Both the position numbers and the translations under genes were made by a program. Of a DNA stretch of 64,000 bases, positions 1 to 64,000 are shown piece after piece (the first letter of the stretch is position 1; every line of letters begins with the position of its first letter). The notes under the pieces are model-generated. The model was not told the DNA's origin. It ran no database searches and saw only the letters and a list, made by a program, of their open reading frames with translations. Origin of the DNA: Psychroserpens sp. Hel_I_66. Lineage in GTDB: Bacteria; Bacteroidota; Bacteroidia; Flavobacteriales; Flavobacteriaceae. The stretch is taken from NCBI RefSeq assembly GCF_000799465.1, contig NZ_JUGU01000001.1, positions 2,252,501 through 2,316,500 on the forward strand. The letters are read 5' to 3'.

Positions 1-1615
1 TAGAATTACTTTCGTCATTAACATTTTGATATAAAATAGAATTGTCTAAAGCGAACTTGCCAAATTTTATCTCCTTATCCAATTTAAGTTTATAAAGACT
101 AAGTGATTGTTGTAATTGCTTAGGTTTTATTGAATTCGTTTCACCTTCCGAAGAGAAAAAAGAAAAATTATCTATGGTTATATATTCAAATGATAAATCA
201 AATAGTTTCTTTGAGTTTAATATCAATTTTACGTTAGAAGTGTTCTGATTTTTAAAATCATCCTTATTGTTCCAATTGTAATTGATGTAATCACTTTGAT
301 TAAGTAAAAGATTATAATTGGGAGCGTTCGAATTATAATTGATGGTTCCTTTAATTTTCACATCATCCTTAATGAGGTAACCAACTTCAGCAAAAAAATA
401 TCTATTTTCAAAAGAACCCGAAATATTGCTTCCAACTTTCGAGTTTAAAGAAAAATCACCAAACATATTAAAGTATTGAGCTTCCAAACTAAACAACTTA
501 TCATTGATTCTATTAGGAATCTGTTCACCATTTAAAATTGTGACTTGATCATACCCATAGTTGATATCATTATAGATTGCTCCTAAACTAATTTCTCCAA
601 TAATTGGAGCTGTATAATTGACATGCAATTTTGTTTCAAAATTTTCTAAAGTAACTTTATCCCTGATATTACTCTGATTGAAAGAATCACCAAAAAACGG
701 ATCACTTAAAGTTTGACTAAATTGAAAATTTTTATCTTCAAAATTTACGATATTTCTAATTTTAACAGATTTACCTAAGGAATCTTTTTCAGGTATTATG
801 CTATATTCATGATCTAGATAAAACCTTTTTCCAATTAAGGTACTTTCAGCATTATCAAAGTTTGGATCAAAGACGGATCTATCAATAAAATCTTCATTTC
901 CTGAAATAAAGTTTTGTGTATCCTCATCTGTAAGACCTCCATTTTCTTGATTTAATAAATCTTGGGTTGCTATATGGGACTTTACTTTATAACGCAAATC
1001 TTTTGTCTTATAATTTGCAGTCATTCTTAGATTCCCTGTACTTGTTAAGGATTGTTGGTAGTTTCCTAAAGATCTCATTCCCTTATAGGCAATTGAAAAA
1101 TTAAATTGCTTGGAAGTATTCACTGTGAAAAAAGCATCAAGCAACTGACCTTGTTGAAAAGCTGTTTTAAAAAATAACTCGGTTAAGGGCGTTGGGACTT
1201 CATAATACTTTATGTCTTCAACTTCTAAATAATTGAAATGTCTAGCTCTTGCTCCAAACAAAGGAGCTAAATTATTATTACTGAAATCTTTTGTTAAACT
1301 ATTATAGGTTTGTCCTAAATTTGCAAATTGCAAAAGGCCAAAATTATCTTTTCTTAAATAATTGAACTTATATTCCTTTTGGATAGTTAAAGAGGTATCC
1401 AATATCTTAAAAGAACCATCGTTTTGTATTACGATATAATTATCGATTGTAGATCTATCTGAAATTTCCTTACCATTATTTTTAACAAACTTTTTGCTGT
1501 TGCTCTTTGTGCTATCAATACTAACTTCACTTTTATTCTCTTTTATTTCTCTAATTTGAGTATAACTTATTTGAGGAAGAGTTATGAATAAGAATACATA
1601 TAATAAGACTTTCAT
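1..1615 (-). CDS. Putative porin, 5' part of gene cut by window edge
   Basis: An open frame runs from the ATG at 1613-1615 (minus) to the left edge, giving 538 residues without a stop. The protein starts MKVLLYVFLFITLPQISYTQ, a signal peptide ending before QIREIK. The rest is rich in alternating polar/aromatic stretches with many Asn, Asp and Tyr, typical of an outer-membrane beta barrel, for example NFLFARxRHFNYLEVED-like segments and repeated short strands. The length and composition resemble the Bacteroidota 'putative porin' family (PF14121). The family call is from recognition, not a search. The C-terminus is outside the window. The 545 bp upstream are AT-rich and separate it from the next minus-strand gene. 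Confidence 0.6.
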   Translation of the reverse strand, partial: MKVLLYVFLFITLPQISYTQIREIKENKSEVSIDSTKSNSKKFVKNNGKEISDRSTIDNYIVIQNDGSFKILDTSLTIQKEYKFNYLRKDNFGLLQFANLGQTYNSLTKDFSNNNLAPLFGARARHFNYLEVEDIKYYEVPTPLTELFFKTAFQQGQLLDAFFTVNTSKQFNFSIAYKGMRSLGNYQQSLTSTGNLRMTANYKTKDLRYKVKSHIATQDLLNQENGGLTDEDTQNFISGNEDFIDRSVFDPNFDNAESTLIGKRFYLDHEYSIIPEKDSLGKSVKIRNIVNFEDKNFQFSQTLSDPFFGDSFNQSNIRDKVTLENFETKLHVNYTAPIIGEISLGAIYNDINYGYDQVTILNGEQIPNRINDKLFSLEAQYFNMFGDFSLNSKVGSNISGSFENRYFFAEVGYLIKDDVKIKGTINYNSNAPNYNLLLNQSDYINYNWNNKDDFKNQNTSNVKLILNSKKLFDLSFEYITIDNFSFFSSEGETNSIKPKQLQQSLSLYKLKLDKEIKFGKFALDNSILYQNVNDESNS

Positions 1616-2100
1616 ATAAAGATTAAATATTTCAATATAACTCAGTTATATAATACATTGGTATTCTTAAATTCATAAAAGATATATTACTAATGAGATT
1701 TCGTTAATATAGTTAAAGGTAGTAATTTCATATTACTCCCTTTTATTGTTTTTATAAAATTTTAAAATTTCTAAAATTTCTAGGATCGTTAATTAAAATT
1801 AATTATTATAAGCCGGTATATCTTTACCAATTTTGATTCCAGCAAACTTTTTACCGTTTTATTGACAACTTTTTTTAAAGCTATAATTGATAAAAATAAA
1901 AAACGTTTTGGAAAAAAAATTAAAAAAAATAGTAAGCGCAGAAATTATAATAGTACTTTAAAATTTTCTATTTTTTATTGGAATAATTTTCTTAAAAACT
2001 ATAAATCATTCGCAAATGAAACATAACTATTGTAATAGTCTTAAAACAAAATATTTTGATTTTTAAAAAAGATTACTACTCATTTAAGAAATTGATATAA
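1616..2100. other. Long AT-rich intergenic region, no gene seen
   Basis: About 485 bases between the putative porin and the terminator of the SusCD lipoprotein group. Both strands are full of stops and poly-A/T runs, and no frame carries a plausible signal peptide or domain. No tRNA or riboswitch-like fold was recognised. It presumably holds the porin promoter on the minus strand, but I could not find a clean TAnnTTTG element. Confidence 0.6.
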
Positions 2101-2134
2101 AAAAATCTCTGAAAATAAATTTTCAGAGATTTTT
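2101..2134 (-). terminator. Intrinsic terminator of the SusCD lipoprotein group
   Basis: Perfect 15-bp stem (2101-2115 with 2120-2134), loop TAAA, arms ending in A5/T5 so it can work in both directions. It lies 28 bases past the stop of the last minus-strand lipoprotein gene, where a terminator for the susC-susD-lipoprotein operon is expected. Confidence 0.85.
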
Positions 2135-2161
2135 ATAAATAATTTTAATATTTACTACGGA

Positions 2162-2992
2162 CTAGTCAATGCTAGTCATTTGAATATCCACAGTGAAATC
2201 AGTTGTAAAAAGACCTTGAGATAATGTAATTAAGAATACGTCTGAACAGCTATCATATGTACCAGTACCTCCTGTTAAATTCGCATTTCCTGTACCAACA
2301 ACATCAACTGTTAAATCCTCATTTACAGTAATAACAGCAGGATAAGGAAACTGTCCTTCAAAACCTGGATCTCCAGTAGCCCAAGCAACAAAATTTGGTC
2401 CCCAAGTAGAAGAAACTGAAAATTGATTCCCACCTAAAGGAACTAAAGCAACATCATGCGATGGAGCAGTTCCACCAAGAGCACTAACAGATACATTATA
2501 ATTATCAGAAAATAATAATGGGCATGGCGTAGAAACTCTGAAAGTAGTAATACTATTTTCATCTAAACCAATATCTACTCCATTAACATCAACATTAGTT
2601 ATTACAACATCAAATACAATAACTTCAGTCAACGAATCAAGGTTCTCAAATTCTAATACTATATTTTGAACAGCAGAACTACCATCTACAGTTGAAGCTG
2701 TTGAAGATAAAAAATTCAACACACTACCTGTATTAACGATAGTATTAAAATCACCTTGAACAGGCTGTAGTTCATAAGATACATTTAAACCATTCTCATA
2801 TATTGGTACTCTAACACTAACTGGTAATGTTAGTGTTTCAGTTTGCAACGAAATAGTCGTACTGCTAGTAGATGTACCGAATTCAACCCAACCAGTAGTT
2901 GGATCATTTGCGAATCTTGCATTATCATCATCACTACAAGAAAATGCTACGACTAAAAGCAAAATAGGTATTAATTTTATTATTTTTTTCAT
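2162..2992 (-). CDS. Surface lipoprotein, last gene of SusCD group
   Basis: 276 residues. It starts MKKIIKLIPILLLVVAFSC, a lipoprotein signal with Cys19 followed by SDDDN, the acidic run that in Bacteroidota marks export to the outer face of the outer membrane. The remainder is Thr/Ser/Val-rich beta sequence with no catalytic motif, probably two beta-sandwich domains. It lies 21 bp downstream of another lipoprotein and in line with susD and susC, so it is probably an accessory ligand-binding lipoprotein in the SusE/SusF position. I cannot assign a named family. The ligand is unknown. Confidence 0.7.
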   Translation of the reverse strand: MKKIIKLIPILLLVVAFSCSDDDNARFANDPTTGWVEFGTSTSSTTISLQTETLTLPVSVRVPIYENGLNVSYELQPVQGDFNTIVNTGSVLNFLSSTASTVDGSSAVQNIVLEFENLDSLTEVIVFDVVITNVDVNGVDIGLDENSITTFRVSTPCPLLFSDNYNVSVSALGGTAPSHDVALVPLGGNQFSVSSTWGPNFVAWATGDPGFEGQFPYPAVITVNEDLTVDVVGTGNANLTGGTGTYDSCSDVFLITLSQGLFTTDFTVDIQMTSID

Positions 2993-3013
2993 AAGATAAG
3001 TTTTTTATAATTA

Positions 3014-3790
3014 TTATTCTACTATGCAAAAGTCTGTTGACTCAAAGTCTCCAAAATCACCACTTCCTGAAGCATAAGATACAACTGTTTGAGCTGCACA
3101 AAACAAATCATATGTCCCCTCGTTATTTCCATCAAAAAGTCCGTCACCGTAAGAATCAAAAATCGTAAACGTATAACATCCTGCAGCTAAAGTAACATTA
3201 GTATTATATTCAGTTCCTGCTGTACCATCGTCATATGGTCCACCTGAAACTACAACAACGCCATCAGCATCTGTAATCTCAAAAGAAGTCTCTGATGCAA
3301 AATTATCTGCAACTATCTGCACTGTTAAATCTGAACAAGCAAAAGTTGTTATATCAAATGCTTTTAAGATATCAAAGGTTACTGGAGGGAAAGCACTTCC
3401 GCCACCTGGAACAACTAATTGAACCTGAACGTCATACTTTTGAAAATCCATTAATCCGTTTGGTGTAAAAGTGACATCTACTGTACCTTCATAAGAATTA
3501 GCTGGAATAACAACATTACCTACTGAAATATTAGCAACTGGTAATGGAAGAGATGTATCATCTCCATCATCCACCGCCTCTACAATAACTGCCTCAAAAG
3601 TTCTAGACTCTGAAGATATTGTTGTCGACAAAACGTTTAATGTTTCAGTTATGCCTCCTTCTGGTATTTCAATTGGAACAACATCGTTTTCAAAACCTAT
3701 TCCAGTAGTTCCATCAAATAATGGAGACTCTGTCGTCTCGCATGAAGCGAACAACAGACATACTATACATAATTTTAATATATTTTTCAT
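3014..3790 (-). CDS. Surface lipoprotein downstream of susD
   Basis: About 258 residues from the preferred ATG at 3790 (an in-frame ATG two codons earlier at 3796 is possible). MKNILKLCIVCLLFASC gives a lipoprotein signal, with Cys followed by ETTESP. The N-terminal half has a Calx-beta/DUF4843-like rhythm (PIEIPEGGITETLNV, then a VTFTPNG strand). The C-terminal half, with GCYTFTIFDSYGDGLFDG, resembles the Ca-binding-like GDG loops common in secreted Bacteroidota proteins. It sits between susD (25 bp away) and the next lipoprotein, so it should be an accessory binding protein of the same uptake complex. The substrate is unknown. Confidence 0.65.
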   Translation of the reverse strand: MKNILKLCIVCLLFASCETTESPLFDGTTGIGFENDVVPIEIPEGGITETLNVLSTTISSESRTFEAVIVEAVDDGDDTSLPLPVANISVGNVVIPANSYEGTVDVTFTPNGLMDFQKYDVQVQLVVPGGGSAFPPVTFDILKAFDITTFACSDLTVQIVADNFASETSFEITDADGVVVVSGGPYDDGTAGTEYNTNVTLAAGCYTFTIFDSYGDGLFDGNNEGTYDLFCAAQTVVSYASGSGDFGDFESTDFCIVE

Positions 3791-3815
3791 AATCATTGTT
3801 TATTCTTTATATTTT

Positions 3816-5234
3816 TTAATAACCTGGTGCTTGTGTTATAACCGGATTTGCATTAGTCTCTGCAATAGGAATTGGTAATGTAAAGCGATTATCACCTGGG
3901 GCTAATATACAATTATAAGCACCACCACAATCTCCTAACTCCTCAATTCGCACAATACCTTGATTAGTAATATTTCTTACTCTCTTTATATCAATATACC
4001 TGTGAGCTTCAAAAGCTAATTCAATACGACGCTCAGCAATAATTTGTTCAATTGCATCTGGTAGTCCCGAAAATGTAATAGGCTCTGGAGTAGAACTCTT
4101 ACGAGCTGTTTGCACCGCTAATACATCATTAGCTGCCAATGTAAATTGGCCTGATTTAGCATATGCTTCAGCTCTTAATAAATACATTTCAGAAATCCTC
4201 ATAGCTTTGAAATCATTGATTGCAAGGAAATCTGCATTTTCAGGGTATTTACCAACAACTATTAAACCCTCAGCAGGATTACTGATTGGATCTACCAATA
4301 CAGTCTTTCTGATATCATCATCTTCCAATAAGTTATATAATTCAGTAGACATTTCAAATTTAGGTCCTTGACCGTTAAAATTCCAAACAAAATTAATATT
4401 ATAATCGAAACCTTGAACATTATCAAAATTGTAAACAACCTCCGTTTTATTAGCATCTTCTCTAAACATATCAAAATATTCCGCTTGATTTGCCAAATCA
4501 TAATCAGCAATTAACCCATTTGCTAAATTAATTGCTTCTGGGTTGTTTAGCGTTTCCAAAGCGATTCTTGCTCTAAGGAAATTCACGAAATCAGGAGTTG
4601 CAAAATTGATGTCTGAAAACCCTTCAGGAAATAAAGCTATTGCCTGATCTAAATCATTATTGTTACCTTCTAAAACTTCGGCAGTTGTATTTCTCGCTGG
4701 TGTAGCGTCAGCCGAAACATAATCGACATAAGGAACACCCAATGCATCTCCATTTTGGATATTTAAGCCATAATAAAGTAACAACTCATAATGAGCCAAT
4801 GCTCTAAACGCATAATTTTGAGCTAGAATATTATTGTACTGATCTTGTTCTCCAGGACTAGGTGTAATAGTTGCCGCAGCTTCAAAAAGACGGTTCATAT
4901 TATTAATATTAGCGTATCTATTATTCCACAATAGACCTGAGCCAAAACTAAAACCACCTGTAGCACTAATTAAATCTTGCTGACCATAATTAGTATCTTG
5001 ACCACCAGTATCTTCTCCTAAAGTTGTATTATCTGTAAAAATGGAATTAAAACCAATTGCATATCGAAAGTCAAAATTACCAATTACACCATTAATACCA
5101 AACTGAAGGTCACTTACTGTATTGTAAGCAGTCTCCTCAACAAGTGAGTCAACTGGAAACAATTCTAGTTGATCGCTACAACCCATAAAAAGGGTGGTAA
5201 CAGATATACTTAAAATTTTTATATATTTTTTCAT
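3816..5234 (-). CDS. SusD/RagB-family nutrient-binding lipoprotein
   Basis: 472 residues. Lipoprotein signal MKKYIKILSISVTTLFMGC with Cys19. The next residues, SDQLELFPVD, are the characteristic SusD start. Further SusD hallmarks are the TPR-like helices (AQNYAFRALAHYELLLYYG), the RISEMYLLRAEAYA segment and the C-terminal RRIELAFEAHRYIDIKR block. It is an alpha-helical outer-membrane surface lid that works with the TonB-dependent SusC partner encoded 12 bp upstream. No glycoside hydrolase, protease or sensor lies next to the pair, so the cargo cannot be inferred. Confidence 0.93.
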   Translation of the reverse strand: MKKYIKILSISVTTLFMGCSDQLELFPVDSLVEETAYNTVSDLQFGINGVIGNFDFRYAIGFNSIFTDNTTLGEDTGGQDTNYGQQDLISATGGFSFGSGLLWNNRYANINNMNRLFEAAATITPSPGEQDQYNNILAQNYAFRALAHYELLLYYGLNIQNGDALGVPYVDYVSADATPARNTTAEVLEGNNNDLDQAIALFPEGFSDINFATPDFVNFLRARIALETLNNPEAINLANGLIADYDLANQAEYFDMFREDANKTEVVYNFDNVQGFDYNINFVWNFNGQGPKFEMSTELYNLLEDDDIRKTVLVDPISNPAEGLIVVGKYPENADFLAINDFKAMRISEMYLLRAEAYAKSGQFTLAANDVLAVQTARKSSTPEPITFSGLPDAIEQIIAERRIELAFEAHRYIDIKRVRNITNQGIVRIEELGDCGGAYNCILAPGDNRFTLPIPIAETNANPVITQAPGY

Positions 5235-5246
5235 TATTATTTTTTT

Positions 5247-8200
5247 TTAAAATGTTAAATCAAATCCTAAACTAAACGTTCTAGCCACAGGATAATCAAA
5301 AAATGTAGATGAACCTGTTCCTTCAGGATCGAATCCTCTAAATTTAGTCCATGTAACCAAATTAGTTCCTTGGATAAATACTCTTACTCCAGTAAATAAT
5401 TTTGTTTGTTCAAGAACTTTACGATCTACACTATAAGAAAGTGAAATGTTTCTTAATCTTAAGAAAGAAGCATCTTCTAAATATCTATCTCCAGATTGAA
5501 ACCTAACTCCACCAAATGATTGAGCAGGGATATCTGTAATTTGTCCTGGAGTCGTCCATGCATTCAACATAGAAGTAGATAAATTTAAATTAGCTCCCAA
5601 ACTTGTATCTTCGATTAAACCTAAAGAACCATTCAATTTCCAACGATCTGCTTGAAAAGCAAATAATGAATTTAAAGCAAAGCCTTTATATTTAATATCC
5701 AAACCAAAACCACCTGTGTAAGTTGGGTCAAAGTTTTTATCCAAATAAACACCTTCACTAGCATTAAAAACATTAGTTAAATTACCATCTGAATCTAAGT
5801 ATAATGGCTCACCATTAGCAGGATTAACTCCAGCCCATCTTTGTAAAAACCAAGTGAATGCAGAATATCCTTCAGCTATTCTAAGGGTGTTAGTTCCAGC
5901 GAATTCACCAGGAATACTTTCAACCGTGTTGTTGTTATAGTTACCATTAGCATTAAGAGTTATAGCCCAAGGGTTAGAATCTGATTGTCTTAATAAATCA
6001 TAAGAGATTTGTAAATCAATTCCTTTATTACTCATTTCTGCTACGTTTGTCGTAACTGCAGTATTACCTGTTCCTGCAATGGATAAAATCTTATTTGCAA
6101 ATAAATCTGTTGTAAGATTATTATAAACATCTAACTCCCCAGATAATCTATTCTGCCAGAAACCAAAACTTAAACCTAAATTCGTTTGTTCTGAAGTCTC
6201 CCACTTAATATTTGGATCGATAAATGTACCTAATTGGTAAGAATTAGCTAATTGATAACCTTGCCCAGCGCTAACTGTTTGACGACCGATATATCTACTA
6301 GCAGCACCTAGGTTTTGATTACCTACTACTCCATAACTAGCTCTCAACTTCAAAGTTGACAACCAATCAACATTTTCCATAAATGCCTCATTATCTATAT
6401 TCCATCTTCCAGATACAGAGTAAAATACACCATCTCTATTTTCAACGAAACGAGATGTCGCATCCTGTCTTATAGATGCCGATAAACCGAATCTATTATC
6501 GTAATCAAAATCTACAGTTGCAAAAACTGATGCTAATGCCAATTCAGATTCCGAAGAACCAACAGTAGGAATGTAATTATATATGTCATTATCTTCTCCT
6601 TCTGTTGTATTACCAGCAGAGAATCCAGCACCCGAACCAGGTAAAGCAGGATTTAAACCAAGAGCTGTAAAACTAGCGAATTGAGTATTTGCATAATTGT
6701 ATTCTGCGAATACAGCTGCGTTCATGTTCAATTTATCAGTAAGATCGTTTGAATATCTAACAAATGCATTTGTAATAAAATTAGCATCTCTAAAATATCC
6801 TTCAGACTGAGAACCTTTAGCCAATGAAACCTCAGATGGCACAGTTAAACCTCTAATACTGTTAGGAGGATTAATAAATAAACTTTCTTCATTTGTGTAA
6901 TCTAAACCAAAAGACACACCTGCTGTTAAATTTTTAGCAAAATTATAATCTAAGGCTATTCTACCTACAATTTTAATTTCAGCTTCTTGATCTGTACCTA
7001 GAGCTGCAGTATTTAAAGCAATAAACGGTGTGTTTCTAAAACCAGCAACGTTTGCAATATCTATTTCTCCATTTGCTAAATACGCACCAGAACCACCTAA
7101 TTCTCTAGGACCCGTACCCCAAATATTTATAGAACCATCTGGATTATAAGGTGACAAATATGGCAAACCAATGTAAGGCACAATGAAAGGATTGTCTAAT
7201 TGACCTCCAGTATTATTACCTCTAGCTGCATCAACAACGAAATTACTAACAGAATAGTTTGCAGTTAAAGACGTCGAAAAATTAAGCTTATTATCTGCAC
7301 TGTTTGCATTAAAGTTGTTTCTAAAAGAAAAACGCTTCAAAGCACTACCTAAAGTAGTACCCTCTTGCTCAAAATATTGAACAGAGTTAAATGAAGTACT
7401 ATTTTCTCCACCAGTACTAACTGTTAGTTCATGAGATCTTGTTTTACCTTGTCTAAAAAAGATATCTGACCAATCTGTATTTGTTTGATTTGCAATTGTT
7501 GCGATAGCAGCATCCGATAAACCGTCACCATACTGAACTCCAGGTAACAAGTCTCTCTGAAATGTTAAAAACTGTTGCGCATTCATCACATCAAACTTAG
7601 CTTCTGGAATTTCAGAAAAACCATAAAGTGATCTATACTGTATTTTCACACCAGAACCTTTTTTACCTGTTTTGGTTGTAATCAAAATAACACCACCAGC
7701 ACCTCTATTTCCATAAATAGCAGTTGCCGCAGCATCTTTTAATACAGACATTGTTTCTATATCATTCTGATTCAAACTACGAAAGTTATCTTGATCAACT
7801 GGCACACCATCTATAATAAATAATGGCTCAGTATCTCCATTAAGAGAGTTTCTACCACGAATTATAATCGTAGCACTTTGCCCTGGCTGACCAGAACCCG
7901 TACTAACATTTACACCTGCAGCCTGACCCTGTAGCATTTGATCCACAGAGGTAATAGGCACCTGCTCAATAGATGTCGCATCAACACTGGCAACAGCAGA
8001 TGTGATTTTAGAACTGTTTGTAGCACCAGCATAACCTGTAATTACCACAGTTTCAAGTTCAGCTAAATCTTCAGCCATCGCTAAATTAAGTGTTGAACTC
8101 TGTCCAACTTTCTTTTCACTTGATTTCATACCAACGAAACTAAATACTAATGTTTCACCAGTACTTGCTTTGATAGAGTAATTTCCATCAAAATCTGTTT

Positions 8201-8363
8201 GAACTCCACGTGTAGTTCCTTTTACTATTACACTTACACCAGGCAACGGTAAACCGTCTGTAGCCGATGTAACTGTTCCTGTGACCGTTTTCTCTTGTGC
8301 GAAAGAGAGTTGCATCACAAACGCCATAAAAAGCGTCATTAACCATGTTAACTTTAATTTCAT
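5247..8363 (-). CDS. SusC/RagA-family TonB-linked outer-membrane transporter
   Basis: 1038 residues. Signal peptide to about residue 22 (VMQLSFAQ). A carboxypeptidase-regulatory-like beta domain follows (about 27-110, VTGTVTSATDGLPLPGVSV and FDGNYSIKAS), then the plug (about 115-235, with ITSVDQMLQGQAAGV, IIRGRNSL and GVILITTKTGKKG). The remainder is the beta barrel ending in FSLGFDLTF with a terminal aromatic residue. This domain order and length are standard for SusC. It is the first gene of a four-gene minus-strand operon (susC, susD, two lipoproteins). The 205-bp gap to the divergent rnhB should hold its promoter. Confidence 0.95.
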   Translation of the reverse strand: MKLKLTWLMTLFMAFVMQLSFAQEKTVTGTVTSATDGLPLPGVSVIVKGTTRGVQTDFDGNYSIKASTGETLVFSFVGMKSSEKKVGQSSTLNLAMAEDLAELETVVITGYAGATNSSKITSAVASVDATSIEQVPITSVDQMLQGQAAGVNVSTGSGQPGQSATIIIRGRNSLNGDTEPLFIIDGVPVDQDNFRSLNQNDIETMSVLKDAAATAIYGNRGAGGVILITTKTGKKGSGVKIQYRSLYGFSEIPEAKFDVMNAQQFLTFQRDLLPGVQYGDGLSDAAIATIANQTNTDWSDIFFRQGKTRSHELTVSTGGENSTSFNSVQYFEQEGTTLGSALKRFSFRNNFNANSADNKLNFSTSLTANYSVSNFVVDAARGNNTGGQLDNPFIVPYIGLPYLSPYNPDGSINIWGTGPRELGGSGAYLANGEIDIANVAGFRNTPFIALNTAALGTDQEAEIKIVGRIALDYNFAKNLTAGVSFGLDYTNEESLFINPPNSIRGLTVPSEVSLAKGSQSEGYFRDANFITNAFVRYSNDLTDKLNMNAAVFAEYNYANTQFASFTALGLNPALPGSGAGFSAGNTTEGEDNDIYNYIPTVGSSESELALASVFATVDFDYDNRFGLSASIRQDATSRFVENRDGVFYSVSGRWNIDNEAFMENVDWLSTLKLRASYGVVGNQNLGAASRYIGRQTVSAGQGYQLANSYQLGTFIDPNIKWETSEQTNLGLSFGFWQNRLSGELDVYNNLTTDLFANKILSIAGTGNTAVTTNVAEMSNKGIDLQISYDLLRQSDSNPWAITLNANGNYNNNTVESIPGEFAGTNTLRIAEGYSAFTWFLQRWAGVNPANGEPLYLDSDGNLTNVFNASEGVYLDKNFDPTYTGGFGLDIKYKGFALNSLFAFQADRWKLNGSLGLIEDTSLGANLNLSTSMLNAWTTPGQITDIPAQSFGGVRFQSGDRYLEDASFLRLRNISLSYSVDRKVLEQTKLFTGVRVFIQGTNLVTWTKFRGFDPEGTGSSTFFDYPVARTFSLGFDLTF

Positions 8364-8541
8364 AAAACAATTATTTGAGTTAGTCTAGCGCAAACATCTT
8401 AATAATATATTAAATAAACAAGTATTTATACTAAAAAAATGTTAACGCTTAATTAATTGTTACAAACCGTTTTTACTATGTTTCACATTAGAATTACTAG
8501 TTATTAGATACATAAAATGTAAAATGGTTGCGTTAAAATTT

Positions 8542-8549
8542 TAACTTTG
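8542..8549 (+). promoter_or_regulatory. -7 element of rnhB promoter (TAACTTTG)
   Basis: TAACTTTG matches the Bacteroidota -7 consensus TAnnTTTG and ends 19 bases before the rnhB ATG. No good -33 TTTG is present at the expected 19-base spacing, so this is a partial promoter match. Confidence 0.5.
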
Positions 8550-8568
8550 TTCAAACTTTAACATTTTA

Positions 8569-9168
8569 ATGCTTAAATCCTCCTTTTCTGAATTATTGCT
8601 TGAATGTGGAACAGATGAAGCTGGGCGTGGCTGTTTGGCTGGTCCAGTTACTGCTGCTGCGGTTATATTGCCTGTGGAATTTCAAAATGAAATTCTTAAT
8701 GATTCAAAGCTCCTTTCAGAAAAAAAAAGAAATTTTCTAAAACCAATTATAGAAAAGGAGGCGCTCTATTTTTCTTACGCTCATATTCTTCCGAAGGAAA
8801 TAGATGCTATAAACATTTTAAACGCTTCCATATTGGCGATGCACAAATCTATAGACTCTCTAAGCACCATGCCTGAATTTATAATTGTTGATGGCAATAG
8901 ATTTAAGCCTTATGGTGATATCCTCTTTGAAACGATTATAAAAGGTGACAGCAAGTTTATGTCTATAGCTGCTGCTTCGGTTCTAGCAAAAACTTACAGA
9001 GATAAATACATGGAACGGATTCACGACGAATTCCCAATGTATAATTGGAAAAAAAACAAGGGCTACCCTACCAAAGAACACAGGGAGGCCATTAGAAAAT
9101 ATGGCATAACTAAATACCATAGAAAATCTTTTAGATTATTGCCACAACAATATAATTTAGAATTGTAA
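8569..9168 (+). CDS. rnhB: Ribonuclease HII
   Basis: 199 residues, the usual size of RNase HII. The enzyme cuts RNA of RNA-DNA hybrids, including single ribonucleotides in DNA. The DEDD metal-binding set is visible: Asp16-Glu17 in GTDEAGRG, Asp108 in IIVDGNRF and Asp145 in TYRDKYM. The [17 protein letters not shown] helix and the C-terminal [15 protein letters not shown] motif are also family hallmarks. It is divergent from susC and followed 27 bp later by a lipoprotein gene that has its own -7 element. Confidence 0.97.
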
Positions 9169-9173
9169 CTTTT

Positions 9174-9181
9174 TATATTTG
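9174..9181 (+). promoter_or_regulatory. -7 element (TATATTTG) before lipoprotein gene
   Basis: TATATTTG fits TAnnTTTG exactly and lies 14 bases before the ATG at 9196, in the short gap after rnhB. It suggests an extra start site for the downstream gene. No matching -33 element was found. Confidence 0.45.
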
Positions 9182-9195
9182 TAAAAATTTTTTAA

Positions 9196-11628
9196 ATGAA
9201 AAAAATCTGGCTGGTCTTTTTTTGCTTGTTGTTGCTTTTTAATTGTGAGAATTCAAAAACCAAATCTCAAAAACCATTATCTCTAATTCCTGAAAACACC
9301 GAAATAATAATAAAAATAAATTCTTCGGAAAGTTTAGAAAACGGATTAAAAAACAATTCTCTAATAAAAGCAATTAAGGGTTATTCTCAAATAAACGAAT
9401 TTGAAACCTTAATTAGCCCTATCTACCAAATAAATAAAGATTATTGCTTAATTGCAGTTTCTCGGAACCAAAAGGACAGTTTAGAGATTAGCTATATTTT
9501 GCCTATCACTAAAAAAGTTACAACCTTAGATTCTATTCAAGGTCTAAAGGCAGATTCCTCTTTTCAAAATAAAGTCGGGATTAAAAAATGGCTTTATAAC
9601 GATAAGCCTTTATATAGTAAGGTAAATAAAAACTTACTATTCATATCAAGCTCAGTAGAAATTGTCGAAAAAACCTTAAATACAGACGGTAAAATTGATC
9701 CAGATATTGAAGCTATTTTCAAGACATCTAATAAAGAAAAAACAGTTTCAATAGTAATTAATCACAGAAAAGACCCAAATGGTTTTAAAATTTTAAGTGA
9801 TTCTACTTTTAATTCATATAAATTTTCAAATTACAGCTTAATAGACTGTGACATATCTCAAAACTCCATATTAATAAATGGGGTTACAATGGCGAGTGAC
9901 TCAACAAAAAGTTTGATCAATGTATTTAAGAATTTAATTCCTCAAGAGAATAAAATTACTGAAGTCTTACCTGCCAACACCAAAAATTTCACAAGTATTA
10001 CGTTTAACAATTACAAAACTTTTAGAGAAAACCTAATAAAACACGGTATACAAGATTCTATATTAGATAATTCTAAAATTTTCGAAAATATTGTTGAAGC
10101 TGGTTACGCAAAACAAGAGGGCAGCGATGCATTTATTTTGCGATCTATTGATCCAAGCTCTACATTAGAAAATTTAAATCCAACCGTTTCAAGCGACACT
10201 TACAGAGAAATCGAGCTGCACCCATTAGATGATGCCAATAGCTTCATAAATGATTTTAGTCCTTTTGTATCTATAAAATCTGCAGACCATTACATTAACT
10301 TAGATGATTTTTTTGTTTTTTCAAATGATATTGAATTTTTGAAATCCATAATTTCTAATTATCAAAGCAAGAATATTTTAGCTGAAAGCAAATCTTACAA
10401 AGACTTAAAAATAAATTTAAGTGATGAAGCCTCACTCTTAATTTACGGAAATTCTTCGGAATTAAACACGCTTTTGAACTCCAATTTTACTGACGATAAA
10501 AAACTGGATATTTCCAATTACAAATCATCAGCAATACAATTTGTTTATGAAACAGATTTTGCACACATTGCAGCAGCTTTTAAAACACATAAAAACAAAA
10601 GCGATAATAATAGTGTAACGGAAGAGTTCAATATCTCTATTGGAGCAAACCTGCTAATGATACCACAACTAGTAAAAAACCACACAAATAACCAAATGAA
10701 CATTGTTGTTCAAGACATCAACAACAACTTATATCTTATTTCTAACCAAGGGAAAGTATATTGGAAAAAACAAATTGAAGGGGGAATTCTAGGCAGAATA
10801 GAACAAATTGACACCTACAAAAACGGTAGGCTTCAATTGGTTTTTAACACTTCAAATCGCTTATATATTCTGGACAGAAACGGGAAAGATGTTAACAATT
10901 TCCCTTTAAAATTCCAAGACAACATAACACAGCCCGTTTCGGTTTATGATTATGACAATAATAAAAATTACAGATTACTGATTACTCAGGGAAAATCTGT
11001 GTTGATGTATGATAAAAATGGAGAAATCGTTAAAGGATTTAAATACAAAACAGCAAACAGCACCATTACCTCCCAGCCAAAACATTTTAGAATCGCACGA
11101 AAAGATTATATCGTTTTTTCTAACGGAAATAAATTAGAAATCTTGGACCGCGTTGGAGACTCGAGAATCAGAGTTAAAGAGAATATTAGTTTTTCAGATA
11201 ATGAAATCTACCTTTACAATAATAATTTTACAACCTCCACCACTAACGGAGAACTCATAGAAATAAACCAAAAAGGAAATGTAAACCATAAAAACCTAAA
11301 TGCAAATACTAATCATAAAATTGCAACAACAAGTAAAACATTGGTAATTTTAAACGAGAATAAACTGACGATAAAATCTAACACAATAGATTTAGATTTT
11401 GGAGATTATACACAACCAAAAATCTATTATATAAAAGATAAAATTTATGTAACAGTTACAGATTTACAATCAAAAAGAGGATTTCTTTTTGATAGTCAAG
11501 CAAAGCCTATTGCAAATTTCCCGGTTTATGCCAATAGTGAATTAGAACTTAACAATATTGATAAAGACAATGCTCTGGAAATTGTAACAAAAGGAGATGA
11601 TGATTCAATAATTGTATATGAGTTTTAA
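9196..11628 (+). CDS. Large lipoprotein, probable C-terminal beta propeller
   Basis: 810 residues, no family recognised with certainty. The N-terminus (MKKIWLVFFCLLLLFNC, Cys17) is a lipoprotein signal. Residues about 30-480 resemble DUF3352-like proteins (PLSLIPENTEIIIKIN start, repeated self-similar halves). The last 330 residues contain repeated strand patterns such as NNNLYLISNQGKVYWKKQI, NRLYILDRNGKDVNNF and SVLMYDKNGEIVKGF, one per about 45-50 residues, like a PQQ/WD-type propeller. The end has GFLFDSQAKPIANFPVY. It is probably a periplasmic-facing or outer-membrane-anchored scaffold. It follows rnhB by 27 bp. Function unknown. Confidence 0.75.
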   Translation: MKKIWLVFFCLLLLFNCENSKTKSQKPLSLIPENTEIIIKINSSESLENGLKNNSLIKAIKGYSQINEFETLISPIYQINKDYCLIAVSRNQKDSLEISYILPITKKVTTLDSIQGLKADSSFQNKVGIKKWLYNDKPLYSKVNKNLLFISSSVEIVEKTLNTDGKIDPDIEAIFKTSNKEKTVSIVINHRKDPNGFKILSDSTFNSYKFSNYSLIDCDISQNSILINGVTMASDSTKSLINVFKNLIPQENKITEVLPANTKNFTSITFNNYKTFRENLIKHGIQDSILDNSKIFENIVEAGYAKQEGSDAFILRSIDPSSTLENLNPTVSSDTYREIELHPLDDANSFINDFSPFVSIKSADHYINLDDFFVFSNDIEFLKSIISNYQSKNILAESKSYKDLKINLSDEASLLIYGNSSELNTLLNSNFTDDKKLDISNYKSSAIQFVYETDFAHIAAAFKTHKNKSDNNSVTEEFNISIGANLLMIPQLVKNHTNNQMNIVVQDINNNLYLISNQGKVYWKKQIEGGILGRIEQIDTYKNGRLQLVFNTSNRLYILDRNGKDVNNFPLKFQDNITQPVSVYDYDNNKNYRLLITQGKSVLMYDKNGEIVKGFKYKTANSTITSQPKHFRIARKDYIVFSNGNKLEILDRVGDSRIRVKENISFSDNEIYLYNNNFTTSTTNGELIEINQKGNVNHKNLNANTNHKIATTSKTLVILNENKLTIKSNTIDLDFGDYTQPKIYYIKDKIYVTVTDLQSKRGFLFDSQAKPIANFPVYANSELELNNIDKDNALEIVTKGDDDSIIVYEF

Positions 11629-11748
11629 TAGCCTCATAATCTAAAATTACCATTCACACATAAATACTAGCCACATATACATCATACTTTGATTAAAATA
11701 TTTGATTAATTACTTTTAAAACAGCTATTAATCAATATTTTATGAAAA

Positions 11749-13296
11749 ATGTTTAAACGTGCATCATACTTCAAACATGCATTAGCAGTTTTGGTACTAT
11801 TATGTTTTATACCAGAGGCTCTTTCGCAAACGAAAAAAATTAAAAGGCCAAAAAGCAGAGTTGGCATATCCAGTGTTGACGGTTTTGTAAAAGAATCGTT
11901 TGACCTTTACGAAAAAGTTTATAAATACGATGGATATGCAGAATCTGGAACCCCTTTGGAAGACGAAGACATCGATGTTTTAGAAGATGCTCTTGATGAT
12001 GTTAGCTTATTGAGCGATAATGCACCAGATATTTTATCAGATTTAGATGGAGAGAATATTCTAAAACAAGGGAAGGCTACATTACAAATAAACAAAGCTA
12101 AAAAAGCACTAACATACAGTATTAAAACCTCAAAGGAATTACTCTTAGGAGAACGAAAAAACAAAGAGGATGAAGGTGATGGAACTGAAAAGCCAAGTGA
12201 CCAGGACAATGATGAGGAACTTTCAAATTCAGAAAACAAAAGCGATGATAATCAAGTAGGAGATTCTAACAACACCACAAATACTCTAGAGGTGTTAAGT
12301 AAATTTGACTTTGTGCCTGGTGATAAGCTAATATTTTATGATGATTTTTCCCAAGACTTTATTGGTGATTTCCCTTCAAAATGGAACACAAATGGCTCTG
12401 GTGAGCTCGTTAAGATAAATGACGATTCAAATAAATGGCTTAGGCTCGTTTCCGGAAGAAATACCAGATACATCCCAGACATCAAAAATCTTCCTGAAGA
12501 GTTCACCTTAGAGTTTGATATGCTTACAAAAGATTTAAATAACAAAACGTCTTCCCAATCTTATTTTCAAATATTAATATCAGATAATAATTCTTTTGAT
12601 ACAGGTGCCAATTTTGCAATGGCAGAAATTCCTTTATGCCAATTTATTGATCGTGGAATAATAATAGAAAATAATATTAATGGTAAAAGAGAAATTCGCA
12701 ATGAAATACAAGTAGACATTAGAGAACAGATCAATAAAAGAAATCATATTTCTGTAGCCATAAACAACCAACGCTTTAGAGTTTGGATCAACGAGACAAA
12801 ATACGTTGACGTCCCAAGGTTGCTTCCTGAAAATTTGACCATGAAAAGCATAAAGCTCCATTTAAGAGGAATGGATATTAATAAAGAAAATCTATATGTT
12901 AGTAATTTTAAAGTTGCTGAAGGTGGTATTGATTTAAGACAAAAACTTTTAAGTGACGGTAGAATTTCTACCAATGGTATTCTTTTCAATTCTGGATCTT
13001 CAAATATCAAACCACAATCTTTCGGGATCATACGTCAAATATCACAAGTACTTGAGCAAGACAATTCAATCAAACTAAAAATTGCTGGCCATACTGATGC
13101 AGATGGTACAGATGATGCCAATTTAAAACTTTCAAAGTCTCGTGCAGAAGCTGTTAGGCGAGCGCTAATTGATGTTTATAAAATTGATGGAAGCAGGCTC
13201 ATTTCCGAAGGAAAAGGAGAAAGCGAACCTGTTGGTGATAATTCTACCGCAGAAGGTAAATCTGAAAATAGACGTGTAGAATTCATAAAACAATAG
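11749..13296 (+). CDS. OmpA-family outer-membrane/peptidoglycan-binding protein
   Basis: 515 residues. Signal peptide to about residue 26 (CFIPEALSQ). Residues about 130-180 are a highly charged low-complexity linker (KEDEGDGTEKPSDQDNDEE). A beta-rich middle (about 195-395), with FYDDFSQDFIGDFPSKWN, resembles a concanavalin/laminin-G-like sandwich. The C-terminal OmpA domain (about 405-515) has the peptidoglycan-binding signature IAGHTDADGTDDANLKLSKSR, RAEAVRRAL and the closing ENRRVEF. It stands alone between two 100-bp gaps. Likely role: linking the outer membrane or a surface domain to peptidoglycan. Confidence 0.9.
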   Translation: MFKRASYFKHALAVLVLLCFIPEALSQTKKIKRPKSRVGISSVDGFVKESFDLYEKVYKYDGYAESGTPLEDEDIDVLEDALDDVSLLSDNAPDILSDLDGENILKQGKATLQINKAKKALTYSIKTSKELLLGERKNKEDEGDGTEKPSDQDNDEELSNSENKSDDNQVGDSNNTTNTLEVLSKFDFVPGDKLIFYDDFSQDFIGDFPSKWNTNGSGELVKINDDSNKWLRLVSGRNTRYIPDIKNLPEEFTLEFDMLTKDLNNKTSSQSYFQILISDNNSFDTGANFAMAEIPLCQFIDRGIIIENNINGKREIRNEIQVDIREQINKRNHISVAINNQRFRVWINETKYVDVPRLLPENLTMKSIKLHLRGMDINKENLYVSNFKVAEGGIDLRQKLLSDGRISTNGILFNSGSSNIKPQSFGIIRQISQVLEQDNSIKLKIAGHTDADGTDDANLKLSKSRAEAVRRALIDVYKIDGSRLISEGKGESEPVGDNSTAEGKSENRRVEFIKQ

Positions 13297-13414
13297 CCTA
13301 TTCAAATTACCAAATCAATACCAAAATAGTAATGAAAATTCCAAAGCGTTTTCTTTGGCGTTTTCTATTTTAAGACCTTAAATTTTAGTAGTATTGTGGC
13401 TTCAATTTCTCATT

Positions 13415-14464
13415 ATGATCAAACGAAATAAAGCCTCAATTTCAAAATGCATTCTTCATAAAGTTGGCAATAAATTTAATAGCACAAAAAATGCTTTTTC
13501 TGAACAACCAATTGATTTTGAAGAAATAAGCTATGATTTAATGCTTCCGTATTTATTAAGACCTTTTACAAATTTAGCAGAATCTTACAGGTTTAATCAC
13601 CACTCCAACATCGAGCTTAACGAGATTAATAGCTACGCTTCTCAATTATTACAAGATGACACAGATTTTGTTGATATTTCAAAACATATTGTCACGCATT
13701 TATTTGAACAATCCAATTCATCACAAATAAAAACTGGAGATGTAATTGTTTGCATGTTTCATGACATTCAATACGAAGATTATCAAACCGATGCTATTGG
13801 TATTTTTAAAATCGAGAATAAGTCCCATTTTTTTCAAACCTATTTAGAAAATGGCAGCTACGACATCATCACACAGAAAGGAATTGCAACAAAAAAAGTG
13901 GATAAAGGTGTTTTAATTTTAAATGCTGCCGATACAGAGGGCAAGATTGTATTGAGTGTTGACAACAATAATTATGATGCACAATATTGGATAAAGAGTT
14001 TCTTGAATATTAAATATCCTGACGACTCTAACCAACATACTAAGAATTATATCGAAATGTGCCGAGAATTCTCAAAAGAGATCATGCAACCTCAATTTGG
14101 CGGACAGCAACAAAGCAATTTTTTAGCTAAAACAGTTGATTTTTTCAAAGAAAACGAAATCGTAAATGTAGAAACCTTTAAGGAGGAAGTTTTTGATGAA
14201 GAAGATACGATTCAGTTATTTGAAGATTACAAAAAAGGTTACGAAACCGATCATAATATTGTGTTGAGAAACCAATTTGATGTATCTGAAGCAGTGCTGA
14301 AAAAACAAAAACAAAAGATAAAAACCGAAATCAAACTTGACACCAATATTCAAATCAAACTAGATGTTGACGCACCTGATGCCTCTGCAGAGTATCTAGA
14401 GCGAGGTTACGATGAAGAAAAGAAAATGCATTTTTATAAGGTGTTTTTTAATGAAGAAGGATAA
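13415..14464 (+). CDS. Nucleoid-associated protein, YejK/NdpA family
   Basis: About 349 residues from the ATG at 13415. A TTG seven codons upstream is in frame, but the family starts near IKRNKASISKCILHKVGN. Family features are the N-terminal ISKCILHKVGNK strand, GDVIVCMFHDIQYEDY, the IGIFKIENKSHFF strand and the C-terminal LERGYDEEKKMHFYKVFFNEE. Members associate with DNA and were isolated as minor nucleoid proteins (37-kDa NdpA in E. coli), with unclear biochemical role. A degenerate -7 element (TAGTATTG, 13389-13396) sits 19 bases upstream. Confidence 0.85.
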   Translation: MIKRNKASISKCILHKVGNKFNSTKNAFSEQPIDFEEISYDLMLPYLLRPFTNLAESYRFNHHSNIELNEINSYASQLLQDDTDFVDISKHIVTHLFEQSNSSQIKTGDVIVCMFHDIQYEDYQTDAIGIFKIENKSHFFQTYLENGSYDIITQKGIATKKVDKGVLILNAADTEGKIVLSVDNNNYDAQYWIKSFLNIKYPDDSNQHTKNYIEMCREFSKEIMQPQFGGQQQSNFLAKTVDFFKENEIVNVETFKEEVFDEEDTIQLFEDYKKGYETDHNIVLRNQFDVSEAVLKKQKQKIKTEIKLDTNIQIKLDVDAPDASAEYLERGYDEEKKMHFYKVFFNEEG

Positions 14465-14510
14465 ATAATAATATTTTTAATTTGACGTTTTGAAAGTAAA
14501 CCAACCTTTT

Positions 14511-15227
14511 ATGAAATATCTATATATCTTTTTAGTTATAGCTTTACTTTTCACCTCATGCAATACCGTTAAAACCTTACCAAATTCCAGCTATCAATCT
14601 GAAAAATTTAATAGCCAGCCGACAATTACGAAATCCTTGTTTGATGCTTCTTCACAGACGATTTCCGAAGAAAACATCCCTTTACTATTAAATGGCAAAA
14701 TAGAGCTTGGAAACTCACTTAAAGTTGCTGTTTTTAATTACTCTAAAGAATCAAATTATCGTGGGTATTATCGTTGGAATGACGAAGAATTTCTAAAGAA
14801 CCAACAATCTTATGTCGATGCCTTAACATCTAAAATTAAAAGCGCTAACAATGTAGATAAAACGATATTGATGCCTTCTATTATGGCAGATGCAAACTCT
14901 TCAATTGTGAGCTTGAGGGATATCTCCATTCGTTTGCAAGCCAACTTATTGCTTGTTTACAATATAAGAAGTGATACTTATTACAAATACAGAACTTTTA
15001 GCGCAAATGAAACTAAGGCATTTGCAACCGTTGAAGTTTTTTTAATGGATACCAAAACGGGAATTATTCCTTTTACGACCATCGCTACACAAGAAAGTTT
15101 TGGCAAAAAGACATCTAAGGAGTTGTCTGATTTAGAATTGCGAGAACAAACAAAATCTGAAGCTGTGCTAAAAGCATTAGATATGGTTGGAGATGATTTA
15201 TTGGAGTTTTTAAATTCTAGCGATTAA
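14511..15227 (+). CDS. Lipoprotein of unknown function
   Basis: About 238 residues from the ATG at 14511; the in-frame TTG at 14490 only adds KVNQPF before the signal. MKYLYIFLVIALLFTSC is a lipoprotein signal. The mature part has LKVAVFNYSKESNYRGYYRWNDE and alternating alpha/beta segments (RLQANLLLVYNIRSDTYYKYR, KAFATVEVFLMDTKTG), a fold rhythm reminiscent of CsgG-type lipoproteins, though with no proof. It is convergent with lipB, whose stop lies 12 bp away. Confidence 0.7.
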   Translation: MKYLYIFLVIALLFTSCNTVKTLPNSSYQSEKFNSQPTITKSLFDASSQTISEENIPLLLNGKIELGNSLKVAVFNYSKESNYRGYYRWNDEEFLKNQQSYVDALTSKIKSANNVDKTILMPSIMADANSSIVSLRDISIRLQANLLLVYNIRSDTYYKYRTFSANETKAFATVEVFLMDTKTGIIPFTTIATQESFGKKTSKELSDLELREQTKSEAVLKALDMVGDDLLEFLNSSD

Positions 15228-15239
15228 CGATTAAGCTAA

Positions 15240-15938
15240 TCAAACAAACTCAGCCTCAAAAAGCACCTTAAAATGTTTTAAGAGCTTTTCCTTTACTTCT
15301 TCCTCATTGAGTTTATCAACGCCTAATTCAACGTTTAAAGAGGTAACTGCTTTTCCACGAATTCCGCAAGGAATAATGTTATCAAAATAACCCAAATCTG
15401 CATTGACGTTTAACGCAAAACCATGCATGGTTACCCAACGACTGGCCCGAACTCCCATGGCACATATTTTTCTTGCAAAAGGCGTTCCTACATCTAACCA
15501 AACTCCTGTTTCACCAGGGCTGCGCTCAGTTTTTAATCCGTATTCTTGTAAAGTAAGAATGATAATTTCTTCAAGAAATCTGAGGTATTTATGGATATCT
15601 GTAAAAAAATTATCCAAATCTAAAATAGGATAGCCCACAATTTGACCAGGTCCATGATAGGTGATATCTCCTCCTCTATTTATTTTGTAGAACGTTGCCC
15701 CCTTTTGGGTAAGTTGCTTTTCAGACAAAAGTAAATTTGAAATATCGCCACTTTTACCCAGAGTATAGACATGAGGATGCTCAACAAACAGAAAATGGTT
15801 TTCTGTTTGTAATCCAGCATCTTCTCTTCTATTTTTGATTTTAGTGTCAAGAATACCTTTAAAGATTTGCTCTTGGTGATCCCACGTCTCTTTAAAGTCT
15901 TTTGAACCTAAATCTTGGAGTTTAATTAATTTATTCAA
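15240..15938 (-). CDS. lipB: Octanoyl-[ACP]:protein N-octanoyltransferase LipB
   Basis: 232 residues, the standard LipB length. It moves octanoyl from acyl carrier protein to lipoyl domains, the first step of lipoate assembly. The conserved RGGDITYHGPGQ block (88-99), the Lys157 loop (ARKICAMGV) and the catalytic Cys191 (IIPCGI) are all present. Its products are needed by lipoyl proteins such as the E2 subunit encoded near 47 kb. It lies 2 bp downstream of a lipoprotein gene on the same strand, so the two are probably co-transcribed. Confidence 0.97.
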   Translation of the reverse strand: MNKLIKLQDLGSKDFKETWDHQEQIFKGILDTKIKNRREDAGLQTENHFLFVEHPHVYTLGKSGDISNLLLSEKQLTQKGATFYKINRGGDITYHGPGQIVGYPILDLDNFFTDIHKYLRFLEEIIILTLQEYGLKTERSPGETGVWLDVGTPFARKICAMGVRASRWVTMHGFALNVNADLGYFDNIIPCGIRGKAVTSLNVELGVDKLNEEEVKEKLLKHFKVLFEAEFV

Positions 15939-15940
15939 TA

Positions 15941-16705
15941 CTATTTATCTTCTAGAACAACTTCAATATTTAGTAACTCTGGATCTTTTAATACATCCAT
16001 AAAACCAACTTCAAAAGTCACTGTTTTTCTATCTTCACTGTACATAGCACCTTCTTTAGAAAATGATTTTACAGCTCTCGGGAAATGGTAATTGATCTTA
16101 TATTTTGAAGACCCAAACATCATGGCAGACTGTTCTAAACTATCCATAGCCTGTTGGTGCAATTCTATATCAACAATCTTTGCAGAGCGTTTAAATATTT
16201 TACCGTCATAAGAATATTTCACATCTGTAGAGCCACCTTCTCCCATACCCGAAAAAGGACTTGATGGAGAATTTGTTGGCGCACCGCCTTTACCTTGTAA
16301 ATTGCTAAAATTGTTCATGGCCTTGAACATATCTTGAAGATCATTAGCATTTTCAAATTCCGTAGAAAGATCAAATACCATTTTTTTTGTTTCAGGATTC
16401 ATTTGCATGTGCATTTTAAAATCCTCAAGTGCCATTATTTTCTTTTGTTCTTCTGGTTTTAAAGTAGCGATGCTGTCTCTGTTTGCAGTAATAAAATCCT
16501 TAAATACAATAGTAGAATCTATAACTTTATCCATGCCATTTGCAGACGCGCCCTCACCCATTTGACCTACCATTTCCATCATTTCCGAAGCATCCATAGA
16601 AAACTCCATCGTACCACTTCCATCTTCATGGATGTAGATGTTTTCAGAAAATTGACAACTTGTAAACGTAAGCGCAATAGCAATAAGTGTGAACATTTGT
16701 TTCAT
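15941..16705 (-). CDS. Lipoprotein, Met-rich, unknown function
   Basis: 254 residues with lipoprotein signal MKQMFTLIAIALTFTSC. The mature start, FSENIYIHEDGSGTMEFSMD, is a pattern seen in many flavobacterial hypothetical lipoproteins. It has a Met/Gly/Ser-rich region (about 45-65) and a glycine/proline-rich break (about 148-163). No enzyme motif. It directly precedes lipB (2 bp), which may be only an operon convenience. Confidence 0.75.
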   Translation of the reverse strand: MKQMFTLIAIALTFTSCQFSENIYIHEDGSGTMEFSMDASEMMEMVGQMGEGASANGMDKVIDSTIVFKDFITANRDSIATLKPEEQKKIMALEDFKMHMQMNPETKKMVFDLSTEFENANDLQDMFKAMNNFSNLQGKGGAPTNSPSSPFSGMGEGGSTDVKYSYDGKIFKRSAKIVDIELHQQAMDSLEQSAMMFGSSKYKINYHFPRAVKSFSKEGAMYSEDRKTVTFEVGFMDVLKDPELLNIEVVLEDK

Positions 16706-16745
16706 CGCAACTATTTTAATGATTTAGCATTGCAAAGATACAGTT

Positions 16746-16904
16746 TTATCTTTCAGGATTATTAAGAATTACCAGTGCAGCAATCACACCAGGAACCCAA
16801 CCGCAAATCCAAAGTAAAAACACAATAAAAATAGACCCACACCCTTTACCTATTACTGCCAAAGGTGGAAAAACAATAGCAAGAACAACTCTCCAAAAAC
16901 TCAT
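16746..16904 (-). CDS. YqaE/Pmp3-family small membrane protein
   Basis: 52 residues from the ATG at 16904; the longer frame from 16934 adds ten residues not typical of the family. SFWRVVLAIVFPPLAVIGKG and ICGWVPGVIAALVIL are the two transmembrane helices with the FPPLAV and GxxPGxIxA signature of Pmp3/YqaE proteins. These are small inner-membrane proteins linked to membrane potential and salt or cold stress in other organisms. The reading is unambiguous; its role here is not known. Confidence 0.9.
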   Translation of the reverse strand: MSFWRVVLAIVFPPLAVIGKGCGSIFIVFLLWICGWVPGVIAALVILNNPER

Positions 16905-16973
16905 AATTTGATTATTTAAGCTACTTGTTTCCAAGCAGATGATTGATGATGTAGTTATGAGACGTTGACATTT

Positions 16974-16981
16974 TACTTTTG
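16974..16981 (+). promoter_or_regulatory. -7 element (TACTTTTG) for LuxR-type regulator gene
   Basis: TACTTTTG matches TAnnTTTG exactly and lies 49 bases before the GTG start at 17031. No -33 TTTG was found at the right distance. Confidence 0.45.
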
Positions 16982-17030
16982 TTACTTGAAATTTTTATGC
17001 TAGCATCTAAAAAAATATTAGCTTAGCGAT

Positions 17031-18101
17031 GTGAGACTTTTAAAAATCGTTTGTTTTCATTTTTTCTTCGGAATTTTCTTCGGAAACCAAGCCAATGCAC
17101 AACATCATTTTCAAGGTCATATCGATAATGAACGCTGGCAAAATGAGGTATATCTATCGGTAATAGAAGACTATAGAACATTGGATGGCATAAATGACGA
17201 ACAGATTATCACTAAAGTAAAATGTGATACAAATGGTTTCTTCAAATTTGATCAAAACCAGCTGGACATTCAGCAAAAAATTTACAAATTACATGTTGAT
17301 AACTGTGACTCTTTCAACCAAGGAGGCAATCATTTTGACGGTCACTGCACAGATTATAAAGATATATTATTCATTGCCAAACGTACAGATTCTATAACGT
17401 TTCCACTTTCTTTTGATGCACAAATGTTTTGCGACATCGAGTCCAACAACCCTAAAACAAGTGCCTTTATACAAATTGATTCTTTAAAAGAAGAAATGAA
17501 ATTTGCCTATTCGGAATTTAGAAGTAAAGCCAATCGAAACTTAAACAACAAAAAATGGTTCAAGACCTTACAGGATTATGGTAAAGATCTTGACGAACCA
17601 CTTGCGGAACTATACATCTATACATTCCTTTCCGATCGTGGCAATCAATTTCATAATTATTATTTAGAAAACCTAAAGAACAATTCGTATTATGACGAAT
17701 TATTGGAGCGTTTGAAGAACAAATATCCAAATTCCAGCTATGCAAGACAGTATGAAGCAGAGTTGACTTCAGATAAATTTATTGTATTTTCTTCGGAAGA
17801 AAAATCTACTTTCAATTGGACATATTTATGGATTGGTCTACTTTTTATTTCTGTAGCTCTTAATTTGTGGTTTCTCATTTCAGCAAAAAAAAGAAAGTCT
17901 AAAAAACAAAACGATGCTAAAGAGCAGTTGACCAAACAAGAACAAAACGTTTTGGATTTATTGTTGGGCGATAATACCAACAAAGATATTGCAGATGCGC
18001 TTTTTGTAAGTGTAAGCACTGTTAAAACCCATGTAAATAACGTTTATAAAAAACTAAATGTAAATTCCCGAGACGAATTAAAGTCACTGTTTTCTAAGTA
18101 G
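17031..18101 (+). CDS. Membrane-anchored LuxR-type transcription regulator
   Basis: 356 residues, starting at GTG (the overlapping ATG at 17029 meets a stop at once). Signal peptide about 1-24 (GIFFGNQANAQ). A periplasmic domain (about 25-255) starts with a beta pattern like DUF4369 (HIDNERWQNEVYLSV, KVKCDTNGFFKF). One transmembrane helix lies at about 263-285 (TYLWIGLLFISVALNLWFLI), followed by a basic stop-transfer. The C-terminal LuxR HTH (about 295-356) has LTKQEQNVLDLLLGDNTNKDIADALFVS and VSTVKTHVNNVYKKL. It is therefore a one-component regulator that could pass a periplasmic signal straight to DNA. The neighbour downstream is a DUF1573 gene. Confidence 0.88.
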   Translation: MRLLKIVCFHFFFGIFFGNQANAQHHFQGHIDNERWQNEVYLSVIEDYRTLDGINDEQIITKVKCDTNGFFKFDQNQLDIQQKIYKLHVDNCDSFNQGGNHFDGHCTDYKDILFIAKRTDSITFPLSFDAQMFCDIESNNPKTSAFIQIDSLKEEMKFAYSEFRSKANRNLNNKKWFKTLQDYGKDLDEPLAELYIYTFLSDRGNQFHNYYLENLKNNSYYDELLERLKNKYPNSSYARQYEAELTSDKFIVFSSEEKSTFNWTYLWIGLLFISVALNLWFLISAKKRKSKKQNDAKEQLTKQEQNVLDLLLGDNTNKDIADALFVSVSTVKTHVNNVYKKLNVNSRDELKSLFSK

Positions 18102-18210
18102 TTATAAAATTCAACCTAAGTACTAGTACTCATTTCAACCCTTGTTTTTACACAATTCATATTATTAATTGTGAAGTTTGCTTCATTATTAATCATTTAA
18201 AATTTTAATT

Positions 18211-18618
18211 ATGAAACGAACGGTAAACATTGCAATCTTATTAGTTGTAACATTTAGTTTTTTTAGTGTAGCACCTTTTAAAACAAACACATTTGACTCT
18301 AAAGTAGCAGTCATTAAATTCGACACTGAAGTTGTCGACTATGGTACAATCACACAAAACTCAGATGGTGTAAGACAATTTACTTTCACCAATACAGGTG
18401 ATGCTCCACTATTAATTACAAACGTAAAGACAAGTTGCGGTTGTACAGTACCTAGTTACTCAAAAGCTCCTATTCTACCGGGAGATTCTGGTGCATTAGA
18501 AATTAAATATGACACGAAGAGACTGGGTGCTTTCACAAAAACGGTAACTGTCACTTCTAATGCAGAAGGCGGTAACAAAATTTTAAAAATCAAAGGGACT
18601 ATTATCGCTTCAAAATAG
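18211..18618 (+). CDS. DUF1573-domain secreted protein
   Basis: 135 residues. N-terminal signal (about 1-22). The DUF1573 fold, a small immunoglobulin-like domain, is shown by FDTEVVDYGTITQNSDGVRQFTFTNTG, LLITNVKTSCGCTVPSY and EIKYDTKRLGAFTKTVTV. The CGC motif is the family mark. Function is unknown; members are abundant exported proteins in Bacteroidota. A clear terminator follows about 100 bp later. Confidence 0.93.
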   Translation: MKRTVNIAILLVVTFSFFSVAPFKTNTFDSKVAVIKFDTEVVDYGTITQNSDGVRQFTFTNTGDAPLLITNVKTSCGCTVPSYSKAPILPGDSGALEIKYDTKRLGAFTKTVTVTSNAEGGNKILKIKGTIIASK

Positions 18619-18717
18619 TAAATTCTTAATTCAAGGTTTAGATCTTTAATTATATTCAGTAAAAAGTAATACATATTTAGAACACAAAAATCTTAGTACA
18701 ATTTAGAATTTAAAGAG

Positions 18718-18750
18718 ACCATCAGATTCATAAAACCTGATGGTTTTTTT
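18718..18750 (+). terminator. Intrinsic terminator after DUF1573 gene
   Basis: Stem ACCATCAG / CTGATGGT (18718-18725 with 18737-18744), 11-base loop, then T7. It separates the DUF1573 gene from lysS. Confidence 0.85.
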
Positions 18751-18772
18751 ACGTTAATTCTTGTAAATAATG

Positions 18773-18780
18773 TAATTTTG
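18773..18780 (+). promoter_or_regulatory. -7 element (TAATTTTG) of lysS promoter
   Basis: TAATTTTG matches TAnnTTTG and is 43 bases before the lysS ATG, directly after the upstream terminator. No good -33 match at 19 bases. Confidence 0.5.
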
Positions 18781-18823
18781 CACCTGCTTATCTTGAAGAT
18801 AGGTTTTCAAAACAATATGTAGC

Positions 18824-20515
18824 ATGCAGCTTTCAAAACAAGAAATAGTAAGACGCGAAAAACTCGCAAAATTAAGAGCCTTAGGCATCAACCCATATCC
18901 TGCAGATTTATTTCCTGTTGATCACACATCTAAACAGGTAAAAAATACGTTTTCTGAAGGTAAAAAAGTAATTATCGCTGGTCGCTTAATGTCTCGTCGT
19001 ATTCAAGGAACTGCTAGTTTTGCTGAGATACAAGATAGTGCTGGAAGAATACAAGTCTATTTTAACAGGGATGAAATATGCCAAGGAGAAGACAAAAGTA
19101 AATACAACGATGTCTATAAAAAACTATTGGATATTGGGGATTTTGTTGGTGTAGAAGGAGAACTGTTCACAACGCAAGTGGGTGAAAAAACCGTAATGGT
19201 AAAAGATTTTACGTTATTGAGTAAAGCTTTAAAACCTTTACCTCAACCACGCGTTGACAGTGAAGGCACTATTCATGATGCTTTTACAGATCCCGAACAA
19301 CGTTACAGACAGCGATATGCCGATTTAATTGTAAATCCGCATGTTAAAGAAGTTTTTGTGAAACGCACAAAGCTTTTCAATGCTATGCGTGAATTTTTCA
19401 ATAACTCAGGTTATTTTGAAGTTGAAACTCCAATATTGCAACCCATACCTGGAGGCGCTGCAGCACGACCGTTTACAACTCATCACAATAGTTTGGACAT
19501 TCCATTATATATGAGAATTGCTAATGAATTATATCTAAAAAGACTCATCGTTGGTGGTTTTGATGGCGTTTACGAGTTTTCTAAAAACTTTAGAAATGAA
19601 GGTATGGATCGTACGCACAATCCAGAGTTTACAGCAATGGAAATTTATGTATCCTACAAAGATTATAACTGGATGATGGATTTTTGTGAGCGTCTTTTAG
19701 AGCACTGTGCCATGGCAGTTAATGGCACGACAGAAGCTACATTTGGTGATCATAAGATTAATTTCAAAGCACCTTATGCTCGTGTAACCATGGCAGACTC
19801 CATCAAGCACTTTACTGGTTTTGATATCAACGGAAAGTCTGAGGCTGAAATTCGACAAGCAGCAAAAGATATGCACATTGATGTCGATGACACCATGGGT
19901 AAAGGAAAGTTAATTGATGAGATTTTTGGGGAAAAATGTGAAGGCAACTACATACAACCAACGTTTATTACAGATTATCCAAAAGAAATGAGTCCGTTAT
20001 GTAAAGAACACCGTGACAATCCAGAACTCACAGAGCGTTTTGAGTTAATGGTCTGCGGAAAAGAAATTGCAAACGCATACAGTGAGTTAAACGACCCAAT
20101 AGACCAACGTGAGCGATTTGAGCACCAATTAAAACTGGCTGCAAAAGGTGATGATGAAGCTACCGAATTTATTGATTATGACTTCTTGCGCGCTCTAGAG
20201 TATGGTATGCCTCCAACCTCTGGGATGGGAATTGGAATGGACCGTTTAATCATGTTTTTAACCAATAACCAATCCATACAAGAAGTATTGTTTTTTCCTC
20301 AAATGCGTCCAGAAAAGAAGCAGGTTGAAATGACCGAGGAAGAGAAAGAAATTTTTAGTATTCTAAAATCAAACTCTCCTATAGAACTCAACGATCTTAA
20401 ATCCAAATCGGGTTTGAGCAATAAAAAATGGGATAAATCCATAAAAGGATTAACCGCAAAAGGGATTGCAAATGTTGTAAAAAACGATGAAGGTTTAGTT
20501 GTTGAAATAGTTTGA
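18824..20515 (+). CDS. lysS: Lysyl-tRNA synthetase, class II
   Basis: 563 residues. Charges tRNA-Lys. The N-terminal anticodon-binding OB fold (about 55-150, GRLMSRRIQGTASFAEIQD) is followed by the class II core: motif 2 (YEFSKNFRNEGMDRTHNPEFT) and motif 3 (GMGIGMDRLIMFLT). The GGAAARPFTTHHN segment is typical of LysRS. About 65 residues beyond the catalytic core (EMTEEEKEIFSILKSNSP... to the end) form a charged helical appendix, found in other flavobacterial LysRS, which explains the length over the usual 500. A terminator follows. Confidence 0.98.
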   Translation: MQLSKQEIVRREKLAKLRALGINPYPADLFPVDHTSKQVKNTFSEGKKVIIAGRLMSRRIQGTASFAEIQDSAGRIQVYFNRDEICQGEDKSKYNDVYKKLLDIGDFVGVEGELFTTQVGEKTVMVKDFTLLSKALKPLPQPRVDSEGTIHDAFTDPEQRYRQRYADLIVNPHVKEVFVKRTKLFNAMREFFNNSGYFEVETPILQPIPGGAAARPFTTHHNSLDIPLYMRIANELYLKRLIVGGFDGVYEFSKNFRNEGMDRTHNPEFTAMEIYVSYKDYNWMMDFCERLLEHCAMAVNGTTEATFGDHKINFKAPYARVTMADSIKHFTGFDINGKSEAEIRQAAKDMHIDVDDTMGKGKLIDEIFGEKCEGNYIQPTFITDYPKEMSPLCKEHRDNPELTERFELMVCGKEIANAYSELNDPIDQRERFEHQLKLAAKGDDEATEFIDYDFLRALEYGMPPTSGMGIGMDRLIMFLTNNQSIQEVLFFPQMRPEKKQVEMTEEEKEIFSILKSNSPIELNDLKSKSGLSNKKWDKSIKGLTAKGIANVVKNDEGLVVEIV

Positions 20516-20567
20516 TTTTTCTTCGGAAATATGAAAATTTAAAACATTTTAGCACCTATTGAATATA

Positions 20568-20598
20568 AAAGCATATCGAAGAGAGATATGCTTTTTTT
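20568..20598 (+). terminator. Intrinsic terminator after lysS
   Basis: Stem AAAGCATATC / GATATGCTTT (20568-20577 with 20585-20594), loop GAAGAGA, T-run to 20598. It lies between two copies of the TTC(C/G)GAA motif in opposite orientation (20521-20528 and 20615-20622). Confidence 0.88.
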
Positions 20599-20754
20599 GT
20601 TGTTTTTTTAAACCTTCCGAAGAAATAAAACTTGAAAATTTAAATTTTACTATTCTTTTGAGGTTAAAATCCTACCAGATAACGATTTGATGGTTTTTTT
20701 AAAAAAGTTTTTTATTAAATTCGCAATCAGCTATTAATAAGAAAACTGACCCAA

Positions 20755-22290
20755 ATGTTAAAAAAAATTGCACTACTCCTTTTTGTTGCAAGTCTTGCAT
20801 TTGCTTGTAACAATGATGACGACATGGTTTCTGCATGTAATGTTGTTACTAATGTATCTTCAAATTCTATTACAGACAGCTCAGCAAATATAACTTGGAG
20901 TGATGCCAGTAATGTTGGATCATACATCGTAGAATATGGTACTTCTGGTTTTTCATTAGGAGGAGGAACGTTAGTCAATGCTACAGATCATACAATTTCA
21001 ATTTCTGCATTGCAAGGTGATACGACTTATGATGTCTACGTACAGACCGTGTGCTCTCAAGACAACACTAGCATGTTTACAGATGTCTATAGTTTTACCA
21101 CATCTACAACACCTTGTGCTACTGTAGTAAATGTGAATTCTAGTATGATCACAGATAATTCTGCATTAATTTCTTGGGAAGACACTGTTAATACAGGTGC
21201 TAGCTACGAATTAGAATATGGCACATCTGGATTTACTTTGGGTAGTGGGACGACTATTGCTTCAAGTTCAACTTCTTTTGAAATTATTGGCTTATTGGCA
21301 AATACAGATTATGATTTGTATGTAAGAGCTTTATGTAGTGATAGTAACGTGAGCTCAAATTCTGAAATTATCACCTTTAGAACACTTGCAATACCTGTAA
21401 TACCAGAATTTAGACCAACACTTTCAGAATTAAACTTATTTGTTGGTGATTTAGAAAATTTAGAAATCACACCTTACGGTTTTGAATATGATTTACACAC
21501 AAGATTATTTACAGATTACGCAACAAAGCAACGTTTTTTCGTTTTGCCCACGGGAGAAAAATTAACGTATAATGGCGAAGGGTTACCAATTTTTCCTGAT
21601 AATTCAATAATCGTAAAAACATTTTATTACAATATTGATGATAGAGATATCTCTTTAGGACAAAAAATAATAGAAACTAGGCTACTCATCAAGATTGATG
21701 GCAACTGGGAAACTGGCGATTACAAATGGAACGATTCTCAAACAGAGGCTTTTTTAGATCTAAGCGGAAGTACAGTGCCTGTGAGTTGGATTGATTCTGA
21801 AGGTGTAACCCAAAATGTTAATTATGAAATACCTTCAAATACAGATTGTTTCACGTGTCATCAAACCAATGGCTCTATGACTCCAATTGGTCCTAAAATG
21901 CGAACAATTAATTTTAATTTTAATGGATCAAATCAAATACAACAATTGATAAATAATGATATGCTACAAGGCTTAACAGATCCTACAAGCGTTAGTTTAT
22001 TACCAAATTGGGAAGATCCAACGGTATCATTAGATAGACGTGCAAGAGCATATATGGATATTAATTGCGCACATTGTCACACTCCAGGTGGTTTTTGTGA
22101 TGAAATATCAACATTAAGGTTATCCTATGAAACTGCTTACGAAGAATCGTCTATTTCAGAAAGACGTAATAGTATTTTAGCAAGAATACAAAATACGATT
22201 CCAGAATATGGTATGCCATTGATTGGTACTACAATAGTTCATGAAGAAGCTGTTGACGTACTTATTGAATATATCAACTCATTAGAATAA
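20755..22290 (+). CDS. Lipoprotein: two fibronectin III domains plus diheme cytochrome c
   Basis: 511 residues. Lipoprotein signal with Cys18 followed by NNDDD, suggesting surface export. Two fibronectin-III-like domains (about 28-116 and 121-210) share the pattern ITWSDA...YIVEYGTSGF and DTTYDVYVQTVC. The remaining 300 residues match the SO2930-type diheme cytochrome c pattern: two haem sites, CFTCH (365-369) and CAHCH (438-442), with the C-terminal EYGMPLIGTT as a possible distal Met region. It is likely an extracytoplasmic electron carrier or haem enzyme tethered to the outer membrane. The redox partner is unknown. Flanked by terminators on both sides, so transcribed alone. Confidence 0.85.
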   Translation: MLKKIALLLFVASLAFACNNDDDMVSACNVVTNVSSNSITDSSANITWSDASNVGSYIVEYGTSGFSLGGGTLVNATDHTISISALQGDTTYDVYVQTVCSQDNTSMFTDVYSFTTSTTPCATVVNVNSSMITDNSALISWEDTVNTGASYELEYGTSGFTLGSGTTIASSSTSFEIIGLLANTDYDLYVRALCSDSNVSSNSEIITFRTLAIPVIPEFRPTLSELNLFVGDLENLEITPYGFEYDLHTRLFTDYATKQRFFVLPTGEKLTYNGEGLPIFPDNSIIVKTFYYNIDDRDISLGQKIIETRLLIKIDGNWETGDYKWNDSQTEAFLDLSGSTVPVSWIDSEGVTQNVNYEIPSNTDCFTCHQTNGSMTPIGPKMRTINFNFNGSNQIQQLINNDMLQGLTDPTSVSLLPNWEDPTVSLDRRARAYMDINCAHCHTPGGFCDEISTLRLSYETAYEESSISERRNSILARIQNTIPEYGMPLIGTTIVHEEAVDVLIEYINSLE

Positions 22291-22311
22291 TGATTTTTAC
22301 TTTTGAAGAAC

Positions 22312-22336
22312 AGCCAACAACTTGTTGCTTTTTTTT
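22312..22336 (+). terminator. Probable intrinsic terminator after diheme cytochrome gene
   Basis: Short hairpin AG(C)CAACA / TGTTGCT with one bulged base and a 3-base loop, followed by eight T. Weaker stem than the other terminators in the window, but placed 21 bp after the stop. Confidence 0.55.
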
Positions 22337-22437
22337 AGAAAAAAATATAAGTTAAATTCATATTAAAAGTAGATTATCATTTTTAACCCATCTACAGATT
22401 TGTTATTTTAGGAGACTAATTTAAAAAATCGACAATT

Positions 22438-24921
22438 TTGAAGCAACTTTCCATTAAGCTACTACTTGTAGTTTCCGTACTATTTATTTCTTTTTCTTGC
22501 TCTACTGCAAAAAAAGCAAATAAATCTAAAGCAGATACTGCTGCTACACCTTCAGGAAAAAAACCTGGTAAAAACGATCCAAAACCTTACAGTAAAGTCA
22601 TTACGAAAGACGCGAAGAGCGATGTTGGATTGTTTACAGTTCATATGCTAGACGATAAGTATTATTATGAGATTCCAGATTCTCTATTTGATAGAGAAAT
22701 GTTAATGGTGACTCGTATCTCTAAAACCGCTAGCGGATTAGGATTTGGTGGCGGAAAGCAAAATGAGCAAGTATTACGCTGGCAGAAAAAAGGTAAGAAA
22801 GTTGTAGTTCGTGTTGTATCTTACAACGTAACTGCAGCAGATTCTCTTCCTGTAAACGAGGCAGTGGAAAATTCCAATTTTGAACCTGTTTTATATACAT
22901 TCCCAATTGAAGCTTTTAGTAAGGATTCTACGAGCACAGTAATTGATGCGACACCTCTTTTTGAAAAAGATGTAAAATCATTAGGCTTACCACAATATAG
23001 AAGAACACCTTATAAAGTGTCACGTTTAGAAAGCGACAAATCTTTTATTGAAAGTATAAAAAGTTACCCTAGAAATATTGAGGCAAGACATGTAAAAACA
23101 TACGCTGCTGGTCAACCACCTTCAAATTCTAGTACTGGAAGCATTTCTATAGAAATCAATAACTCAATGATTTTGTTACCAGACAATCCAATGAAGCGTC
23201 GTTACTTTGATGAAAGAGTTGGATGGTTTACAAGCAGTACAACAGATTATGGTTTAGAAGATCAAAAAAGTAAATCTTTAGAATATTTAGATCGTTGGAG
23301 ATTAGAGGTTAAAGATGAGGATGTTGATGCATTTAAACGAGGAGAATTAGTTGTTCCGAAGAAACAAATCGTTTATTATATTGATAGAGCTACTCCAGTG
23401 AAATGGAGAAAATACATCAAACAAGGTATTGAGGACTGGCAAGTTGCTTTTGAAGCTGCAGGATTCAAAGATGCTATTATTGCAATGGATCCTCCAACAG
23501 TTGAAGAAGATCCAGAATGGAGTCCAGAAGATGCGCGCTACTCTGTAGTTCGTTATTTAGCCTCACCAATACCAAATGCAAACGGACCGCACGTAAGTGA
23601 TCCAAGAACTGGAGAAATTTTAGAAAGTGATATTAACTGGTACCACAACGTTATGTCTTTATTACGCGGTTGGTTCTTTGTACAAACTGCTGCTATAAAT
23701 CCAGATGCGCAAAGCCCACAATTTAAAGACGAAGTTATGGGACGTTTAATTCGTTTTGTATCTGCCCATGAAGTTGGACACACACTAGGATTACCACATA
23801 ATATGGGAAGTAGCGTTGCCTACCCTGTAGAAAAACTGCGTGATGCCGAATTTACAAGAGTCAACGGTACTGCGCCATCAATTATGGATTATGCTCGTTT
23901 TAACTACGTAGCACAACCAGGAGATGAAGGTGTCGCGCTAATGCCAAATATTGGTACCTATGACAAATATGCGATTGCTTGGGGTTACAAACCTATTATG
24001 GGTAAAACTGCTGAAGAAGAAAAACCTATTCTTAATGAATGGATTATGGAACACGCTGGAGACCCAATGTACCGTTTTGGTCATCAACAAGCTGGTGATG
24101 TTGTAGATCCAAGTTCACAAACTGAGGATTTAGGTGATGATGCCATGTTAGCAAGTAGCTACGGAATTAAAAACTTAAAGCGCATAGTTCCTAACTTAAT
24201 TGAATGGACAACAGAAACTGGTGAAGATTACGATGATTTAGAAGAAATGTATGGTCACGTAATTTCTCAATTTAATCGTTATATGGGACACGTATCCAAC
24301 AATATTGGTGGCGTTTATGAGTATTATAAAGCTGCTGGTCAAGAAGGCGCAGTGTACACAGCTGTACCTAAAGAAACTCAAAAAGAAGCAATGCAATTCA
24401 TTCAGGATAATTTATTTACAACACCAGAATGGTTGTTAAATAAAGAGATTTTTGATCGTATAGAATTTTCAGGTTCAGTAGAAAGAGTTCGTGGTTTACA
24501 AGAGCGTACATTAAATAACATTGTGAGCTTAGGTAAAATGCAACGTTTGACAGAAGCACATACTTACAACAACGATGCATACTCTTTACCTGATATGATG
24601 AGCGATTTACGTAGTGGTATCTGGAGTGAATTAAGAACAGGAAAGAATATTGATACGTATAGACGTAATTTACAGCGTGCTTACATTGACAGATTAGGAG
24701 AAATGATGACTGCGGAAAATCAAAGTGGAAGATCACGTAGCCCTTATGTAAAGGCGACCGCAGTAAACACAAGCCAGTCAGATATTAGAGCAGTTGTTCG
24801 TGCAGAGTTAACCTCTTTACGTAGTCAATTACGCTCTGCTCGTGGAGCTGACAATATGAGTAGAATTCATATTGCAGATGCTATTGAACGTATTGATATG
24901 ATTTTGAATCCTAATGGATAA
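22438..24921 (+). CDS. Zinc-dependent metalloprotease lipoprotein (DUF5117/DUF5118 type)
   Basis: 827 residues, starting at TTG; no usable ATG precedes the signal KQLSIKLLLVVSVLFISFSC. A Lys/Pro-rich linker follows the lipid Cys. The N-terminal domains (about 60-300) match DUF5118/DUF5117 (VGLFTVHMLDDKYYYEIPDSL, MLMVTRISKTASG). The protease core holds HEVGHTLGLPHN at residues 444-455, the HExxHxxGxxH zinc site with the Glu catalytic base, and SIMDYARFNYVAQPGD as the Met-turn. Large secreted enzymes of this family are common in Bacteroidota. It has its own transcription unit, with terminators on both sides. Confidence 0.93.
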   Translation: MKQLSIKLLLVVSVLFISFSCSTAKKANKSKADTAATPSGKKPGKNDPKPYSKVITKDAKSDVGLFTVHMLDDKYYYEIPDSLFDREMLMVTRISKTASGLGFGGGKQNEQVLRWQKKGKKVVVRVVSYNVTAADSLPVNEAVENSNFEPVLYTFPIEAFSKDSTSTVIDATPLFEKDVKSLGLPQYRRTPYKVSRLESDKSFIESIKSYPRNIEARHVKTYAAGQPPSNSSTGSISIEINNSMILLPDNPMKRRYFDERVGWFTSSTTDYGLEDQKSKSLEYLDRWRLEVKDEDVDAFKRGELVVPKKQIVYYIDRATPVKWRKYIKQGIEDWQVAFEAAGFKDAIIAMDPPTVEEDPEWSPEDARYSVVRYLASPIPNANGPHVSDPRTGEILESDINWYHNVMSLLRGWFFVQTAAINPDAQSPQFKDEVMGRLIRFVSAHEVGHTLGLPHNMGSSVAYPVEKLRDAEFTRVNGTAPSIMDYARFNYVAQPGDEGVALMPNIGTYDKYAIAWGYKPIMGKTAEEEKPILNEWIMEHAGDPMYRFGHQQAGDVVDPSSQTEDLGDDAMLASSYGIKNLKRIVPNLIEWTTETGEDYDDLEEMYGHVISQFNRYMGHVSNNIGGVYEYYKAAGQEGAVYTAVPKETQKEAMQFIQDNLFTTPEWLLNKEIFDRIEFSGSVERVRGLQERTLNNIVSLGKMQRLTEAHTYNNDAYSLPDMMSDLRSGIWSELRTGKNIDTYRRNLQRAYIDRLGEMMTAENQSGRSRSPYVKATAVNTSQSDIRAVVRAELTSLRSQLRSARGADNMSRIHIADAIERIDMILNPNG

Positions 24922-24971
24922 TGAATTAGACATCTTAGATTTCTTAGATGTTTAGACTAGGTTAGATATTA

Positions 24972-25006
24972 AAAAGCTTCAGAGAAATCTGGAGCTTTTC
25001 CTTTTT
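24972..25006 (+). terminator. Intrinsic terminator after metalloprotease gene
   Basis: Twelve-base arms AAAAGCTTCAGA / TCTGGAGCTTTT (24972-24983 with 24988-24999) with one mismatch and a GAAA tetraloop, followed by a T-rich run. Confidence 0.85.
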
Positions 25007-25038
25007 TAGTTTATATCTTTATCGAGTAGATTTAAAAC

Positions 25039-25554
25039 ATGAAAATAACCCACAAAAAATACCCAAACCACAACCTAGCTACTGAAAATGAACGTGGTGA
25101 AAATTTAATAATTGATTTTATATTTTCTTCAATATTAGGAGCCTTAGGTGTCGTGTTTTATTTTTATATAATTGACGACTATCAATACATCACCTTCAAA
25201 ATAAAGCTAACTGCTTTCTTAGTTTATCTCGCTGTAAGATTCTGTTATTATCTGCTTTTTGAATCTATCTATAGTAGAACACCAGGCAAATTTGAGACAC
25301 AAACAAAAGTAGTTGACAAAAACGGAAACAAGCCAAACGTATTTCAAGTTATTATAAGAAGCTTGAGCAGATTCATGAGCGTACTATCTGGTTTATCTGA
25401 TGATGAAAGAGCCATACACGATATGACATCTAATACCTTTGTAGTTTATGATGAGCATCTCAAAAAAATAAAATTCAAAAAATTATTAAACGTATTATTC
25501 AGCTTGTCTATTGCAGCAATAGCTATTTATTTTTTATTGAAATTACTTAACTAA
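25039..25554 (+). CDS. RDD-family membrane protein
   Basis: 171 residues. RDD proteins have three membrane helices with an Arg then two Asp. Here the first helix carries Asp (LIIDFIFSSILGALGVVFYFYIIDDY), the second is FLVYLAVRFCYYLLFES, followed by the typical YSRTPGKFETQTKVVD loop, and the third is FSLSIAAIAIYFLLKL. The GDDERAIHDM-like segment (DDERAIHDMTSNTFVVY) is also a family mark. Transport role possible (some members act as Na+/H+ antiporters), but not shown here. Convergent with the hydrolase gene 19 bp away. Confidence 0.88.
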   Translation: MKITHKKYPNHNLATENERGENLIIDFIFSSILGALGVVFYFYIIDDYQYITFKIKLTAFLVYLAVRFCYYLLFESIYSRTPGKFETQTKVVDKNGNKPNVFQVIIRSLSRFMSVLSGLSDDERAIHDMTSNTFVVYDEHLKKIKFKKLLNVLFSLSIAAIAIYFLLKLLN

Positions 25555-25573
25555 AAAAACGTTAATAACTTAA

Positions 25574-26395
25574 TCACAATAGTTGTTCAACTTCTTTACG
25601 ATACGTGTCAAAATCAATCAGGTTATTATGACTACCGCCTTCAATTGTGATAAACGTTGTGTTCTCTTTTGGAGCTACTGCTTTTAATTTTTCTGCGGAA
25701 GAATAAGGCACAATCCCATCATCTGTACCATGAAACATGGTAATTGGACATTTGACATCAACTATAAACTCATTGGAGGGAAACTTATATTTCAATAACA
25801 GAGACACGGGGAAAATTGGGAATCTCTGTTTAGCAACATCTAAAATGCTATAATAGGGTGTTTCTAAAATGAGTTGCTTTGGTTTGTTATTCGATGCCAA
25901 AAAAGTAGCAATCCCTGTCCCTAAAGAGCGACCATAAAGTGTGATGTGTTCTTCAGGATAGGATTTCAACAAATAACCATAACAAAACTGTGCATCATCA
26001 TAAAATGCTTGCTCGCTGAGTTTGCCTTTACTTTTTCCGTAGGTACGGTAATCCATAATAAACACATCGTAACCTTTGGCTACAAAAAATTCTGAAATTG
26101 TTCCCCAACGACTCAAATCGCCAGCGTTTCCGTGGAAATATAAGATGGCTCCTTTTGGATTTTCAGTTTTAAAATGTATGGCGTTGATTGATACATCTGC
26201 TTCAGGAGTTAAAAAGATTTCCTCAAATGGGTATTTGAATTCATATTGATAATCCTGAGGTAATTCCGAAGGAAGAAACAACAGTTTTTCTTGTAAAAAA
26301 TAGAGTGATGCGCCTATCATAACGTATAAAACTAAAAGTACTTTTAATACTCTTTTAAGCCTTTTTTTTAATTGGTTTTGAGGAATGGATGACAT
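25574..26395 (-). CDS. Membrane-anchored alpha/beta hydrolase (BEM46-like), copy 1
   Basis: 273 residues. An N-terminal helix (about 13-33) anchors it. The alpha/beta hydrolase core has the oxyanion motif YFHGNAGDLSRWG, the nucleophile elbow LYGRSLGTGIATF (Ser), Asp in FHGTDDGIVPYSSAEKL and His in GGSHNNL. Substrate unknown; relatives include lysophospholipase- and thioesterase-like enzymes. Its start lies inside the 3' end of the paralogous gene upstream (41 bp overlap), implying translational coupling. The two look like a tandem duplication. Confidence 0.9.
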   Translation of the reverse strand: MSSIPQNQLKKRLKRVLKVLLVLYVMIGASLYFLQEKLLFLPSELPQDYQYEFKYPFEEIFLTPEADVSINAIHFKTENPKGAILYFHGNAGDLSRWGTISEFFVAKGYDVFIMDYRTYGKSKGKLSEQAFYDDAQFCYGYLLKSYPEEHITLYGRSLGTGIATFLASNNKPKQLILETPYYSILDVAKQRFPIFPVSLLLKYKFPSNEFIVDVKCPITMFHGTDDGIVPYSSAEKLKAVAPKENTTFITIEGGSHNNLIDFDTYRKEVEQLL

Positions 26396-27233
26396 TTATG
26401 CTCGTGGTTTGTAAATCTATGGTTTTGGGTGTCTTATTTAAAATATCATCCAACATGATGTGATAGGATTCAAAATTATTCAGATTTTTGTGTCCGCCTC
26501 CAATAACCGTATGTAATTTCGTCAATTTAGGGTTTACTTTGGACAATTTGATACTGGTTTTAAACGGAATCAATTTATCCTGCGTACCATGAATAATATG
26601 AATAGGACATTGCACATATTTAAGCCATTTGTAAGTTGGTAACGGGTATTTAAGCAATAAAGACAATGGCATAAATGGTGCGTAACGTGCGGTAACTTTT
26701 GTCAAACTGTAATAAGGTGCGTCAAGGATGAGCATTTTGGGATGGTTCATAGAGGCGAGTTTTGCTGCGAAACCTGAGCCTAGGGATCTTCCGTAGAGGA
26801 TAATGCGATCTTCAGTCGTTTGTTCTTTGAGTTTATTATAGACCAATTGCAAATCATGTTTGATGGCTTTTTGCGAGCGTCTGCCTGTGCTTTTTCCGAA
26901 GCCTCGATAATCTACCATTAAAACGTTATAACCGTGTCTTGTGAAATCAACAGCGAATTTTCCCCAACCTTTGATGCTTTTTGAATTACCCTTGAGATAT
27001 AAAACGACGCCTTTACTTTCTTTCTTCGGAAAAAAACGCAATCCGTTAATTACAGCACCATCACGGGTTTCAAGGTTATATTCTTTGGTTTCTTGATTGT
27101 CATAATCAAATTGAAAATCTTTAGCCAACTTCTCGGGTTTAAACAGCATATAGTCTTGCAAATAGTACAACGCAACGCTAATTGCGATATAAATCACAAG
27201 AATGGTGATGATTGTGGATACCCAATATGCCAT
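26355..27233 (-). CDS. Membrane-anchored alpha/beta hydrolase (BEM46-like), copy 2
   Basis: 292 residues with the same layout as its downstream neighbour: N-terminal helix (about 6-27), YLKGNSKSIKGWG (oxyanion region, with Lys in place of the usual His), LYGRSLGSGFAAKLA (nucleophile Ser), IHGTQDKLIPFKTSIKLS (Asp) and GGGHKNL (His). The shared VDYRGFGKSTGRRSQKA / MDYRTYGKSKGKLSEQA segments show common descent with the other copy. The last 41 bp overlap the start of the downstream gene. A palindromic repeat lies 50 bp upstream of the start codon. Confidence 0.9.
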   Translation of the reverse strand: MAYWVSTIITILVIYIAISVALYYLQDYMLFKPEKLAKDFQFDYDNQETKEYNLETRDGAVINGLRFFPKKESKGVVLYLKGNSKSIKGWGKFAVDFTRHGYNVLMVDYRGFGKSTGRRSQKAIKHDLQLVYNKLKEQTTEDRIILYGRSLGSGFAAKLASMNHPKMLILDAPYYSLTKVTARYAPFMPLSLLLKYPLPTYKWLKYVQCPIHIIHGTQDKLIPFKTSIKLSKVNPKLTKLHTVIGGGHKNLNNFESYHIMLDDILNKTPKTIDLQTTSINVIHSSKPIKKKA

Positions 27234-27281
27234 AAAACGGAATTATTGATAACAAGATAGGAAAAAATTGTTTTTGATTTA

Positions 27282-27313
27282 AAACCCCACAAATTTTAAA
27301 AACCTGCGAGGTT
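27282..27313. repeat. Palindromic repeat, GGTTTTTAAAA family
   Basis: Imperfect palindrome with arms AACCCCACA... / ...TGCGAGGTT around a TTTTAAAA centre. It shares the GGTTTTTAAAA core with the element at 52534-52560. Palindromes of this type occur in many Bacteroidota intergenic regions. It could also serve as a terminator for the gene at 27345-27827. Confidence 0.6.
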
Positions 27314-27344
27314 TGGGTCAGCAATCTTTTTTACCAACCAATCA

Positions 27345-27827
27345 TCAAAACAAAAAGATCATGTAGACGATAATACCTTCGGCAATTCCCGTGATGATAC
27401 TCATGCCTAAAATATCCTTAATTTTACTTCGTAAAAAGAACACTGCACTTAAGATTGCCATAATGGCTGCCAACAAGATTTCTAGTGCTTTAATTTCCGA
27501 AAGTAAATAGGTGATTCCTGTAAATGCAGCAGTGATCCCAACAGTAATTAAACAGAATTTAATAATCTCATCTTTGTTATAATTGCCTTCTTTAAACCCT
27601 TTTCTCAAATCTCTAAGAATGGACAAAATAAAGAGCAAGGGCACAACAGATAAAAAAGGAGCAAAAATAACCTTGATACCTTTGACGATAGTTAAATCAT
27701 AATAAAGGAAAAAAGCTATTGCTGTAAATATTAGTAACGCTACCACAATTATGGATTGAAACGTAAATAACAATTCTCTTTTGTTGGAGTTAGTTCTTGG
27801 TTTTGGAGGTTGAATAATTGGATTCAT
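27345..27827 (-). CDS. Four-helix membrane protein of unknown function
   Basis: 160 residues. After a proline-rich cytoplasmic start (PIIQPPKPRTNSNKRE), four or five hydrophobic segments follow: about 22-44, 51-70, 89-108 and 113-130, then 138-158. It is similar in pattern to DUF4199/DUF308-like proteins, but I do not recognise a family. Transcribed in the same direction as the hydrolases; 84 bp separate it from the next membrane gene. Confidence 0.7.
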   Translation of the reverse strand: MNPIIQPPKPRTNSNKRELLFTFQSIIVVALLIFTAIAFFLYYDLTIVKGIKVIFAPFLSVVPLLFILSILRDLRKGFKEGNYNKDEIIKFCLITVGITAAFTGITYLLSEIKALEILLAAIMAILSAVFFLRSKIKDILGMSIITGIAEGIIVYMIFLF

Positions 27828-27862
27828 AATTTTAAATTTTTGATGATTTTACTTTATTTTTA

Positions 27863-27888
27863 GATTCTTCGCTACACTCTGTATGACA
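27863..27888. repeat. GATTCTTCGCTAC...TATGAC-type palindromic repeat
   Basis: GATTCTTCGCTACACTCTGT followed by ATGACA. It resembles the flavobacterial repeat that reads GATTCTTCGCTACGCTCAGAATGAC and ends in the same ATGACA as the paa-cluster palindromes. The arms are degenerate here, so it looks like a decayed copy. Confidence 0.45.
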
Positions 27889-27911
27889 TGTCAACCAAAG
27901 TATTGCAATTA

Positions 27912-28379
27912 TTAAGCGGTTAGAAAAAATACATGTATAGCTAATGAGAGCAGAACACCACTTAAAATCCCGTTGACTCTCAAATTGTTGTACAAAATAT
28001 AATTGAGCACATAACTACTTATGGTTGTGGAGTTGATGAGATGCGCAAAAACAAGATGATTTTCTAATTTTTGACCAGTCACCCACTCTATAAATTGCAT
28101 ACTCACAACACCTATTACGACACTCACAACTAGCAATATAGTTGCTGGCTTTTGATGTTTTAGCTTGTATTCATCGGTGTTTTGTGGTAAAAAATGTTCT
28201 ATTAATAGAAAACGCACAAAAAACAACATTGGTAATGGGAACAAAATAGATGCTATAATTTTCACAACATCCTTTAAGGTTTTGATTTCATCATATCCCA
28301 AAAAAACCAAGTAGATAAATACAACTACAGAAACTCCAGTAGTGACAATAAATGCGGTATTTAGTTTTTTGAGTTGCAT
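27912..28379 (-). CDS. Four-helix membrane protein of unknown function
   Basis: 155 residues with hydrophobic segments at about 9-28, 38-60, 78-96 and 105-150. No known motif. Its start codon is one base past the stop of a 52-residue membrane-peptide gene (28381-28539), so the two are surely one transcript. It may form a small membrane module with that peptide and the gene at 27345-27827. Confidence 0.65.
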   Translation of the reverse strand: MQLKKLNTAFIVTTGVSVVVFIYLVFLGYDEIKTLKDVVKIIASILFPLPMLFFVRFLLIEHFLPQNTDEYKLKHQKPATILLVVSVVIGVVSMQFIEWVTGQKLENHLVFAHLINSTTISSYVLNYILYNNLRVNGILSGVLLSLAIHVFFLTA

Positions 28380-28380
28380 C

Positions 28381-28539
28381 TTAAAACCCTATTGGATTTG
28401 AACTCGTCATCGTTAAACTTGCTAATTGTTCAACGCCATTATTGTAGCGCTCTACAATTTCGTCTTGTATTTGACTTGAAAAAATAATCATTGCACTTAT
28501 TGCAATTATAAAAGCTGTGATTTTAAGAAACTGTCTCAT
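28381..28539 (-). CDS. Small membrane protein, 52 residues
   Basis: ATG at 28537-28539 and TAA at 28381-28383. It begins MRQFLKITAFIIAISAMIIF, a single hydrophobic segment, followed by SSQIQDEIVERYNNGVEQLA, a predicted amphipathic helix, and ends with SSNPIGF. The stop lies one base before the ATG of the following gene, tight spacing typical of a real operon partner. Codon choice is like the neighbours. It could be a secreted short peptide rather than a membrane anchor. No family recognised. Confidence 0.6.
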   Translation of the reverse strand: MRQFLKITAFIIAISAMIIFSSQIQDEIVERYNNGVEQLASLTMTSSNPIGF

Positions 28540-28612
28540 ACTATTTTGTTTTTTTGATTACGAGGCAAATATGCGACGGTTTACCACGTTTAGAAATACA
28601 GGTTTTATTAAA

Positions 28613-28687
28613 AACTGACGATAATATATATACATCTATACTATTTAATACTATATTTACTACATCTATAACCTATTAACTGACGAT
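28613..28687. repeat. Nested direct repeats upstream of helical-repeat gene
   Basis: AACTGACGAT occurs at 28613-28622 and 28678-28687; ACATCTATA occurs at 28632-28640 and 28662-28670. The arrangement A-B-B-A, all in the same orientation, spans the gap between divergent genes and lies just upstream of the gene at 28729. These could be regulator sites, or chance in AT-rich DNA. Confidence 0.4.
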
Positions 28688-28728
28688 TAATTAACCTTAA
28701 AAAAGTTCCGTTTTCACGGAAAGTGGAC

Positions 28729-30240
28729 ATGACAGACTTAACCGCTATAGTTTCAACGTTTTCTTCGGAAGATGAGCAACGTTTCATCAATTATCTAGAG
28801 AAAAAGAACAAACGAAACGACACCAAAAACATAGAGCTTTTTAAGCTTTTAGCTGAAAATAAACTCACTTCAAAGGACATCTGCAAAACGATTTATAAAA
28901 CAGACAATAAAGTTGCCTACCATGCTTTGAGAAAAAGACTCTACCAATCGTTGATAGATTTTATTGCAAACCTCAATTTAGAGGAAGAGAATTCCGTAGA
29001 TATGCAAATCATCAAATATATATTGGCGTCACGAACATTTCTCATTCATAAAAAACCAGAAATAGCTTATAAAATTTTAGATAAAGCTGAAGTTTTAGCA
29101 CAAGAACATCAGTTGTTTCCTATATTAAATGAAATATATCATACCAAAATCCAGTATGCCTATATGAATCCTTCTGTAGAAATAGAGGTGTTGATTTCAA
29201 ATTTCCGAAGTAATCAAAAACATCATTTCATTGAAGAAGAACTCAATATTGTTTACGCAAAAATTAGGCAAACTTTGAGCGATATGACCTATAAAGGGAA
29301 GGTTTTAGATTTTGAAACCATATTAAATAATACTCTCAAAGAGCATCAAATTGAAATTGACGAAACGCTTTCTTTTAAATCGCTATACCAATTAATGACT
29401 ATTGTAAGCCTTTCGGCTTTTGTAACTAATGATTATTTAAAAATTGAGCCTTTTTTGATTGATACTTACAAAAAAATTAAAAATCATAAAACGAAAGACA
29501 AACAATTGGTGTATCACATTCAAGTGGTTTATATGATTGCGAATACATTATTCAGAAACAAGAAATTTCAAGATTCCCTAAAGTATTTAGATATAATGAA
29601 GGTCTTGATGTCAAGTCAACGAAAGAAGTACTATTCTGCATTTAAATTGAAATTTGCATTGCTAACTGCGTTAAATTATAATTATAAAAATGAACAGGAA
29701 AAAGCAATTTCTATTTTAGAAGTAGCAAAAGAAAGTAAACATCAAGATTTAGAGTCTCTTTTGGATATCCATCTTGGCCTGGTGATGATTTATATGCAAA
29801 AATCGGATTTCAAAAAAGCAAAAACCATCTTTTCTAAATTTTACCACACCGATAAATATTATATTGAGAAAGCTGGAAAAGAATGGACAATCAAAAAGAA
29901 TTTAGCCGAAATTATCCTATTTATAGAACTTGGTGAACTAGATTTAATTGAATCTAGACTTAAAAGTTTTAAGCGCTTTTATTTTGATTACTTAAAACAA
30001 ATCAACCAAGAACGCGTGATAACCTTCATAAAAATCGTGGAGTCCTTTTACAAAAATCCAGATCAAGTAACCACTCAACAATTTAAGGATAAAATAGAAC
30101 GTTCTTTCACCTGGATCAACGAACAGCAAGAGGATATTTTTGTAATGAGCTTTTACGCTTGGCTAAAAAGCAAAATGGAACAAACACCACTTTACGAAAC
30201 AACATTGGCTCTTGTAGAACGAGCACAAAATGTTAATTAG
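28729..30240 (+). CDS. Helical-repeat (TPR-like) protein of unknown function
   Basis: 503 residues from the ATG at 28729 (an in-frame GTG two codons upstream is less likely). It is almost wholly helical, with degenerate TPR-like units (LVYHIQVVYMIANTLFRNKKFQDSLKYL; LDIHLGLVMIYMQKSDFKKAKTIF). No signal peptide or membrane segment, so it is cytoplasmic. The N-terminus has FSSEDEQRFINYLEKKNKRN and SKDICKTIYKT, like a small DNA- or protein-binding helical bundle. A short hairpin (TTCCGT/ACGGAA, 28706-28721) sits seven bases before the start. Function unknown; a scaffold or regulator is possible. Confidence 0.75.
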   Translation: MTDLTAIVSTFSSEDEQRFINYLEKKNKRNDTKNIELFKLLAENKLTSKDICKTIYKTDNKVAYHALRKRLYQSLIDFIANLNLEEENSVDMQIIKYILASRTFLIHKKPEIAYKILDKAEVLAQEHQLFPILNEIYHTKIQYAYMNPSVEIEVLISNFRSNQKHHFIEEELNIVYAKIRQTLSDMTYKGKVLDFETILNNTLKEHQIEIDETLSFKSLYQLMTIVSLSAFVTNDYLKIEPFLIDTYKKIKNHKTKDKQLVYHIQVVYMIANTLFRNKKFQDSLKYLDIMKVLMSSQRKKYYSAFKLKFALLTALNYNYKNEQEKAISILEVAKESKHQDLESLLDIHLGLVMIYMQKSDFKKAKTIFSKFYHTDKYYIEKAGKEWTIKKNLAEIILFIELGELDLIESRLKSFKRFYFDYLKQINQERVITFIKIVESFYKNPDQVTTQQFKDKIERSFTWINEQQEDIFVMSFYAWLKSKMEQTPLYETTLALVERAQNVN

Positions 30241-30334
30241 AGGTTAAAATAGGAATTGCTATTAAACTTATTAGCTTAAATCCAGTCCTAATAGCAATCG
30301 ATTAAAAAACAAATAATAATTAAATTAAAACATT

Positions 30335-30790
30335 ATGAAAAAATTAATTTTAATTGCGATTGCTTTTATTTCACTACAGGCAGTTGCTCAAGATCACAAA
30401 CGAGGAGACAGACAAGGCAAAAGGGAAATGACGAAAGATCTCTCTGCGGAAGAAATCGCAACATTAGGATCTAAAAAAATGACCTTGGAGCTAGACTTGT
30501 CTGCAACTCAACAAACTCAAGTAAAATCATTGCTTCTAGAACAGGCAACTGCTAGAAAACAAAAAATGGCAGAACGAGTGAAGATGAAAAATGAAGATGA
30601 CGCCAAAAGACCCTCAAAAGAAGATCGAGTTAAAATGATGAACGAAAAATTAGATAATGACATTGCGATGAAGCAAAAAATGAAATCTATTTTGAATGCA
30701 GATCAATATGAAAAATGGTCAAAAATGAAGTCCCGCAAGCATGGATCTAAAGGCAAAAGAGGTGAAAGAATGAAAAAACAAAATCCATAA
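30335..30790 (+). CDS. Spy/DUF4890-like secreted protein
   Basis: 151 residues. Signal peptide MKKLILIAIAFISLQAVAQ. The mature protein is highly charged and helical (Lys/Met/Glu-rich), with a pair of LTxxQ-like motifs (LDLSATQQTQVKSLL and LNADQYEKWSKM), the pattern of periplasmic Spy/CpxP-type chaperones and DUF4890. The basic tail (KSRKHGSKGKRGERMKK) is long. Another small secreted protein follows about 100 bp downstream, after a terminator. Confidence 0.8.
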   Translation: MKKLILIAIAFISLQAVAQDHKRGDRQGKREMTKDLSAEEIATLGSKKMTLELDLSATQQTQVKSLLLEQATARKQKMAERVKMKNEDDAKRPSKEDRVKMMNEKLDNDIAMKQKMKSILNADQYEKWSKMKSRKHGSKGKRGERMKKQNP

Positions 30791-30810
30791 TTAAATAGTT
30801 TTTTGTTAAT

Positions 30811-30842
30811 AAGCATCGATTTTTAGGATTGATGCTTTTTTT
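30811..30842 (+). terminator. Intrinsic terminator after Spy-like gene
   Basis: Ten-base stem AAGCATCGAT / ATTGATGCTT (30811-30820 with 30828-30837, one G-T pair) followed by an eight-T run. Confidence 0.85.
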
Positions 30843-30896
30843 TATTATAAAAATCATTAATTTTATGACTTGTAGAAAAATTTACATAAAAAGACT

Positions 30897-31226
30897 ATGA
30901 AAAAAATAATCACACTTTGCATATTTGCTGTAACTGTTTTATTGAGCACTCAAAACCTGACTGCCCAAAACACATTAGAAATCAATGCAGAAGCAAATAT
31001 AAAAACTAAAGAGCTTAGAAAAGTCATCAAATTTGACGAAACAAAAATGGATGATGTATACAAAGCATACCAAGCTTACGGTATAGCTTACAAAAAAATT
31101 AGTGGCAATTTAGAAGGTAATGCTGTTAGACTAAAGAAAATAGAAGATGTTTTAGACAATGATTTAAAAGCCATCCTATCTGAATATGAATATCACAATT
31201 ACCTTGAAATCATTAGAGGACAGTAA
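30897..31226 (+). CDS. Small secreted Spy-like protein
   Basis: 109 residues, signal peptide ending QNLTAQ. The mature part (NTLEINAEANIKTKELRKVIKFDETKMDDVYKAY; VLDNDLKAILSEYEYHNYLEII) is helical. It shares layout with the protein at 43667-44035: signal, short beta-like start, helices and a final LNxEYxxY-type motif. This suggests a small paralogous family of periplasmic helical proteins. Function unknown. Confidence 0.7.
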   Translation: MKKIITLCIFAVTVLLSTQNLTAQNTLEINAEANIKTKELRKVIKFDETKMDDVYKAYQAYGIAYKKISGNLEGNAVRLKKIEDVLDNDLKAILSEYEYHNYLEIIRGQ

Positions 31227-31246
31227 TTTACTCAAGTAATAGAAAT

Positions 31247-31281
31247 AAAAAAGCGACAATTTTAAAGATTGTCGCTTTTTT
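31247..31281. terminator. Bidirectional terminator between convergent genes
   Basis: Perfect 14-bp stem (31247-31260 with 31268-31281) with 7-base loop and A6/T6 ends. It serves both the plus-strand secreted protein gene and hemL on the minus strand, whose stop is at 31285. Confidence 0.9.
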
Positions 31282-31284
31282 GTT

Positions 31285-32571
31285 TTATAATGTTTGAGCT
31301 ACTTTTTCTACAGCCCTTATGGTTTCATCCAAATCCTCATAAGTGAGCGCATCTGTAATAAACCAAGTTTCAAAAGCACTTGGCGCAATGTAAATACCTT
31401 CATTAAGCATTCCATGAAAGAAGGTTTTAAATGTTTCATTATTCCCTTTTGCAGCACTTTCAAAATCAATAACGCTTTCTTCGGAAAAGTGAATTGAAAT
31501 CATCGACCCTTCCCTATTGATAGTATGCGTAATGTTATATTTACTTAAGGCTGCTTCACAACCTTTGTGAAGGTATTCGGTTTTTTCTGCTAATCTTTTA
31601 AAAAGGTCTTTATCGTTGTCTATCGCAGTCAACATTGCTAAACCTGCAGCCATTGCTAAAGGATTACCACTAAGCGTTCCTGCTTGATAAACGTTGCCTA
31701 AAGGCGCCAAATGACTCATAATCTCGTTACGAGCAGCAAAAGCCCCAACAGGCAATCCTCCACCTATCACTTTTCCGAAGCAAATAATATCTGCATCCAC
31801 ATTGTACAATTCTTGAACACCTCCTTTTGCCAATCTAAAACCGGTCATCACCTCATCAAAAACCAAAAGCACATTATGCGCATCACACAAATCTCTAAGT
31901 TTTTGTAAAAAATTATTCTTTGGCGGAATGCAGCCCATATTACCAGCAACAGGCTCAACGATAATGCAAGCAATCTCATCTTTGTTAGCTTCCATTAATG
32001 TTTTTACATTTTCAATATCATTATAAGTTGCTAACAAGGTATCTTTTGCAGTACCCTTTGTAACACCAGGACTATTTGGACTCCCAAAAGTGACTGCTCC
32101 ACTTCCTGCTTGAATTAAGAAAGCATCACTGTGACCGTGATAACACCCAGCAAATTTTATGATTTTTTCTTTACCTGTAAATCCTCTAGCTAATCGTACA
32201 GCACTCATGCAAGCTTCTGTACCAGAATTTACAAACCGTATCTTATCAATATTTGGTACCATTGAAACTGCTAATTCTGCAATTTTTGTTTCAATTTCAG
32301 TGGGCATGCCAAAAGATGTTCCGTTTTTGGCTTTTTCAATAACTGCTTTTACGACAGGTTCGTAGGCGTGACCCAATAACATTGGTCCCCAAGAATTAAT
32401 ATAATCTATATAACGGTTGTCATCCTCATCAAAAACATAAGCCCCTTTTGCAGATTTTGCGAAAATAGGAGTTCCGCCAACAGCCTTAAATGCTCTTACT
32501 GGAGAATTCACACCGCCTGGAATAACGTTTTCTGCGTTTTTAAATAGCGCACTACTGCGTTGATATAACAT
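31285..32571 (-). CDS. hemL: Glutamate-1-semialdehyde 2,1-aminomutase
   Basis: 428 residues, usual length. Converts glutamate-1-semialdehyde to 5-aminolaevulinate with PLP, giving the first committed tetrapyrrole precursor. Visible marks: [19 protein letters not shown] at the start, [32 protein letters not shown], and the PLP lysine in [18 protein letters not shown] (about residue 267). The next gene on the strand, a glucosaminidase, ends 5 bp upstream, so they are likely in one operon with the PLP desulfhydrase gene. Confidence 0.97.
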
Positions 32572-32576
32572 GTTAA

Positions 32577-33386
32577 TTATTTTTTTATGATAAGTGTTTG
32601 CCCTAGAGACAAATCATTGTTAGATAGTTTATTGAGACGTTTTATTTCGTCGACCGAAGTTTGATAACGCCTCGACAGCGAGTACAGAGTATCCCCTTTA
32701 ATCACAATATGGGTTATGGCTGTATTTTCAACGATATCTGGAGTTTCGGTAGATTTGCCAAGCATGATCTCATCATATTTATAAAGTTGGTAACGCTCAA
32801 TTAAGCTGATGAGTTTTTCAGGATATTTTCTATCGGTTGCGTAACCTGCAGCTCTCAATCCTTTTGCCCAGCCCTCGTAATCGTCTGGTTTGAGTTTGAA
32901 GAGAGCAGCATACCTGCTTCTTCCGGTTAGAAATTCCGAATGGTCTTCAAATGAAGAATTTGGATGGTCATAACTTCTAAAACATTCTTGAGAGCGATCA
33001 TCATCGTGATAGATCTTTCTACCCGTCCAACCATGACATTTTATTCCGAAGTGATTATTCGCCTCGACCGATAATCGCCCTTTACCAGAACCAGACTCTA
33101 AAATACCCTGAGCCAATGTGATACTTGCAGGAATTTTAGATTTTCTCATCTCATCCATAGCAATCGCGTTGTAGGTCAAAATATAAATCTCAACAGCGCT
33201 AAGATTTGAGTTATTAGGCACATCTACAGTTTTAACAGGAGTATTAACCTCTGTATTTGTTTTTGGCTTTATAACAACCTTTTCTGTCCTTGTAGTTCTC
33301 TTATCTTTTTTTGTCACGACCCTTTTTTTAGAGCCACAACTCAAAACCATCGAGCCAATCAATAAAAATATAATAATTCTCTTCAT
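32577..33386 (-). CDS. Glucosaminidase-LysM cell-wall hydrolase, lipoprotein
   Basis: 269 residues from the ATG at 33386; a TTG three codons earlier overlaps the upstream stop. Lipoprotein signal [18 protein letters not shown] basic linker is followed by a glucosaminidase domain (about 65-205) with [21 protein letters not shown] (catalytic Glu), NNHFGIKCH and [17 protein letters not shown]. The C-terminal LysM (about 222-269) has [20 protein letters not shown] and [11 protein letters not shown]. It should cut peptidoglycan glycan strands in the periplasm. It sits between hemL and the PLP enzyme gene. Confidence 0.93.
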
Positions 33387-33391
33387 AATCT

Positions 33392-34282
33392 TCAAACGAT
33401 TAATGGCTTGTTTTGTTGTTTTAACCTTTGGTTCATACCATCAATTCCCTGTAAACCACCTGTATGGATCGCTAATATTTTTGAATGCTTCGGAAAATAG
33501 CCTTTCTCAATCAAATCGTAAATTCCAAACATCATTTTTCCCGTATATATTGGGTCTAACGGAATGTCATGATTTTTTTTAAAAGCGTTGATAAAATCAA
33601 TTAATGTTTCGTCCACTTTTCCGTAGCCACCAAAATGATAATTGGTTTGTAACTCCCAATTGCTCTGTCTTGCAAATTTAGTGATTTCTTCAGTTAAAAA
33701 ATCACCTTTTAGGGCAGGAAATCCTATAATTTTTTGATGTGGCAAAGCAGAATTTATCAATCCTGAAATCGTACCTCCAGTCCCAACCGAACAGCAGATA
33801 TAATCAAATTCTTTATCAGTTTCTGTTAGTATTTCTTCGCAGCCTTGTATTGCAAGATTATTGGTGCCACCTTCGGGAATTAAATAAAAATCACCAAACT
33901 CATTTTTTAATTCTGAAATAAAATTAGCAGAACTTTTGTTTTTATAAGTTGCTCTTGTGACGAATTTTAAGGACATTCCGCAGGATTGAGCAAACTTCAA
34001 TGTTGGATTTGAATCCATTTTATTTGCTAATTCCTCACCTCTAATTATTCCTATTGTTTTAAAATCTAACGTTTTTCCTGCGGAAGCAACAGCTGCTATG
34101 TGATTAGAAAATGCTCCGCCAAACGTTAATAAAGTATTTTTATCCTTTTTTTTGGCTTCTAAAATATTGTACTTGAGTTTACGAAATTTATTACCAGAAA
34201 CATGAGGATGAATCAAATACTCAGGCTTTATATAAACTTGATTATCAATGTTTAAATTACGTTCAACATTAAATATTAACAT
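33392..34282 (-). CDS. PLP-dependent D-cysteine desulfhydrase/ACC deaminase family
   Basis: 296 residues. Fold-type II PLP enzyme: the Schiff-base lysine lies in VSGNKFRKLKYNILEAK, the PLP-phosphate loop in SVGTGGTISGLI, and LLTFGGAFSNHIAAVASAGK is the conserved substrate region. Members deaminate 1-aminocyclopropane-1-carboxylate or desulfhydrate D-cysteine; the substrate cannot be told from what I see, and flavobacterial members are usually annotated only to family. It is first in a likely operon with the glucosaminidase and hemL. Confidence 0.88.
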   Translation of the reverse strand: MLIFNVERNLNIDNQVYIKPEYLIHPHVSGNKFRKLKYNILEAKKKDKNTLLTFGGAFSNHIAAVASAGKTLDFKTIGIIRGEELANKMDSNPTLKFAQSCGMSLKFVTRATYKNKSSANFISELKNEFGDFYLIPEGGTNNLAIQGCEEILTETDKEFDYICCSVGTGGTISGLINSALPHQKIIGFPALKGDFLTEEITKFARQSNWELQTNYHFGGYGKVDETLIDFINAFKKNHDIPLDPIYTGKMMFGIYDLIEKGYFPKHSKILAIHTGGLQGIDGMNQRLKQQNKPLIV

Positions 34283-34489
34283 TTTAACGAATATTATTTT
34301 CTGTTTGATACAAAGAACGCAAAAAAAGTTATCTTTAATTTAGGTTTGTAAAACTGTTTTTGATACACGCTTATGTATTGAGAAATCAGAGACTTACAAA
34401 GCCTAAAAAATCCCAAAAAAATCTATCACATATGTAATCTACGTTGTTCTGTACTTAACGCTATCTGGCTATGCCTAAAAACGAACACT

Positions 34490-37400
34490 ATGATTAAAAA
34501 AATACTATTACTTATATTTTATATTGGGTTTTTAAATTCTGAAATACAGGCTCAATGTCCAGTATTTAATGCCAACTCCTGTACAGCAAATGCTCCAACA
34601 GTTATTGGCAACTCAGTAGCATGTACTACTTTAGCCAATAATGGTGGAAGAAGGAATTTTGAAGTTTCTAACATGATAGCTGGAGCAACCTATAGAGTCG
34701 CAAATTGTGGCTCAGGATTAGATACCCAAATGACAATTAGAAATGCAGTTGGAACGTATATTGATTATAATGATGATGATGGTCCTGCCTGCGCAGGCTT
34801 AACTGCTTCAATTGATTTTATCCCTCCCGCTACGGGCACGTATAGAATTCAGATCAATAAATATAATTGTGCTACAGGTCCAAATACATCTAATGGAAAT
34901 ATAGTTGTAACATTGTTATCTGCTCCTTATAATCCTTGTTCCGCAGTATCTAATATTGCTGCTTGTGGCATTAATACAACCTCAACATTTAGTGCTGGTA
35001 TTGGTGCTGTAGCAGGCGCATGTACCTTTTTAGCAGATGGAAGAGAAAATGTTTACACTTTTACACCCACTATCACTGGAAATCATTCTATCCAACAAAT
35101 ATCTTCAACAAATTATGTTGATTATTATTACAAACCTGTTTCTGCTGGCTGTGGTAGCACAGGCTGGACTTGTACAGGAGCAGAGCTAGATGGAGCTGCA
35201 ACCGGAGGGGCTTTTGCATTAACAGCAGGTACTCAATATTATATTATGGTTGATCCAGAATTTTCTACTGGTGGCTCTGCTGTTTTTAATATTGTTTGTC
35301 CTGGCGCTATTACTTATTGCTCTCCAACAACTGAAACTCCAAATGATTTATACATAACTAACGTTAGTTTTGAAGGAACGTTAGAAGATACGTCCAATAA
35401 TAGTACGTTTTCAGGAGGATACGAAGATTATACAGGATTAACTCCAATTGCAAGACAAGTTGAAGGTGAGGGAGTTAATATTTCAGTTGCAGGTAATGCA
35501 TCAGCGAGATTTAAAGCTTGGATAGATTGGAATAATGATGGTAACTTTGATGATAATCCAGCTACAGAATTAGTTTATGACACCAATGGAGTTACCACTG
35601 CAACAACAACATTTGGCTTTGTGATTCCGCTAGGAACAACTCCAGGAGACTATAGAATAAGAATTAGAAACAATCTTATCTTTGATTGGCTATATTTTTT
35701 CTATGACATTCGTGATTTTGGACCTTGTGAAAACTTTTTTTTTAATGGAAGCACCTTATACGAAGACTTTGGAGAAGCCGAAGATTATCTTTTCACAGTT
35801 GAACCTTACTGTGACGCAATTGTTACGAGTGTTATAGATGGTGACACCTGTGGACCAGGAAGTGTGACATTGGATGTCACAGCAACTGGAGCACCCTCAA
35901 TAAGTGAATACCGTTGGTATGCAAATGAAACTGGAGGAGCACCTATAGCTACAACCGCTACAGGGACTTGGAACACACCATCTATCTCTACAACAACCAC
36001 CTATTGGGTCTCTGCTTTTAATGGAAGTTGCGAGTCTTGGGTAAGAACGCCAATAGTAGCCAATTATAACCCTATACCAACGCTAACAGTAACTCCAGAT
36101 GTAACTGACAGAGTCATATGTGGAGAAAACGATGCTCTTGAGATTAGTGCTATTGGTGACGTAGATGATGTGTATCTAATCGATGAAGATTTTGAAGATG
36201 GTACACTTGGTGTATTTTTCAATACCAATATCACAAATAATGGAGGCGCAATAAACGCGCTTACGCAATGGAGAAATAGAACAAGTACGTATGTCCCAAA
36301 TGAAGAAGTTTGGTATCCTGCAATTTCTTCTGGATTTGGACCCAACCAATTTGTGATGTCAAACTCAGATGTTGGAGCATACATTACGCACAATGCTTTA
36401 ACCACAACAAATTCTTACAACACCACAGATTTTACGTCTCTTACTTTAAGTTTTAGAGGTTATTACTCTCATTATCTTACAGACGGTGATGGAGGTACAG
36501 ATTTCTATGCAGCTATTGAAGTTTCGACAGATGGTACCAATTGGACGAGTATTACACCTAATATTATTGCAGATGTAGGTATTGGAACTAAGTTTGAAAC
36601 ATTGTCCTATAATTTAGATGCCTATATAAACCAACCAACCTTAAGTTTGAGGTTTAGATTTTACCAAAATTGGGGTGATGGGATTGCTATAGATGACATT
36701 AAATTGTTTGGTGATCAAGATATAACTGCTGTAAATTGGAGTACGACTCCTGCAGGAATTATAGATTTATTTATTGATACAGATAACGATAATGTTGGCG
36801 ACACACCTTATACAACTGGTGCATTTACAACCGTATATGCCATACCAAATATTACCCAGTTAGAAACAGCTAGCTATTCATTCACAATAAATGCTACTCT
36901 ATCTAATAATTGTGGTGCAGCAACATTACCTTTTACAATTACCAATAACACCAAAATCTGGAATGGTTCAAACGACAATACTTGGGATAATCCAGACAAT
37001 TGGTTTCCAAACGGAGCACCAACAAGTGACAACTGCGTTATTATTGGTGATGTAGGGACATTACCAGATCCTACAATTCTTGGACCACCAATACCTCCAG
37101 TTCCAGCGTTTGCAAGAAATCTAACGATTAAAAATAACGGTTTTTTAGAATTAGAACCTTCTTCTTCACTTACAGTAACAGATTGGATCAATGTTGATCC
37201 CAACGGAACCTTCAACGTTAGAAATAGAGCTAATCTCGTGCAAGTAACTAATGTAGTCGCAAATATTAATAGTGGATCAATTAATATGGACAGAGAAGTG
37301 ACAGGTTTGACTTCCCAAGATTATGTGTATTGGTCATCTCCAGTTGAAAATTTTGGTGTTGGAGGTGTTTCACCAGGAACTAATCCTGCATATGTTTTAA

Positions 37401-38719
37401 ATTGGATCCCAACAGTTGTTGGAAATGGCGCAGGAAATTATGGCGAATGGCAAACTACAGCTGAAAATATGATTCCTGGAAAAGGGTATGCAATTAGAGC
37501 ATTAACGGGTACAAGTGTTGCAAATACTGCACAATTTGCTGGCAGACCTAGTAATGGTATTGTAACAACACCAATCGTTAGAGGCAGTTATACTGGTGCA
37601 GATTATCCTGGAGCAGGAGTCATTGATGCGACCGCTCTAGATGATAATTGGAACTTGGTAGGAAATCCATTTCCCTCGTCCATAAACGCAGACACTTTTA
37701 TAAGTATGAATGCATCAACAATTATTGACGATGCAAATCCATCAATAGCAGGAACTATTTATTTATGGAGTCATGCCTCTGCTCCTAGCAACTTAGCCAC
37801 AGATCCATTTTATGGAGATTATGTATATAATTATAACGCAAATGATTATATCGCCTATAACTTAACAGGCTCAACACCTAGTGGATTTGGTGGCTTTATA
37901 GGGGCGGGACAAGCATTTTTTGTACTTATGGATAATGCTGCAGCAACGCCATCAAACTTGATATTTGACAACACAATGAGAAATGGTGTATTTGATAATA
38001 TCCAATTCTATAGAACAGATGATCCAGTTGTAACTGAAAAACATAGAATTTGGCTAGATCTCATAGATGCTGATAACAACGCTAACTCCATTTTAGTTGG
38101 TTATATTACTGGAGCTACAAATGAGAACGATCGCCTTTTTGATGGCAACCAACTAAGTGGTTCTAATAATTTATTTTACTCCTTAATTGGTGATGATAAA
38201 ATGGCAATACAAGGAAGATCGTTACCTTTTAATGTTACAGATATAGTACCTCTCGGTTTTAACACAGCCCAAAACGGAAACTACTCCATTGCAATAAATA
38301 TACTTGATGGCCTTTTTGAAAGTACTGATCAAGATATTTTTATTGAAGATATGTACACAAACACTATTCACAATCTTAGATTAAGCCCGTATAATTTTTC
38401 TACGGAAAGTGGCACATTTGACGATAGATTCATTTTAAGATACACAAACGAAACGCTAAGTGTAAACCAAATAGATAATAATGGAGACATTTCTATATTA
38501 GCACCTAATAGTGAGTATATAAAAGTGACTTCAAAAATTGGAACCATCAACACCATAGCTATTTATGACATTGTTGGAAGAGAAATTCTCAACATCAACG
38601 ATATTAACCAGTCAGAAATTATTTTAAATCAAACAAGACTATCTGATGGCGCATATATCGTAAAAGTCAAATTAGATAACAACAAGCAAAAAGTTCAAAA
38701 GGTAGTTTTAAAACAATAA
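34490..38719 (+). CDS. Large T9SS cargo with PPC-like, GEVED and Ig-like domains
   Basis: 1409 residues. Signal peptide (GFLNSEIQAQ). Two prepeptidase-C-terminal-like beta domains (about 25-145 and 150-275) contain paired cysteines. A GEVED domain follows (about 290-440: ARFKAWIDWNNDGNFDDNPATE, FGEAEDYLFTV). Then come an Ig-like domain (YRWYANETGGAPIATTATG), a jelly-roll region starting DEDFEDGTLGVFF and an IWNGSNDNTWDNPDNWFPNG motif common before beta-helix regions. The C-terminus (about 1325-1409) is a type A T9SS sorting domain (IAIYDIVGREIL, LSDGAYIVKVKLDNNKQKVQKVVLKQ). It is probably surface-attached or released as an adhesin; no catalytic residues seen. Confidence 0.93.
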   Translation: MIKKILLLIFYIGFLNSEIQAQCPVFNANSCTANAPTVIGNSVACTTLANNGGRRNFEVSNMIAGATYRVANCGSGLDTQMTIRNAVGTYIDYNDDDGPACAGLTASIDFIPPATGTYRIQINKYNCATGPNTSNGNIVVTLLSAPYNPCSAVSNIAACGINTTSTFSAGIGAVAGACTFLADGRENVYTFTPTITGNHSIQQISSTNYVDYYYKPVSAGCGSTGWTCTGAELDGAATGGAFALTAGTQYYIMVDPEFSTGGSAVFNIVCPGAITYCSPTTETPNDLYITNVSFEGTLEDTSNNSTFSGGYEDYTGLTPIARQVEGEGVNISVAGNASARFKAWIDWNNDGNFDDNPATELVYDTNGVTTATTTFGFVIPLGTTPGDYRIRIRNNLIFDWLYFFYDIRDFGPCENFFFNGSTLYEDFGEAEDYLFTVEPYCDAIVTSVIDGDTCGPGSVTLDVTATGAPSISEYRWYANETGGAPIATTATGTWNTPSISTTTTYWVSAFNGSCESWVRTPIVANYNPIPTLTVTPDVTDRVICGENDALEISAIGDVDDVYLIDEDFEDGTLGVFFNTNITNNGGAINALTQWRNRTSTYVPNEEVWYPAISSGFGPNQFVMSNSDVGAYITHNALTTTNSYNTTDFTSLTLSFRGYYSHYLTDGDGGTDFYAAIEVSTDGTNWTSITPNIIADVGIGTKFETLSYNLDAYINQPTLSLRFRFYQNWGDGIAIDDIKLFGDQDITAVNWSTTPAGIIDLFIDTDNDNVGDTPYTTGAFTTVYAIPNITQLETASYSFTINATLSNNCGAATLPFTITNNTKIWNGSNDNTWDNPDNWFPNGAPTSDNCVIIGDVGTLPDPTILGPPIPPVPAFARNLTIKNNGFLELEPSSSLTVTDWINVDPNGTFNVRNRANLVQVTNVVANINSGSINMDREVTGLTSQDYVYWSSPVENFGVGGVSPGTNPAYVLNWIPTVVGNGAGNYGEWQTTAENMIPGKGYAIRALTGTSVANTAQFAGRPSNGIVTTPIVRGSYTGADYPGAGVIDATALDDNWNLVGNPFPSSINADTFISMNASTIIDDANPSIAGTIYLWSHASAPSNLATDPFYGDYVYNYNANDYIAYNLTGSTPSGFGGFIGAGQAFFVLMDNAAATPSNLIFDNTMRNGVFDNIQFYRTDDPVVTEKHRIWLDLIDADNNANSILVGYITGATNENDRLFDGNQLSGSNNLFYSLIGDDKMAIQGRSLPFNVTDIVPLGFNTAQNGNYSIAINILDGLFESTDQDIFIEDMYTNTIHNLRLSPYNFSTESGTFDDRFILRYTNETLSVNQIDNNGDISILAPNSEYIKVTSKIGTINTIAIYDIVGREILNINDINQSEIILNQTRLSDGAYIVKVKLDNNKQKVQKVVLKQ

Positions 38720-39043
38720 TTACAGATAACGAACAAACGACCAAAAAGACCTTGATTTTAAATAATTGAGGTCTTTTTCATTTAAGTATGCCTCACGCTC
38801 AAAAGAAATATTTTGGTAAGCAGTGCGCCAATGCTTTGTTTTGATCAGTCTAATAAAAAACTCAATTCCGTAGAACACATAAAACGGGATTATCAAAAGC
38901 TCAATCTGCTGTCTCAAATGAATTTTCTCATGATTTATCAAAAAAGCATTCGTTTTCAAGTCATAAAATTTCAGAAAAATAAATGGAAAAATAGTGATAC
39001 CTACGTATCCCTTCGGAACCAAATATTTTGAAATTAAAACCAT
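38720..39043 (-). CDS. Conserved membrane-associated protein with HEKIH motif
   Basis: 107 residues, convergent with the T9SS gene (stops adjacent). FLINHEKIHLRQQIELLIIPFYVFYGIEFFIRL combines an HExxH-type motif and a hydrophobic helix. Small proteins with this layout are widespread in Bacteroidota and are unnamed. A zinc-peptidase-like function is possible but unproven. The hairpin ending the upstream T9SS transcript lies within its 3' coding region (38743-38778). The 5' end overlaps the upstream region of the DUF5522 gene, with divergent transcription. Confidence 0.75.
   Translation of the reverse strand: MVLISKYLVPKGYVGITIFPFIFLKFYDLKTNAFLINHEKIHLRQQIELLIIPFYVFYGIEFFIRLIKTKHWRTAYQNISFEREAYLNEKDLNYLKSRSFWSFVRYL
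38743..38778 (+). terminator. Terminator of the T9SS gene, inside convergent gene
   Basis: Stem AAAAAGACCT / AGGTCTTTTT (38743-38752 with 38769-38778) with a 16-base AT-rich loop, 24 bp after the T9SS stop. It lies in the last codons of the minus-strand gene at 38720-39043. Confidence 0.6.
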
Positions 39044-39078
39044 ATCAAACAGTAATCAAAAATCTTTCCAAATTACAT

Positions 39079-39086
39079 TATCTTTG
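39079..39086 (+). promoter_or_regulatory. -7 element (TATCTTTG) of DUF5522-hutU operon
   Basis: TATCTTTG is an exact match to TAnnTTTG. It ends four bases before the ATG at 39091, which would place the transcription start at or next to the start codon, so the message may be leaderless or nearly so. Confidence 0.5.
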
Positions 39087-39090
39087 TTAT

Positions 39091-39252
39091 ATGAAGAAAA
39101 TTATTCCATTAGAAGATGGAGATTATTATCTCACACCACAAGGTTATCGCTGTTTTAACGAGCAATACCTACTAAAAAGAGGTTATTGCTGCGAGAGCGG
39201 TTGCAGACATTGCCCCTATGGTTTCAATAAAAATTCATTAAAAAAAAAGTAA
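39091..39252 (+). CDS. DUF5522 small cysteine-rich protein
   Basis: 53 residues from the ATG at 39091. YYLTPQGYRCFNEQYLLKRGYCC followed by ESGCRHCPYGF is the DUF5522 signature, with a Cys cluster likely to bind Zn or Fe-S. Its stop overlaps the hutU start by one base (TAATG), so translation is coupled. Function unknown. Residues upstream of this ATG in the same frame do not look coding. Confidence 0.85.
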   Translation: MKKIIPLEDGDYYLTPQGYRCFNEQYLLKRGYCCESGCRHCPYGFNKNSLKKK

Positions 39253-41255
39253 TGCCAACAACGACACTATCATTTAAAGATCAAATAAAAGAAGGGATCC
39301 CAAATACACTTCCCGATCCAAAACCGTATGATGCATCCATAAATCACGCACCAAAGCGTAAAACAATTCTTTCTTCGGAAGAACAAAAGCTAGCATTAAA
39401 AAACGCGCTTAGATATTTTGACAAAGAGCACCACAAAACTCTAATTCCAGAATTTAAAAACGAATTAGACACCTACGGAAGAATATACATGTACCGTCTG
39501 CGACCAGACTATAAAATGTACGCGAGACCAATTGACGAATACCCAGCAAAATCAAAACAAGCTGCTGCGATAATGCTAATGATCCAAAATAATTTAGATC
39601 ATGCAGTTGCTCAACATCCTCACGAACTAATAACCTACGGAGGAAATGGAGGCGTCTTTTCTAATTGGGCACAATATAGATTGACAATGAAATATTTGTC
39701 TCAAATGAACGACGAACAAACCCTTGCCATGTATTCTGGCCATCCAATGGGATTATTTCCAAGCCATAAAGGTGCGCCAAGAGTTGTTGTCACAAATGGT
39801 ATGATGATTCCTAACTATTCAAAACCTGATGACTGGGAAAAATTCAATGCCTTGGGAGTTACACAATATGGTCAAATGACCGCTGGAAGCTTCATGTATA
39901 TTGGACCTCAAGGAATCGTGCATGGTACCACAATTACAGTTTTAAATGGTTTCAGAAAAATAAAAAAATCACCCAAAGGAAACCTTTTTGTAACTTCTGG
40001 ACTTGGTGGGATGTCTGGCGCACAACCAAAAGCAGGAAATATTGCAGGCTGTATAACTGTTTGCGCAGAAGTAAATCCAAAAATCACCCAAGTGAGATTA
40101 GATCAAGGTTGGATCGACGAAAAAATCACAGATTTAGATGCATTAGTAAAACGTGTTTTAAAAGCAAAAGAAAATAAAGAAACGATTTCAATTGCCTATT
40201 TAGGCAACATTGTTGAAGTATGGGAGAAATTTGATGAATCAAACATCCATATCGATTTAGGCAGTGATCAAACTTCACTTCACAATCCTTGGGCTGGTGG
40301 GTATTATCCAGTAAACTTATCGTTTGAAGAGGCCAATGAAATGATGGCAAATCAACCTGGAGAGTTTAAGAAAAAAGTTCAGGAAAGCTTAAAACGCCAG
40401 GTCAAAGCCATAAACAAACATACCGCAAAAGGAACCTATTTTTTTGACTACGGAAATGCATTCCTTCTAGAAGCCTCTCGTGCTGGCGCAGATATTATGG
40501 CAAAAAATGATATCGATTTCAAATATCCATCCTATGTACAAGATATTATGGGACCAATGTGCTTTGATTATGGTTTTGGGCCATTTAGATGGGTTTGTGC
40601 TTCGGGCAAACCAGAAGATTTAGCAAAAACCGATGCCATAGCTTGTCAAGTTTTAGAAAATATAAAAAAGAATTCTCCAGAAGAAATCCAACAACAAATG
40701 GCAGACAACATCCAATGGATCAAAGGTGCACAAGAAAATAAGCTAGTCGTTGGTTCGCAAGCAAGAATTTTATATGCAGATGCCGAAGGACGAATAAAGA
40801 TTGCAAAAGCATTTAATGATGCTATTTCTAAAGGTGACATTGGCTATGTTATTTTGGGTAGAGATCATCATGATGTTTCAGGAACAGATTCTCCATATCG
40901 AGAAACCAGTAACATTTACGATGGCTCGCGTTTTACAGCAGATATGGCAATTCAAAACGTAATTGGAGATAGCTTTAGAGGTGCTACTTGGGTAAGTATT
41001 CACAATGGCGGAGGCGTTGGTTGGGGAGAAGTGATTAATGGTGGATTTGGTATGGTTCTTGATGGTACTATAGAAGCAGAAAAACGCTTAAAATCCATGT
41101 TGTTTTGGGATGTTAATAATGGAATCTCAAGACGTAGTTGGGCAAGAAATGAAGAAGCTATTTTTGCTATAAAACGTGCTATGGAAAATGAACCTAATTT
41201 AAAGGTTACATTACCAAATCATGTTGATGAAAAATTATTAGACTCGTTATTATAA
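39252..41255 (+). CDS. hutU: Urocanate hydratase
   Basis: 667 residues, the long form seen in Bacteroidota and eukaryotes (about 100 more than the Pseudomonas type). Hydrates urocanate to imidazolone propionate with bound NAD+ in histidine breakdown. Marks: ELITYGGNGGVFSNWAQYRLT, YSGHPMGLFPSHKGAPRVV, TSGLGGMSGAQPKAG (NAD-binding Gly-rich), FDYGFGPFRWVCASG and the C-terminal HNGGGVGWGEVINGGFG. No hutH, hutI or hutG lies within the window, so the rest of the pathway is elsewhere or missing. It shares a transcript with DUF5522 and probably the DUF4136 gene. Confidence 0.96.
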   Translation: MPTTTLSFKDQIKEGIPNTLPDPKPYDASINHAPKRKTILSSEEQKLALKNALRYFDKEHHKTLIPEFKNELDTYGRIYMYRLRPDYKMYARPIDEYPAKSKQAAAIMLMIQNNLDHAVAQHPHELITYGGNGGVFSNWAQYRLTMKYLSQMNDEQTLAMYSGHPMGLFPSHKGAPRVVVTNGMMIPNYSKPDDWEKFNALGVTQYGQMTAGSFMYIGPQGIVHGTTITVLNGFRKIKKSPKGNLFVTSGLGGMSGAQPKAGNIAGCITVCAEVNPKITQVRLDQGWIDEKITDLDALVKRVLKAKENKETISIAYLGNIVEVWEKFDESNIHIDLGSDQTSLHNPWAGGYYPVNLSFEEANEMMANQPGEFKKKVQESLKRQVKAINKHTAKGTYFFDYGNAFLLEASRAGADIMAKNDIDFKYPSYVQDIMGPMCFDYGFGPFRWVCASGKPEDLAKTDAIACQVLENIKKNSPEEIQQQMADNIQWIKGAQENKLVVGSQARILYADAEGRIKIAKAFNDAISKGDIGYVILGRDHHDVSGTDSPYRETSNIYDGSRFTADMAIQNVIGDSFRGATWVSIHNGGGVGWGEVINGGFGMVLDGTIEAEKRLKSMLFWDVNNGISRRSWARNEEAIFAIKRAMENEPNLKVTLPNHVDEKLLDSLL

Positions 41256-41270
41256 TTAAAAAAAATTACT

Positions 41271-41822
41271 ATGAAAAAATTACTTAAAACATTACCAGTG
41301 TTGATGTTAGCACTAGTAATAACTTCATGCAGCTCAGTAAGAGTAGCTGCAGACTATGATAAACAGGCAAATTTTAGTGAATATAAAACATTTGCTTTTT
41401 TAAAATCTGGTGTAGATCAAGCTGAAATCAGTGATCTCGACAAAAGAAGAATTCTTAGAGCAATAGAAACCGAACTAATGGCTCAAGGTTATACAAAATC
41501 TGAAAACCCAGATTTATTGGTTAGTATTTTCACCAAATCCCAGCAACGTGTTGACGTTTACAATAACAATTGGGGCTTCGGTGGCTGGGGCTGGGGAGGC
41601 TTTGGACCAGGTTGGGGCTGGGGTTGGAATCAACCTAATGTATCAACTACGACCGAAGGTACTCTTTATGTAGATCTAATTGATGCTAATAAAAAAGAAT
41701 TGGTTTGGCAAGGTATGGGATCTGGAGTTTTAACCCAACGCAGTATCGAAAAGAAAGAAGCTAGAATTAATGAGTTCGTTTCTAAAATAATGGAAAAATA
41801 TCCTCCAACTTTAAACGAGTAA
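41271..41822 (+). CDS. DUF4136 lipoprotein
   Basis: 183 residues. Lipoprotein signal MKKLLKTLPVLMLALVITSC. DUF4136 pattern: DYDKQANFSEYKTFAF at the start, RRILRAIETELMAQGYTKSENPDLLVSI in the middle and ELVWQGMGSGVLTQ near the end. A Gly/Trp-rich insert (GFGGWGWGGFGPGWGWGW) lies at about residues 102-120, a surface-exposed loop found in some members. Follows hutU by 15 bp; a terminator follows. Confidence 0.9.
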   Translation: MKKLLKTLPVLMLALVITSCSSVRVAADYDKQANFSEYKTFAFLKSGVDQAEISDLDKRRILRAIETELMAQGYTKSENPDLLVSIFTKSQQRVDVYNNNWGFGGWGWGGFGPGWGWGWNQPNVSTTTEGTLYVDLIDANKKELVWQGMGSGVLTQRSIEKKEARINEFVSKIMEKYPPTLNE

Positions 41823-41845
41823 TTTTTTTCGAAACATTAAATAAT

Positions 41846-41880
41846 AAAGCATCATCTTATCAGATGGTGCTTTTTCTTTT
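41846..41880 (+). terminator. Intrinsic terminator after DUF4136 gene
   Basis: Twelve-base arms AAAGCATCATCT / AGATGGTGCTTT (41846-41857 with 41862-41873, one mismatch or G-T pair) with TATC loop and T-rich tail. Confidence 0.85.
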
Positions 41881-41881
41881 A

Positions 41882-41912
41882 TTTGTGCTTCATTTCTAAA
41901 AGCCTATCTTTG
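41882..41912 (+). promoter_or_regulatory. Complete promoter of SulP transporter gene
   Basis: TTTG (41882-41885), then 19 bases, then TATCTTTG (41905-41912). Both elements and the spacing agree with the Bacteroidota sigma-A consensus. The ATG at 41936 is 23 bases further. This is the cleanest promoter in the window. Confidence 0.8.
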
Positions 41913-41935
41913 CCGACTTTTAAGAGTCGTATATT

Positions 41936-43612
41936 ATGATATTAGGTCAAACTACCAGAAAAAACTTTACACAAAATCCAAAAAACGATATTCTTTCGGG
42001 CTTAACTGTTGCATTAGCTTTAGTTCCTGAAGCTGTGGCATTTGCATTTGTTGCTGGAATCCCTCCTTTGGTTGGTCTTTATGGCGCACTTATGATGGGT
42101 ATTGTAACCGCTCTTTTTGGTGGTCGTCCAGGAATGATTTCTGGAGCTACAGGTGCTATGGCAGTTGTTATGGTGCACTTAATTCAGAAGGGAAATGAAG
42201 TTGGCGCAGCTCTAGACACACCTATAGACCAACTTGGTTTACAGTGGCTTTTCATCACATTATTGTTTGTTGGTGGTATCCAAATTCTAGCGGGTCTTTT
42301 CAAACTGGGTAAGTTTGTTAGACTTATCCCACATCCCGTAATGATGGGATTCGTGAATGGTTTGGCAATCGTGATTTTTCTATCCCAATTAGGTATGTTT
42401 CCTAATGCTGTTCCGCAGGATATCTCATTTTTAAATGATACCTCAGCTTGGTTTTCAGCATTATTTTCTAATATAGAATTATGGAAAATGCTAGCATTTA
42501 TAGGTCTAACAATGGGAATCATGTTTGGTCTCCCTAAGCTTACCAAAAAAGTACCAGCTGCTTTAGTTGCTATTATAGTAGTTGCCTGTATCACGATATT
42601 TGGAGGTTTTGAGATGAGTACAGTAGGCTCATTTATAGTTGAAAAAGGTGGCACAGGATTAGAGGGAAGTTTACCGTCGTTTCAAGATCAAATTTTTGGT
42701 CTCTTCGGAACATTAGCTGGCCATTGGGATTTAATTTTCTCAACTGCTTTTATTCTTGCTGCAGTTGGTTTGATAGAATCGTTAATGACACTTAATCTCA
42801 TTGATGAAATGACCGAAACAAGAGGTAATGGAAACCGAGAATGTATCGCTCAAGGTGGCGCAAACATGCTCAACGGTTTCTTTGGCGGAATGGGTGGATG
42901 TGCCATGATCGGACAGTCTATAATTAATGTAGATTCTGGTGGTCGTGGTCGATTATCTGGTGCTGTTGCAGCCATTGCTCTTTTGTGTTTTGTATTGTTT
43001 GGAGCACCTTTGATAGAACAAATCCCCATCGCTGCTTTAATTGGAGTTATGTTTATGGTCGTGATTGGTACGTTTGCATGGAGTAGTTTTAGAATTATAA
43101 GAAAAATACCATTATCTGATGCTATTGTTCTTATCGCTGTATCTGCAATAACAGTATGGCAGGATTTAGCTATTGCTGTGATTGCTGGTGTCATCATTTC
43201 TGCATTAGTATTTGCCTGGAAAAACGCAACGATGATTAGAGCTCGTAAAAGAATTCAAGCAGATGGCACAAAAACTTATGAAATATGGGGACCGTTATTT
43301 TTTGGTTCGATCCAAAACTTCAATTCAAAATTTGATGTAAAAAATGACCCTCAGCATGTAGAAATAGATTTTATAGAATCTCGAGTTAGCGATCACTCTG
43401 CACTTGAAGCTATCTTCAATTTAGTTAATAAATATGAAGCTGAAGGGAAAATTATCAAACTAAAACATCTTAGTGAAGACTGTAAATTATTGATGTATAA
43501 AGCGAGTCCTAAATTTAAGGAAGTCATTATTGAAGATGTGGACGATCCTAGATATCATTTGGCTGCAGATCCAGAAAAGTTTACAAAGCCACTTTCGGAA
43601 TATAATATGTAA
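41936..43612 (+). CDS. SulP-family inorganic anion transporter with STAS domain
   Basis: 558 residues. Ten or more membrane segments in the first 420 residues, with SulP hallmarks: DILSGLTVALALVPEAVAFAFVAGIPPLVGLYGA, ISGATGAMAVVMVHL and ESLMTLNLIDEMTETRGNGNRECIAQGGANMLNGFFGGMGGCAMIGQS. A cytoplasmic STAS domain follows (about 450-558, IWGPLFFGSIQNF, EIDFIESRVSDHSALEAI). It could move sulfate, bicarbonate or other anions, probably with Na+ or H+. The sequence alone does not decide which. Own promoter and terminator. Confidence 0.95.
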   Translation: MILGQTTRKNFTQNPKNDILSGLTVALALVPEAVAFAFVAGIPPLVGLYGALMMGIVTALFGGRPGMISGATGAMAVVMVHLIQKGNEVGAALDTPIDQLGLQWLFITLLFVGGIQILAGLFKLGKFVRLIPHPVMMGFVNGLAIVIFLSQLGMFPNAVPQDISFLNDTSAWFSALFSNIELWKMLAFIGLTMGIMFGLPKLTKKVPAALVAIIVVACITIFGGFEMSTVGSFIVEKGGTGLEGSLPSFQDQIFGLFGTLAGHWDLIFSTAFILAAVGLIESLMTLNLIDEMTETRGNGNRECIAQGGANMLNGFFGGMGGCAMIGQSIINVDSGGRGRLSGAVAAIALLCFVLFGAPLIEQIPIAALIGVMFMVVIGTFAWSSFRIIRKIPLSDAIVLIAVSAITVWQDLAIAVIAGVIISALVFAWKNATMIRARKRIQADGTKTYEIWGPLFFGSIQNFNSKFDVKNDPQHVEIDFIESRVSDHSALEAIFNLVNKYEAEGKIIKLKHLSEDCKLLMYKASPKFKEVIIEDVDDPRYHLAADPEKFTKPLSEYNM

Positions 43613-43616
43613 AAAG

Positions 43617-43649
43617 AAAGCCCATTGAAAAAATTCAATGGGCTTTTTT
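43617..43649. terminator. Intrinsic terminator between convergent genes
   Basis: Perfect 13-bp stem (43617-43629 with 43634-43646), AAAA loop and T6 tail. Ends the SulP gene. The A-run on the other arm lets it also serve the minus-strand gene ending at 43667. Confidence 0.88.
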
Positions 43650-43666
43650 CTATTTAAAGAAATGTA

Positions 43667-44035
43667 TTATTTAGGCAAATTGCTTGAATAAATACTGTAC
43701 TGTTCATCATTAAGAACGGTTTTTATTTTTTCATTAATGTAATCTTGCATTTTAGCCATTTTTGTGATTTTTTTATTTGAATCTTCAATGGCATGAATAC
43801 CTTTTATTTTTTTATCTGCGGAAGAAAAGATTTCATATATCTTTTCTTTTTGAGTTGCATCTAATTTGTTAGTTCTCGCTAACATGTTCACAACATCATT
43901 TGTCTTTTCTTTAGGAGTCTTTATTGAGCTATTCGCTGTCAAAGTCATATTTCCTGAAGTGTTTTGAGCAATTGCAGATTGGTTTCCTAATAAGAGAAAA
44001 CATCCAAAAGTTAATAATAGTAAAGCCTTTTTCAT
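43667..44035 (-). CDS. Small secreted Spy-like protein
   Basis: 122 residues, signal peptide ending NQSAIAQ. The mature protein is helical (TPKEKTNDVVNMLARTNKLDATQKEKIYEIF) with a C-terminal VLNDEQYSIYSSNLPK similar to the LNADQYEKW motif of the gene at 30335. It is probably related to the Spy/CpxP-like proteins at 30.3-31.2 kb. Transcribed singly. Confidence 0.72.
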   Translation of the reverse strand: MKKALLLLTFGCFLLLGNQSAIAQNTSGNMTLTANSSIKTPKEKTNDVVNMLARTNKLDATQKEKIYEIFSSADKKIKGIHAIEDSNKKITKMAKMQDYINEKIKTVLNDEQYSIYSSNLPK

Positions 44036-44106
44036 AATAATAGTTAAAAATTAATGGTTCAATATACGAAAGATTTTTCTACAAATAACCATTTTCAATC
44101 TCTTTT

Positions 44107-44433
44107 CTAAAGGAGATAAGGTTGTGCATGACCTTCATCTAAAAGCCACCTATTAATATCTAATCCATCAATGACAATTGTAGCAAGATAGCGTCCGTAT
44201 TTTCCTTGCTTGTCTTTGTAAGAGTGAATCTCTACCTCTTTGTCCAAAATCATTTCTCTTAAAAGGTCTCGAACAACCATGCCTTGTTCTCGTTCCTCTC
44301 CTCTTAGTTCTGGCGTGTCGATCCCAAACAAACGTAATTTCATTTCCTGAAAATGGAGAAATCCCAAATCTACTAATGCAGTAACGGTATCTCCATCGTA
44401 AACTGCAATAATTTTAGCTTTATAATGATACAT
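44107..44433 (-). CDS. Thermonuclease (SNase-like) family protein
   Basis: 108 residues. Staphylococcal-nuclease fold: IIAVYDGDTVTALVD (metal Asp), LRLFGIDTPELRGEEREQG (Arg and Glu of the active site) and KYGRYLATIVIDGLDINRWLLDEGHA. The three catalytic positions (Arg, Glu, Arg) are all conserved. It lacks a signal peptide, so it should be cytoplasmic unless the start lies elsewhere. It is downstream of the E1 gene and separated from it by a 42-bp gap carrying a TTCCGAAG motif. Confidence 0.9.
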   Translation of the reverse strand: MYHYKAKIIAVYDGDTVTALVDLGFLHFQEMKLRLFGIDTPELRGEEREQGMVVRDLLREMILDKEVEIHSYKDKQGKYGRYLATIVIDGLDINRWLLDEGHAQPYLL

Positions 44434-44475
44434 GATTAATTATTTTTCCGAAGAAATATTAGTCTAAGTTACTAA

Positions 44476-46527
44476 TTAATAATTAATTAGGCTTTTTATT
44501 TTAGCTTTAACTTTTTCCGTAGAAGGAATCATTGTTTCCTCTAATGTTGAGTTTAACGGTATTGCTGGCATATTCTCACTCCCAATGGTCATTACTGGTG
44601 CATCCAAATATTTAAAGCACTCTTCTTGAATTTTGCCTGCCAAAGCTCTTGCAAAACTATTTTTGCTTGGCTCTTCAGTAACTACCAAGCATTTGCCAGT
44701 TTTCTTAACCGACTTCATGATTGTTGCCTCGTCAAGCGGAAACAGAGTTCTCAAATCTATGATCTCAATTTGATCACGCATTCCTAATTCTCCCGAAGCA
44801 TTATAAGCCCAGTGCACACCCATCCCATAGGTAACGATTGTCAATGTTTCTAAGTTTTCCTGTTTCCAGATCTCTTGAAGCACCCAAGCTTTCCCAAATG
44901 GCAATACATAATCTTCGCTTGGCTCAATAGATGTCGCGCCTTTTGTTCCTGGCACTTTACTCCAATATAACCCTTTATGCTCCAAAATCACTACCGGATT
45001 TGGGTCGTAATACGCAGCTTTCATTAAGCCTTTTAAATCTGCTCCGTTACTTGGATACGCTATTTTGATTCCGCGAATATTGGTAATCACACTTTCTACG
45101 GAAGACGAATGATAAGGTCCACCGCTACCATAAGCACCAATTGGCACACGCAAAATCATACTTACAGGCCATTTCCCGTTACTTAAATAGCAACTTCTAC
45201 TTACTTCTGTAAATAATTGATTAAGTCCAGGCCAAATATAATCTGCAAACTGAACCTCAACTATCGGTTTCAACCCAACAGCGCTCATCCCAACCGTTGA
45301 GCCAACAATAAATGCTTCTTGAATTGGCGTATTAAACACTCTGTCATCTCCAAATTTTTGCGCCAAAGTTGCTGCCTCTCTAAAAACGCCACCCAAACGT
45401 CCACCAACATCTTGACCGTACAGTAAGCATTCCTTATGTTTTTTCATTAATTCTTCAACAGCAAACAATGCGCAATCTACCATCACTACTTTCTCTGCGC
45501 CTTTTGGTGCTCTCTCCCCTTTTTCTTCGGAAATTGGCGTTGGCACAAAATCGTTAGTGAATAAATCTTCGGGTTTTGGATCTTCAGCTTTTAAGGCCTT
45601 TTCAAAGTCGGATTGTACTTTCTTTTTTGCAGCATTTTCTATGGTATCAATCTCTTCCGAAGAAAAACCAATATCCAATAATTGTTGTTTTAAAACCGGA
45701 TAAGGATCACGAGACTTTGCTTCGTCAAGATCATCACGATACCATTCCATTCGCACACCAGAGGTATGGTGATTTAATAACGGGACTTTAGCATGTACCA
45801 AAAATGGGCGACGCTCTTTTCTAATTGTATCAATTACTTTTTCTAAAGCATTGTAGCTTTCGGTAAAATTGGCACCATCAATTGAAATAGCTTCCAAACC
45901 ATGAAATCCCTTTGCGTATTCGAAAGCGTTCTGTGCTCTCGTTTCCGCAGCATTTGCAGAAATATCCCAACCATTATCCTGTACCAAATACAAAATTGGC
46001 ATTTGCTTTAATGCTGCCATTTGAAAGGCTTCTGCAATTTCGCCTTCGGTTACTGAAGCGTCGCCTAAAGAACAAACGACAAATGGTAAATCGTTAAGCG
46101 TTTTATCATCTAAACCTTGGAGTTCTTTATACTGCATTCCCATCGCAACACCTGTTGCAGGAATCGCTTGCATCCCAGTTGCAGAGGATTGGTGAGGGAT
46201 TTTAGGTTTATCATCATCCTTTAAACTCGGATGTGAGTAATAAGTTCTACCTGCGGAAAACGGATCTTCCTTTTTAGCTAATAATTGCAACATCAAATCA
46301 TAAGGTTCTAGCCCAAATGATAATAACATGGCGTCATCTCTATAATACGGAAATGCATAATCCTGTGGCAGCAATTGCATGCCTAAAGCAATTTGAATCG
46401 CTTCGTGACCTCTCGATGTGGCATGAACATATTTTGAAACTTGTTTAAAATTAGCTTCATATAATTCTGTCATCGCTTTCGCTGTGCAGAGTTTTGAAAA
46501 TCCTTTTTTTAAAATATCCTTATTCAT
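44476..46527 (-). CDS. 2-oxo-acid dehydrogenase E1, fused alpha and beta subunits
   Basis: 683 residues: the alpha (TPP-binding) part is about 1-330 and the transketolase-like beta part about 345-683. The alpha part shows SRGHEAIQIALG, PYYRDDAML and the TPP motif GDASVTEGEIAEAFQMAAL...DNGWDIS. The beta part shows LLYGQDVGGRLGGVFREA, FNTPIQEAFIVGSTVGMSAVG and ILRVPIGAYGSGGPYHSSS. Such fused E1 proteins are known in Bacteroidota and are usually taken as branched-chain 2-oxo-acid dehydrogenases; the substrate is not proven here. The E2 gene lies 2 bp upstream, so the two form one complex. No E3 gene in the window. Confidence 0.92.
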   Translation of the reverse strand: MNKDILKKGFSKLCTAKAMTELYEANFKQVSKYVHATSRGHEAIQIALGMQLLPQDYAFPYYRDDAMLLSFGLEPYDLMLQLLAKKEDPFSAGRTYYSHPSLKDDDKPKIPHQSSATGMQAIPATGVAMGMQYKELQGLDDKTLNDLPFVVCSLGDASVTEGEIAEAFQMAALKQMPILYLVQDNGWDISANAAETRAQNAFEYAKGFHGLEAISIDGANFTESYNALEKVIDTIRKERRPFLVHAKVPLLNHHTSGVRMEWYRDDLDEAKSRDPYPVLKQQLLDIGFSSEEIDTIENAAKKKVQSDFEKALKAEDPKPEDLFTNDFVPTPISEEKGERAPKGAEKVVMVDCALFAVEELMKKHKECLLYGQDVGGRLGGVFREAATLAQKFGDDRVFNTPIQEAFIVGSTVGMSAVGLKPIVEVQFADYIWPGLNQLFTEVSRSCYLSNGKWPVSMILRVPIGAYGSGGPYHSSSVESVITNIRGIKIAYPSNGADLKGLMKAAYYDPNPVVILEHKGLYWSKVPGTKGATSIEPSEDYVLPFGKAWVLQEIWKQENLETLTIVTYGMGVHWAYNASGELGMRDQIEIIDLRTLFPLDEATIMKSVKKTGKCLVVTEEPSKNSFARALAGKIQEECFKYLDAPVMTIGSENMPAIPLNSTLEETMIPSTEKVKAKIKSLINY

Positions 46528-46529
46528 AT

Positions 46530-47864
46530 TTATATCGTTCTATCCACATCAAATTGTTCAAAATAATCGGCTACGCGTCGTACAAAACTTCCGCCTAAAA
46601 ATCCGTCAACCACTCTATGGTCAAAGGATAGCGATAAATACATCATACTTCTAATAGCAATTTCGTCTCCTTTTTCGGTTTCTATAACTTCAGGTCTTTT
46701 TTTAATAATACCCAATGCTAGAATTGCAACTTCAGGTTGGTTAATGATTGGTGTTCCCATTACACTTCCAAAGGTTCCAACATTAGAGATTGTAAACGTA
46801 CTTCCTTTAATATCATCACCTGCCAACTTGTTTTCTCTTGCTTTACCTGCTAGTTCGCTAACATTCTCTGCAAGTGTTTTTAAATCTTTGGTATCTGCAT
46901 TTTTTACCACAGGTACAATTAGGTTTCCACTTGGCAATGCTGTTGCCATACCAATATTTATGTCTTCTTTTACAATAATTTTATTACCATCTACAGAGGC
47001 GTTTATGTTTGGAAAATCCTTAACAGCTTTTGCCACAGCCTCAACAAATAACGGTGTAAAGGTTAAACGCTCACCATATTTTTCTTGAAATGCTTTTTTG
47101 TTTGCATTTCTCCAATTCACCATATTCGTCATATCGGCTTCTACATAAGCTGTGACGTGAGGTGATGTGTGCTTGGAATACACCATGTGATCTGCAATCA
47201 TTTGGCGCATTCTATCCATTTCTATGACTTTTCCTTTGCCTTTATCGAAAGTCAATTGCGGAATGCGATAAGCTGTTGGATCTTGCGTTACAGGTTGTGC
47301 AAATTTGTACGGACGACCATCTTCTATATATTGAAATACATCACTTTTACGCAATCTGCCCTCATTTCCTGTTGCAGGAATTCTAGATAATTCTTCAAAA
47401 CTGATGTGATGTGATTTTGCAATTTCAATTATTAAAGGTGAAAAAAACGTGTTTGTATTGTTGACTGAAAACGACGTTGAAGCTAAAGGTTGTTGAACCG
47501 GTTTTGGTTTGTTTGAAACTTTAGTTTTCTTTTGGGATGTATCGACTGCGCTCGATTTAACTGTTTCTTTCTTTTTTTCTTCGGAATTTATTTCTTCTGA
47601 AACTTCTAAAATAGCGAGCACCTCTCCAACAGCAACAACATCTTTTGCCTGATGTTTTATGGTTTTCATGGTTCCCGATGCTGGTGCAGGCACTTCATTA
47701 TCGACTTTATCGGTTGCCACTTCGAGGATGATATCGCCTTCTTCAAAGCTATCACCTTCATTTACCAACCAATTGATTATGGTTCCCTCTGTTATGCTTT
47801 CGCCCATCTTGGGCATTTTTAATTCATAACTTCCTGCGAAGGCAGGAATCTCTTTATTTTTCAT
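46530..47864 (-). CDS. 2-oxo-acid dehydrogenase E2 (dihydrolipoyl acyltransferase)
   Basis: 444 residues: lipoyl domain (about 13-90, lipoyl Lys53 in VATDKVDNEVPA), Ser/Thr/Lys-rich linker, E1/E3-binding domain (about 142-180, SPLIIEIAKSHHISFEELSRIPATG) and acyltransferase core with SFDHRVVDG (His). It moves acyl groups from E1 to CoA. The N-terminus is odd: residues 6-12 (IPAFAGS) are encoded by a palindromic repeat copy (47831-47852), and the start overlaps the GIY-YIG gene stop by 11 bp. The lipoyl fold starts at ELKMPKMGES, so the extra residues are probably a recent addition. Confidence 0.93.
   Translation of the reverse strand: MKNKEIPAFAGSYELKMPKMGESITEGTIINWLVNEGDSFEEGDIILEVATDKVDNEVPAPASGTMKTIKHQAKDVVAVGEVLAILEVSEEINSEEKKKETVKSSAVDTSQKKTKVSNKPKPVQQPLASTSFSVNNTNTFFSPLIIEIAKSHHISFEELSRIPATGNEGRLRKSDVFQYIEDGRPYKFAQPVTQDPTAYRIPQLTFDKGKGKVIEMDRMRQMIADHMVYSKHTSPHVTAYVEADMTNMVNWRNANKKAFQEKYGERLTFTPLFVEAVAKAVKDFPNINASVDGNKIIVKEDINIGMATALPSGNLIVPVVKNADTKDLKTLAENVSELAGKARENKLAGDDIKGSTFTISNVGTFGSVMGTPIINQPEVAILALGIIKKRPEVIETEKGDEIAIRSMMYLSLSFDHRVVDGFLGGSFVRRVADYFEQFDVDRTI
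47831..47852. repeat. Palindromic repeat, left border of GIY-YIG cassette 1
   Basis: TTCCTGCGAAGGCAGGAATC plus TC; a stem-loop in itself (TTCCTGC / GCAGGAA). It matches the reverse complement of 48188-48209 at 21 of 22 positions. It lies in the 5' coding end of the E2 gene. Confidence 0.85.
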
Positions 47865-48174
47865 TTCGATTTTTATTATAATCTAAATTCCAATTCATAC
47901 TTAAGTCCATCCAGCTTGGGTTCATTTCTTTAATGAGTTCAATTTTCCAATCTCGTTTCCATTTTTTGAATTGTCGTTCTCTAATATTTGCTAATTTGCC
48001 ATCATCAAAATCTTCAAAATAAACTAGCTTATTACAGTTATATTTAGCTGTAAATGATGTTGGACGAATTTTTAATTTATGTTCCTTAACTCTTTCTTCA
48101 ATATTATCAGTAATTCCAATGTAAATTACTCCATTAGGTTTATTTGTCATGATATACACATACCATTGACTCAT
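47854..48174 (-). CDS. Small GIY-YIG endonuclease, cassette 1
   Basis: 106 residues of a single GIY-YIG domain. Visible marks: WYVYIMTNKPNGVIYIGITD (GIY-YIG pair), the Arg in NIEERVKEHK, NKLVYFEDF with the Glu, and a C-terminal QFKKWKRDWKIELI plus NPSWMDL. This is the UPF0213/YhbQ-like type that has no added DNA-binding domain. The start overlaps the paaY stop by 4 bp (ATGA) and the stop overlaps the E2 start by 11 bp, so it is fully knitted into the operon. It is bracketed by the inverted repeats 47831-47852 and 48188-48209. It is about half identical by eye to the copy at 49595-49882. Confidence 0.92.
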   Translation of the reverse strand: MSQWYVYIMTNKPNGVIYIGITDNIEERVKEHKLKIRPTSFTAKYNCNKLVYFEDFDDGKLANIRERQFKKWKRDWKIELIKEMNPSWMDLSMNWNLDYNKNRNEK

Positions 48175-48794
48175 GACTTTTTACTATGAGATTCCTGCCT
48201 GCGCAGGAAATGTTCCCGAAGTGTCTTATAAACATCTTCTTGTATTTTCATATGTTGTGGCACTTCTCTCAACGGTTCAACTTCAATCAAACTCTCGTGG
48301 CAATCTGCTGGCAATTGCTGATATAATTGCGTGCCTTTAGTTTTCCAAGCAATCATGTCATCACTTACTTGTTTAATGACTTTTGCTGGATTACCAACTA
48401 CTAAACTTCGCTTGGGTATTTTAGTTTCAGCTTTTACAAAAGACATCGCACCTATTATGCTTTCGTCTCCAATTTCAGCATCGTCCATGATTACGGTATT
48501 CATCCCGATGAGACAATTTCGACCTAAATTAGCACCATGAATTATGGCTCCGTGACCAACATGTGCACTTTCCTTTAGAGTAATAGATTTTCCTGGAAAC
48601 ATGTGAACTGTACAGTTTTCTTGAACGTTTACGCCATCTTCCAAAATAATTTGTCCCCAATCGCCACGAATAGCTGCTCCTGGACCTATGTAACAGTTTT
48701 TACCAATAATGACATTTCCTGTTACCGCTGCCAAAGGATGCACGAAACTTGATTCGTGAACGACTGGTGTGTAACCCTTGAAACTGTAGATCAT
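48171..48794 (-). CDS. paaY: PaaY-like hexapeptide-repeat thioesterase/transferase
   Basis: 207 residues. Left-handed beta-helix with hexapeptide repeats (VIIGKNCYIGPGAAIRGDWG, VGHGAIIHGANLGRNCLIGMNTVIMDDAEIG), the gamma-carbonic-anhydrase-like fold of PaaY. PaaY is a CoA thioesterase proposed to relieve dead-end CoA adducts of phenylacetate breakdown. The last residues (FLRRQESHSKKS) come from a palindromic repeat copy (48188-48209) that has become coding; the usual family end would be near MKIQEDVYKTLREHF. It is between the hydratase and GIY-YIG genes. Confidence 0.85.
   Translation of the reverse strand: MIYSFKGYTPVVHESSFVHPLAAVTGNVIIGKNCYIGPGAAIRGDWGQIILEDGVNVQENCTVHMFPGKSITLKESAHVGHGAIIHGANLGRNCLIGMNTVIMDDAEIGDESIIGAMSFVKAETKIPKRSLVVGNPAKVIKQVSDDMIAWKTKGTQLYQQLPADCHESLIEVEPLREVPQHMKIQEDVYKTLREHFLRRQESHSKKS
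48188..48209. repeat. Palindromic repeat, right border of GIY-YIG cassette 1
   Basis: GAGATTCCTGCCTGCGCAGG plus AA; a hairpin with arms TTCCTGC / GCAGGAA. It is in inverted orientation to 47831-47852 and encodes the PaaY C-terminus. Confidence 0.85.
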
Positions 48795-48795
48795 T

Positions 48796-49551
48796 TTATT
48801 TAAATCCTTTTAGTTTTTCTTTTGTAAATTCGGAAAGCACTAAACGTCCACTGGTTTCTGCTCGTTCTGCTAGCAAATTATCCCAATCGTCTGTTCCTTT
48901 CCAGAATACTTTTTTCATTTCTAACATGGCCTCTGTATTGTATGTACAAAGGTGCTCTGCAGTTGTTTTCACAGCTTCGTCCAATTCTTCTGTTGATTCG
49001 TAAACTTGGGTAAACAACCCTTTCTGTTGTGCCCATTCTGGCGGATAAAATGAATTAGCATCAATAGCAATTTGTGACATTGCGCTTAATCCCATTTTTC
49101 GTTCTATTGCTGGTCCAACTACAAATGGTCCAATCCCAATATTTAATTCGCTTAATTTGATAGCTGCGTATTTTGTAGCCATACAATAGTCTGTTGCTGC
49201 TGCCAAACCTACACCACCTCCAACGGTTTTTCCTTGAATTCTCCCGATAATAAACTTTGGACATTTACGCATTGCATTGATCACATTAGCAAATCCTGAA
49301 AAGAAGACTTTACCTGTTGCTGCGTCATTGATATTGATCAATTCTTTAAAGCTCGCTCCAGCGCAAAATGTTCTATCTCCTCCACTTTTTAAAACAATCA
49401 CCTTTATCGCTTCGTTTTCTCCAGCTTCAGTTATGGTTTTCGCTAATTTAGCTAAAACGTCTCCTGGCAAAGAGTTGTGTGCTGGGTGGAAGAATTCTAT
49501 ATATCCTACTTCGTTTTCTATTGTTTGTTTAACGTATGGGTCTGTCATCAC
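48796..49551 (-). CDS. Enoyl-CoA hydratase/isomerase
   Basis: 251 residues, crotonase fold. Oxyanion and substrate residues appear in FCAGASFKELI and GRIQGKTVGGGVGLAAATDYCMA. Context places it in the beta-oxidation of phenylacetate as PaaF (2,3-dehydroadipyl-CoA hydratase), but family resemblance alone also allows a methylglutaconyl-CoA-like role. The first of the paired catalytic glutamates of hydratases is not in its usual place (GGVGLAAA), so isomerase or altered chemistry cannot be excluded. Adjacent to paaY (1 bp gap); a palindrome follows its start. Confidence 0.85.
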   Translation of the reverse strand: MMTDPYVKQTIENEVGYIEFFHPAHNSLPGDVLAKLAKTITEAGENEAIKVIVLKSGGDRTFCAGASFKELININDAATGKVFFSGFANVINAMRKCPKFIIGRIQGKTVGGGVGLAAATDYCMATKYAAIKLSELNIGIGPFVVGPAIERKMGLSAMSQIAIDANSFYPPEWAQQKGLFTQVYESTEELDEAVKTTAEHLCTYNTEAMLEMKKVFWKGTDDWDNLLAERAETSGRLVLSEFTKEKLKGFK

Positions 49552-49558
49552 GATAGTG

Positions 49559-49578
49559 TTCCCACGAAAGTGGGAATC
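49559..49578. repeat. Palindromic repeat, left border of GIY-YIG cassette 2
   Basis: TTCCCACGAAAGTGGGAATC, perfect TTCCCAC / GTGGGAA stem with GAAA loop. It lies just upstream (5') of the enoyl-CoA hydratase start and downstream of GIY-YIG gene 2. Confidence 0.85.
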
Positions 49579-49594
49579 TTTTTTTTATTGTTTA

Positions 49595-49882
49595 TTATAT
49601 TATTTTTTTATACAAATCCAACCATTCTGGATTTTGTTTTTCTATTAATTCCGTTTTCCAAGCTCTGTTCCATTTCTTCATTTGCTTTTCTTTTAATTTG
49701 GCTTCCTTTTCAGTTTCAAATCTTTCAAAATAAACTAGTTTATTCAAATTATATCTTGCTGAAAATGTGCTTGGATGTATTTTATTTTTATGCTGATATA
49801 TTCTTTTCTTTAAATTTCCTGTTTCTCCAATGTATAAAACGCCTTCTTTTTTATTTGTTATGATGTAGACGTTCCATTCCAT
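49595..49882 (-). CDS. Small GIY-YIG endonuclease, cassette 2
   Basis: 95 residues, a single GIY-YIG domain paralogous to the gene at 47854-48174: WNVYIITNKKEGVLYIGETG, the Arg in NLKKRIYQHK, YNLNKLVYFERF (Glu), and KQMKKWNRAWKTELI with NPEWLDL. Catalytic residues look intact in both copies. It is bordered by a perfect hairpin at 49559-49578 on one side and by the CACCCGA/TCGGGTG hairpin at 49907-49924 on the other; the two borders share a CCC-GAAA-GGG theme in inverted orientation. It sits between paaZ and the enoyl-CoA hydratase. Confidence 0.92.
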   Translation of the reverse strand: MEWNVYIITNKKEGVLYIGETGNLKKRIYQHKNKIHPSTFSARYNLNKLVYFERFETEKEAKLKEKQMKKWNRAWKTELIEKQNPEWLDLYKKII

Positions 49883-49906
49883 TTTTTTAAACTTTTATAT
49901 ACAAGA

Positions 49907-49924
49907 CACCCGATTTCTCGGGTG
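49907..49924. repeat. Palindromic repeat, right border of GIY-YIG cassette 2
   Basis: CACCCGATTTCTCGGGTG, stem CACCCGA / TCGGGTG with TTTC loop. It is immediately followed by the larger palindrome at 49925-49968. Confidence 0.8.
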
Positions 49925-49968
49925 CTTCGAACAATTCAATCTTTTATAAAAGACTGAATTGTTCGAAG
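49925..49968 (-). terminator. Near-perfect 44-bp palindrome spanning the paaZ stop
   Basis: The two 22-base halves match as reverse complements except at one position (arms CTTCGAACAATTCAATCTTT... / ...AAGACTGAATTGTTCGAAG). On the minus strand the upstream arm encodes the last residues of PaaZ (FEQFSLL) and the stop lies at its centre (49944-49946). It could act as a transcription pause or RNA-stabilising hairpin; without a T-run it is not a classical terminator. Confidence 0.55.
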
Positions 49969-52481
49969 TGATGATTCAAATGTTTGCGCTCCAATAAATA
50001 CGATTCATATTTATTCAATTCACCAAAGACTAAATTCTTCAACTTAGCGTCTGGATTTTCTTTAAAATACTCGATGTATTTTTCTCTTTGTGATTTAAAC
50101 TTTTCGATTGCGGTTGCTAAATCTGGATGTTTCAAATCATCTAATTTGTCTTTTTCTAACTGCGGAAATTGGCTGTTCTTCGGAAATTTGTCATAGTTAT
50201 ATAAACTCGCATGTACTTTTTCTAAAATCTTTTCCGGTGTGGCAATCTCAAAATCCTGAATCTCACCTGACGTAATTTTATAGGTATATTCCAAATGCTC
50301 AACCATGTGCTGTGGTGTCATAATTCCCCATTTTGGTTTCATGTCTTCGGAAAGTTTAGAAAGACATTCTTCAATCTTTTCCGAAGTTATTTCAGTAAAA
50401 ACCTCTTGCTTTTTTTGAACCATTGTTAAAATGGTTGCGACTGCCACTAACGGACTGTCTTTTTCAGTTTTATCTTTTTCTGGTTTATTTTCAAAATTAG
50501 CATCAAACACCTCAACGTACCATTTTACGATTCCGCTAGGATGTTCCGCAGAAGCGACATCACGATCTACTTTTTCTTTACAAGTTAAACGTACATAAAT
50601 GGTGTCGTTATGATATAACGGTCTTAAAAAACGAATACTATCCAGACCATAATTTGCAGCTACTGGACCTTTGTTTGGATACACGAATAATCCTGCTGCT
50701 GCAGAAATTATAAAATAACCGTGAGCAGTTCTTTTTTCGAAGATACTGCCATCCAAAGACGTAATATCTGTATGTGCATAAAAATGATCCCAAGTTAAAT
50801 TTGCAAAGTTGATAATGTCTGTATCTGTGAATGTACGGTTATGTGTTTTGAGGGACATTCCTGGTTGGATATCTTCCCAGTGGTATTTAAATGGATGCAT
50901 TTTTGCTTCCTTATATTTGGAATTTTGCTGATAAATTCCAGTGATTTCGGTAATTGTTGTTGGTGAACCTTGAATGGCTGTACGTTGCAAATAATGTTTA
51001 ATGCCTCGCATGCCTCCCATTTCTTCTCCTCCTCCTGCTCTTCCTGGACCACCATGCACTAAATATGGTAATGGCGAACCGTGACCTGTACTTTGTTTTG
51101 CGCTTTCTCTGTTGAGTACTAATATTCTCCCATGATGACTTGCTGCATTGATCACGTATTCTTTGGCAATCTTATCGTTATTTGTAGCAATTGAAGACAC
51201 TAAAGATCCTTTACCCATTTGAGCTAAGGTTATTGCTTCGTCTAAGTTTTTATATGGCATAATCGTACTTACTGGACCAAAAGCTTCACGTTCATGAATC
51301 ACTGCATTTTGGAATGGATGATCTGCTCGCAATAAAATCGGACTAATAAACGCGCCTTTTTTAGCATCTGCTCCAATGGTTTCGATTTTATCTAAACTTC
51401 CATAAACGATTTGCGCTTCTTTTGCTAAATCGTTGACAGAATCTCTAACTGCTTGTACCTGTTGTTGACTTACTAATGATCCCATTCGTACTTCTTTGAG
51501 TCTTGGATCACCAATGATGACTTTATCTAACGCTTTGCCTAAATGAATTTGAACATCTTCAACAAGATTTTCTGGTACTATAACTCTTCGGATTGCTGTA
51601 CATTTTTGTCCAGCTTTTACCGTCATCTCTTTTCTTACTTCTTTGATAAATAAGTCGAATTCTGGAGTTCCAGGAACTGCATCTTCTCCTAAAATTGATG
51701 CATTTAGTGAATCAGCTTCCATAGTAAATGGCACAGATTCTTGAATTAGTCTTGGATGTGCTTTTAATAAGCGTCCCGTTTTTGCTGAACCTGTAAACGT
51801 GACTACGTCTTGAGATTCGACTGTGTCCAAAATATTTTTTACTGTTCCATTTATGATTTGTAGTGCACCTTCAGGTAAAATACCCGAATCTATTATAGTT
51901 TTCGCTACAGCTTCTGCCAAATAAGAAGATGATGGTGCTGGTAAAACAACAGCAGGCACTCCAGCCATCCAGTTAACCGCACATTTTTCTAACATACCCC
52001 AAACTGGAAAGTTAAAAGCATTGATATGAACTGCAACACCTTTTTTTGGCACCATGATGTGATGCGCCATAAAGCGTCCGCCTCGAGATAAATCGATCGC
52101 ATCACCTTCTACATGATAGGGTTGGTTTGGAAATAATTTACGTAATGATGCGTTGGCGAATAAGTTACCGAAGCCACCTTCAATATCTATCCAACTGTCA
52201 ACTCTAGTTGCTCCTGTTCTATAGCTTAGATCGTAGAATGACTCTTTTCTTTTGGTGAGATATAATGCTAAACTTTTTAGCATATTTCCACGTTCTTGAA
52301 AGGTCATTTTACGAAGTTTTTCTCCTCCTTTTGTGCGACCGTAATTTAATATTTCTGGAATATCGAGACCTTCAATGGCAACGCTTGTAAAGGCTTCGCC
52401 TGTTACTGCATCAAGAATTGGTGAGCCTTCTTCTTTTCCTGTAGTCCAATTTCCTTGGACGTAGTGTTGGATTTTGTTCAT
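49944..52481 (-). CDS. paaZ: PaaZ bifunctional ring-cleavage enzyme with extra DinB/DUF1569-like domain
   Basis: 845 residues against about 680 for typical PaaZ. Aldehyde dehydrogenase part (about 1-510): general base Glu255 in TMEADSL, nucleophile Cys294 in GQKCTA, and HGGPGRAGGGEEMGGMRG. MaoC-like hydratase part (about 530-690): FTDTDIINFANLTWDHFYAHTD and FEKRTAHGYFIISAAAG. PaaZ opens the oxepin ring and oxidises the aldehyde product. The extra about 155 residues (692-845) carry PKWGIMTPQHMVEHLEY (His725, His729) and ERKHLNHHFEQF (His834, His837, His838), the pattern of DUF1569/DinB-like metal-binding bundles. No frame break separates it, so it is a real fusion. Confidence 0.9.
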   Translation of the reverse strand: MNKIQHYVQGNWTTGKEEGSPILDAVTGEAFTSVAIEGLDIPEILNYGRTKGGEKLRKMTFQERGNMLKSLALYLTKRKESFYDLSYRTGATRVDSWIDIEGGFGNLFANASLRKLFPNQPYHVEGDAIDLSRGGRFMAHHIMVPKKGVAVHINAFNFPVWGMLEKCAVNWMAGVPAVVLPAPSSSYLAEAVAKTIIDSGILPEGALQIINGTVKNILDTVESQDVVTFTGSAKTGRLLKAHPRLIQESVPFTMEADSLNASILGEDAVPGTPEFDLFIKEVRKEMTVKAGQKCTAIRRVIVPENLVEDVQIHLGKALDKVIIGDPRLKEVRMGSLVSQQQVQAVRDSVNDLAKEAQIVYGSLDKIETIGADAKKGAFISPILLRADHPFQNAVIHEREAFGPVSTIMPYKNLDEAITLAQMGKGSLVSSIATNNDKIAKEYVINAASHHGRILVLNRESAKQSTGHGSPLPYLVHGGPGRAGGGEEMGGMRGIKHYLQRTAIQGSPTTITEITGIYQQNSKYKEAKMHPFKYHWEDIQPGMSLKTHNRTFTDTDIINFANLTWDHFYAHTDITSLDGSIFEKRTAHGYFIISAAAGLFVYPNKGPVAANYGLDSIRFLRPLYHNDTIYVRLTCKEKVDRDVASAEHPSGIVKWYVEVFDANFENKPEKDKTEKDSPLVAVATILTMVQKKQEVFTEITSEKIEECLSKLSEDMKPKWGIMTPQHMVEHLEYTYKITSGEIQDFEIATPEKILEKVHASLYNYDKFPKNSQFPQLEKDKLDDLKHPDLATAIEKFKSQREKYIEYFKENPDAKLKNLVFGELNKYESYLLERKHLNHHFEQFSLL

Positions 52482-52487
52482 ATCAAA

Positions 52488-52505
52488 TGCCCGCGAAAGT
52501 GGGTA
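52488..52505. repeat. Palindromic repeat upstream of paaZ start
   Basis: TGCCCGC-GAAA-GTGGGTA hairpin with two G-T pairs, seven bases before the paaZ start codon on the minus strand. Same CCCRC-GAAA-GYGGG theme as the repeat at 49559-49578. Confidence 0.7.
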
Positions 52506-52533
52506 TCTTTTTAATTCAACTTTTATTTTGATA

Positions 52534-52560
52534 CCTACAAGGTTTTTAAAACGTTGCAGG
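52534..52560. repeat. Palindromic repeat, GGTTTTTAAAA family
   Basis: CCTACAAGGTTTTTAAAACG then TTGCAGG. Arms CCTACAA(C/G).. / ..TTGCAGG around a TTTTAAAA core. Related to the element at 27282-27313. Confidence 0.65.
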
Positions 52561-52599
52561 ATAGTTTATCTTTTAAACCGAGTGCGTTTGCGTTAGCGA

Positions 52600-52678
52600 T
52601 TGAACGGTTTGTTTGAGCTCCTTTTTGTTTTTCTCAAAAAGAGCGAGTAGTGAAAGCGCGACCCTTGTGGTAACGCCC
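52600..52678. repeat. GGTAACGCCC-type dispersed repeat, copy 1
   Basis: Ends in GACCCTTGTGGTAACGCCC, preceded by GAGCGAGTAG and GAGCTCC. The same block order (GAGCTC, AGCGAC, CGACCCTT, GGTAACGCCC) appears at 60600-60656 in the same orientation. It lies in the paaJ-paaZ gap. It appears to be a multicopy repeat of the genome rather than coding. Confidence 0.65.
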
Positions 52679-52683
52679 AAATT

Positions 52684-53898
52684 TTAAATATTTACATTTT
52701 CAATAATCGCAGCATAGCCTTGACCAACGCCAATACACATTGTTACTAATGCGTAGCGTTTGTTTTGCTCTTTTAATTCTATGGCTGCTGAATAAGCAAT
52801 TCTTGTTCCTGTAACGCCTAACGGATGACCTATCGCGATAGAACCTCCATTTGGATTTAATCTTGGATCGTCATCTGCCAATCCCCAAGCACGCGTGCAT
52901 GCCAAGGCCTGTGCAGCGAAAGCTTCGTTAAGCTCGATGACATCCATATCGTCCATAGTTAAACCTGCTTTTGCTAAGGCTTTGTTTGAGGCTTCTACCG
53001 GACCAATTCCCATAATTCTTGGCTCAACACCAGCTACTGCGGAACTTACGATTCTGGCTAATGGTTTTAGATTGTATTTTTTTACTGCCTCCTCGGAAGC
53101 AATTATTGTTGCTGCTGCACCATCGTTTAATCCAGAGGAATTTCCTGCGGTTACGCTTCCGCCTTCTTTTTTGAATGCTGGACGTAATTTGCCTAAAATT
53201 TCAAGAGATGTTGTTGGTTTTACAAATTCATCTTTTGAAAATTGGATTGGGTCTTTTTTTCTCTGCGGAATTTCTACAGTTACGATTTCTTTTGCTAAGC
53301 GACCGTTTTCTTGGGCCTTGGTAGCTTTCATCTGGCTCCAATGAGCAAACTTATCTTGATCTTCTCTTGAGATGTTGTATTTTTCTACTAGGTTTTCAGC
53401 AGTGTTTCCCATACCATCGGTTCCGTAGAGCTTTTCCATTTTAGGATTTATGAAACGCCATCCGAAAGTGGAATCATACATTTTCGAATCACCTCCAAAT
53501 CCGGTTGAAGGTTTGGACATTACGTATGGTCCACGAGTCATATTTTCTACTCCTCCGGAAATGAATAGATCTCCATCTCCTGCTTTTATTGCTCTATTTG
53601 CGTGAATAATCGCAGATAATCCTGAACTACATAAACGGTTTACGGTTTCTCCAGGAACTGTAAATGGTAATCCTGCCAATAATGAAGCCATTCTTGCAAC
53701 ATTACGATTGTCTTCTCCTGCTTGGTTGGCGCAACCCAATATGACATCATCGTAAGCATCTTTTGGGATATTTGGGTTTCGTTTTACGATTTCTTCAATG
53801 ACCAATGCGCCCAAATCGTCTGTTCTCACAGCTGACAGAGTGCCTTTGTAATTTCCTATTGGTGTTCTAATTCCGTCTATTATATATGCTTCTTTCAT
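52684..53898 (-). CDS. paaJ: 3-oxoadipyl-CoA/3-oxo-5,6-dehydrosuberyl-CoA thiolase
   Basis: 404 residues. Thiolase with the catalytic Cys in VNRLCSSGLSAIIHANRAI, the His in the IGHPLGVTGTRIAYS region and the Cys in LVTMCIGVGQGYA. The GGSIAIGHPLG and NEAFAAQALAC segments are family marks. It releases acetyl-CoA and a shorter acyl-CoA in phenylacetate breakdown. Assigned as PaaJ from context; other acetyl-CoA acyltransferases share the motifs. It is followed by a zinc-peptidase gene upstream on the strand. Confidence 0.9.
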   Translation of the reverse strand: MKEAYIIDGIRTPIGNYKGTLSAVRTDDLGALVIEEIVKRNPNIPKDAYDDVILGCANQAGEDNRNVARMASLLAGLPFTVPGETVNRLCSSGLSAIIHANRAIKAGDGDLFISGGVENMTRGPYVMSKPSTGFGGDSKMYDSTFGWRFINPKMEKLYGTDGMGNTAENLVEKYNISREDQDKFAHWSQMKATKAQENGRLAKEIVTVEIPQRKKDPIQFSKDEFVKPTTSLEILGKLRPAFKKEGGSVTAGNSSGLNDGAAATIIASEEAVKKYNLKPLARIVSSAVAGVEPRIMGIGPVEASNKALAKAGLTMDDMDVIELNEAFAAQALACTRAWGLADDDPRLNPNGGSIAIGHPLGVTGTRIAYSAAIELKEQNKRYALVTMCIGVGQGYAAIIENVNI

Positions 53899-53912
53899 AA
53901 TTAATTAAATGG

Positions 53913-53933
53913 ATTCCGCATCAAGTGCGGAAT
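53913..53933. repeat. Palindromic repeat, GTCATTCC...GGAATC type
   Basis: ATTCCGCA-TCAAG-TGCGGAAT, perfect 8-bp arms, followed by GACAAA. It is in the gap between the zinc-peptidase gene and paaJ. Confidence 0.8.
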
Positions 53934-53949
53934 GACAAATTATTTTTTT

Positions 53950-54810
53950 TTAGTTCAAGAGTGCAGAAAAGGTATCTCCCTGTCTAATATCTCCACTGTT
54001 ATAACCTTTCATAAACCACTCTTTTCTTTGCTGGGATGTACCGTGTGTAAAGCTATCTGAATTCACGCTTCCTCTCGTACGTTTTTGAATAGCATCATCT
54101 CCAACTGCATTTGCAGCACTTAGTGCTTCATCAATATCTCCAGCCTCTAGATATTGTTTGTTATAGTGTGCCCAAAGTCCAGCATAAAAATCGGCTTGTA
54201 ACTCTTGCGCGACAGATAATCTATTTGCCTCGGTTGTACTCGCTTGAGATTGTAATTGTCTTACTTTTGATGACGTCCCTAAAAGTGTTTGGATATGATG
54301 CCCTACTTCATGAGCAGTCACATAAGCAATTGCAAAATCCCCTCCCTTTGCACCGAAACGTGTTTTTAATTCGTCAAAAAAAGCTAAATCCATATATAGC
54401 TTTTGATCTGCTGGGCAATAAAATGGTCCTGAAGCTGAGCTTGCGTTTCCGCAGCCTGTTGATACCGCGTCTGTAAAAAGTACCATTTTTGGTTCTTTAT
54501 AAGTACCTAAATTGTTTTCTCTGAATACTTGACTCCAGGTATCTTCCGTATAAGCTAAAATGGTTGACATGAAGTCTCCCATTTTTTGTTCTTCACTGGT
54601 TAATTCTCTTTGTTCGACTTGCTGGGAACTTTGGCTATTTCCAACTTGTTCTATCAAAGGTGCCAATTGTTGCCCTGTTTCACCTCCAAAAAGTTGAAGC
54701 AAAATTACAATTACTGCCACTACTCCTCCTCCAGCAACAAGTTTGCCTTTACTGCCCATACCGCGTCTATCTTCCAGATTTCCGCTTTTTCTATTACCTT
54801 GCCATTTCAT
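53950..54810 (-). CDS. Neutral zinc metallopeptidase, YpfJ family
   Basis: 286 residues. One membrane segment (about 23-43, GGGVVAVIVILLQLFGG), then a periplasmic peptidase domain with the HExxH motif in YVTAHEVGHHIQTLLG, an added Glu region and NYxxxxCGNASSASGPFYCPADQ. It is the YpfJ/PF04228 'predicted metalloprotease' type. It sits inside the phenylacetate cluster between paaI and paaJ, with no evident role in the pathway; it may be carried along in the operon. Starts 26 bp downstream of the paaI stop. Confidence 0.93.
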   Translation of the reverse strand: MKWQGNRKSGNLEDRRGMGSKGKLVAGGGVVAVIVILLQLFGGETGQQLAPLIEQVGNSQSSQQVEQRELTSEEQKMGDFMSTILAYTEDTWSQVFRENNLGTYKEPKMVLFTDAVSTGCGNASSASGPFYCPADQKLYMDLAFFDELKTRFGAKGGDFAIAYVTAHEVGHHIQTLLGTSSKVRQLQSQASTTEANRLSVAQELQADFYAGLWAHYNKQYLEAGDIDEALSAANAVGDDAIQKRTRGSVNSDSFTHGTSQQRKEWFMKGYNSGDIRQGDTFSALLN

Positions 54811-54836
54811 TTTTTAATATTATTTCTAGTTAGTTG

Positions 54837-55247
54837 TTAATTGTTTTCCCATGTTTTTTGAGTTCTATAAACTACACCTTTAAAAAGCGCTACTAATTCA
54901 TTTCCTCGTTTAACTTCAATGATATTAAAGCCTAATTTATTATTTACTTTTTCAATTACCGATTCTGCAACCAAATAATCACCTTCATCTAAGGCTTCGA
55001 TATGATTGATACTTGTTTCAATAGAGACTGCATATTTACCGTGTGTGTTTGCTGCAAAACCAAAAGCGGTATCTGCAAGAGAATAACTAATACCACCATG
55101 TGCTTTGTTCATACTGTTTAGCATTTCCTTTCTGATGGTCATTGCCAATTTGCATCTGCCTATTTCACATTCTAAGATCTCAATACCTAACCATTGGCTG
55201 TAAGCATCTTGACTTAGCATTTTATATGGAATTTGTTCTCCTTTCAT
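54837..55247 (-). CDS. paaI: Hotdog-fold acyl-CoA thioesterase PaaI
   Basis: 136 residues. Hotdog domain: MLNSMNKAHGGISYSLADTAFGFAANTHG contains the conserved His-Gly-Gly and the acidic residue of PaaI thioesterases. PaaI hydrolyses ring-hydroxylated phenylacetyl-CoA and is thought to stop toxic CoA esters building up. It is in the typical position beside paaH. The first in-frame ATG is at 55247; an internal start at MLSQDAYSQWLG would also fit the family. Confidence 0.9.
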   Translation of the reverse strand: MKGEQIPYKMLSQDAYSQWLGIEILECEIGRCKLAMTIRKEMLNSMNKAHGGISYSLADTAFGFAANTHGKYAVSIETSINHIEALDEGDYLVAESVIEKVNNKLGFNIIEVKRGNELVALFKGVVYRTQKTWENN

Positions 55248-55283
55248 ATTACTATTCCAATAAAGTGGAAATCAATTATTTTG

Positions 55284-55320
55284 ATAATGTCATACTGAAA
55301 TAAGTTCAGTATGACATTAT
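55284..55320. repeat. Perfect 16-bp stem palindrome between paaI and paaH
   Basis: ATAATGTCATACTGAA / TTCAGTATGACATTAT arms with ATAAG loop. It contains ATACTGAA...TTCAGTATGAC, a variant of the GTCATTC...GAATC repeat, extended by four bases on each side. Confidence 0.85.
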
Positions 55321-55322
55321 AT

Positions 55323-56501
55323 TTAATTAAAAAACGTTTTATTTTCTCTGTTCATTTTACGCAATAAGGGGCTGCAACGGTATCTATCTTCGTGATATTC
55401 ATTATATAATTCGTCCATTTTATTTACGCACCAGTCTATTCCTTTTTCGTCTGCCCAAGCCAATAGTCCTTTTGGATAGTTTACGCCTTTTGTCATCGCA
55501 TTATCAATATCCTCAGCTGATGCGATATTTAAAAATAAAGCATCTGCAGCTTCATTGATTAGCATTGCTATAACCCGATCAAAAATTTGTTGTCCGATTT
55601 TATCTTTTTGTGATTCTGAAATCAGTTTAGAATGACTTTGAATGATATTTCCATTTTCATCATAATCATAATAGCCTTTTCCTGTTTTTCTTCCGAAGTA
55701 ACCCGCTTCAGCAAATCGTTTTTGAGTAAATGCTGGTCTATATCTTGGATCAAAATAAAATGCGGTAAACACCGTTTCTGTTACCGTATAATTGACATCA
55801 TTCCCTATAAAATCCATAAGTTCAAACGGTCCCATTCTAAAACCACCAATGGTTTTCAATGCACTATCTATGGTCTTAAAATCTGCAATTCCTTCTTCGT
55901 AAATTCGTAATGATTCTCCATAAAACGGTCTTGCCACTCTATTGACTATAAAACCTGGTGTGTCTTTAGCGACAGCAACCGTTTTTTTCCAATCTTGAAT
56001 TGTTTGGATTGATTTCTCTAAAACTTCTTTTGAGGTTTGTATCGCAGGAATCACCTCAACCAGCTTCATTAAAGGTGCTGGATTAAAAAAGTGAATCCCA
56101 ATACAACGTTCTGGTTTTCGTAAAGATGACGCAATGGATGCAATTGATAAACTTGACGTGTTTGAAGCGATGATACAATCGTTTGCTACATAACTTTCTA
56201 ATTCTGAAAATACTTTTTTCTTGATGTCTAGGTTTTCAATAATTGCTTCGATAGTTAAATTTGAATCTGCTAAATCCTTTAAATTATCAACATAAGAGAT
56301 GTTGGATTGGATTCTATTTTTTTCTTCGGAATCAATCCGTCCTTTTTCAATTAAACGCGATAGAATTTTTTCTAAAGCAGCTTTAGCTTTATCCAACGCA
56401 TTTTGATTAGTGTCGTATAATTTCACCTTACAATCAGCAGTAGCTGCAACTTGTGCAATACCACTTCCCATTGTTCCTCCTCCTATGATTCCTACATTCA
56501 T
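55323..56501 (-). CDS. paaH: 3-hydroxyacyl-CoA dehydrogenase PaaH
   Basis: 392 residues. NAD-binding Rossmann domain (about 1-185): GIIGGGTMGSGIAQ and the SNTSSLSIASIAS active-site region, with HFFNPAPLMKLVEVI (catalytic His). Two C-terminal 3HCDH domains (about 186-285 and 300-390). It oxidises 3-hydroxyadipyl-CoA. E. coli PaaH is about 475 residues; this shorter form still has both C-terminal domains, as in many flavobacterial members. A palindromic repeat precedes its start. Confidence 0.92.
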   Translation of the reverse strand: MNVGIIGGGTMGSGIAQVAATADCKVKLYDTNQNALDKAKAALEKILSRLIEKGRIDSEEKNRIQSNISYVDNLKDLADSNLTIEAIIENLDIKKKVFSELESYVANDCIIASNTSSLSIASIASSLRKPERCIGIHFFNPAPLMKLVEVIPAIQTSKEVLEKSIQTIQDWKKTVAVAKDTPGFIVNRVARPFYGESLRIYEEGIADFKTIDSALKTIGGFRMGPFELMDFIGNDVNYTVTETVFTAFYFDPRYRPAFTQKRFAEAGYFGRKTGKGYYDYDENGNIIQSHSKLISESQKDKIGQQIFDRVIAMLINEAADALFLNIASAEDIDNAMTKGVNYPKGLLAWADEKGIDWCVNKMDELYNEYHEDRYRCSPLLRKMNRENKTFFN

Positions 56502-56520
56502 ATGTTTACTTTTTGATGAA

Positions 56521-56541
56521 ATCCTGAAACGATTTCAGGAT
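56521..56541. repeat. Palindromic repeat between paaG and paaH
   Basis: ATCCTGAAA-CGA-TTTCAGGAT, perfect 9-bp arms, followed by GACAA. Same type as the other paa-cluster repeats. Confidence 0.85.
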
Positions 56542-56551
56542 GACAACTTTA

Positions 56552-57334
56552 TTATCTTCCTTTAAATTCTGGCTTACGTTTTCCTATAAATGCTGCAACA
56601 CCTTCTTGATAATCTACACTTTGCGCTGCTTGAATTTGTAATTTAGATTCTAGAGCGAGTTGATCTTCCAAAGTATTTGTCATAGACTTATTGTATAATT
56701 CCTTAATCATGCCCAAAGCCTTAGTTGGCATATTTGCTAATTTTAATGCGAGATTTTCTATCGTGTTTTCAAATTCTTCCGAAGAAACACATTTATAGAT
56801 CATTCCCATTTTTTCTGCCTCTTCTGCGGAAATTTTATCCCCCAACATCGCTAATGCCAATGCTTTTTGAAACCCTATTAATCTTGGCAAAAAGAAGGTC
56901 CCACCACTATCTGGAACCAAACCGATTAAACTGAACGCTTGTATAAAACTAACTTTTTCGTGAGCCACAACTATATCGCAAGCCAATGCAATATTTGCTC
57001 CTGCTCCCGCTGCTACACCATTTACTGCTGCTATGACTGGTTTTTTTATATCACGTAATCTTGTAATTACTGGATTGTAATGCTCATCCAATATTTTTTT
57101 GAATCCGGGATTCAAGTCTGGATCGGTAACTTCTTTTAAATCTTGACCAGCACAAAATGCTTTTCCGTTACCGATTAGTACAATTGCTCTAACCTCTTGA
57201 TTTTTCTCGCATGTATCTAAAGTATCCTGAAGTAAAAATGCCATTTCGCGATTAAAACTATTGAATACTTCTGGCCTATTTAGCGTTATTGTTGCTACTT
57301 TGTTTTCTATTTTTAGCTGGATGCTTTTACTCAT
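56552..57334 (-). CDS. paaG: PaaG ring-epoxide isomerase (crotonase fold)
   Basis: 260 residues. Crotonase marks: FNRPEVFNSFNREMAF-like start (NRPEVFNSFNREM), NGKAFCAGQDLKEV, GVAAGAGANIALACD and SFIQAFSLIGLVPDSGGTFFLPRLIG. PaaG isomerises the 1,2-epoxyphenylacetyl-CoA to the oxepin-CoA and also acts as a later isomerase. Its place beside paaH and paaD supports the call. Confidence 0.92.
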   Translation of the reverse strand: MSKSIQLKIENKVATITLNRPEVFNSFNREMAFLLQDTLDTCEKNQEVRAIVLIGNGKAFCAGQDLKEVTDPDLNPGFKKILDEHYNPVITRLRDIKKPVIAAVNGVAAGAGANIALACDIVVAHEKVSFIQAFSLIGLVPDSGGTFFLPRLIGFQKALALAMLGDKISAEEAEKMGMIYKCVSSEEFENTIENLALKLANMPTKALGMIKELYNKSMTNTLEDQLALESKLQIQAAQSVDYQEGVAAFIGKRKPEFKGR

Positions 57335-57352
57335 ATTTTTCTTTTATTGTGG

Positions 57353-57372
57353 ATTCCTACCTTCGCAGGAAT
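57353..57372. repeat. Palindromic repeat between paaD and paaG
   Basis: ATTCCTACCTTCGCAGGAAT followed by GACAAA. One A-C mismatch in the stem. Confidence 0.8.
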
Positions 57373-57378
57373 GACAAA

Positions 57379-57876
57379 TTATTTTAAACATTTAAAATAA
57401 TCAAATGGCTCTTGGCAATCGTCACACTGAAATTGTGCCTTACAAGCTGTTGAACCAAACTGACTGACTAATCTTGTATTTGTGGAACCACAATTGGTGC
57501 ATTTCACTATTCGCTTCCCGTTAAGCAATACATCTTTGTCAGCTTCAGCATTTAGGGGTGCTGCTATTCCATAATCTTCTAATGCTTTTCTGCCTCTTGG
57601 TGTAATCCAATCGGTTGTCCAAGCTGGGTGCAGAATCAATTCTATTTCAGATTCGTAACCTGCTATTTTTAATGCCTTTTTTATATCGTCTCCTATCACA
57701 TCCATTGCTGGACAACCACTGTAAGTTGGTGTGATTTCTACTTTTATGATATTATTTTCTATTACTGCAGAACGCACGATTCCCATATCCATTATTGAAA
57801 GCACAGGGATTTCTGGATCTGAGACTTTTTCCAAAATTGGAATTAAAGTTTCGTCTATGTTTTGTTCTGTTGTTGT
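57379..57876 (-). CDS. paaD: PaaD, Fe-S assembly-like subunit of the phenylacetate system
   Basis: 165 residues from ATG at 57876. An upstream TTG at 57906 is in frame, but those ten residues are encoded by a palindromic repeat. PaaD belongs to the DUF59/MIP18 group: DPEIPVLSIMDMGIVRS and TYSGCPAMDVIGDDI. The C-terminal zinc-ribbon-like region has CTNCGSTNTR and CDDCQEPF. It supports PaaABCE assembly or maturation, exact role not settled. Confidence 0.9.
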   Translation of the reverse strand, partial: TTTEQNIDETLIPILEKVSDPEIPVLSIMDMGIVRSAVIENNIIKVEITPTYSGCPAMDVIGDDIKKALKIAGYESEIELILHPAWTTDWITPRGRKALEDYGIAAPLNAEADKDVLLNGKRIVKCTNCGSTNTRLVSQFGSTACKAQFQCDDCQEPFDYFKCLK

Positions 57877-57894
57877 CATTTTTTGGTTTGTGTG

Positions 57895-57915
57895 ATTCTG
57901 AAACAAGTTCAGAAT
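57895..57915. repeat. Palindromic repeat before paaD start
   Basis: ATTCTGAA-ACAAG-TTCAGAAT, perfect arms, followed by GACGC. It overlaps the alternative upstream TTG of paaD. Confidence 0.8.
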
Positions 57916-57937
57916 GACGCTAATCTTTCTTTTTAAG

Positions 57938-57957
57938 ATTCCTGCCTGCGCAGGAAT
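57938..57957. repeat. Palindromic repeat after paaC
   Basis: ATTCCTGCCTGCGCAGGAAT, stem ATTCCTG.. / ..CAGGAAT, identical in core to 48190-48209. It lies three bases past the paaC stop on the minus strand. Confidence 0.85.
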
Positions 57958-57960
57958 TTG

Positions 57961-58716
57961 TTACCATTCCATATTTGGATAAGCACGCTGCATAAATTGT
58001 AGTTCGGTTAACAAATACCCAAAATGCTCTGTATGGATACCTTCTTTCCCTCCTTTTTGAAAATATTTTGATTCTGGAATTTCTAAAGTTGATGCCTCCA
58101 ATAGTTCATTTACATCTTTATAATAGCCATCTTTTAACTTTGTGACATCAACACCTATTCCTTCAGCAACCATTGCTTTATCCGCTTCGGTTTGAAGAAA
58201 TAATTCGTTTGTATATGTCCATAAGTTATTGATGGCTTCTTGCATTTTTACTTTACTTTCATCTGTACCATCGCCTAAACGCTTTACCCAATCTGAAGAG
58301 AATCTTTCATGATAACGCACTTCCTTAATGCATTTTTTAGCAATTGCAGATAATGTGAGATCTTTACTTTTTTCTAATTCTGAAAGAAATGCTAAGTGAT
58401 AGACATCGAATAAAAATTGTCGTCCGATCGTATAGGCGAAATCGGTATTTGGTTGCTCTACCAATAGCACATTTTTATAGTCACGTTCTTTACGAAGCAG
58501 AGCTATATCATCTTCCGTTCTTCCATCACCAGCAATTTTAGCAGCATATTGGAAGTAACTTCTTACTTGCCCGAATAAATCTAAAGATATATTAGTACAA
58601 GCGATATCGGTTTCTAAAGTTGGCCCATGACCGCAGAGCTCTCCCAAGCGCTGACCAAGGATTAAACTATTATCTGCGATACCGAGTATGTAATTGTATA
58701 AATTTTCGTTTTTCAT
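57961..58716 (-). CDS. paaC: PaaC, phenylacetyl-CoA monooxygenase structural subunit
   Basis: 251 residues, ferritin-like fold without a full metal centre. Typical segments: YILGIADNSLILGQRLGELCGHGPTLETDIA, ISLDLFGQVRSYFQYAA, NTDFAYTIGRQFLFDVYH, KCIKEVRYHERFSSDWVKRLGDG. PaaC pairs with PaaA to form the (alpha-beta)2 oxygenase core. Between paaD and paaB. Confidence 0.95.
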   Translation of the reverse strand: MKNENLYNYILGIADNSLILGQRLGELCGHGPTLETDIACTNISLDLFGQVRSYFQYAAKIAGDGRTEDDIALLRKERDYKNVLLVEQPNTDFAYTIGRQFLFDVYHLAFLSELEKSKDLTLSAIAKKCIKEVRYHERFSSDWVKRLGDGTDESKVKMQEAINNLWTYTNELFLQTEADKAMVAEGIGVDVTKLKDGYYKDVNELLEASTLEIPESKYFQKGGKEGIHTEHFGYLLTELQFMQRAYPNMEW

Positions 58717-58800
58717 ATTATAACCTTTCCGCCTTTAAGGCTTCTTTCCTCGAAAATAAAAGACATTATTAACGATTAAAATTTAGTTTGATTTTATGAG

Positions 58801-58820
58801 ATTCTTGCCTTCGCAGGAAT
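58801..58820. repeat. Palindromic repeat between paaB and paaC
   Basis: ATTCTTGCCTTCGCAGGAAT, one mismatch in the stem, immediately after the paaB stop codon. Confidence 0.75.
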
Positions 58821-58823
58821 TAT

Positions 58824-59105
58824 TTACATATGTTTTACTTCGTCTGGTAAATCATAAAATGTTGGGTGACGATACACTTTATCTTGTGCTGGCTCAAATA
58901 ATTCGCCATTATGTTCTGGATTTGAAGCAGTAATATTTTTACTTTCTACAACCCAAATACTAACTCCCTCATTTCTTCTCGTGTAAACATCTCTTGCATT
59001 TTCTAATGCCATTTCTGCATCAGCTGCGTGAAGACTTCCCGAGTGCCTGTGTTCTAATCCGTTTTTACTTCTTATGAAGATTTCCCAAAGTGGCCAGTTT
59101 TTCAT
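58824..59105 (-). CDS. paaB: PaaB, phenylacetyl-CoA monooxygenase subunit
   Basis: 93 residues, the normal size. The start KNWPLWEIFIRSKNGLEHRHSGSLHA and the ALENARDVYTRRNEGVSIWVV block are family marks. It bridges PaaAC units in the monooxygenase complex. It is separated from paaA by a broken four-helix-bundle gene, which is unusual: paaA and paaB are normally adjacent. Confidence 0.95.
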   Translation of the reverse strand: MKNWPLWEIFIRSKNGLEHRHSGSLHAADAEMALENARDVYTRRNEGVSIWVVESKNITASNPEHNGELFEPAQDKVYRHPTFYDLPDEVKHM

Positions 59106-59107
59106 TT

Positions 59108-59157
59108 GAAATTGAATTTGAAATTGAAGTCGAATTTGAAAGACTTCAATTTATATT
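59108..59157. repeat. TTGAAATTGAA tandem-like repeat flanking broken gene
   Basis: Imperfect repeats of TTGAA(A/T)TTGAA and a close inverted partner (TTGAAG...CTTCAATTT). Similar purine-rich words recur on the other side of the broken gene near 59497-59530 (TTCGAATTCATATTCGA). Confidence 0.4.
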
Positions 59158-59496
59158 TTTAATTCTAGTTACTATTATTCTAATTAATTGATCATTCTCA
59201 TTTTTTAGATTTTTTAGATCTTCTTCTGAAAATAATTTTGCTTTAGTTTGAATATTTAAGTTTCTTAAAGATTCTCTTAATTCTTTTAGGCAAATTCTTA
59301 ACTTATTAATTTTATCCTTGTCTGTCCCTGCTCCCAATACTTCTCCATAATTCAAAGCAGAAGAGCACGAAGAACGAATCAATTGTTTTGCTAGATAATC
59401 TCCTGCATAAGACAAAGGTTTTTTATCATATAATAAGATAATAGTTGCAGCAAAATCTTCAAGTCTTTAGGTTAAATCGAATTTTTTATCATTCAT
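59146..59496 (-). pseudogene. Four-helix-bundle protein gene with early stop
   Basis: From the ATG at 59494-59496 the frame reads MNDKKFDLT, then TAA (59467-59469), then continues in frame as RLEDFAATIILLYDKKPLSYAGDYLAKQLIRSS... to 59146. The joined product (about 116 residues) matches the four-helix-bundle (23S rRNA intervening-sequence, S23-like) family. One stop breaks it, so it is either a pseudogene or a truncated protein from an internal start (TTG at 59415 gives 89 residues). It sits between paaA and paaB, interrupting their usual adjacency. Translational read-through is not excluded. Confidence 0.75.
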
Positions 59497-59533
59497 ATCT
59501 TCGAATTCATATTCGATTTCAACTTCAAGCTCA

Positions 59534-60490
59534 TTAAACAGCTTGTTTCTCTTTTCTTTCTTGTTTCTTCTCTGCGTGAGCCATTGCTGCATCTCTAACC
59601 CATTCTCCCTCTTCCCATGCTCCAACTCTCGCTTTCATTCTTTCTTTGTTACAAGGTCCATGACCTTTTACAACTTGCCAGAATTCATCCCAATCGATTG
59701 GTCCAAAATCATAGCTTTGTCGCTCCTCATTCCATTTTAAATCTGGATCTGGAATTGTAAGTCCTATTAAATCTGCCTGTGGTACTGTTTGATCTATAAA
59801 TTGTTGACGTAAATCATCATTTGATTTTCTTTTTAACTTCCATTTCATGGATTGCTCGGTGTGCACAGATTCCGCATCTGTTGGACCCAACATCATTAAA
59901 CTAGGCCACCACCAGCGATTTAGAGCATCTTGCGCCATATCTTTTTGTTCTGGAGTACCGTTTGCCAGTTTCATCATGATTTCAAAACCTTGACGTTGGT
60001 GAAAACTTTCTTCTTTACATACACGAATCATCGCTCTAGCGTATGGCCCGTAAGAGGTGTTACATAATGGCACTTGATTAATGATGGCTGCACCATCTAC
60101 TAACCAACCAATGGCTCCCATATCTGCCCAAGTGATTGTTGGGTAATTAAAAATTGAAGAGTATTTGGCTTTACCTGTATGCAATTGCTCGTACATTTCG
60201 TCTCGAGAGATGCCTAAGGTTTCAGTTGCGGAATATAAATACAAACCATGTCCTGCTTCGTCTTGCACTTTAGCCAATAAGGCGACCTTTCTTCTTAAAG
60301 AAGGTGCTCTCGTGATCCAGTTACCTTCTGGAAGCATACCTACAATTTCAGAATGCGCATGCTGCGACATCTGTCTAATATGTGTTTGACGATATTTTTC
60401 TGGCATCCAATCTTTTGGTTCGATTTTCTCGTCTCTTGCAATACGTTCTTCGAATTGCTTTTCTAAATTTTTAACTTGTTCTTCACTCAT
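59534..60490 (-). CDS. paaA: PaaA, catalytic subunit of phenylacetyl-CoA monooxygenase
   Basis: 318 residues. Diiron monooxygenase of the ferritin-like type, with Glu/His ligand helices in [20 protein letters not shown] and [15 protein letters not shown]. Other marks: [27 protein letters not shown] and [18 protein letters not shown]. It makes the 1,2-epoxide of phenylacetyl-CoA. It is preceded by paaE, 177 bp upstream, and followed by the broken gene. Confidence 0.97.
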
Positions 60491-60504
60491 TTTATTTAGC
60501 TTTT

Positions 60505-60585
60505 AGCTAATGGCTTTTGACCTTTAGCGTGTTGAACTTCTTTTTTATTAGCTATTGGCTGTTGGCCTTTAGCTGTTGGCGCGTT
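60505..60585. repeat. Direct repeat TTAGCT...GGC...CCTTTAGC in paaE-paaA gap
   Basis: TTTAGCTTTTAGCTAATGGC then TTTTGACCTTTAGC, and again TTAGCTATTGGCTGTTGGCC then TTTAGC. Two copies about 45 bases apart in the same orientation, in the otherwise non-coding 177-bp gap. Confidence 0.5.
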
Positions 60586-60599
60586 AAGGATGGAGCAAC

Positions 60600-60656
60600 T
60601 GTTGGAGCTCATCTTTGATAGCGACTTGCGAGAGCCTGACCCTTAAGGTAACGCCC
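60600..60656. repeat. GGTAACGCCC-type dispersed repeat, copy 2
   Basis: Block order as in 52600-52678: GAGCTC, AGCGACTTGCGAGAG, CCTGACCCTT and GGTAACGCCC. In the paaE-paaA gap, same orientation as copy 1. Confidence 0.65.
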
Positions 60657-60667
60657 TAGTTATTCTT

Positions 60668-61741
60668 TTAAACATCAAAATCAACTATTACTTTATCACT
60701 AGTTGGTACAGCTTGACAGCTGAGTACTAAATTTTGACTTACTTCTTTCTCGTCTAAGGCGTAGTTAATTTTCATTTCTACGGAACCTTCTTTAACCTCA
60801 CACTTACAGGTACTGCAAACACCACCTTTGCAAGCAAAAGGTAAATCGGCTCCTGCGCCCAAAGCTGCATCAAGAATATTGTCGTATTCTTTGGTCATGG
60901 TGAACGAAAACTCTTTTCCACCATCTACAATGGTTATTTCTGTGCCTTCTACGTTTTGCTGGGCCAAACGTTCGGCTCTTTTTATATCTTCTTCTGAAAG
61001 TCCTGTTACGAACAATTCAAAATGCACTAAATCTTTTGGCAGACCTGCTTGTATTAGGTATTCGCTTACGTAATTTACCATTTTTTCTGGTCCGCAAAGA
61101 AAGACTTCGCTCGTATCTGGAATGTCTATAAAAGTTTTTGTCAATACTTGCATTTTCTCGTCATCAAAACGACCGTTAAACAATTCGATGTCGCGACGTT
61201 CTTTCGTTAAGAAATAATAGATTTCCAACCTGCCGAAATATCTATTTCTAAGTTGTTCCAGCTCTTCTTTAAAGATGATGGATTTTGCTGTTTTATTAAC
61301 ATAAAATAATTTACAAGTCGCATTTGGCTCTGCCTTGAGATGTGTTTTAATCATCGATAGTACTGGTGTGATACCGCTACCTGCTGCAAAAAAGAGGTAA
61401 TTTTTTGAGGCTTCAGGATTTGTCTCAACGCCAAAATTACCGCTGGGAACCATCACTTCCATAATATCTCCAGATCGCAATTTTTCATTGACATAAGTAG
61501 AAAATTTACCTCCTGCAATTTGCTTTACAGCAACTTGCCATTGCTTGTCAATTGGACTCGAACATAATGAATATGATCGTCGAACATCTTCATCATTAAT
61601 GATCGCTTTTAGTGTTAAATGCTGACCTTGGCTATAATTGAAAGCCTCTTGTAAATCTGTAGGAATATCGAAAGTAATGACCGAAGTATCGTCAGTTTCC
61701 TTATAGACATTCGCTACTTTTATATTGTGAAATTCTGCCAT
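60668..61741 (-). CDS. paaE: PaaE, ferredoxin reductase-type subunit
   Basis: 357 residues. FAD-binding part (about 1-105) with RRSYSLCSSP (RxYS motif); NAD-binding part (about 110-230) with FAAGSGITPVLSMIKT and LCGPEKMV; C-terminal plant-type 2Fe-2S ferredoxin (about 270-357) with CKGGVCSTCKC and a final Cys in VLSCQA. It passes electrons from NADPH to PaaA. First gene of the paa operon, with promoter and operator just upstream. Confidence 0.97.
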   Translation of the reverse strand: MAEFHNIKVANVYKETDDTSVITFDIPTDLQEAFNYSQGQHLTLKAIINDEDVRRSYSLCSSPIDKQWQVAVKQIAGGKFSTYVNEKLRSGDIMEVMVPSGNFGVETNPEASKNYLFFAAGSGITPVLSMIKTHLKAEPNATCKLFYVNKTAKSIIFKEELEQLRNRYFGRLEIYYFLTKERRDIELFNGRFDDEKMQVLTKTFIDIPDTSEVFLCGPEKMVNYVSEYLIQAGLPKDLVHFELFVTGLSEEDIKRAERLAQQNVEGTEITIVDGGKEFSFTMTKEYDNILDAALGAGADLPFACKGGVCSTCKCEVKEGSVEMKINYALDEKEVSQNLVLSCQAVPTSDKVIVDFDV

Positions 61742-61834
61742 TTATATCTAAAAACATCCTTTTCCGAAGAAATAGAAATTATTGTAATTTGTTTACTTGT
61801 TTGATTTAAATGATTCTCTCTTTAGAAAAAACCA

Positions 61835-61856
61835 TAAACTAACACTTGTTAGTTTA
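61835..61856. promoter_or_regulatory. Predicted TetR-family operator upstream of paaE
   Basis: Near-perfect 22-bp palindrome with TAAACTAACA / TTGTTAGTTTA halves (10 of 11 positions match). It begins six bases downstream of the -7 element on the minus strand, so it covers the predicted transcription start. A TetR gene is next to it, which makes it the likely binding site of that repressor. Confidence 0.75.
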
Positions 61857-61861
61857 CAATA

Positions 61862-61869
61862 CAAAGATA
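61862..61869 (-). promoter_or_regulatory. -7 element (TATCTTTG) of paaE operon promoter
   Basis: Reads TATCTTTG on the minus strand, an exact match to TAnnTTTG. It is 121 bp before the paaE start. A clean -33 TTTG at 19 bases was not found; the TTTG directly beside it is too close. Confidence 0.65.
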
Positions 61870-61886
61870 CAAATTTTTATTCTTAA

Positions 61887-62456
61887 CTAATTGTTAATTC
61901 CCTCAATAAGGACTTGACTAAGATTAATTGCTAAATCGTTTGCGCTAAGATCTTCTTTTTTGGGAATCCACAGATAAAGCGAACGCAAGGTTGTGAGCAT
62001 AGAAAACATAATAACTTCTGGATTGCTGTTTTTTATTTCTTCGGAAGAAATGCCTTGTGCAATAATATTAAGAAAATTAGCCTCGTATTCGTTTCTAAGT
62101 TTCAAATAGTAGTTCAATTTATCTTCTAAGTGCATCCAATCGTTGTTTAGCGAAGCCATACCATTTGTATTATTCGCTGTGATTCTAACGTGTAAATCGA
62201 CAACCTTTTTTAGTTTTTGAATTGATGTGGTTTCTGAATTTACGATGTCGTTCATTCCGTCTGTAAATTCTTCAGCAATAGCAATAATGATGATTTTTAA
62301 AATTTCCTGCTTTGAGCTTATGTGGTTATACAGACTTGCTGCTTTCATTCCCATTGCTGTTGCAAGATCGCGCATGGTTACAGCGCTAAAGCCTTTTTCC
62401 TTGAAAAGTTTTGCAGCTGTTTTTATGATCTCGTCTTTTCGTGTTTCCTGTTTCAT
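61887..62456 (-). CDS. TetR-family repressor, probable PaaR
   Basis: About 189 residues from ATG at 62456 (62495 is another in-frame start, but the extra 13 residues lie outside the family pattern). N-terminal HTH: RKDEIIKTAAKLFKEKGFSAVTMRDLATAMGMKAASLYNHISSKQEIL, standard TetR. The C-terminal ligand-binding domain is not recognisable to a ligand. It is next to the paa operon and an operator, so a phenylacetyl-CoA-responsive repressor is the likely role; TetR-type PaaR regulators are known in other bacteria. Direct evidence is lacking. Confidence 0.85.
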   Translation of the reverse strand: MKQETRKDEIIKTAAKLFKEKGFSAVTMRDLATAMGMKAASLYNHISSKQEILKIIIIAIAEEFTDGMNDIVNSETTSIQKLKKVVDLHVRITANNTNGMASLNNDWMHLEDKLNYYLKLRNEYEANFLNIIAQGISSEEIKNSNPEVIMFSMLTTLRSLYLWIPKKEDLSANDLAINLSQVLIEGINN

Positions 62457-62550
62457 TTTCTTAACCTGCCCCTTTCCGAAGAAAAGAGAATCCATGTTTT
62501 AAAAATTTTTAATTTGATAGTTAATTTGTAAATTTAAACAAAAAGAAGCT

Positions 62551-62856
62551 ATGGGATTTTTAAGTTTTATTTTTGGTGCCAAAAAGCGCCAGGTTGAAGA
62601 CTATCTAAAGAATAACGCTGTGATTTTAGATGTGAGAACTCAGCAAGAATGGGATGCTGGACACATTGCAAATTCTGTACACATCCCTTTGAACGAGCTC
62701 AATGACCGTGTTGATGAAGTTAAGGCTCTAAACCAACCTATAATTGCTTGTTGTGCAAGTGGTGTGCGATCTGCGAAAGCTGCCAAATTTCTAAATCTTA
62801 ACAATATTGAGGCGATTAATGGTGGTGGTTGGCTAAACGTAAAAAGTAGGTTATAA
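62551..62856 (+). CDS. Single-domain rhodanese-like protein
   Basis: 101 residues. Rhodanese fold: AVILDVRTQQEWDAGHIANSVHIPLNEL and the active-site loop ACCASGVRSAKAAKFL with catalytic Cys and CxxGxR pattern. Sulfur transfer or persulfide handling is likely. It diverges from the TetR gene with only 55-95 bp between the starts, and overlaps the convergent DUF4230 gene by 6 bp. Confidence 0.93.
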   Translation: MGFLSFIFGAKKRQVEDYLKNNAVILDVRTQQEWDAGHIANSVHIPLNELNDRVDEVKALNQPIIACCASGVRSAKAAKFLNLNNIEAINGGGWLNVKSRL

Positions 62857-63465
62857 ATTTAATTGCTGAAGTGCCTCTGAGGAATTGATAGGATTTTCGT
62901 TATACTCCAATGTCCAGCCCAAAGAATTGGTCAAGATGTAAAATTTTGCGAGCTCACTAATGAGTCGGTTTTTGGCATTTTTCTTTAAATCTGAATTTTC
63001 AATTTTTTTCATTAATTGATCATTCACCGTTTTTTTTATGGAGTTATAATCTTTAGCCTCAAATTGATTGAGAAAATCTGCCTGAACATCGTAATACTCA
63101 AAATCTGGATTTATTTTTATTTCTTCGGAAGGTATGCTTGTAATACGCAATGTTTTTGTCAATTCATCGATCTCATATTCAATCAAACTCAAATCATAAC
63201 TCACGGTCACGTCTGCATTTACAACAACTAACGCTTTTTTCTCTACTTCGATGAAATTCCCAAAAATTGCCTTTGAATTCTTATAGCTAAATACTTGGCT
63301 AAAATGACCTTCGGTTACAATTAACTTTCCAACATTTTTTAAAGATTCTTGAATAAGCGCTGAGTTCTCTTGAAGCACAATTTTATCTTCATTTTTATCA
63401 CTACAGTATTTAAAACTGATGAGCACTACTACTGTAATCAATATTCCGAAGACAACTTTTCTCAT
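62851..63465 (-). CDS. DUF4230 protein
   Basis: 204 residues from the ATG at 63465 (an in-frame start at 63501 would overlap gldC). One N-terminal membrane segment (VVFGILITVVVLISFKYC). The middle has KKALVVVNADVTVSYDLSLIEYEIDEL and the DFEYYDVQADFLNQFEAKDYN block of DUF4230. Function unknown. It follows gldC by 7 bp and is probably in the gldB-gldC operon. Confidence 0.88.
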   Translation of the reverse strand: MRKVVFGILITVVVLISFKYCSDKNEDKIVLQENSALIQESLKNVGKLIVTEGHFSQVFSYKNSKAIFGNFIEVEKKALVVVNADVTVSYDLSLIEYEIDELTKTLRITSIPSEEIKINPDFEYYDVQADFLNQFEAKDYNSIKKTVNDQLMKKIENSDLKKNAKNRLISELAKFYILTNSLGWTLEYNENPINSSEALQQLNL

Positions 63466-63472
63466 ATGTTGG

Positions 63473-63808
63473 TTATTTCTTAAGTTCAAGTTTTTCAGCA
63501 AAATAATCGCAAAAATCTTTCATCGTTGCAGTCATTTTTTCGTCTTGCGTTGCTCTATGAAAGGTGTTGCTCATCTCTACCAAAGTTTGGTGAAAAAACT
63601 GTTTCATCTCATCTACTGGCATATCTTTGGTCCATAAATCGATGCGCAAGGTCTCCTTTGCCTTTGCATCCCAAACTGCTAGCATCATGGCTTTGGCTTC
63701 TTCATTTGAGATACCACCATCTTCTGCGGTCCAATTTAATTTTTCTGGTACTCGATTCTCGTCAAGCTCTACCGTTAATTCTATTTTTGATGTATGTTTA
63801 TTAGCCAT
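63473..63808 (-). CDS. gldC: Gliding motility protein GldC
   Basis: 111 residues. It begins MANKHTSKIELTVELDENRVP and contains LNWTAEDGGISNEEAKAMMLAVWDAKAKETLRIDLWTKDMP, the typical GldC sequence. GldC is needed for full gliding in Flavobacterium; its biochemical role is unclear. The ATG overlaps the gldB stop by one base (TAATG), so translation is coupled. Confidence 0.95.
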   Translation of the reverse strand: MANKHTSKIELTVELDENRVPEKLNWTAEDGGISNEEAKAMMLAVWDAKAKETLRIDLWTKDMPVDEMKQFFHQTLVEMSNTFHRATQDEKMTATMKDFCDYFAEKLELKK

Positions 63809-64000
63809 TATTTTGGTGGTTTGTAATTTGATTTGTTAAAAATTTCAATAGCGTCGGTTTGTAACATTTGTTCCAAGGAGACATCATTGCCTTTCATGTA
63901 AGACCTTACGATTTGCCAACCCATATATTGCCCTAGTCGACCTGGCGTTTGATTGTCTAATTCTAGATAAAATTTTGAAAATGGTGCATCGGCAATAAAT
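63808..64000 (-). CDS. gldB: Gliding motility lipoprotein GldB, C-terminal part
   Basis: The frame runs from the right window edge to the TAA at 63808-63810, giving 64 C-terminal residues: APFSKFYLELDNQTPGRLG, QYMGWQIVRSYMKGNDVSLE, then QMLQTDAIEIFNKSNYKPPK. The QYMGWQIVRSYM block and the position directly upstream of gldC are marks of GldB. The N-terminal lipoprotein signal is outside the window. Confidence 0.9.
   Translation of the reverse strand, partial: FIADAPFSKFYLELDNQTPGRLGQYMGWQIVRSYMKGNDVSLEQMLQTDAIEIFNKSNYKPPK

Follow-up and report, generated by a model that had tools for sequence, protein, structure and literature searches.

We found that a short GIY-YIG nuclease gene lies between two inverted, hairpin-forming palindromes in a 64,000-nucleotide stretch of the Psychroserpens sp. 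Hel_I_66 genome (here called the window), and that palindromes flank related genes in other bacterial genomes. The reading that we favor, with a probability of roughly 70%, is that the unit in the window is a minimal element bounded by REPs and that its Slx1-like nuclease acts on the hairpins of the element itself, in the way that RAYT serves GTAG REPs. This class of elements is found in Bacteroidota, in Pseudomonadota and, rarely, in Bacillota. The association of gene and palindromes, the orientation and matching of the palindrome copies, their covariation with protein clade, the inward-facing doublets that contain no gene, and the syntenic sites that lack it were computed directly from genome sequences.

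The unit is 379 bp long (about 380 bp) and is fitted between a paaY-like gene and an E2 gene, with the following features.

46530..47864, minus strand: gene for a 2-oxoacid dehydrogenase E2, with a reading frame that starts inside the palindrome (MKNKEIPAFAGSYELKMPKMGES)
47831..47852, plus strand: REP-like palindrome on the 3' side of the GIY-YIG gene, with its tail, TCTC, towards the gene; encodes part of the E2 N terminus
47854..48174, minus strand: gene for a single-domain Slx1-like GIY-YIG nuclease of 106 aa, the putative enzyme of the element (PF01541, E 1.1e-17)
48188..48209, minus strand: inverted REP-like palindrome on the 5' side of the GIY-YIG gene, with its tail, TCTC, towards the gene; encodes part of the PaaY C terminus
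48171..48794, minus strand: paaY-like hexapeptide gene, whose last residues are encoded by the palindrome (VYKTLREHFLRRQESHSKKS)

The preliminary description of this DNA had placed a 106-residue GIY-YIG gene between 22-bp inverted palindromes, and both a repeat search and the PF01541 match bore this out: between positions 47600 and 48500 there is a single inverted pair (47831-47852 and 48188-48209), with arms of 22 nt that are 95% complementary (21/22 positions) and separated by 335 nt. Each arm is itself a hairpin, as had also been described, with a perfect 7-bp stem and a 4-nt loop in both the 3'-side arm (TTCCTGC-GAAG-GCAGGAA, 47831-47848) and the 5'-side arm (TTCCTGC-CTGC-GCAGGAA, 48192-48209). 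The tight fit between paaY and E2 was likewise recovered, with the GIY-YIG ORF sharing 4 bp with the PaaY-like ORF and 11 bp with that of E2, and the palindromes are translated within the neighbors as KEIPAFAG at the E2 N terminus and FLRRQES at the PaaY C terminus. Many relatives that lack the insert have a PaaY ending in VYKTLRDFMKK, compared to VYKTLREHFLRRQESHSKKS in the window; the top match of the window's PaaY-like ORF is TIGR02287 (PaaY), at 238 bits, under that model's cut-off of 320. Both window palindromes lack a GTC tag (their outer sequences are ...TTCATAAC and ...GGAACAT), and other copies in the host genome have 8-bp ATTCCTGC stems. The motif pair GTCATTCC/GGAATC that had been proposed for these palindromes fits the two window copies in part, the outer-side GTCA being missing; at a spacing of 6, the pair gave 5 matches in the window versus 3.7 expected, in a search whose reach ended below the spacing of 10 of the true arms. 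An Rfam scan of positions 47700 to 50000 gave nothing near any gathering score.

The window gene encodes a standalone GIY-YIG domain whose catalytic residues are conserved, as Tyr7, Tyr18, Arg28, and Glu66 are invariant in an alignment with 11 relatives. Asn85 is invariant in this alignment as well, which does not imply equivalence to the Asn of the UvrC lineage; absence of that C-terminal Asn is what marks the Slx1-like/UPF0213 group in the available text of PMC1564403. The closest PDB folds to an AlphaFold model of the window protein (mean pLDDT, 89.8) are UPF0213 (1zg2) and Slx1, with weak E-values for this predicted structure (best, 2.6e-3).

Palindromic flanks proved to be more common at GIY-YIG genes than at other genes, as would be expected from the preliminary description. 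Identical proteins or flanks were collapsed ahead of all counts. In a mainly Bacteroidota set, inverted flank similarity with a score of at least 14 was found at 76 of 166 GIY genes of 85 to 140 aa, compared to 12 of 742 for control ORFs taken from these loci (ORFs no more than 200 bp from a GIY gene formed a separate control group, with 4 of 223); the corresponding values in Pseudomonadota were 43/65 and 2/465, one of 66 genes having been dropped for too short a flank. For Pseudomonadota and for tagged REPs, we counted genes of 80 to 140 aa and left out control ORFs within 300 bp of a GIY gene. Inward tagged REPs in Pseudomonadota reached a density of 3.85 per kb in the 100 bp next to the gene, compared to 0.01 to 0.09 per kb in 1-kb bins beyond 1 kb, tagged REPs within 100 bp faced inward in 50 cases and outward in 17, and the wrong-tag controls CTG, GAC, CAG, and TCG gave 0, 1, 0, and 2 of 65, respectively. 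With a strict tagged-REP rule, the separation in the Bacteroidota-labelled set was weaker for any inward REP (39/167 versus 44/679 control ORFs), and a REP was present on both sides at 24/167 genes versus 1/679 control ORFs; this set (up to L190, plus the window) includes L122, L126, and L127 from other phyla, with L127, the same gene as L241, counted here. The strict rule found no REP beside the gene in 4 of 12 named replicons, and an inward REP was seen at 1 of 7 distinct genes from Bacillota, a sample too small to test. Because many Flavobacteriaceae copies have one neighborhood in common, raw gene counts are not independent (the two largest neighborhood groups contain 49 and 32 of the 166 genes); by group, 24/56 included a gene scoring at least 14, and in a separate grouping 48 of 92 neighborhood groups had an inward REP. 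Phage records compared with one Pseudomonadota GIY protein gave no match at E 1e-12.

These comparisons make the association of GIY-YIG gene and palindromes near certain. They also bear on whether REPs simply gather between genes, with small genes sitting in REP-rich junctions and no functional link between the two. REPs are abundant in some of the genomes examined and are mostly intergenic (PMC3733652), but the same-loci control ORFs, the decay of REP density with distance, the inward orientation, and the matched copies led us to reject chance association, which we regard as extremely improbable.

Most of the recognized palindromes obey a common frame, GTC-[A..hairpin..T]-C, with the tail towards the gene. 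The nearest REP carries GTC in 45 of 48 group representatives, a figure that is partly by construction because the search required GTCA or ATTCC. Left and right stems agree (at least 7 of 8) in 21 of 24 independent elements, compared to 22% between elements, and stem similarity tracks protein similarity (Mantel rho 0.29, p 0.0005, n=48), with a rho of 0.42 in the Bacteroidota set (n=21) and 0.28 in the rest (p 0.015, n=27). A second, weak GIY clade (19 stretches, 20 genes) was chosen as a negative control. TCGAG or CTCGA was found in each 120-bp flank, a motif test distinct from palindrome detection, at 14/20 genes of this clade, 1/166 of the first set, and 7/742 controls, while TTCCTGC/GCAGGAA was present in both flanks at 0/20, 25/166, and 7/742, respectively; the inverted-flank score reached at least 14 at 8/20 second-clade genes, and the strict tagged-REP rule gave 0/20. 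Each nuclease tends to pair with its own stem sequence inside the GTC-[A...hairpin...T]-C frame.

The gene is carried by 57 of 120 genomes of the host's family, 58 of 249 Pseudomonadota, and 7 of 199 Bacillota, and the largest number of matches in a single genome is 7 (G044). This patchiness and multicopy state, together with same-genus relatives that lack the gene at the site and the pairing of stem with clade, would be unexpected for a housekeeping gene. We therefore think it improbable that the protein is a cellular Slx1-like nuclease for hairpins or cruciforms, with the nearby REPs being regulatory (at mRNA ends or in autoregulation) or hitchhiking and other enzymes moving them. Such a role would accord with the general action of REPs on gene expression, including their influence on mRNA stability. 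REPs also influence translation (PMC12306157, in the part available), and standalone prokaryotic GIY-YIG proteins are called Slx1-like and predicted to be repair enzymes in the accessible text of PMC1564403.

The suggestion that the unit is a compact mobile or once-mobile cassette is supported by the flank statistics and by paaY-E2 loci without the gene; that the enzyme itself provides the mobility is what we infer. In a protein comparison over 30 paaY loci, E2 is present in 28, and among these loci a GIY gene lies between paaY and E2 in the window's own genome only, so the arrangement is not constant (27 of 28 paaY-E2 loci have no such gene). In the 27 others, E2 is at most about 240 bp away in 24 and farther, also without the gene, in 3; 21 same-genus relatives have E2 and no intervening GIY gene, and G367 also offers a junction without the gene. 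The paaY-GIY-E2 order recurs elsewhere in the host's family, for example at L059, L070, L086, L088, L101, and L108. Judged by eye, the right breakpoints of the E2 inserts cluster and the left ones vary, and four inserts show duplications of about 27 to 49 bp of the E2 5' end. Around 49 elements with both REPs recognized, a direct duplication scored at least 13 in 6 and none reached that score in 43; a target-site duplication of fixed length, as in an insertion sequence or MITE, was not found among them. L059, L097, and L108 are outside the ten best of this duplication scan yet are duplicated, with varying lengths, in a separate comparison. At L077 and L097, the right REP differs in stem type from the left REP.

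Several of these features could also arise if a free-standing GIY-YIG nuclease cut REPs or conserved gene ends that lack the gene and gene conversion via REP homology then inserted it, the REPs being targets. The GIY-YIG fold is one of homing nucleases, the gene is found repeatedly at a few conserved junctions in many genera (the three largest neighbor pairs hold 46, 31, and 10 of 166 genes), and the breakpoints, the E2 duplications, and the right REPs of L077 and L097, which look as if they were there beforehand, all fit such homing. However, left and right REPs match within elements while stems differ between elements, which suggests that gene and REPs move together, and gene-free doublets are nearly fixed in length, the end of a gene-bearing element recurring in some of them. 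On balance, we consider homing unlikely.

Palindromes of the window's kind are dispersed in the host genome. TTCCTGCN4GCAGGAA, with at most one mismatch, occurs at 40 places in 3.84 Mb, compared to 0 for a reversed-pattern control. Other REP copies of this genome do carry the GTC tag, in a search whose pattern begins with GTC, and inverted doublets are present (L330, L331, and L332); the host's palindromes are thus repeated in the genome and form inverted dimers, as CGTC REPs do. There are six GIY-YIG matches in the genome, with just one more of the short type, 1.4 kb from the first gene. The window contains this second gene and further REPs, as follows.

49559..49578, plus strand: REP-like palindrome (TTCCCACGAAAGTGGGAATC) with a different type of stem, located 3' of the second GIY-YIG gene and with its tail towards that gene
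49595..49882, minus strand: second GIY-YIG gene of the short type (95 aa), with an enoyl-CoA hydratase gene and a paaZ-like gene as its neighbors
53912..53936, minus strand: REP with no GIY gene adjoining, GTCATTCCGCACTTGATGCGGAATC (genome 2306412-2306436)
57352..57375, minus strand: REP with a GTC tag and no GIY gene adjoining, GTCATTCCTGCGAAGGTAGGAATC (genome 2309852-2309875)
57894..57918, minus strand: REP with no GIY gene adjoining, GTCATTCTGAACTTGTTTCAGAATC (genome 2310394-2310418)
57939..57956, no strand assigned: REP hairpin with no GIY gene adjoining, TTCCTGCCTGCGCAGGAA (genome 2310439-2310456)
58802..58819, no strand assigned: REP hairpin with one mismatch and no GIY gene adjoining (genome 2311302-2311319)

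The hairpin beside the second gene, TTCCCACGAAAGTGGGAA (49559-49576), is 18 bp past the gene's end and has the same frame with a different stem.

In the host's family, at least 5 REP copies of the tested stems were found in 15/45 genomes with the gene versus 3/63 without it, and in Pseudomonadota in 17/58 versus 17/191, with the gene's flanking copies counted in both comparisons. REPs of the tested stems occur in 37/191 Pseudomonadota genomes without a GIY match, and 34/58 with the gene have none of them. On contigs with several matches, neighboring REP pairs within 200 bp were, among the matches listed, tail-inward in 28 cases, tail-outward in 2, and same-direction in 10. The gene-bearing elements of G367 are 402 and 455 bp long, and 7 of the 9 doublets read in this genome are 105 to 106 bp long, their tails pointing inward like those of the elements with a gene. 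In 4/7 doublets, the spacer is similar to the ends of one gene-bearing element at a shuffle p of ≤0.01, compared to 0/7 for the second element, and two doublets contain GCTGGAGCCTCT, which is identical to sequence in the final codons of the first element's GIY gene and lies at 21 to 22 nt from the right REP in both doublets and the gene-bearing element. The G367 stem pattern had no match in three other genomes searched.

In the mechanism that we infer for the REP-bounded element, the nuclease would bind, cut, and move its palindromes. It would recognize the cognate palindrome once this is extruded as a hairpin or cruciform, through replication or supercoiling, and would nick or cut the hairpin base next to the tag. 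Cutting may release or copy segments between two inverted palindromes, which would include both the nuclease's own gene (379 bp in the window, and 402 and 455 bp in G367) and doublets of roughly 65 to 140 bp that contain no gene. Insertion would be finished by host repair, which would explain the varied changes at targets, namely duplications of about 27 to 49 bp, gap replacement in the window, and, mostly, none visible. We also lean towards the broader view that standalone Slx1-like GIY-YIG nucleases are the missing mobilizers of CGTC REPs across phyla, in a new class of DNA mobile elements that would have this structure-specific nuclease as their sole enzyme, recognizing its own hairpin ends, and that the doublets are their non-autonomous derivatives. 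A clade-matched, specific enzyme partner makes the question of what moves CGTC REPs directly testable. If true, these proposals would assign a role to a large set of short genes whose sole annotation is GIY-YIG nuclease, and the REP/RAYT lifestyle would then have a second solution, based on an unrelated enzyme.

The likeness to REP/RAYT systems that had been noted is apt and reaches further, to the CGTC-tagged REP superfamily, for which the available part of PMC3733652 reports no enzyme. There, Di Nocera, De Gregorio, and Rocco (2013) state that these REPs "apparently lack a dedicated transposase" and leave the mover open. CGTC REPs occur in several phyla, include Neisseria dRS3 and Rickettsia RPE-4 and RPE-6, and consist of an unpaired (C)GTC at one end, an 8- to 9-bp stem starting with AT, a loop of 4 to 5, and a tail that is mostly CCA, with frequent inverted dimers and with CGTC, TGTC, and CCTC as tag variants outside one stem end (PMC3733652). 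Among the carriers, A. lipoferum, S. meliloti, Neisseria, and N. aromaticivorans (PMC3733652), we found short GIY-YIG genes in all four, and the gene is flanked by a pair of matching palindromes in A. lipoferum 4B (strict rule) and in N. aromaticivorans (by eye). The GIY-associated palindromes mostly share the tag and inverted dimers with CGTC REPs and resemble them in stem and loop; they differ in that a GIY-YIG gene is tied to them, whereas no transposase is reported for CGTC REPs, and the window's own pair has 7-bp stems and no GTC tag. In titles and abstract openings, with few subscription papers and no preprints covered, a search that gives weak evidence of absence, we found no literature linking GIY-YIG with REPs or dispersed palindromes, and GTCATTCCCGCG had one match in the literature, a Neisseria sequence in a methods section (PMC7593972).

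The string "palindrom" is absent from the main text of PMC1564403. Slx1-like/UPF0213 proteins (PDB 1zg2 and 1ywl; Slx1, 6seh) are nearest to the window protein by profile and fold and likewise have a single GIY-YIG domain of ~100 aa, but the role predicted for them is in repair. Homing nucleases and Penelope-like elements that carry a GIY-YIG domain are selfish elements. The occurrence of GIY-YIG nucleases in selfish elements is also described in the available text of PMC1564403, and a GIY-YIG nuclease within a selfish element is what free-standing homing nucleases and Penelope-like elements have in common with the elements found here. In contrast to them, the loci read here show neither an intron nor a reverse transcriptase, and the ends are short palindromes common to dispersed gene-free repeats. 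The REPtrons and REPINs of REP-RAYT (TnpA_REP) systems resemble these elements in having one enzyme gene between inverted palindromes of the same family and in having few enzyme copies alongside more gene-free palindromes and doublets, but the enzyme there is an HUH/Y1 tyrosine transposase and the tag is GTAG, whereas here the enzyme is a GIY-YIG nuclease and the tag is GTC.

The inverted palindromes that the preliminary description placed around the GIY-YIG gene are real, with a 7-bp hairpin and a 4-nt loop present in each arm, and the coding-strand order is paaY, palindrome, GIY-YIG gene, palindrome and E2 gene. The features of this part of the window are as follows.

47831-47852 and 48188-48209: inverted palindrome pair, 22 nt, 95% complementary, 335 nt between arms (repeat search)
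47854-48174, minus strand: GIY-YIG gene, 106 aa, PF01541 at E 1.1e-17
49595-49882, minus strand: another short GIY-YIG gene, clustered with the first
49559-49578: REP-like palindrome of the second gene, on its 3' side, 18 bp past the gene end, with the same frame and a different stem, TTCCCACGAAAGTGGGAA

The unit overlaps both neighboring reading frames, as also described earlier. The overlap is 4 bp between PaaY and GIY-YIG and 11 bp between GIY-YIG and the E2 ORF, and both palindromes are translated within the neighboring proteins, at the C-terminal end of PaaY (...VYKTLREHFLRRQESHSKKS) and at the start of E2 (MKNKEIPAFAGSYELKMPKMGES). The pattern TTCCTGCN4GCAGGAA, with at most one mismatch, occurs at 40 places in the 3.84-Mb single-contig genome, compared with 0 for the reversed control. 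Six GIY-YIG matches were found in this Psychroserpens genome; only two are of the short type, both in the window and 1.4 kb apart, and the open frames that hold the remaining four have 612, 455, 445, and 162 codons. At least five more REPs (short palindromic repeats) without an adjoining GIY-YIG gene are found at 53912-58819, in three stem families (TTCCGCAC, TTCTGAAC, and TTCCTGC), and a degenerate REP lies at 55612-55636. Some relatives also carry a GIY-YIG gene upstream of paaY (loci L293, L297, L299, L301, L308, and L311).

Relatives were drawn from 79 loci of named genomes, 120 genomes of the same family (57 with a match), and further stretches, and each gene was given a flank score that measures how closely its 120-bp upstream flank resembles its 120-bp downstream flank in reverse complement. 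In this Bacteroidota-labelled set, a score of at least 14 was found for 76 of 166 GIY-YIG genes versus 12 of 742 control ORFs taken from these loci at a distance of over 200 bp (odds ratio 51, P = 1e-50), and for 4 of 223 nearer control ORFs. Neighbors are common to many loci; when genes sharing either neighbor were grouped, 24 of the resulting 56 groups contained at least one gene scoring 14 or more. By eye, with one flank pair examined per group, many of the remaining groups show palindromes in the same frame with other stems (GTCATTGCGAG..., GTCATGCTGAAC..., GTCATCCTGAAC..., and GTCATTCCGCAC...). The common frame is GTC, a hairpin starting with A and ending with T, and then C, with the C side towards the gene (inward). 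Under a rule based on this tagged frame, the separation in this set was less clear than in Pseudomonadota (below): any inward REP was found for 39/167 genes versus 44/679 control ORFs, and REPs on both sides for 24/167 versus 1/679. The excess among control ORFs lay mainly on their upstream side (38, versus 7 downstream). The GTC tag is mostly absent in the window's own group.

By a profile search with an alignment of 11 diverse members (A1), 58 of 249 genomes of Pseudomonadota, the phylum of alphaproteobacterial locus L126, carry the gene, as do 7 of 199 genomes of Bacillota, the phylum of an Oscillospiraceae bacterium. From 40 Pseudomonadota stretches of up to 20 kb and 30 loci, we obtained 65 distinct genes with flanks long enough to score. 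A flank score of at least 14 was found for 43/65 of these genes and for 2/465 control ORFs (odds ratio 452, P = 2.7e-44). Inward tagged palindromes were present on at least one side of 32/65 genes versus 20/465 controls and on both sides of 16/65 versus 0/465. Their density was 3.85 per kb within 100 bp of the gene and 0.01 to 0.09 per kb in 1-kb bins beyond 1 kb, and within 100 bp, 50 tagged palindromes faced inward and 17 outward. When the tag was swapped for CTG, GAC, CAG, or TCG, only 0, 1, 0, and 2 of the 65 genes, respectively, had any inward match. Thus, in the comparison with other genes that the preliminary description proposed, inverted flanks are far commoner beside GIY-YIG genes in both sets.

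Of 12 named replicons examined out of 31 with a GIY-YIG match, 4 have REPs on both sides of the gene that are inward under the strict rule and no more than 120 bp away: Azospirillum lipoferum 4B, Rhizobium sp. CIAT894, Shinella sp. WSC3-e, and Sphingobium sp. TomTYG46. The A. lipoferum 4B gene (L388, on AZO_p3) is likewise inside an operon, with sufB and sufC on its two sides. N. aromaticivorans pNL2 has an inverted pair beside the gene by eye (score 29), S. meliloti an imperfect palindrome pair (score 18), A. caviae a single REP upstream of the gene, and N. gonorrhoeae, by eye, one dRS3-like copy that follows the stop codon and points its tail away from the gene. The rule found no REP beside the gene in Photobacterium, Planktothrix, R. 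tumorigenes, or Sinorhizobium sp. C101, in the last of which it misread the gene end.

To relate stem and protein, we pooled both sets (244 distinct genes in 92 neighborhood groups) and recognized REPs by a stem start of GTCA or ATTCC, which gave an inward REP for 129 genes in 48 groups. With one gene per group, protein and stem similarity were correlated (Mantel rho 0.29, P = 0.0005, n = 48), both in the Bacteroidota set (rho 0.42, P = 0.0005, n = 21) and in the rest (rho 0.28, P = 0.015, n = 27). This correlation could come from common ancestry of whole elements, in which case gene and palindrome would be staying together. In 21 of 24 independent elements with both REPs recognized, the left stem matches the right one at 7 or more of 8 positions, versus 22% between elements. 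For a negative control, we took 20 genes of a second, more distant GIY-YIG clade, three of them of other types. TCGAG or CTCGA was present in both flanks of 14/20 of these genes, versus 1/166 in the window's set and 7/742 controls, while TTCCTGC or GCAGGAA was present in both flanks of 0/20, 25/166, and 7/742, respectively. In this second clade, 8/20 genes had a flank score of at least 14 and 0/20 matched the strict tagged rule; by eye, TCGAG/CTCGA is often part of longer palindromes at its loci (L369-L387, mostly VYYVYILKCSD...TYKRRP).

Across genomes, the link between gene and REP copy number is real but loose, in counts that take in the copies beside GIY-YIG genes. Among the 120 family genomes, at least five copies of TTCCTGCN4GCAGGAATC were found in 15/45 with a close relative of the gene, 1/12 with only a weak one, and 3/63 with none (Mann-Whitney P = 2.5e-7 for copies, close relative versus none). 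In the 249 Pseudomonadota genomes, at least five copies of a three-stem pattern were found in 17/58 with the gene versus 17/191 without it (one-sided Mann-Whitney P = 1e-4); 37 of the 191 carry REPs of the tested stems without the gene, and 34 of the 58 have the gene and none of these stems.

The paaY-GIY-E2 arrangement, whose constancy would have counted against the proposal in the preliminary description, is not constant. E2 is present in 28 of 30 paaY loci, and the GIY-YIG gene lies between the two in the window's genome only, the other 27 lacking it there; in 24 of these 27, no more than about 240 bp separate the paaY match from the E2 start, and in 3, E2 lies farther off, gene-free. Of 22 same-genus relatives, 21 have E2 with no gene between and one lacks E2 in the stretch. 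The arrangement recurs in other genera. In the genus of another genome, G367, a rule-based search of 30 loci located the two flanks of one element together in 12, one of them G367 itself, and not both in 18; the junctions are at most 143 bp in 8 loci, so that the 402-bp element is absent there, and 244 to 455 bp in 3.

The element can sit inside the E2 5' end, and that end is then present twice (duplicated length about 33 columns in L059, 27 in L086, 49 in L097, and 47 in L108), while in the window, by eye, the paaY-E2 gap is replaced and no E2-end duplication is seen. A direct duplication scoring at least 13 was found in just 6 of 49 elements with both REPs (strongest in L106 and L217; L059, L097, and L108 are outside these six) and was absent in 43, so insertion leaves no fixed target duplication, which would agree more with nuclease cutting and subsequent repair than with a classical transposase. 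Several loci show further arrangements. Upstream of and around position 6001, L097 has a tandem GIY-YIG pair with the E2 5' end and REP duplicated between; in L297 (MSKEKGFPLSWELRMPK) and L301, a lone REP, or what is left of one, is encoded in the E2 N terminus, with no GIY-YIG gene there; and L131 (G087:C1:1184500-1196500) has four GIY-YIG matches in about 6 kb. A GIY-YIG gene of yet another type directly follows a tRNA-Val gene in L385 (964 onward; 82 aa) and L205 (81 aa), in L385 twice in tandem with a tRNA-end-like sequence repeated, and is possibly a tRNA-targeting element; L192 is similar by eye, with no tRNA found there by ARAGORN.

REPs also occur as gene-free pairs, or doublets, including some in the window's own genome (in loci L330, L331, and L332). 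In G367, 42 places match a stem pattern covering the REPs beside two of its GIY-YIG genes, compared with 0 in three other genomes searched. On G367 contig C1, all 10 neighboring pairs within 200 bp are tail-inward, like the gene surroundings, and one adjoins a GIY-YIG gene. Of the other nine, seven are 105 to 106 bp long with differing spacers, and two are 138 and 80 bp. Against 500 shuffles, similarity to the ends of the 402-bp gene-bearing element reached P ≤ 0.01 for four of the seven spacers but not for the other three, and no spacer reached this threshold against the second, 455-bp G367 element. Two of these four spacers, in L320 and L325, contain GCTGGAGCCTCT exactly, and L319 contains it with one change; the sequence is also found in the last GIY-YIG codons of the 402-bp element, and its distance to the right REP is 21 to 22 nt in spacer and element alike. 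From their sequences, the G367 doublets look as would be expected of non-autonomous, REPIN-like derivatives.

The 11 relatives of A1 show little or no variation at Tyr7, Tyr18, Arg28, Glu66, and F-T-A-x-Y-N of the protein, and among these conserved positions are those that we take to be the catalytic residues of the window protein. Its predicted structure has a mean pLDDT of 89.8. By profile and by fold, the closest solved structures are the UPF0213 protein BH0048 (1zg2) and Slx1 as part of complexes acting on branched DNA, with weak structural matches (best Foldseek E 2.6e-3, none below 0.001). That the protein is a structure-specific nuclease for hairpins or cruciforms is plausible.

According to the paper by Di Nocera and colleagues on CGTC REPs (PMC3733652), these repeats apparently have no transposase of their own, and the term "GIY" is absent from its text. 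In the available part of a 2006 GIY-YIG phylogeny (PMC1564403), standalone prokaryotic forms are Slx1-like, predicted repair enzymes, and "palindrom" does not occur; the available part of a 2025 REP survey (PMC12306157) cites the CGTC paper and contains neither "rayt" nor "nuclease." The association of these GIY-YIG genes with palindromes, and its specificity, is established by computation. The earlier guess of a mobile cassette was a good one, with mobilization, judged from sequence comparisons, the most likely explanation. The element class is most suitably placed beside REP-RAYT as a new counterpart with a different enzyme, a GIY-YIG nuclease unrelated to RAYT.
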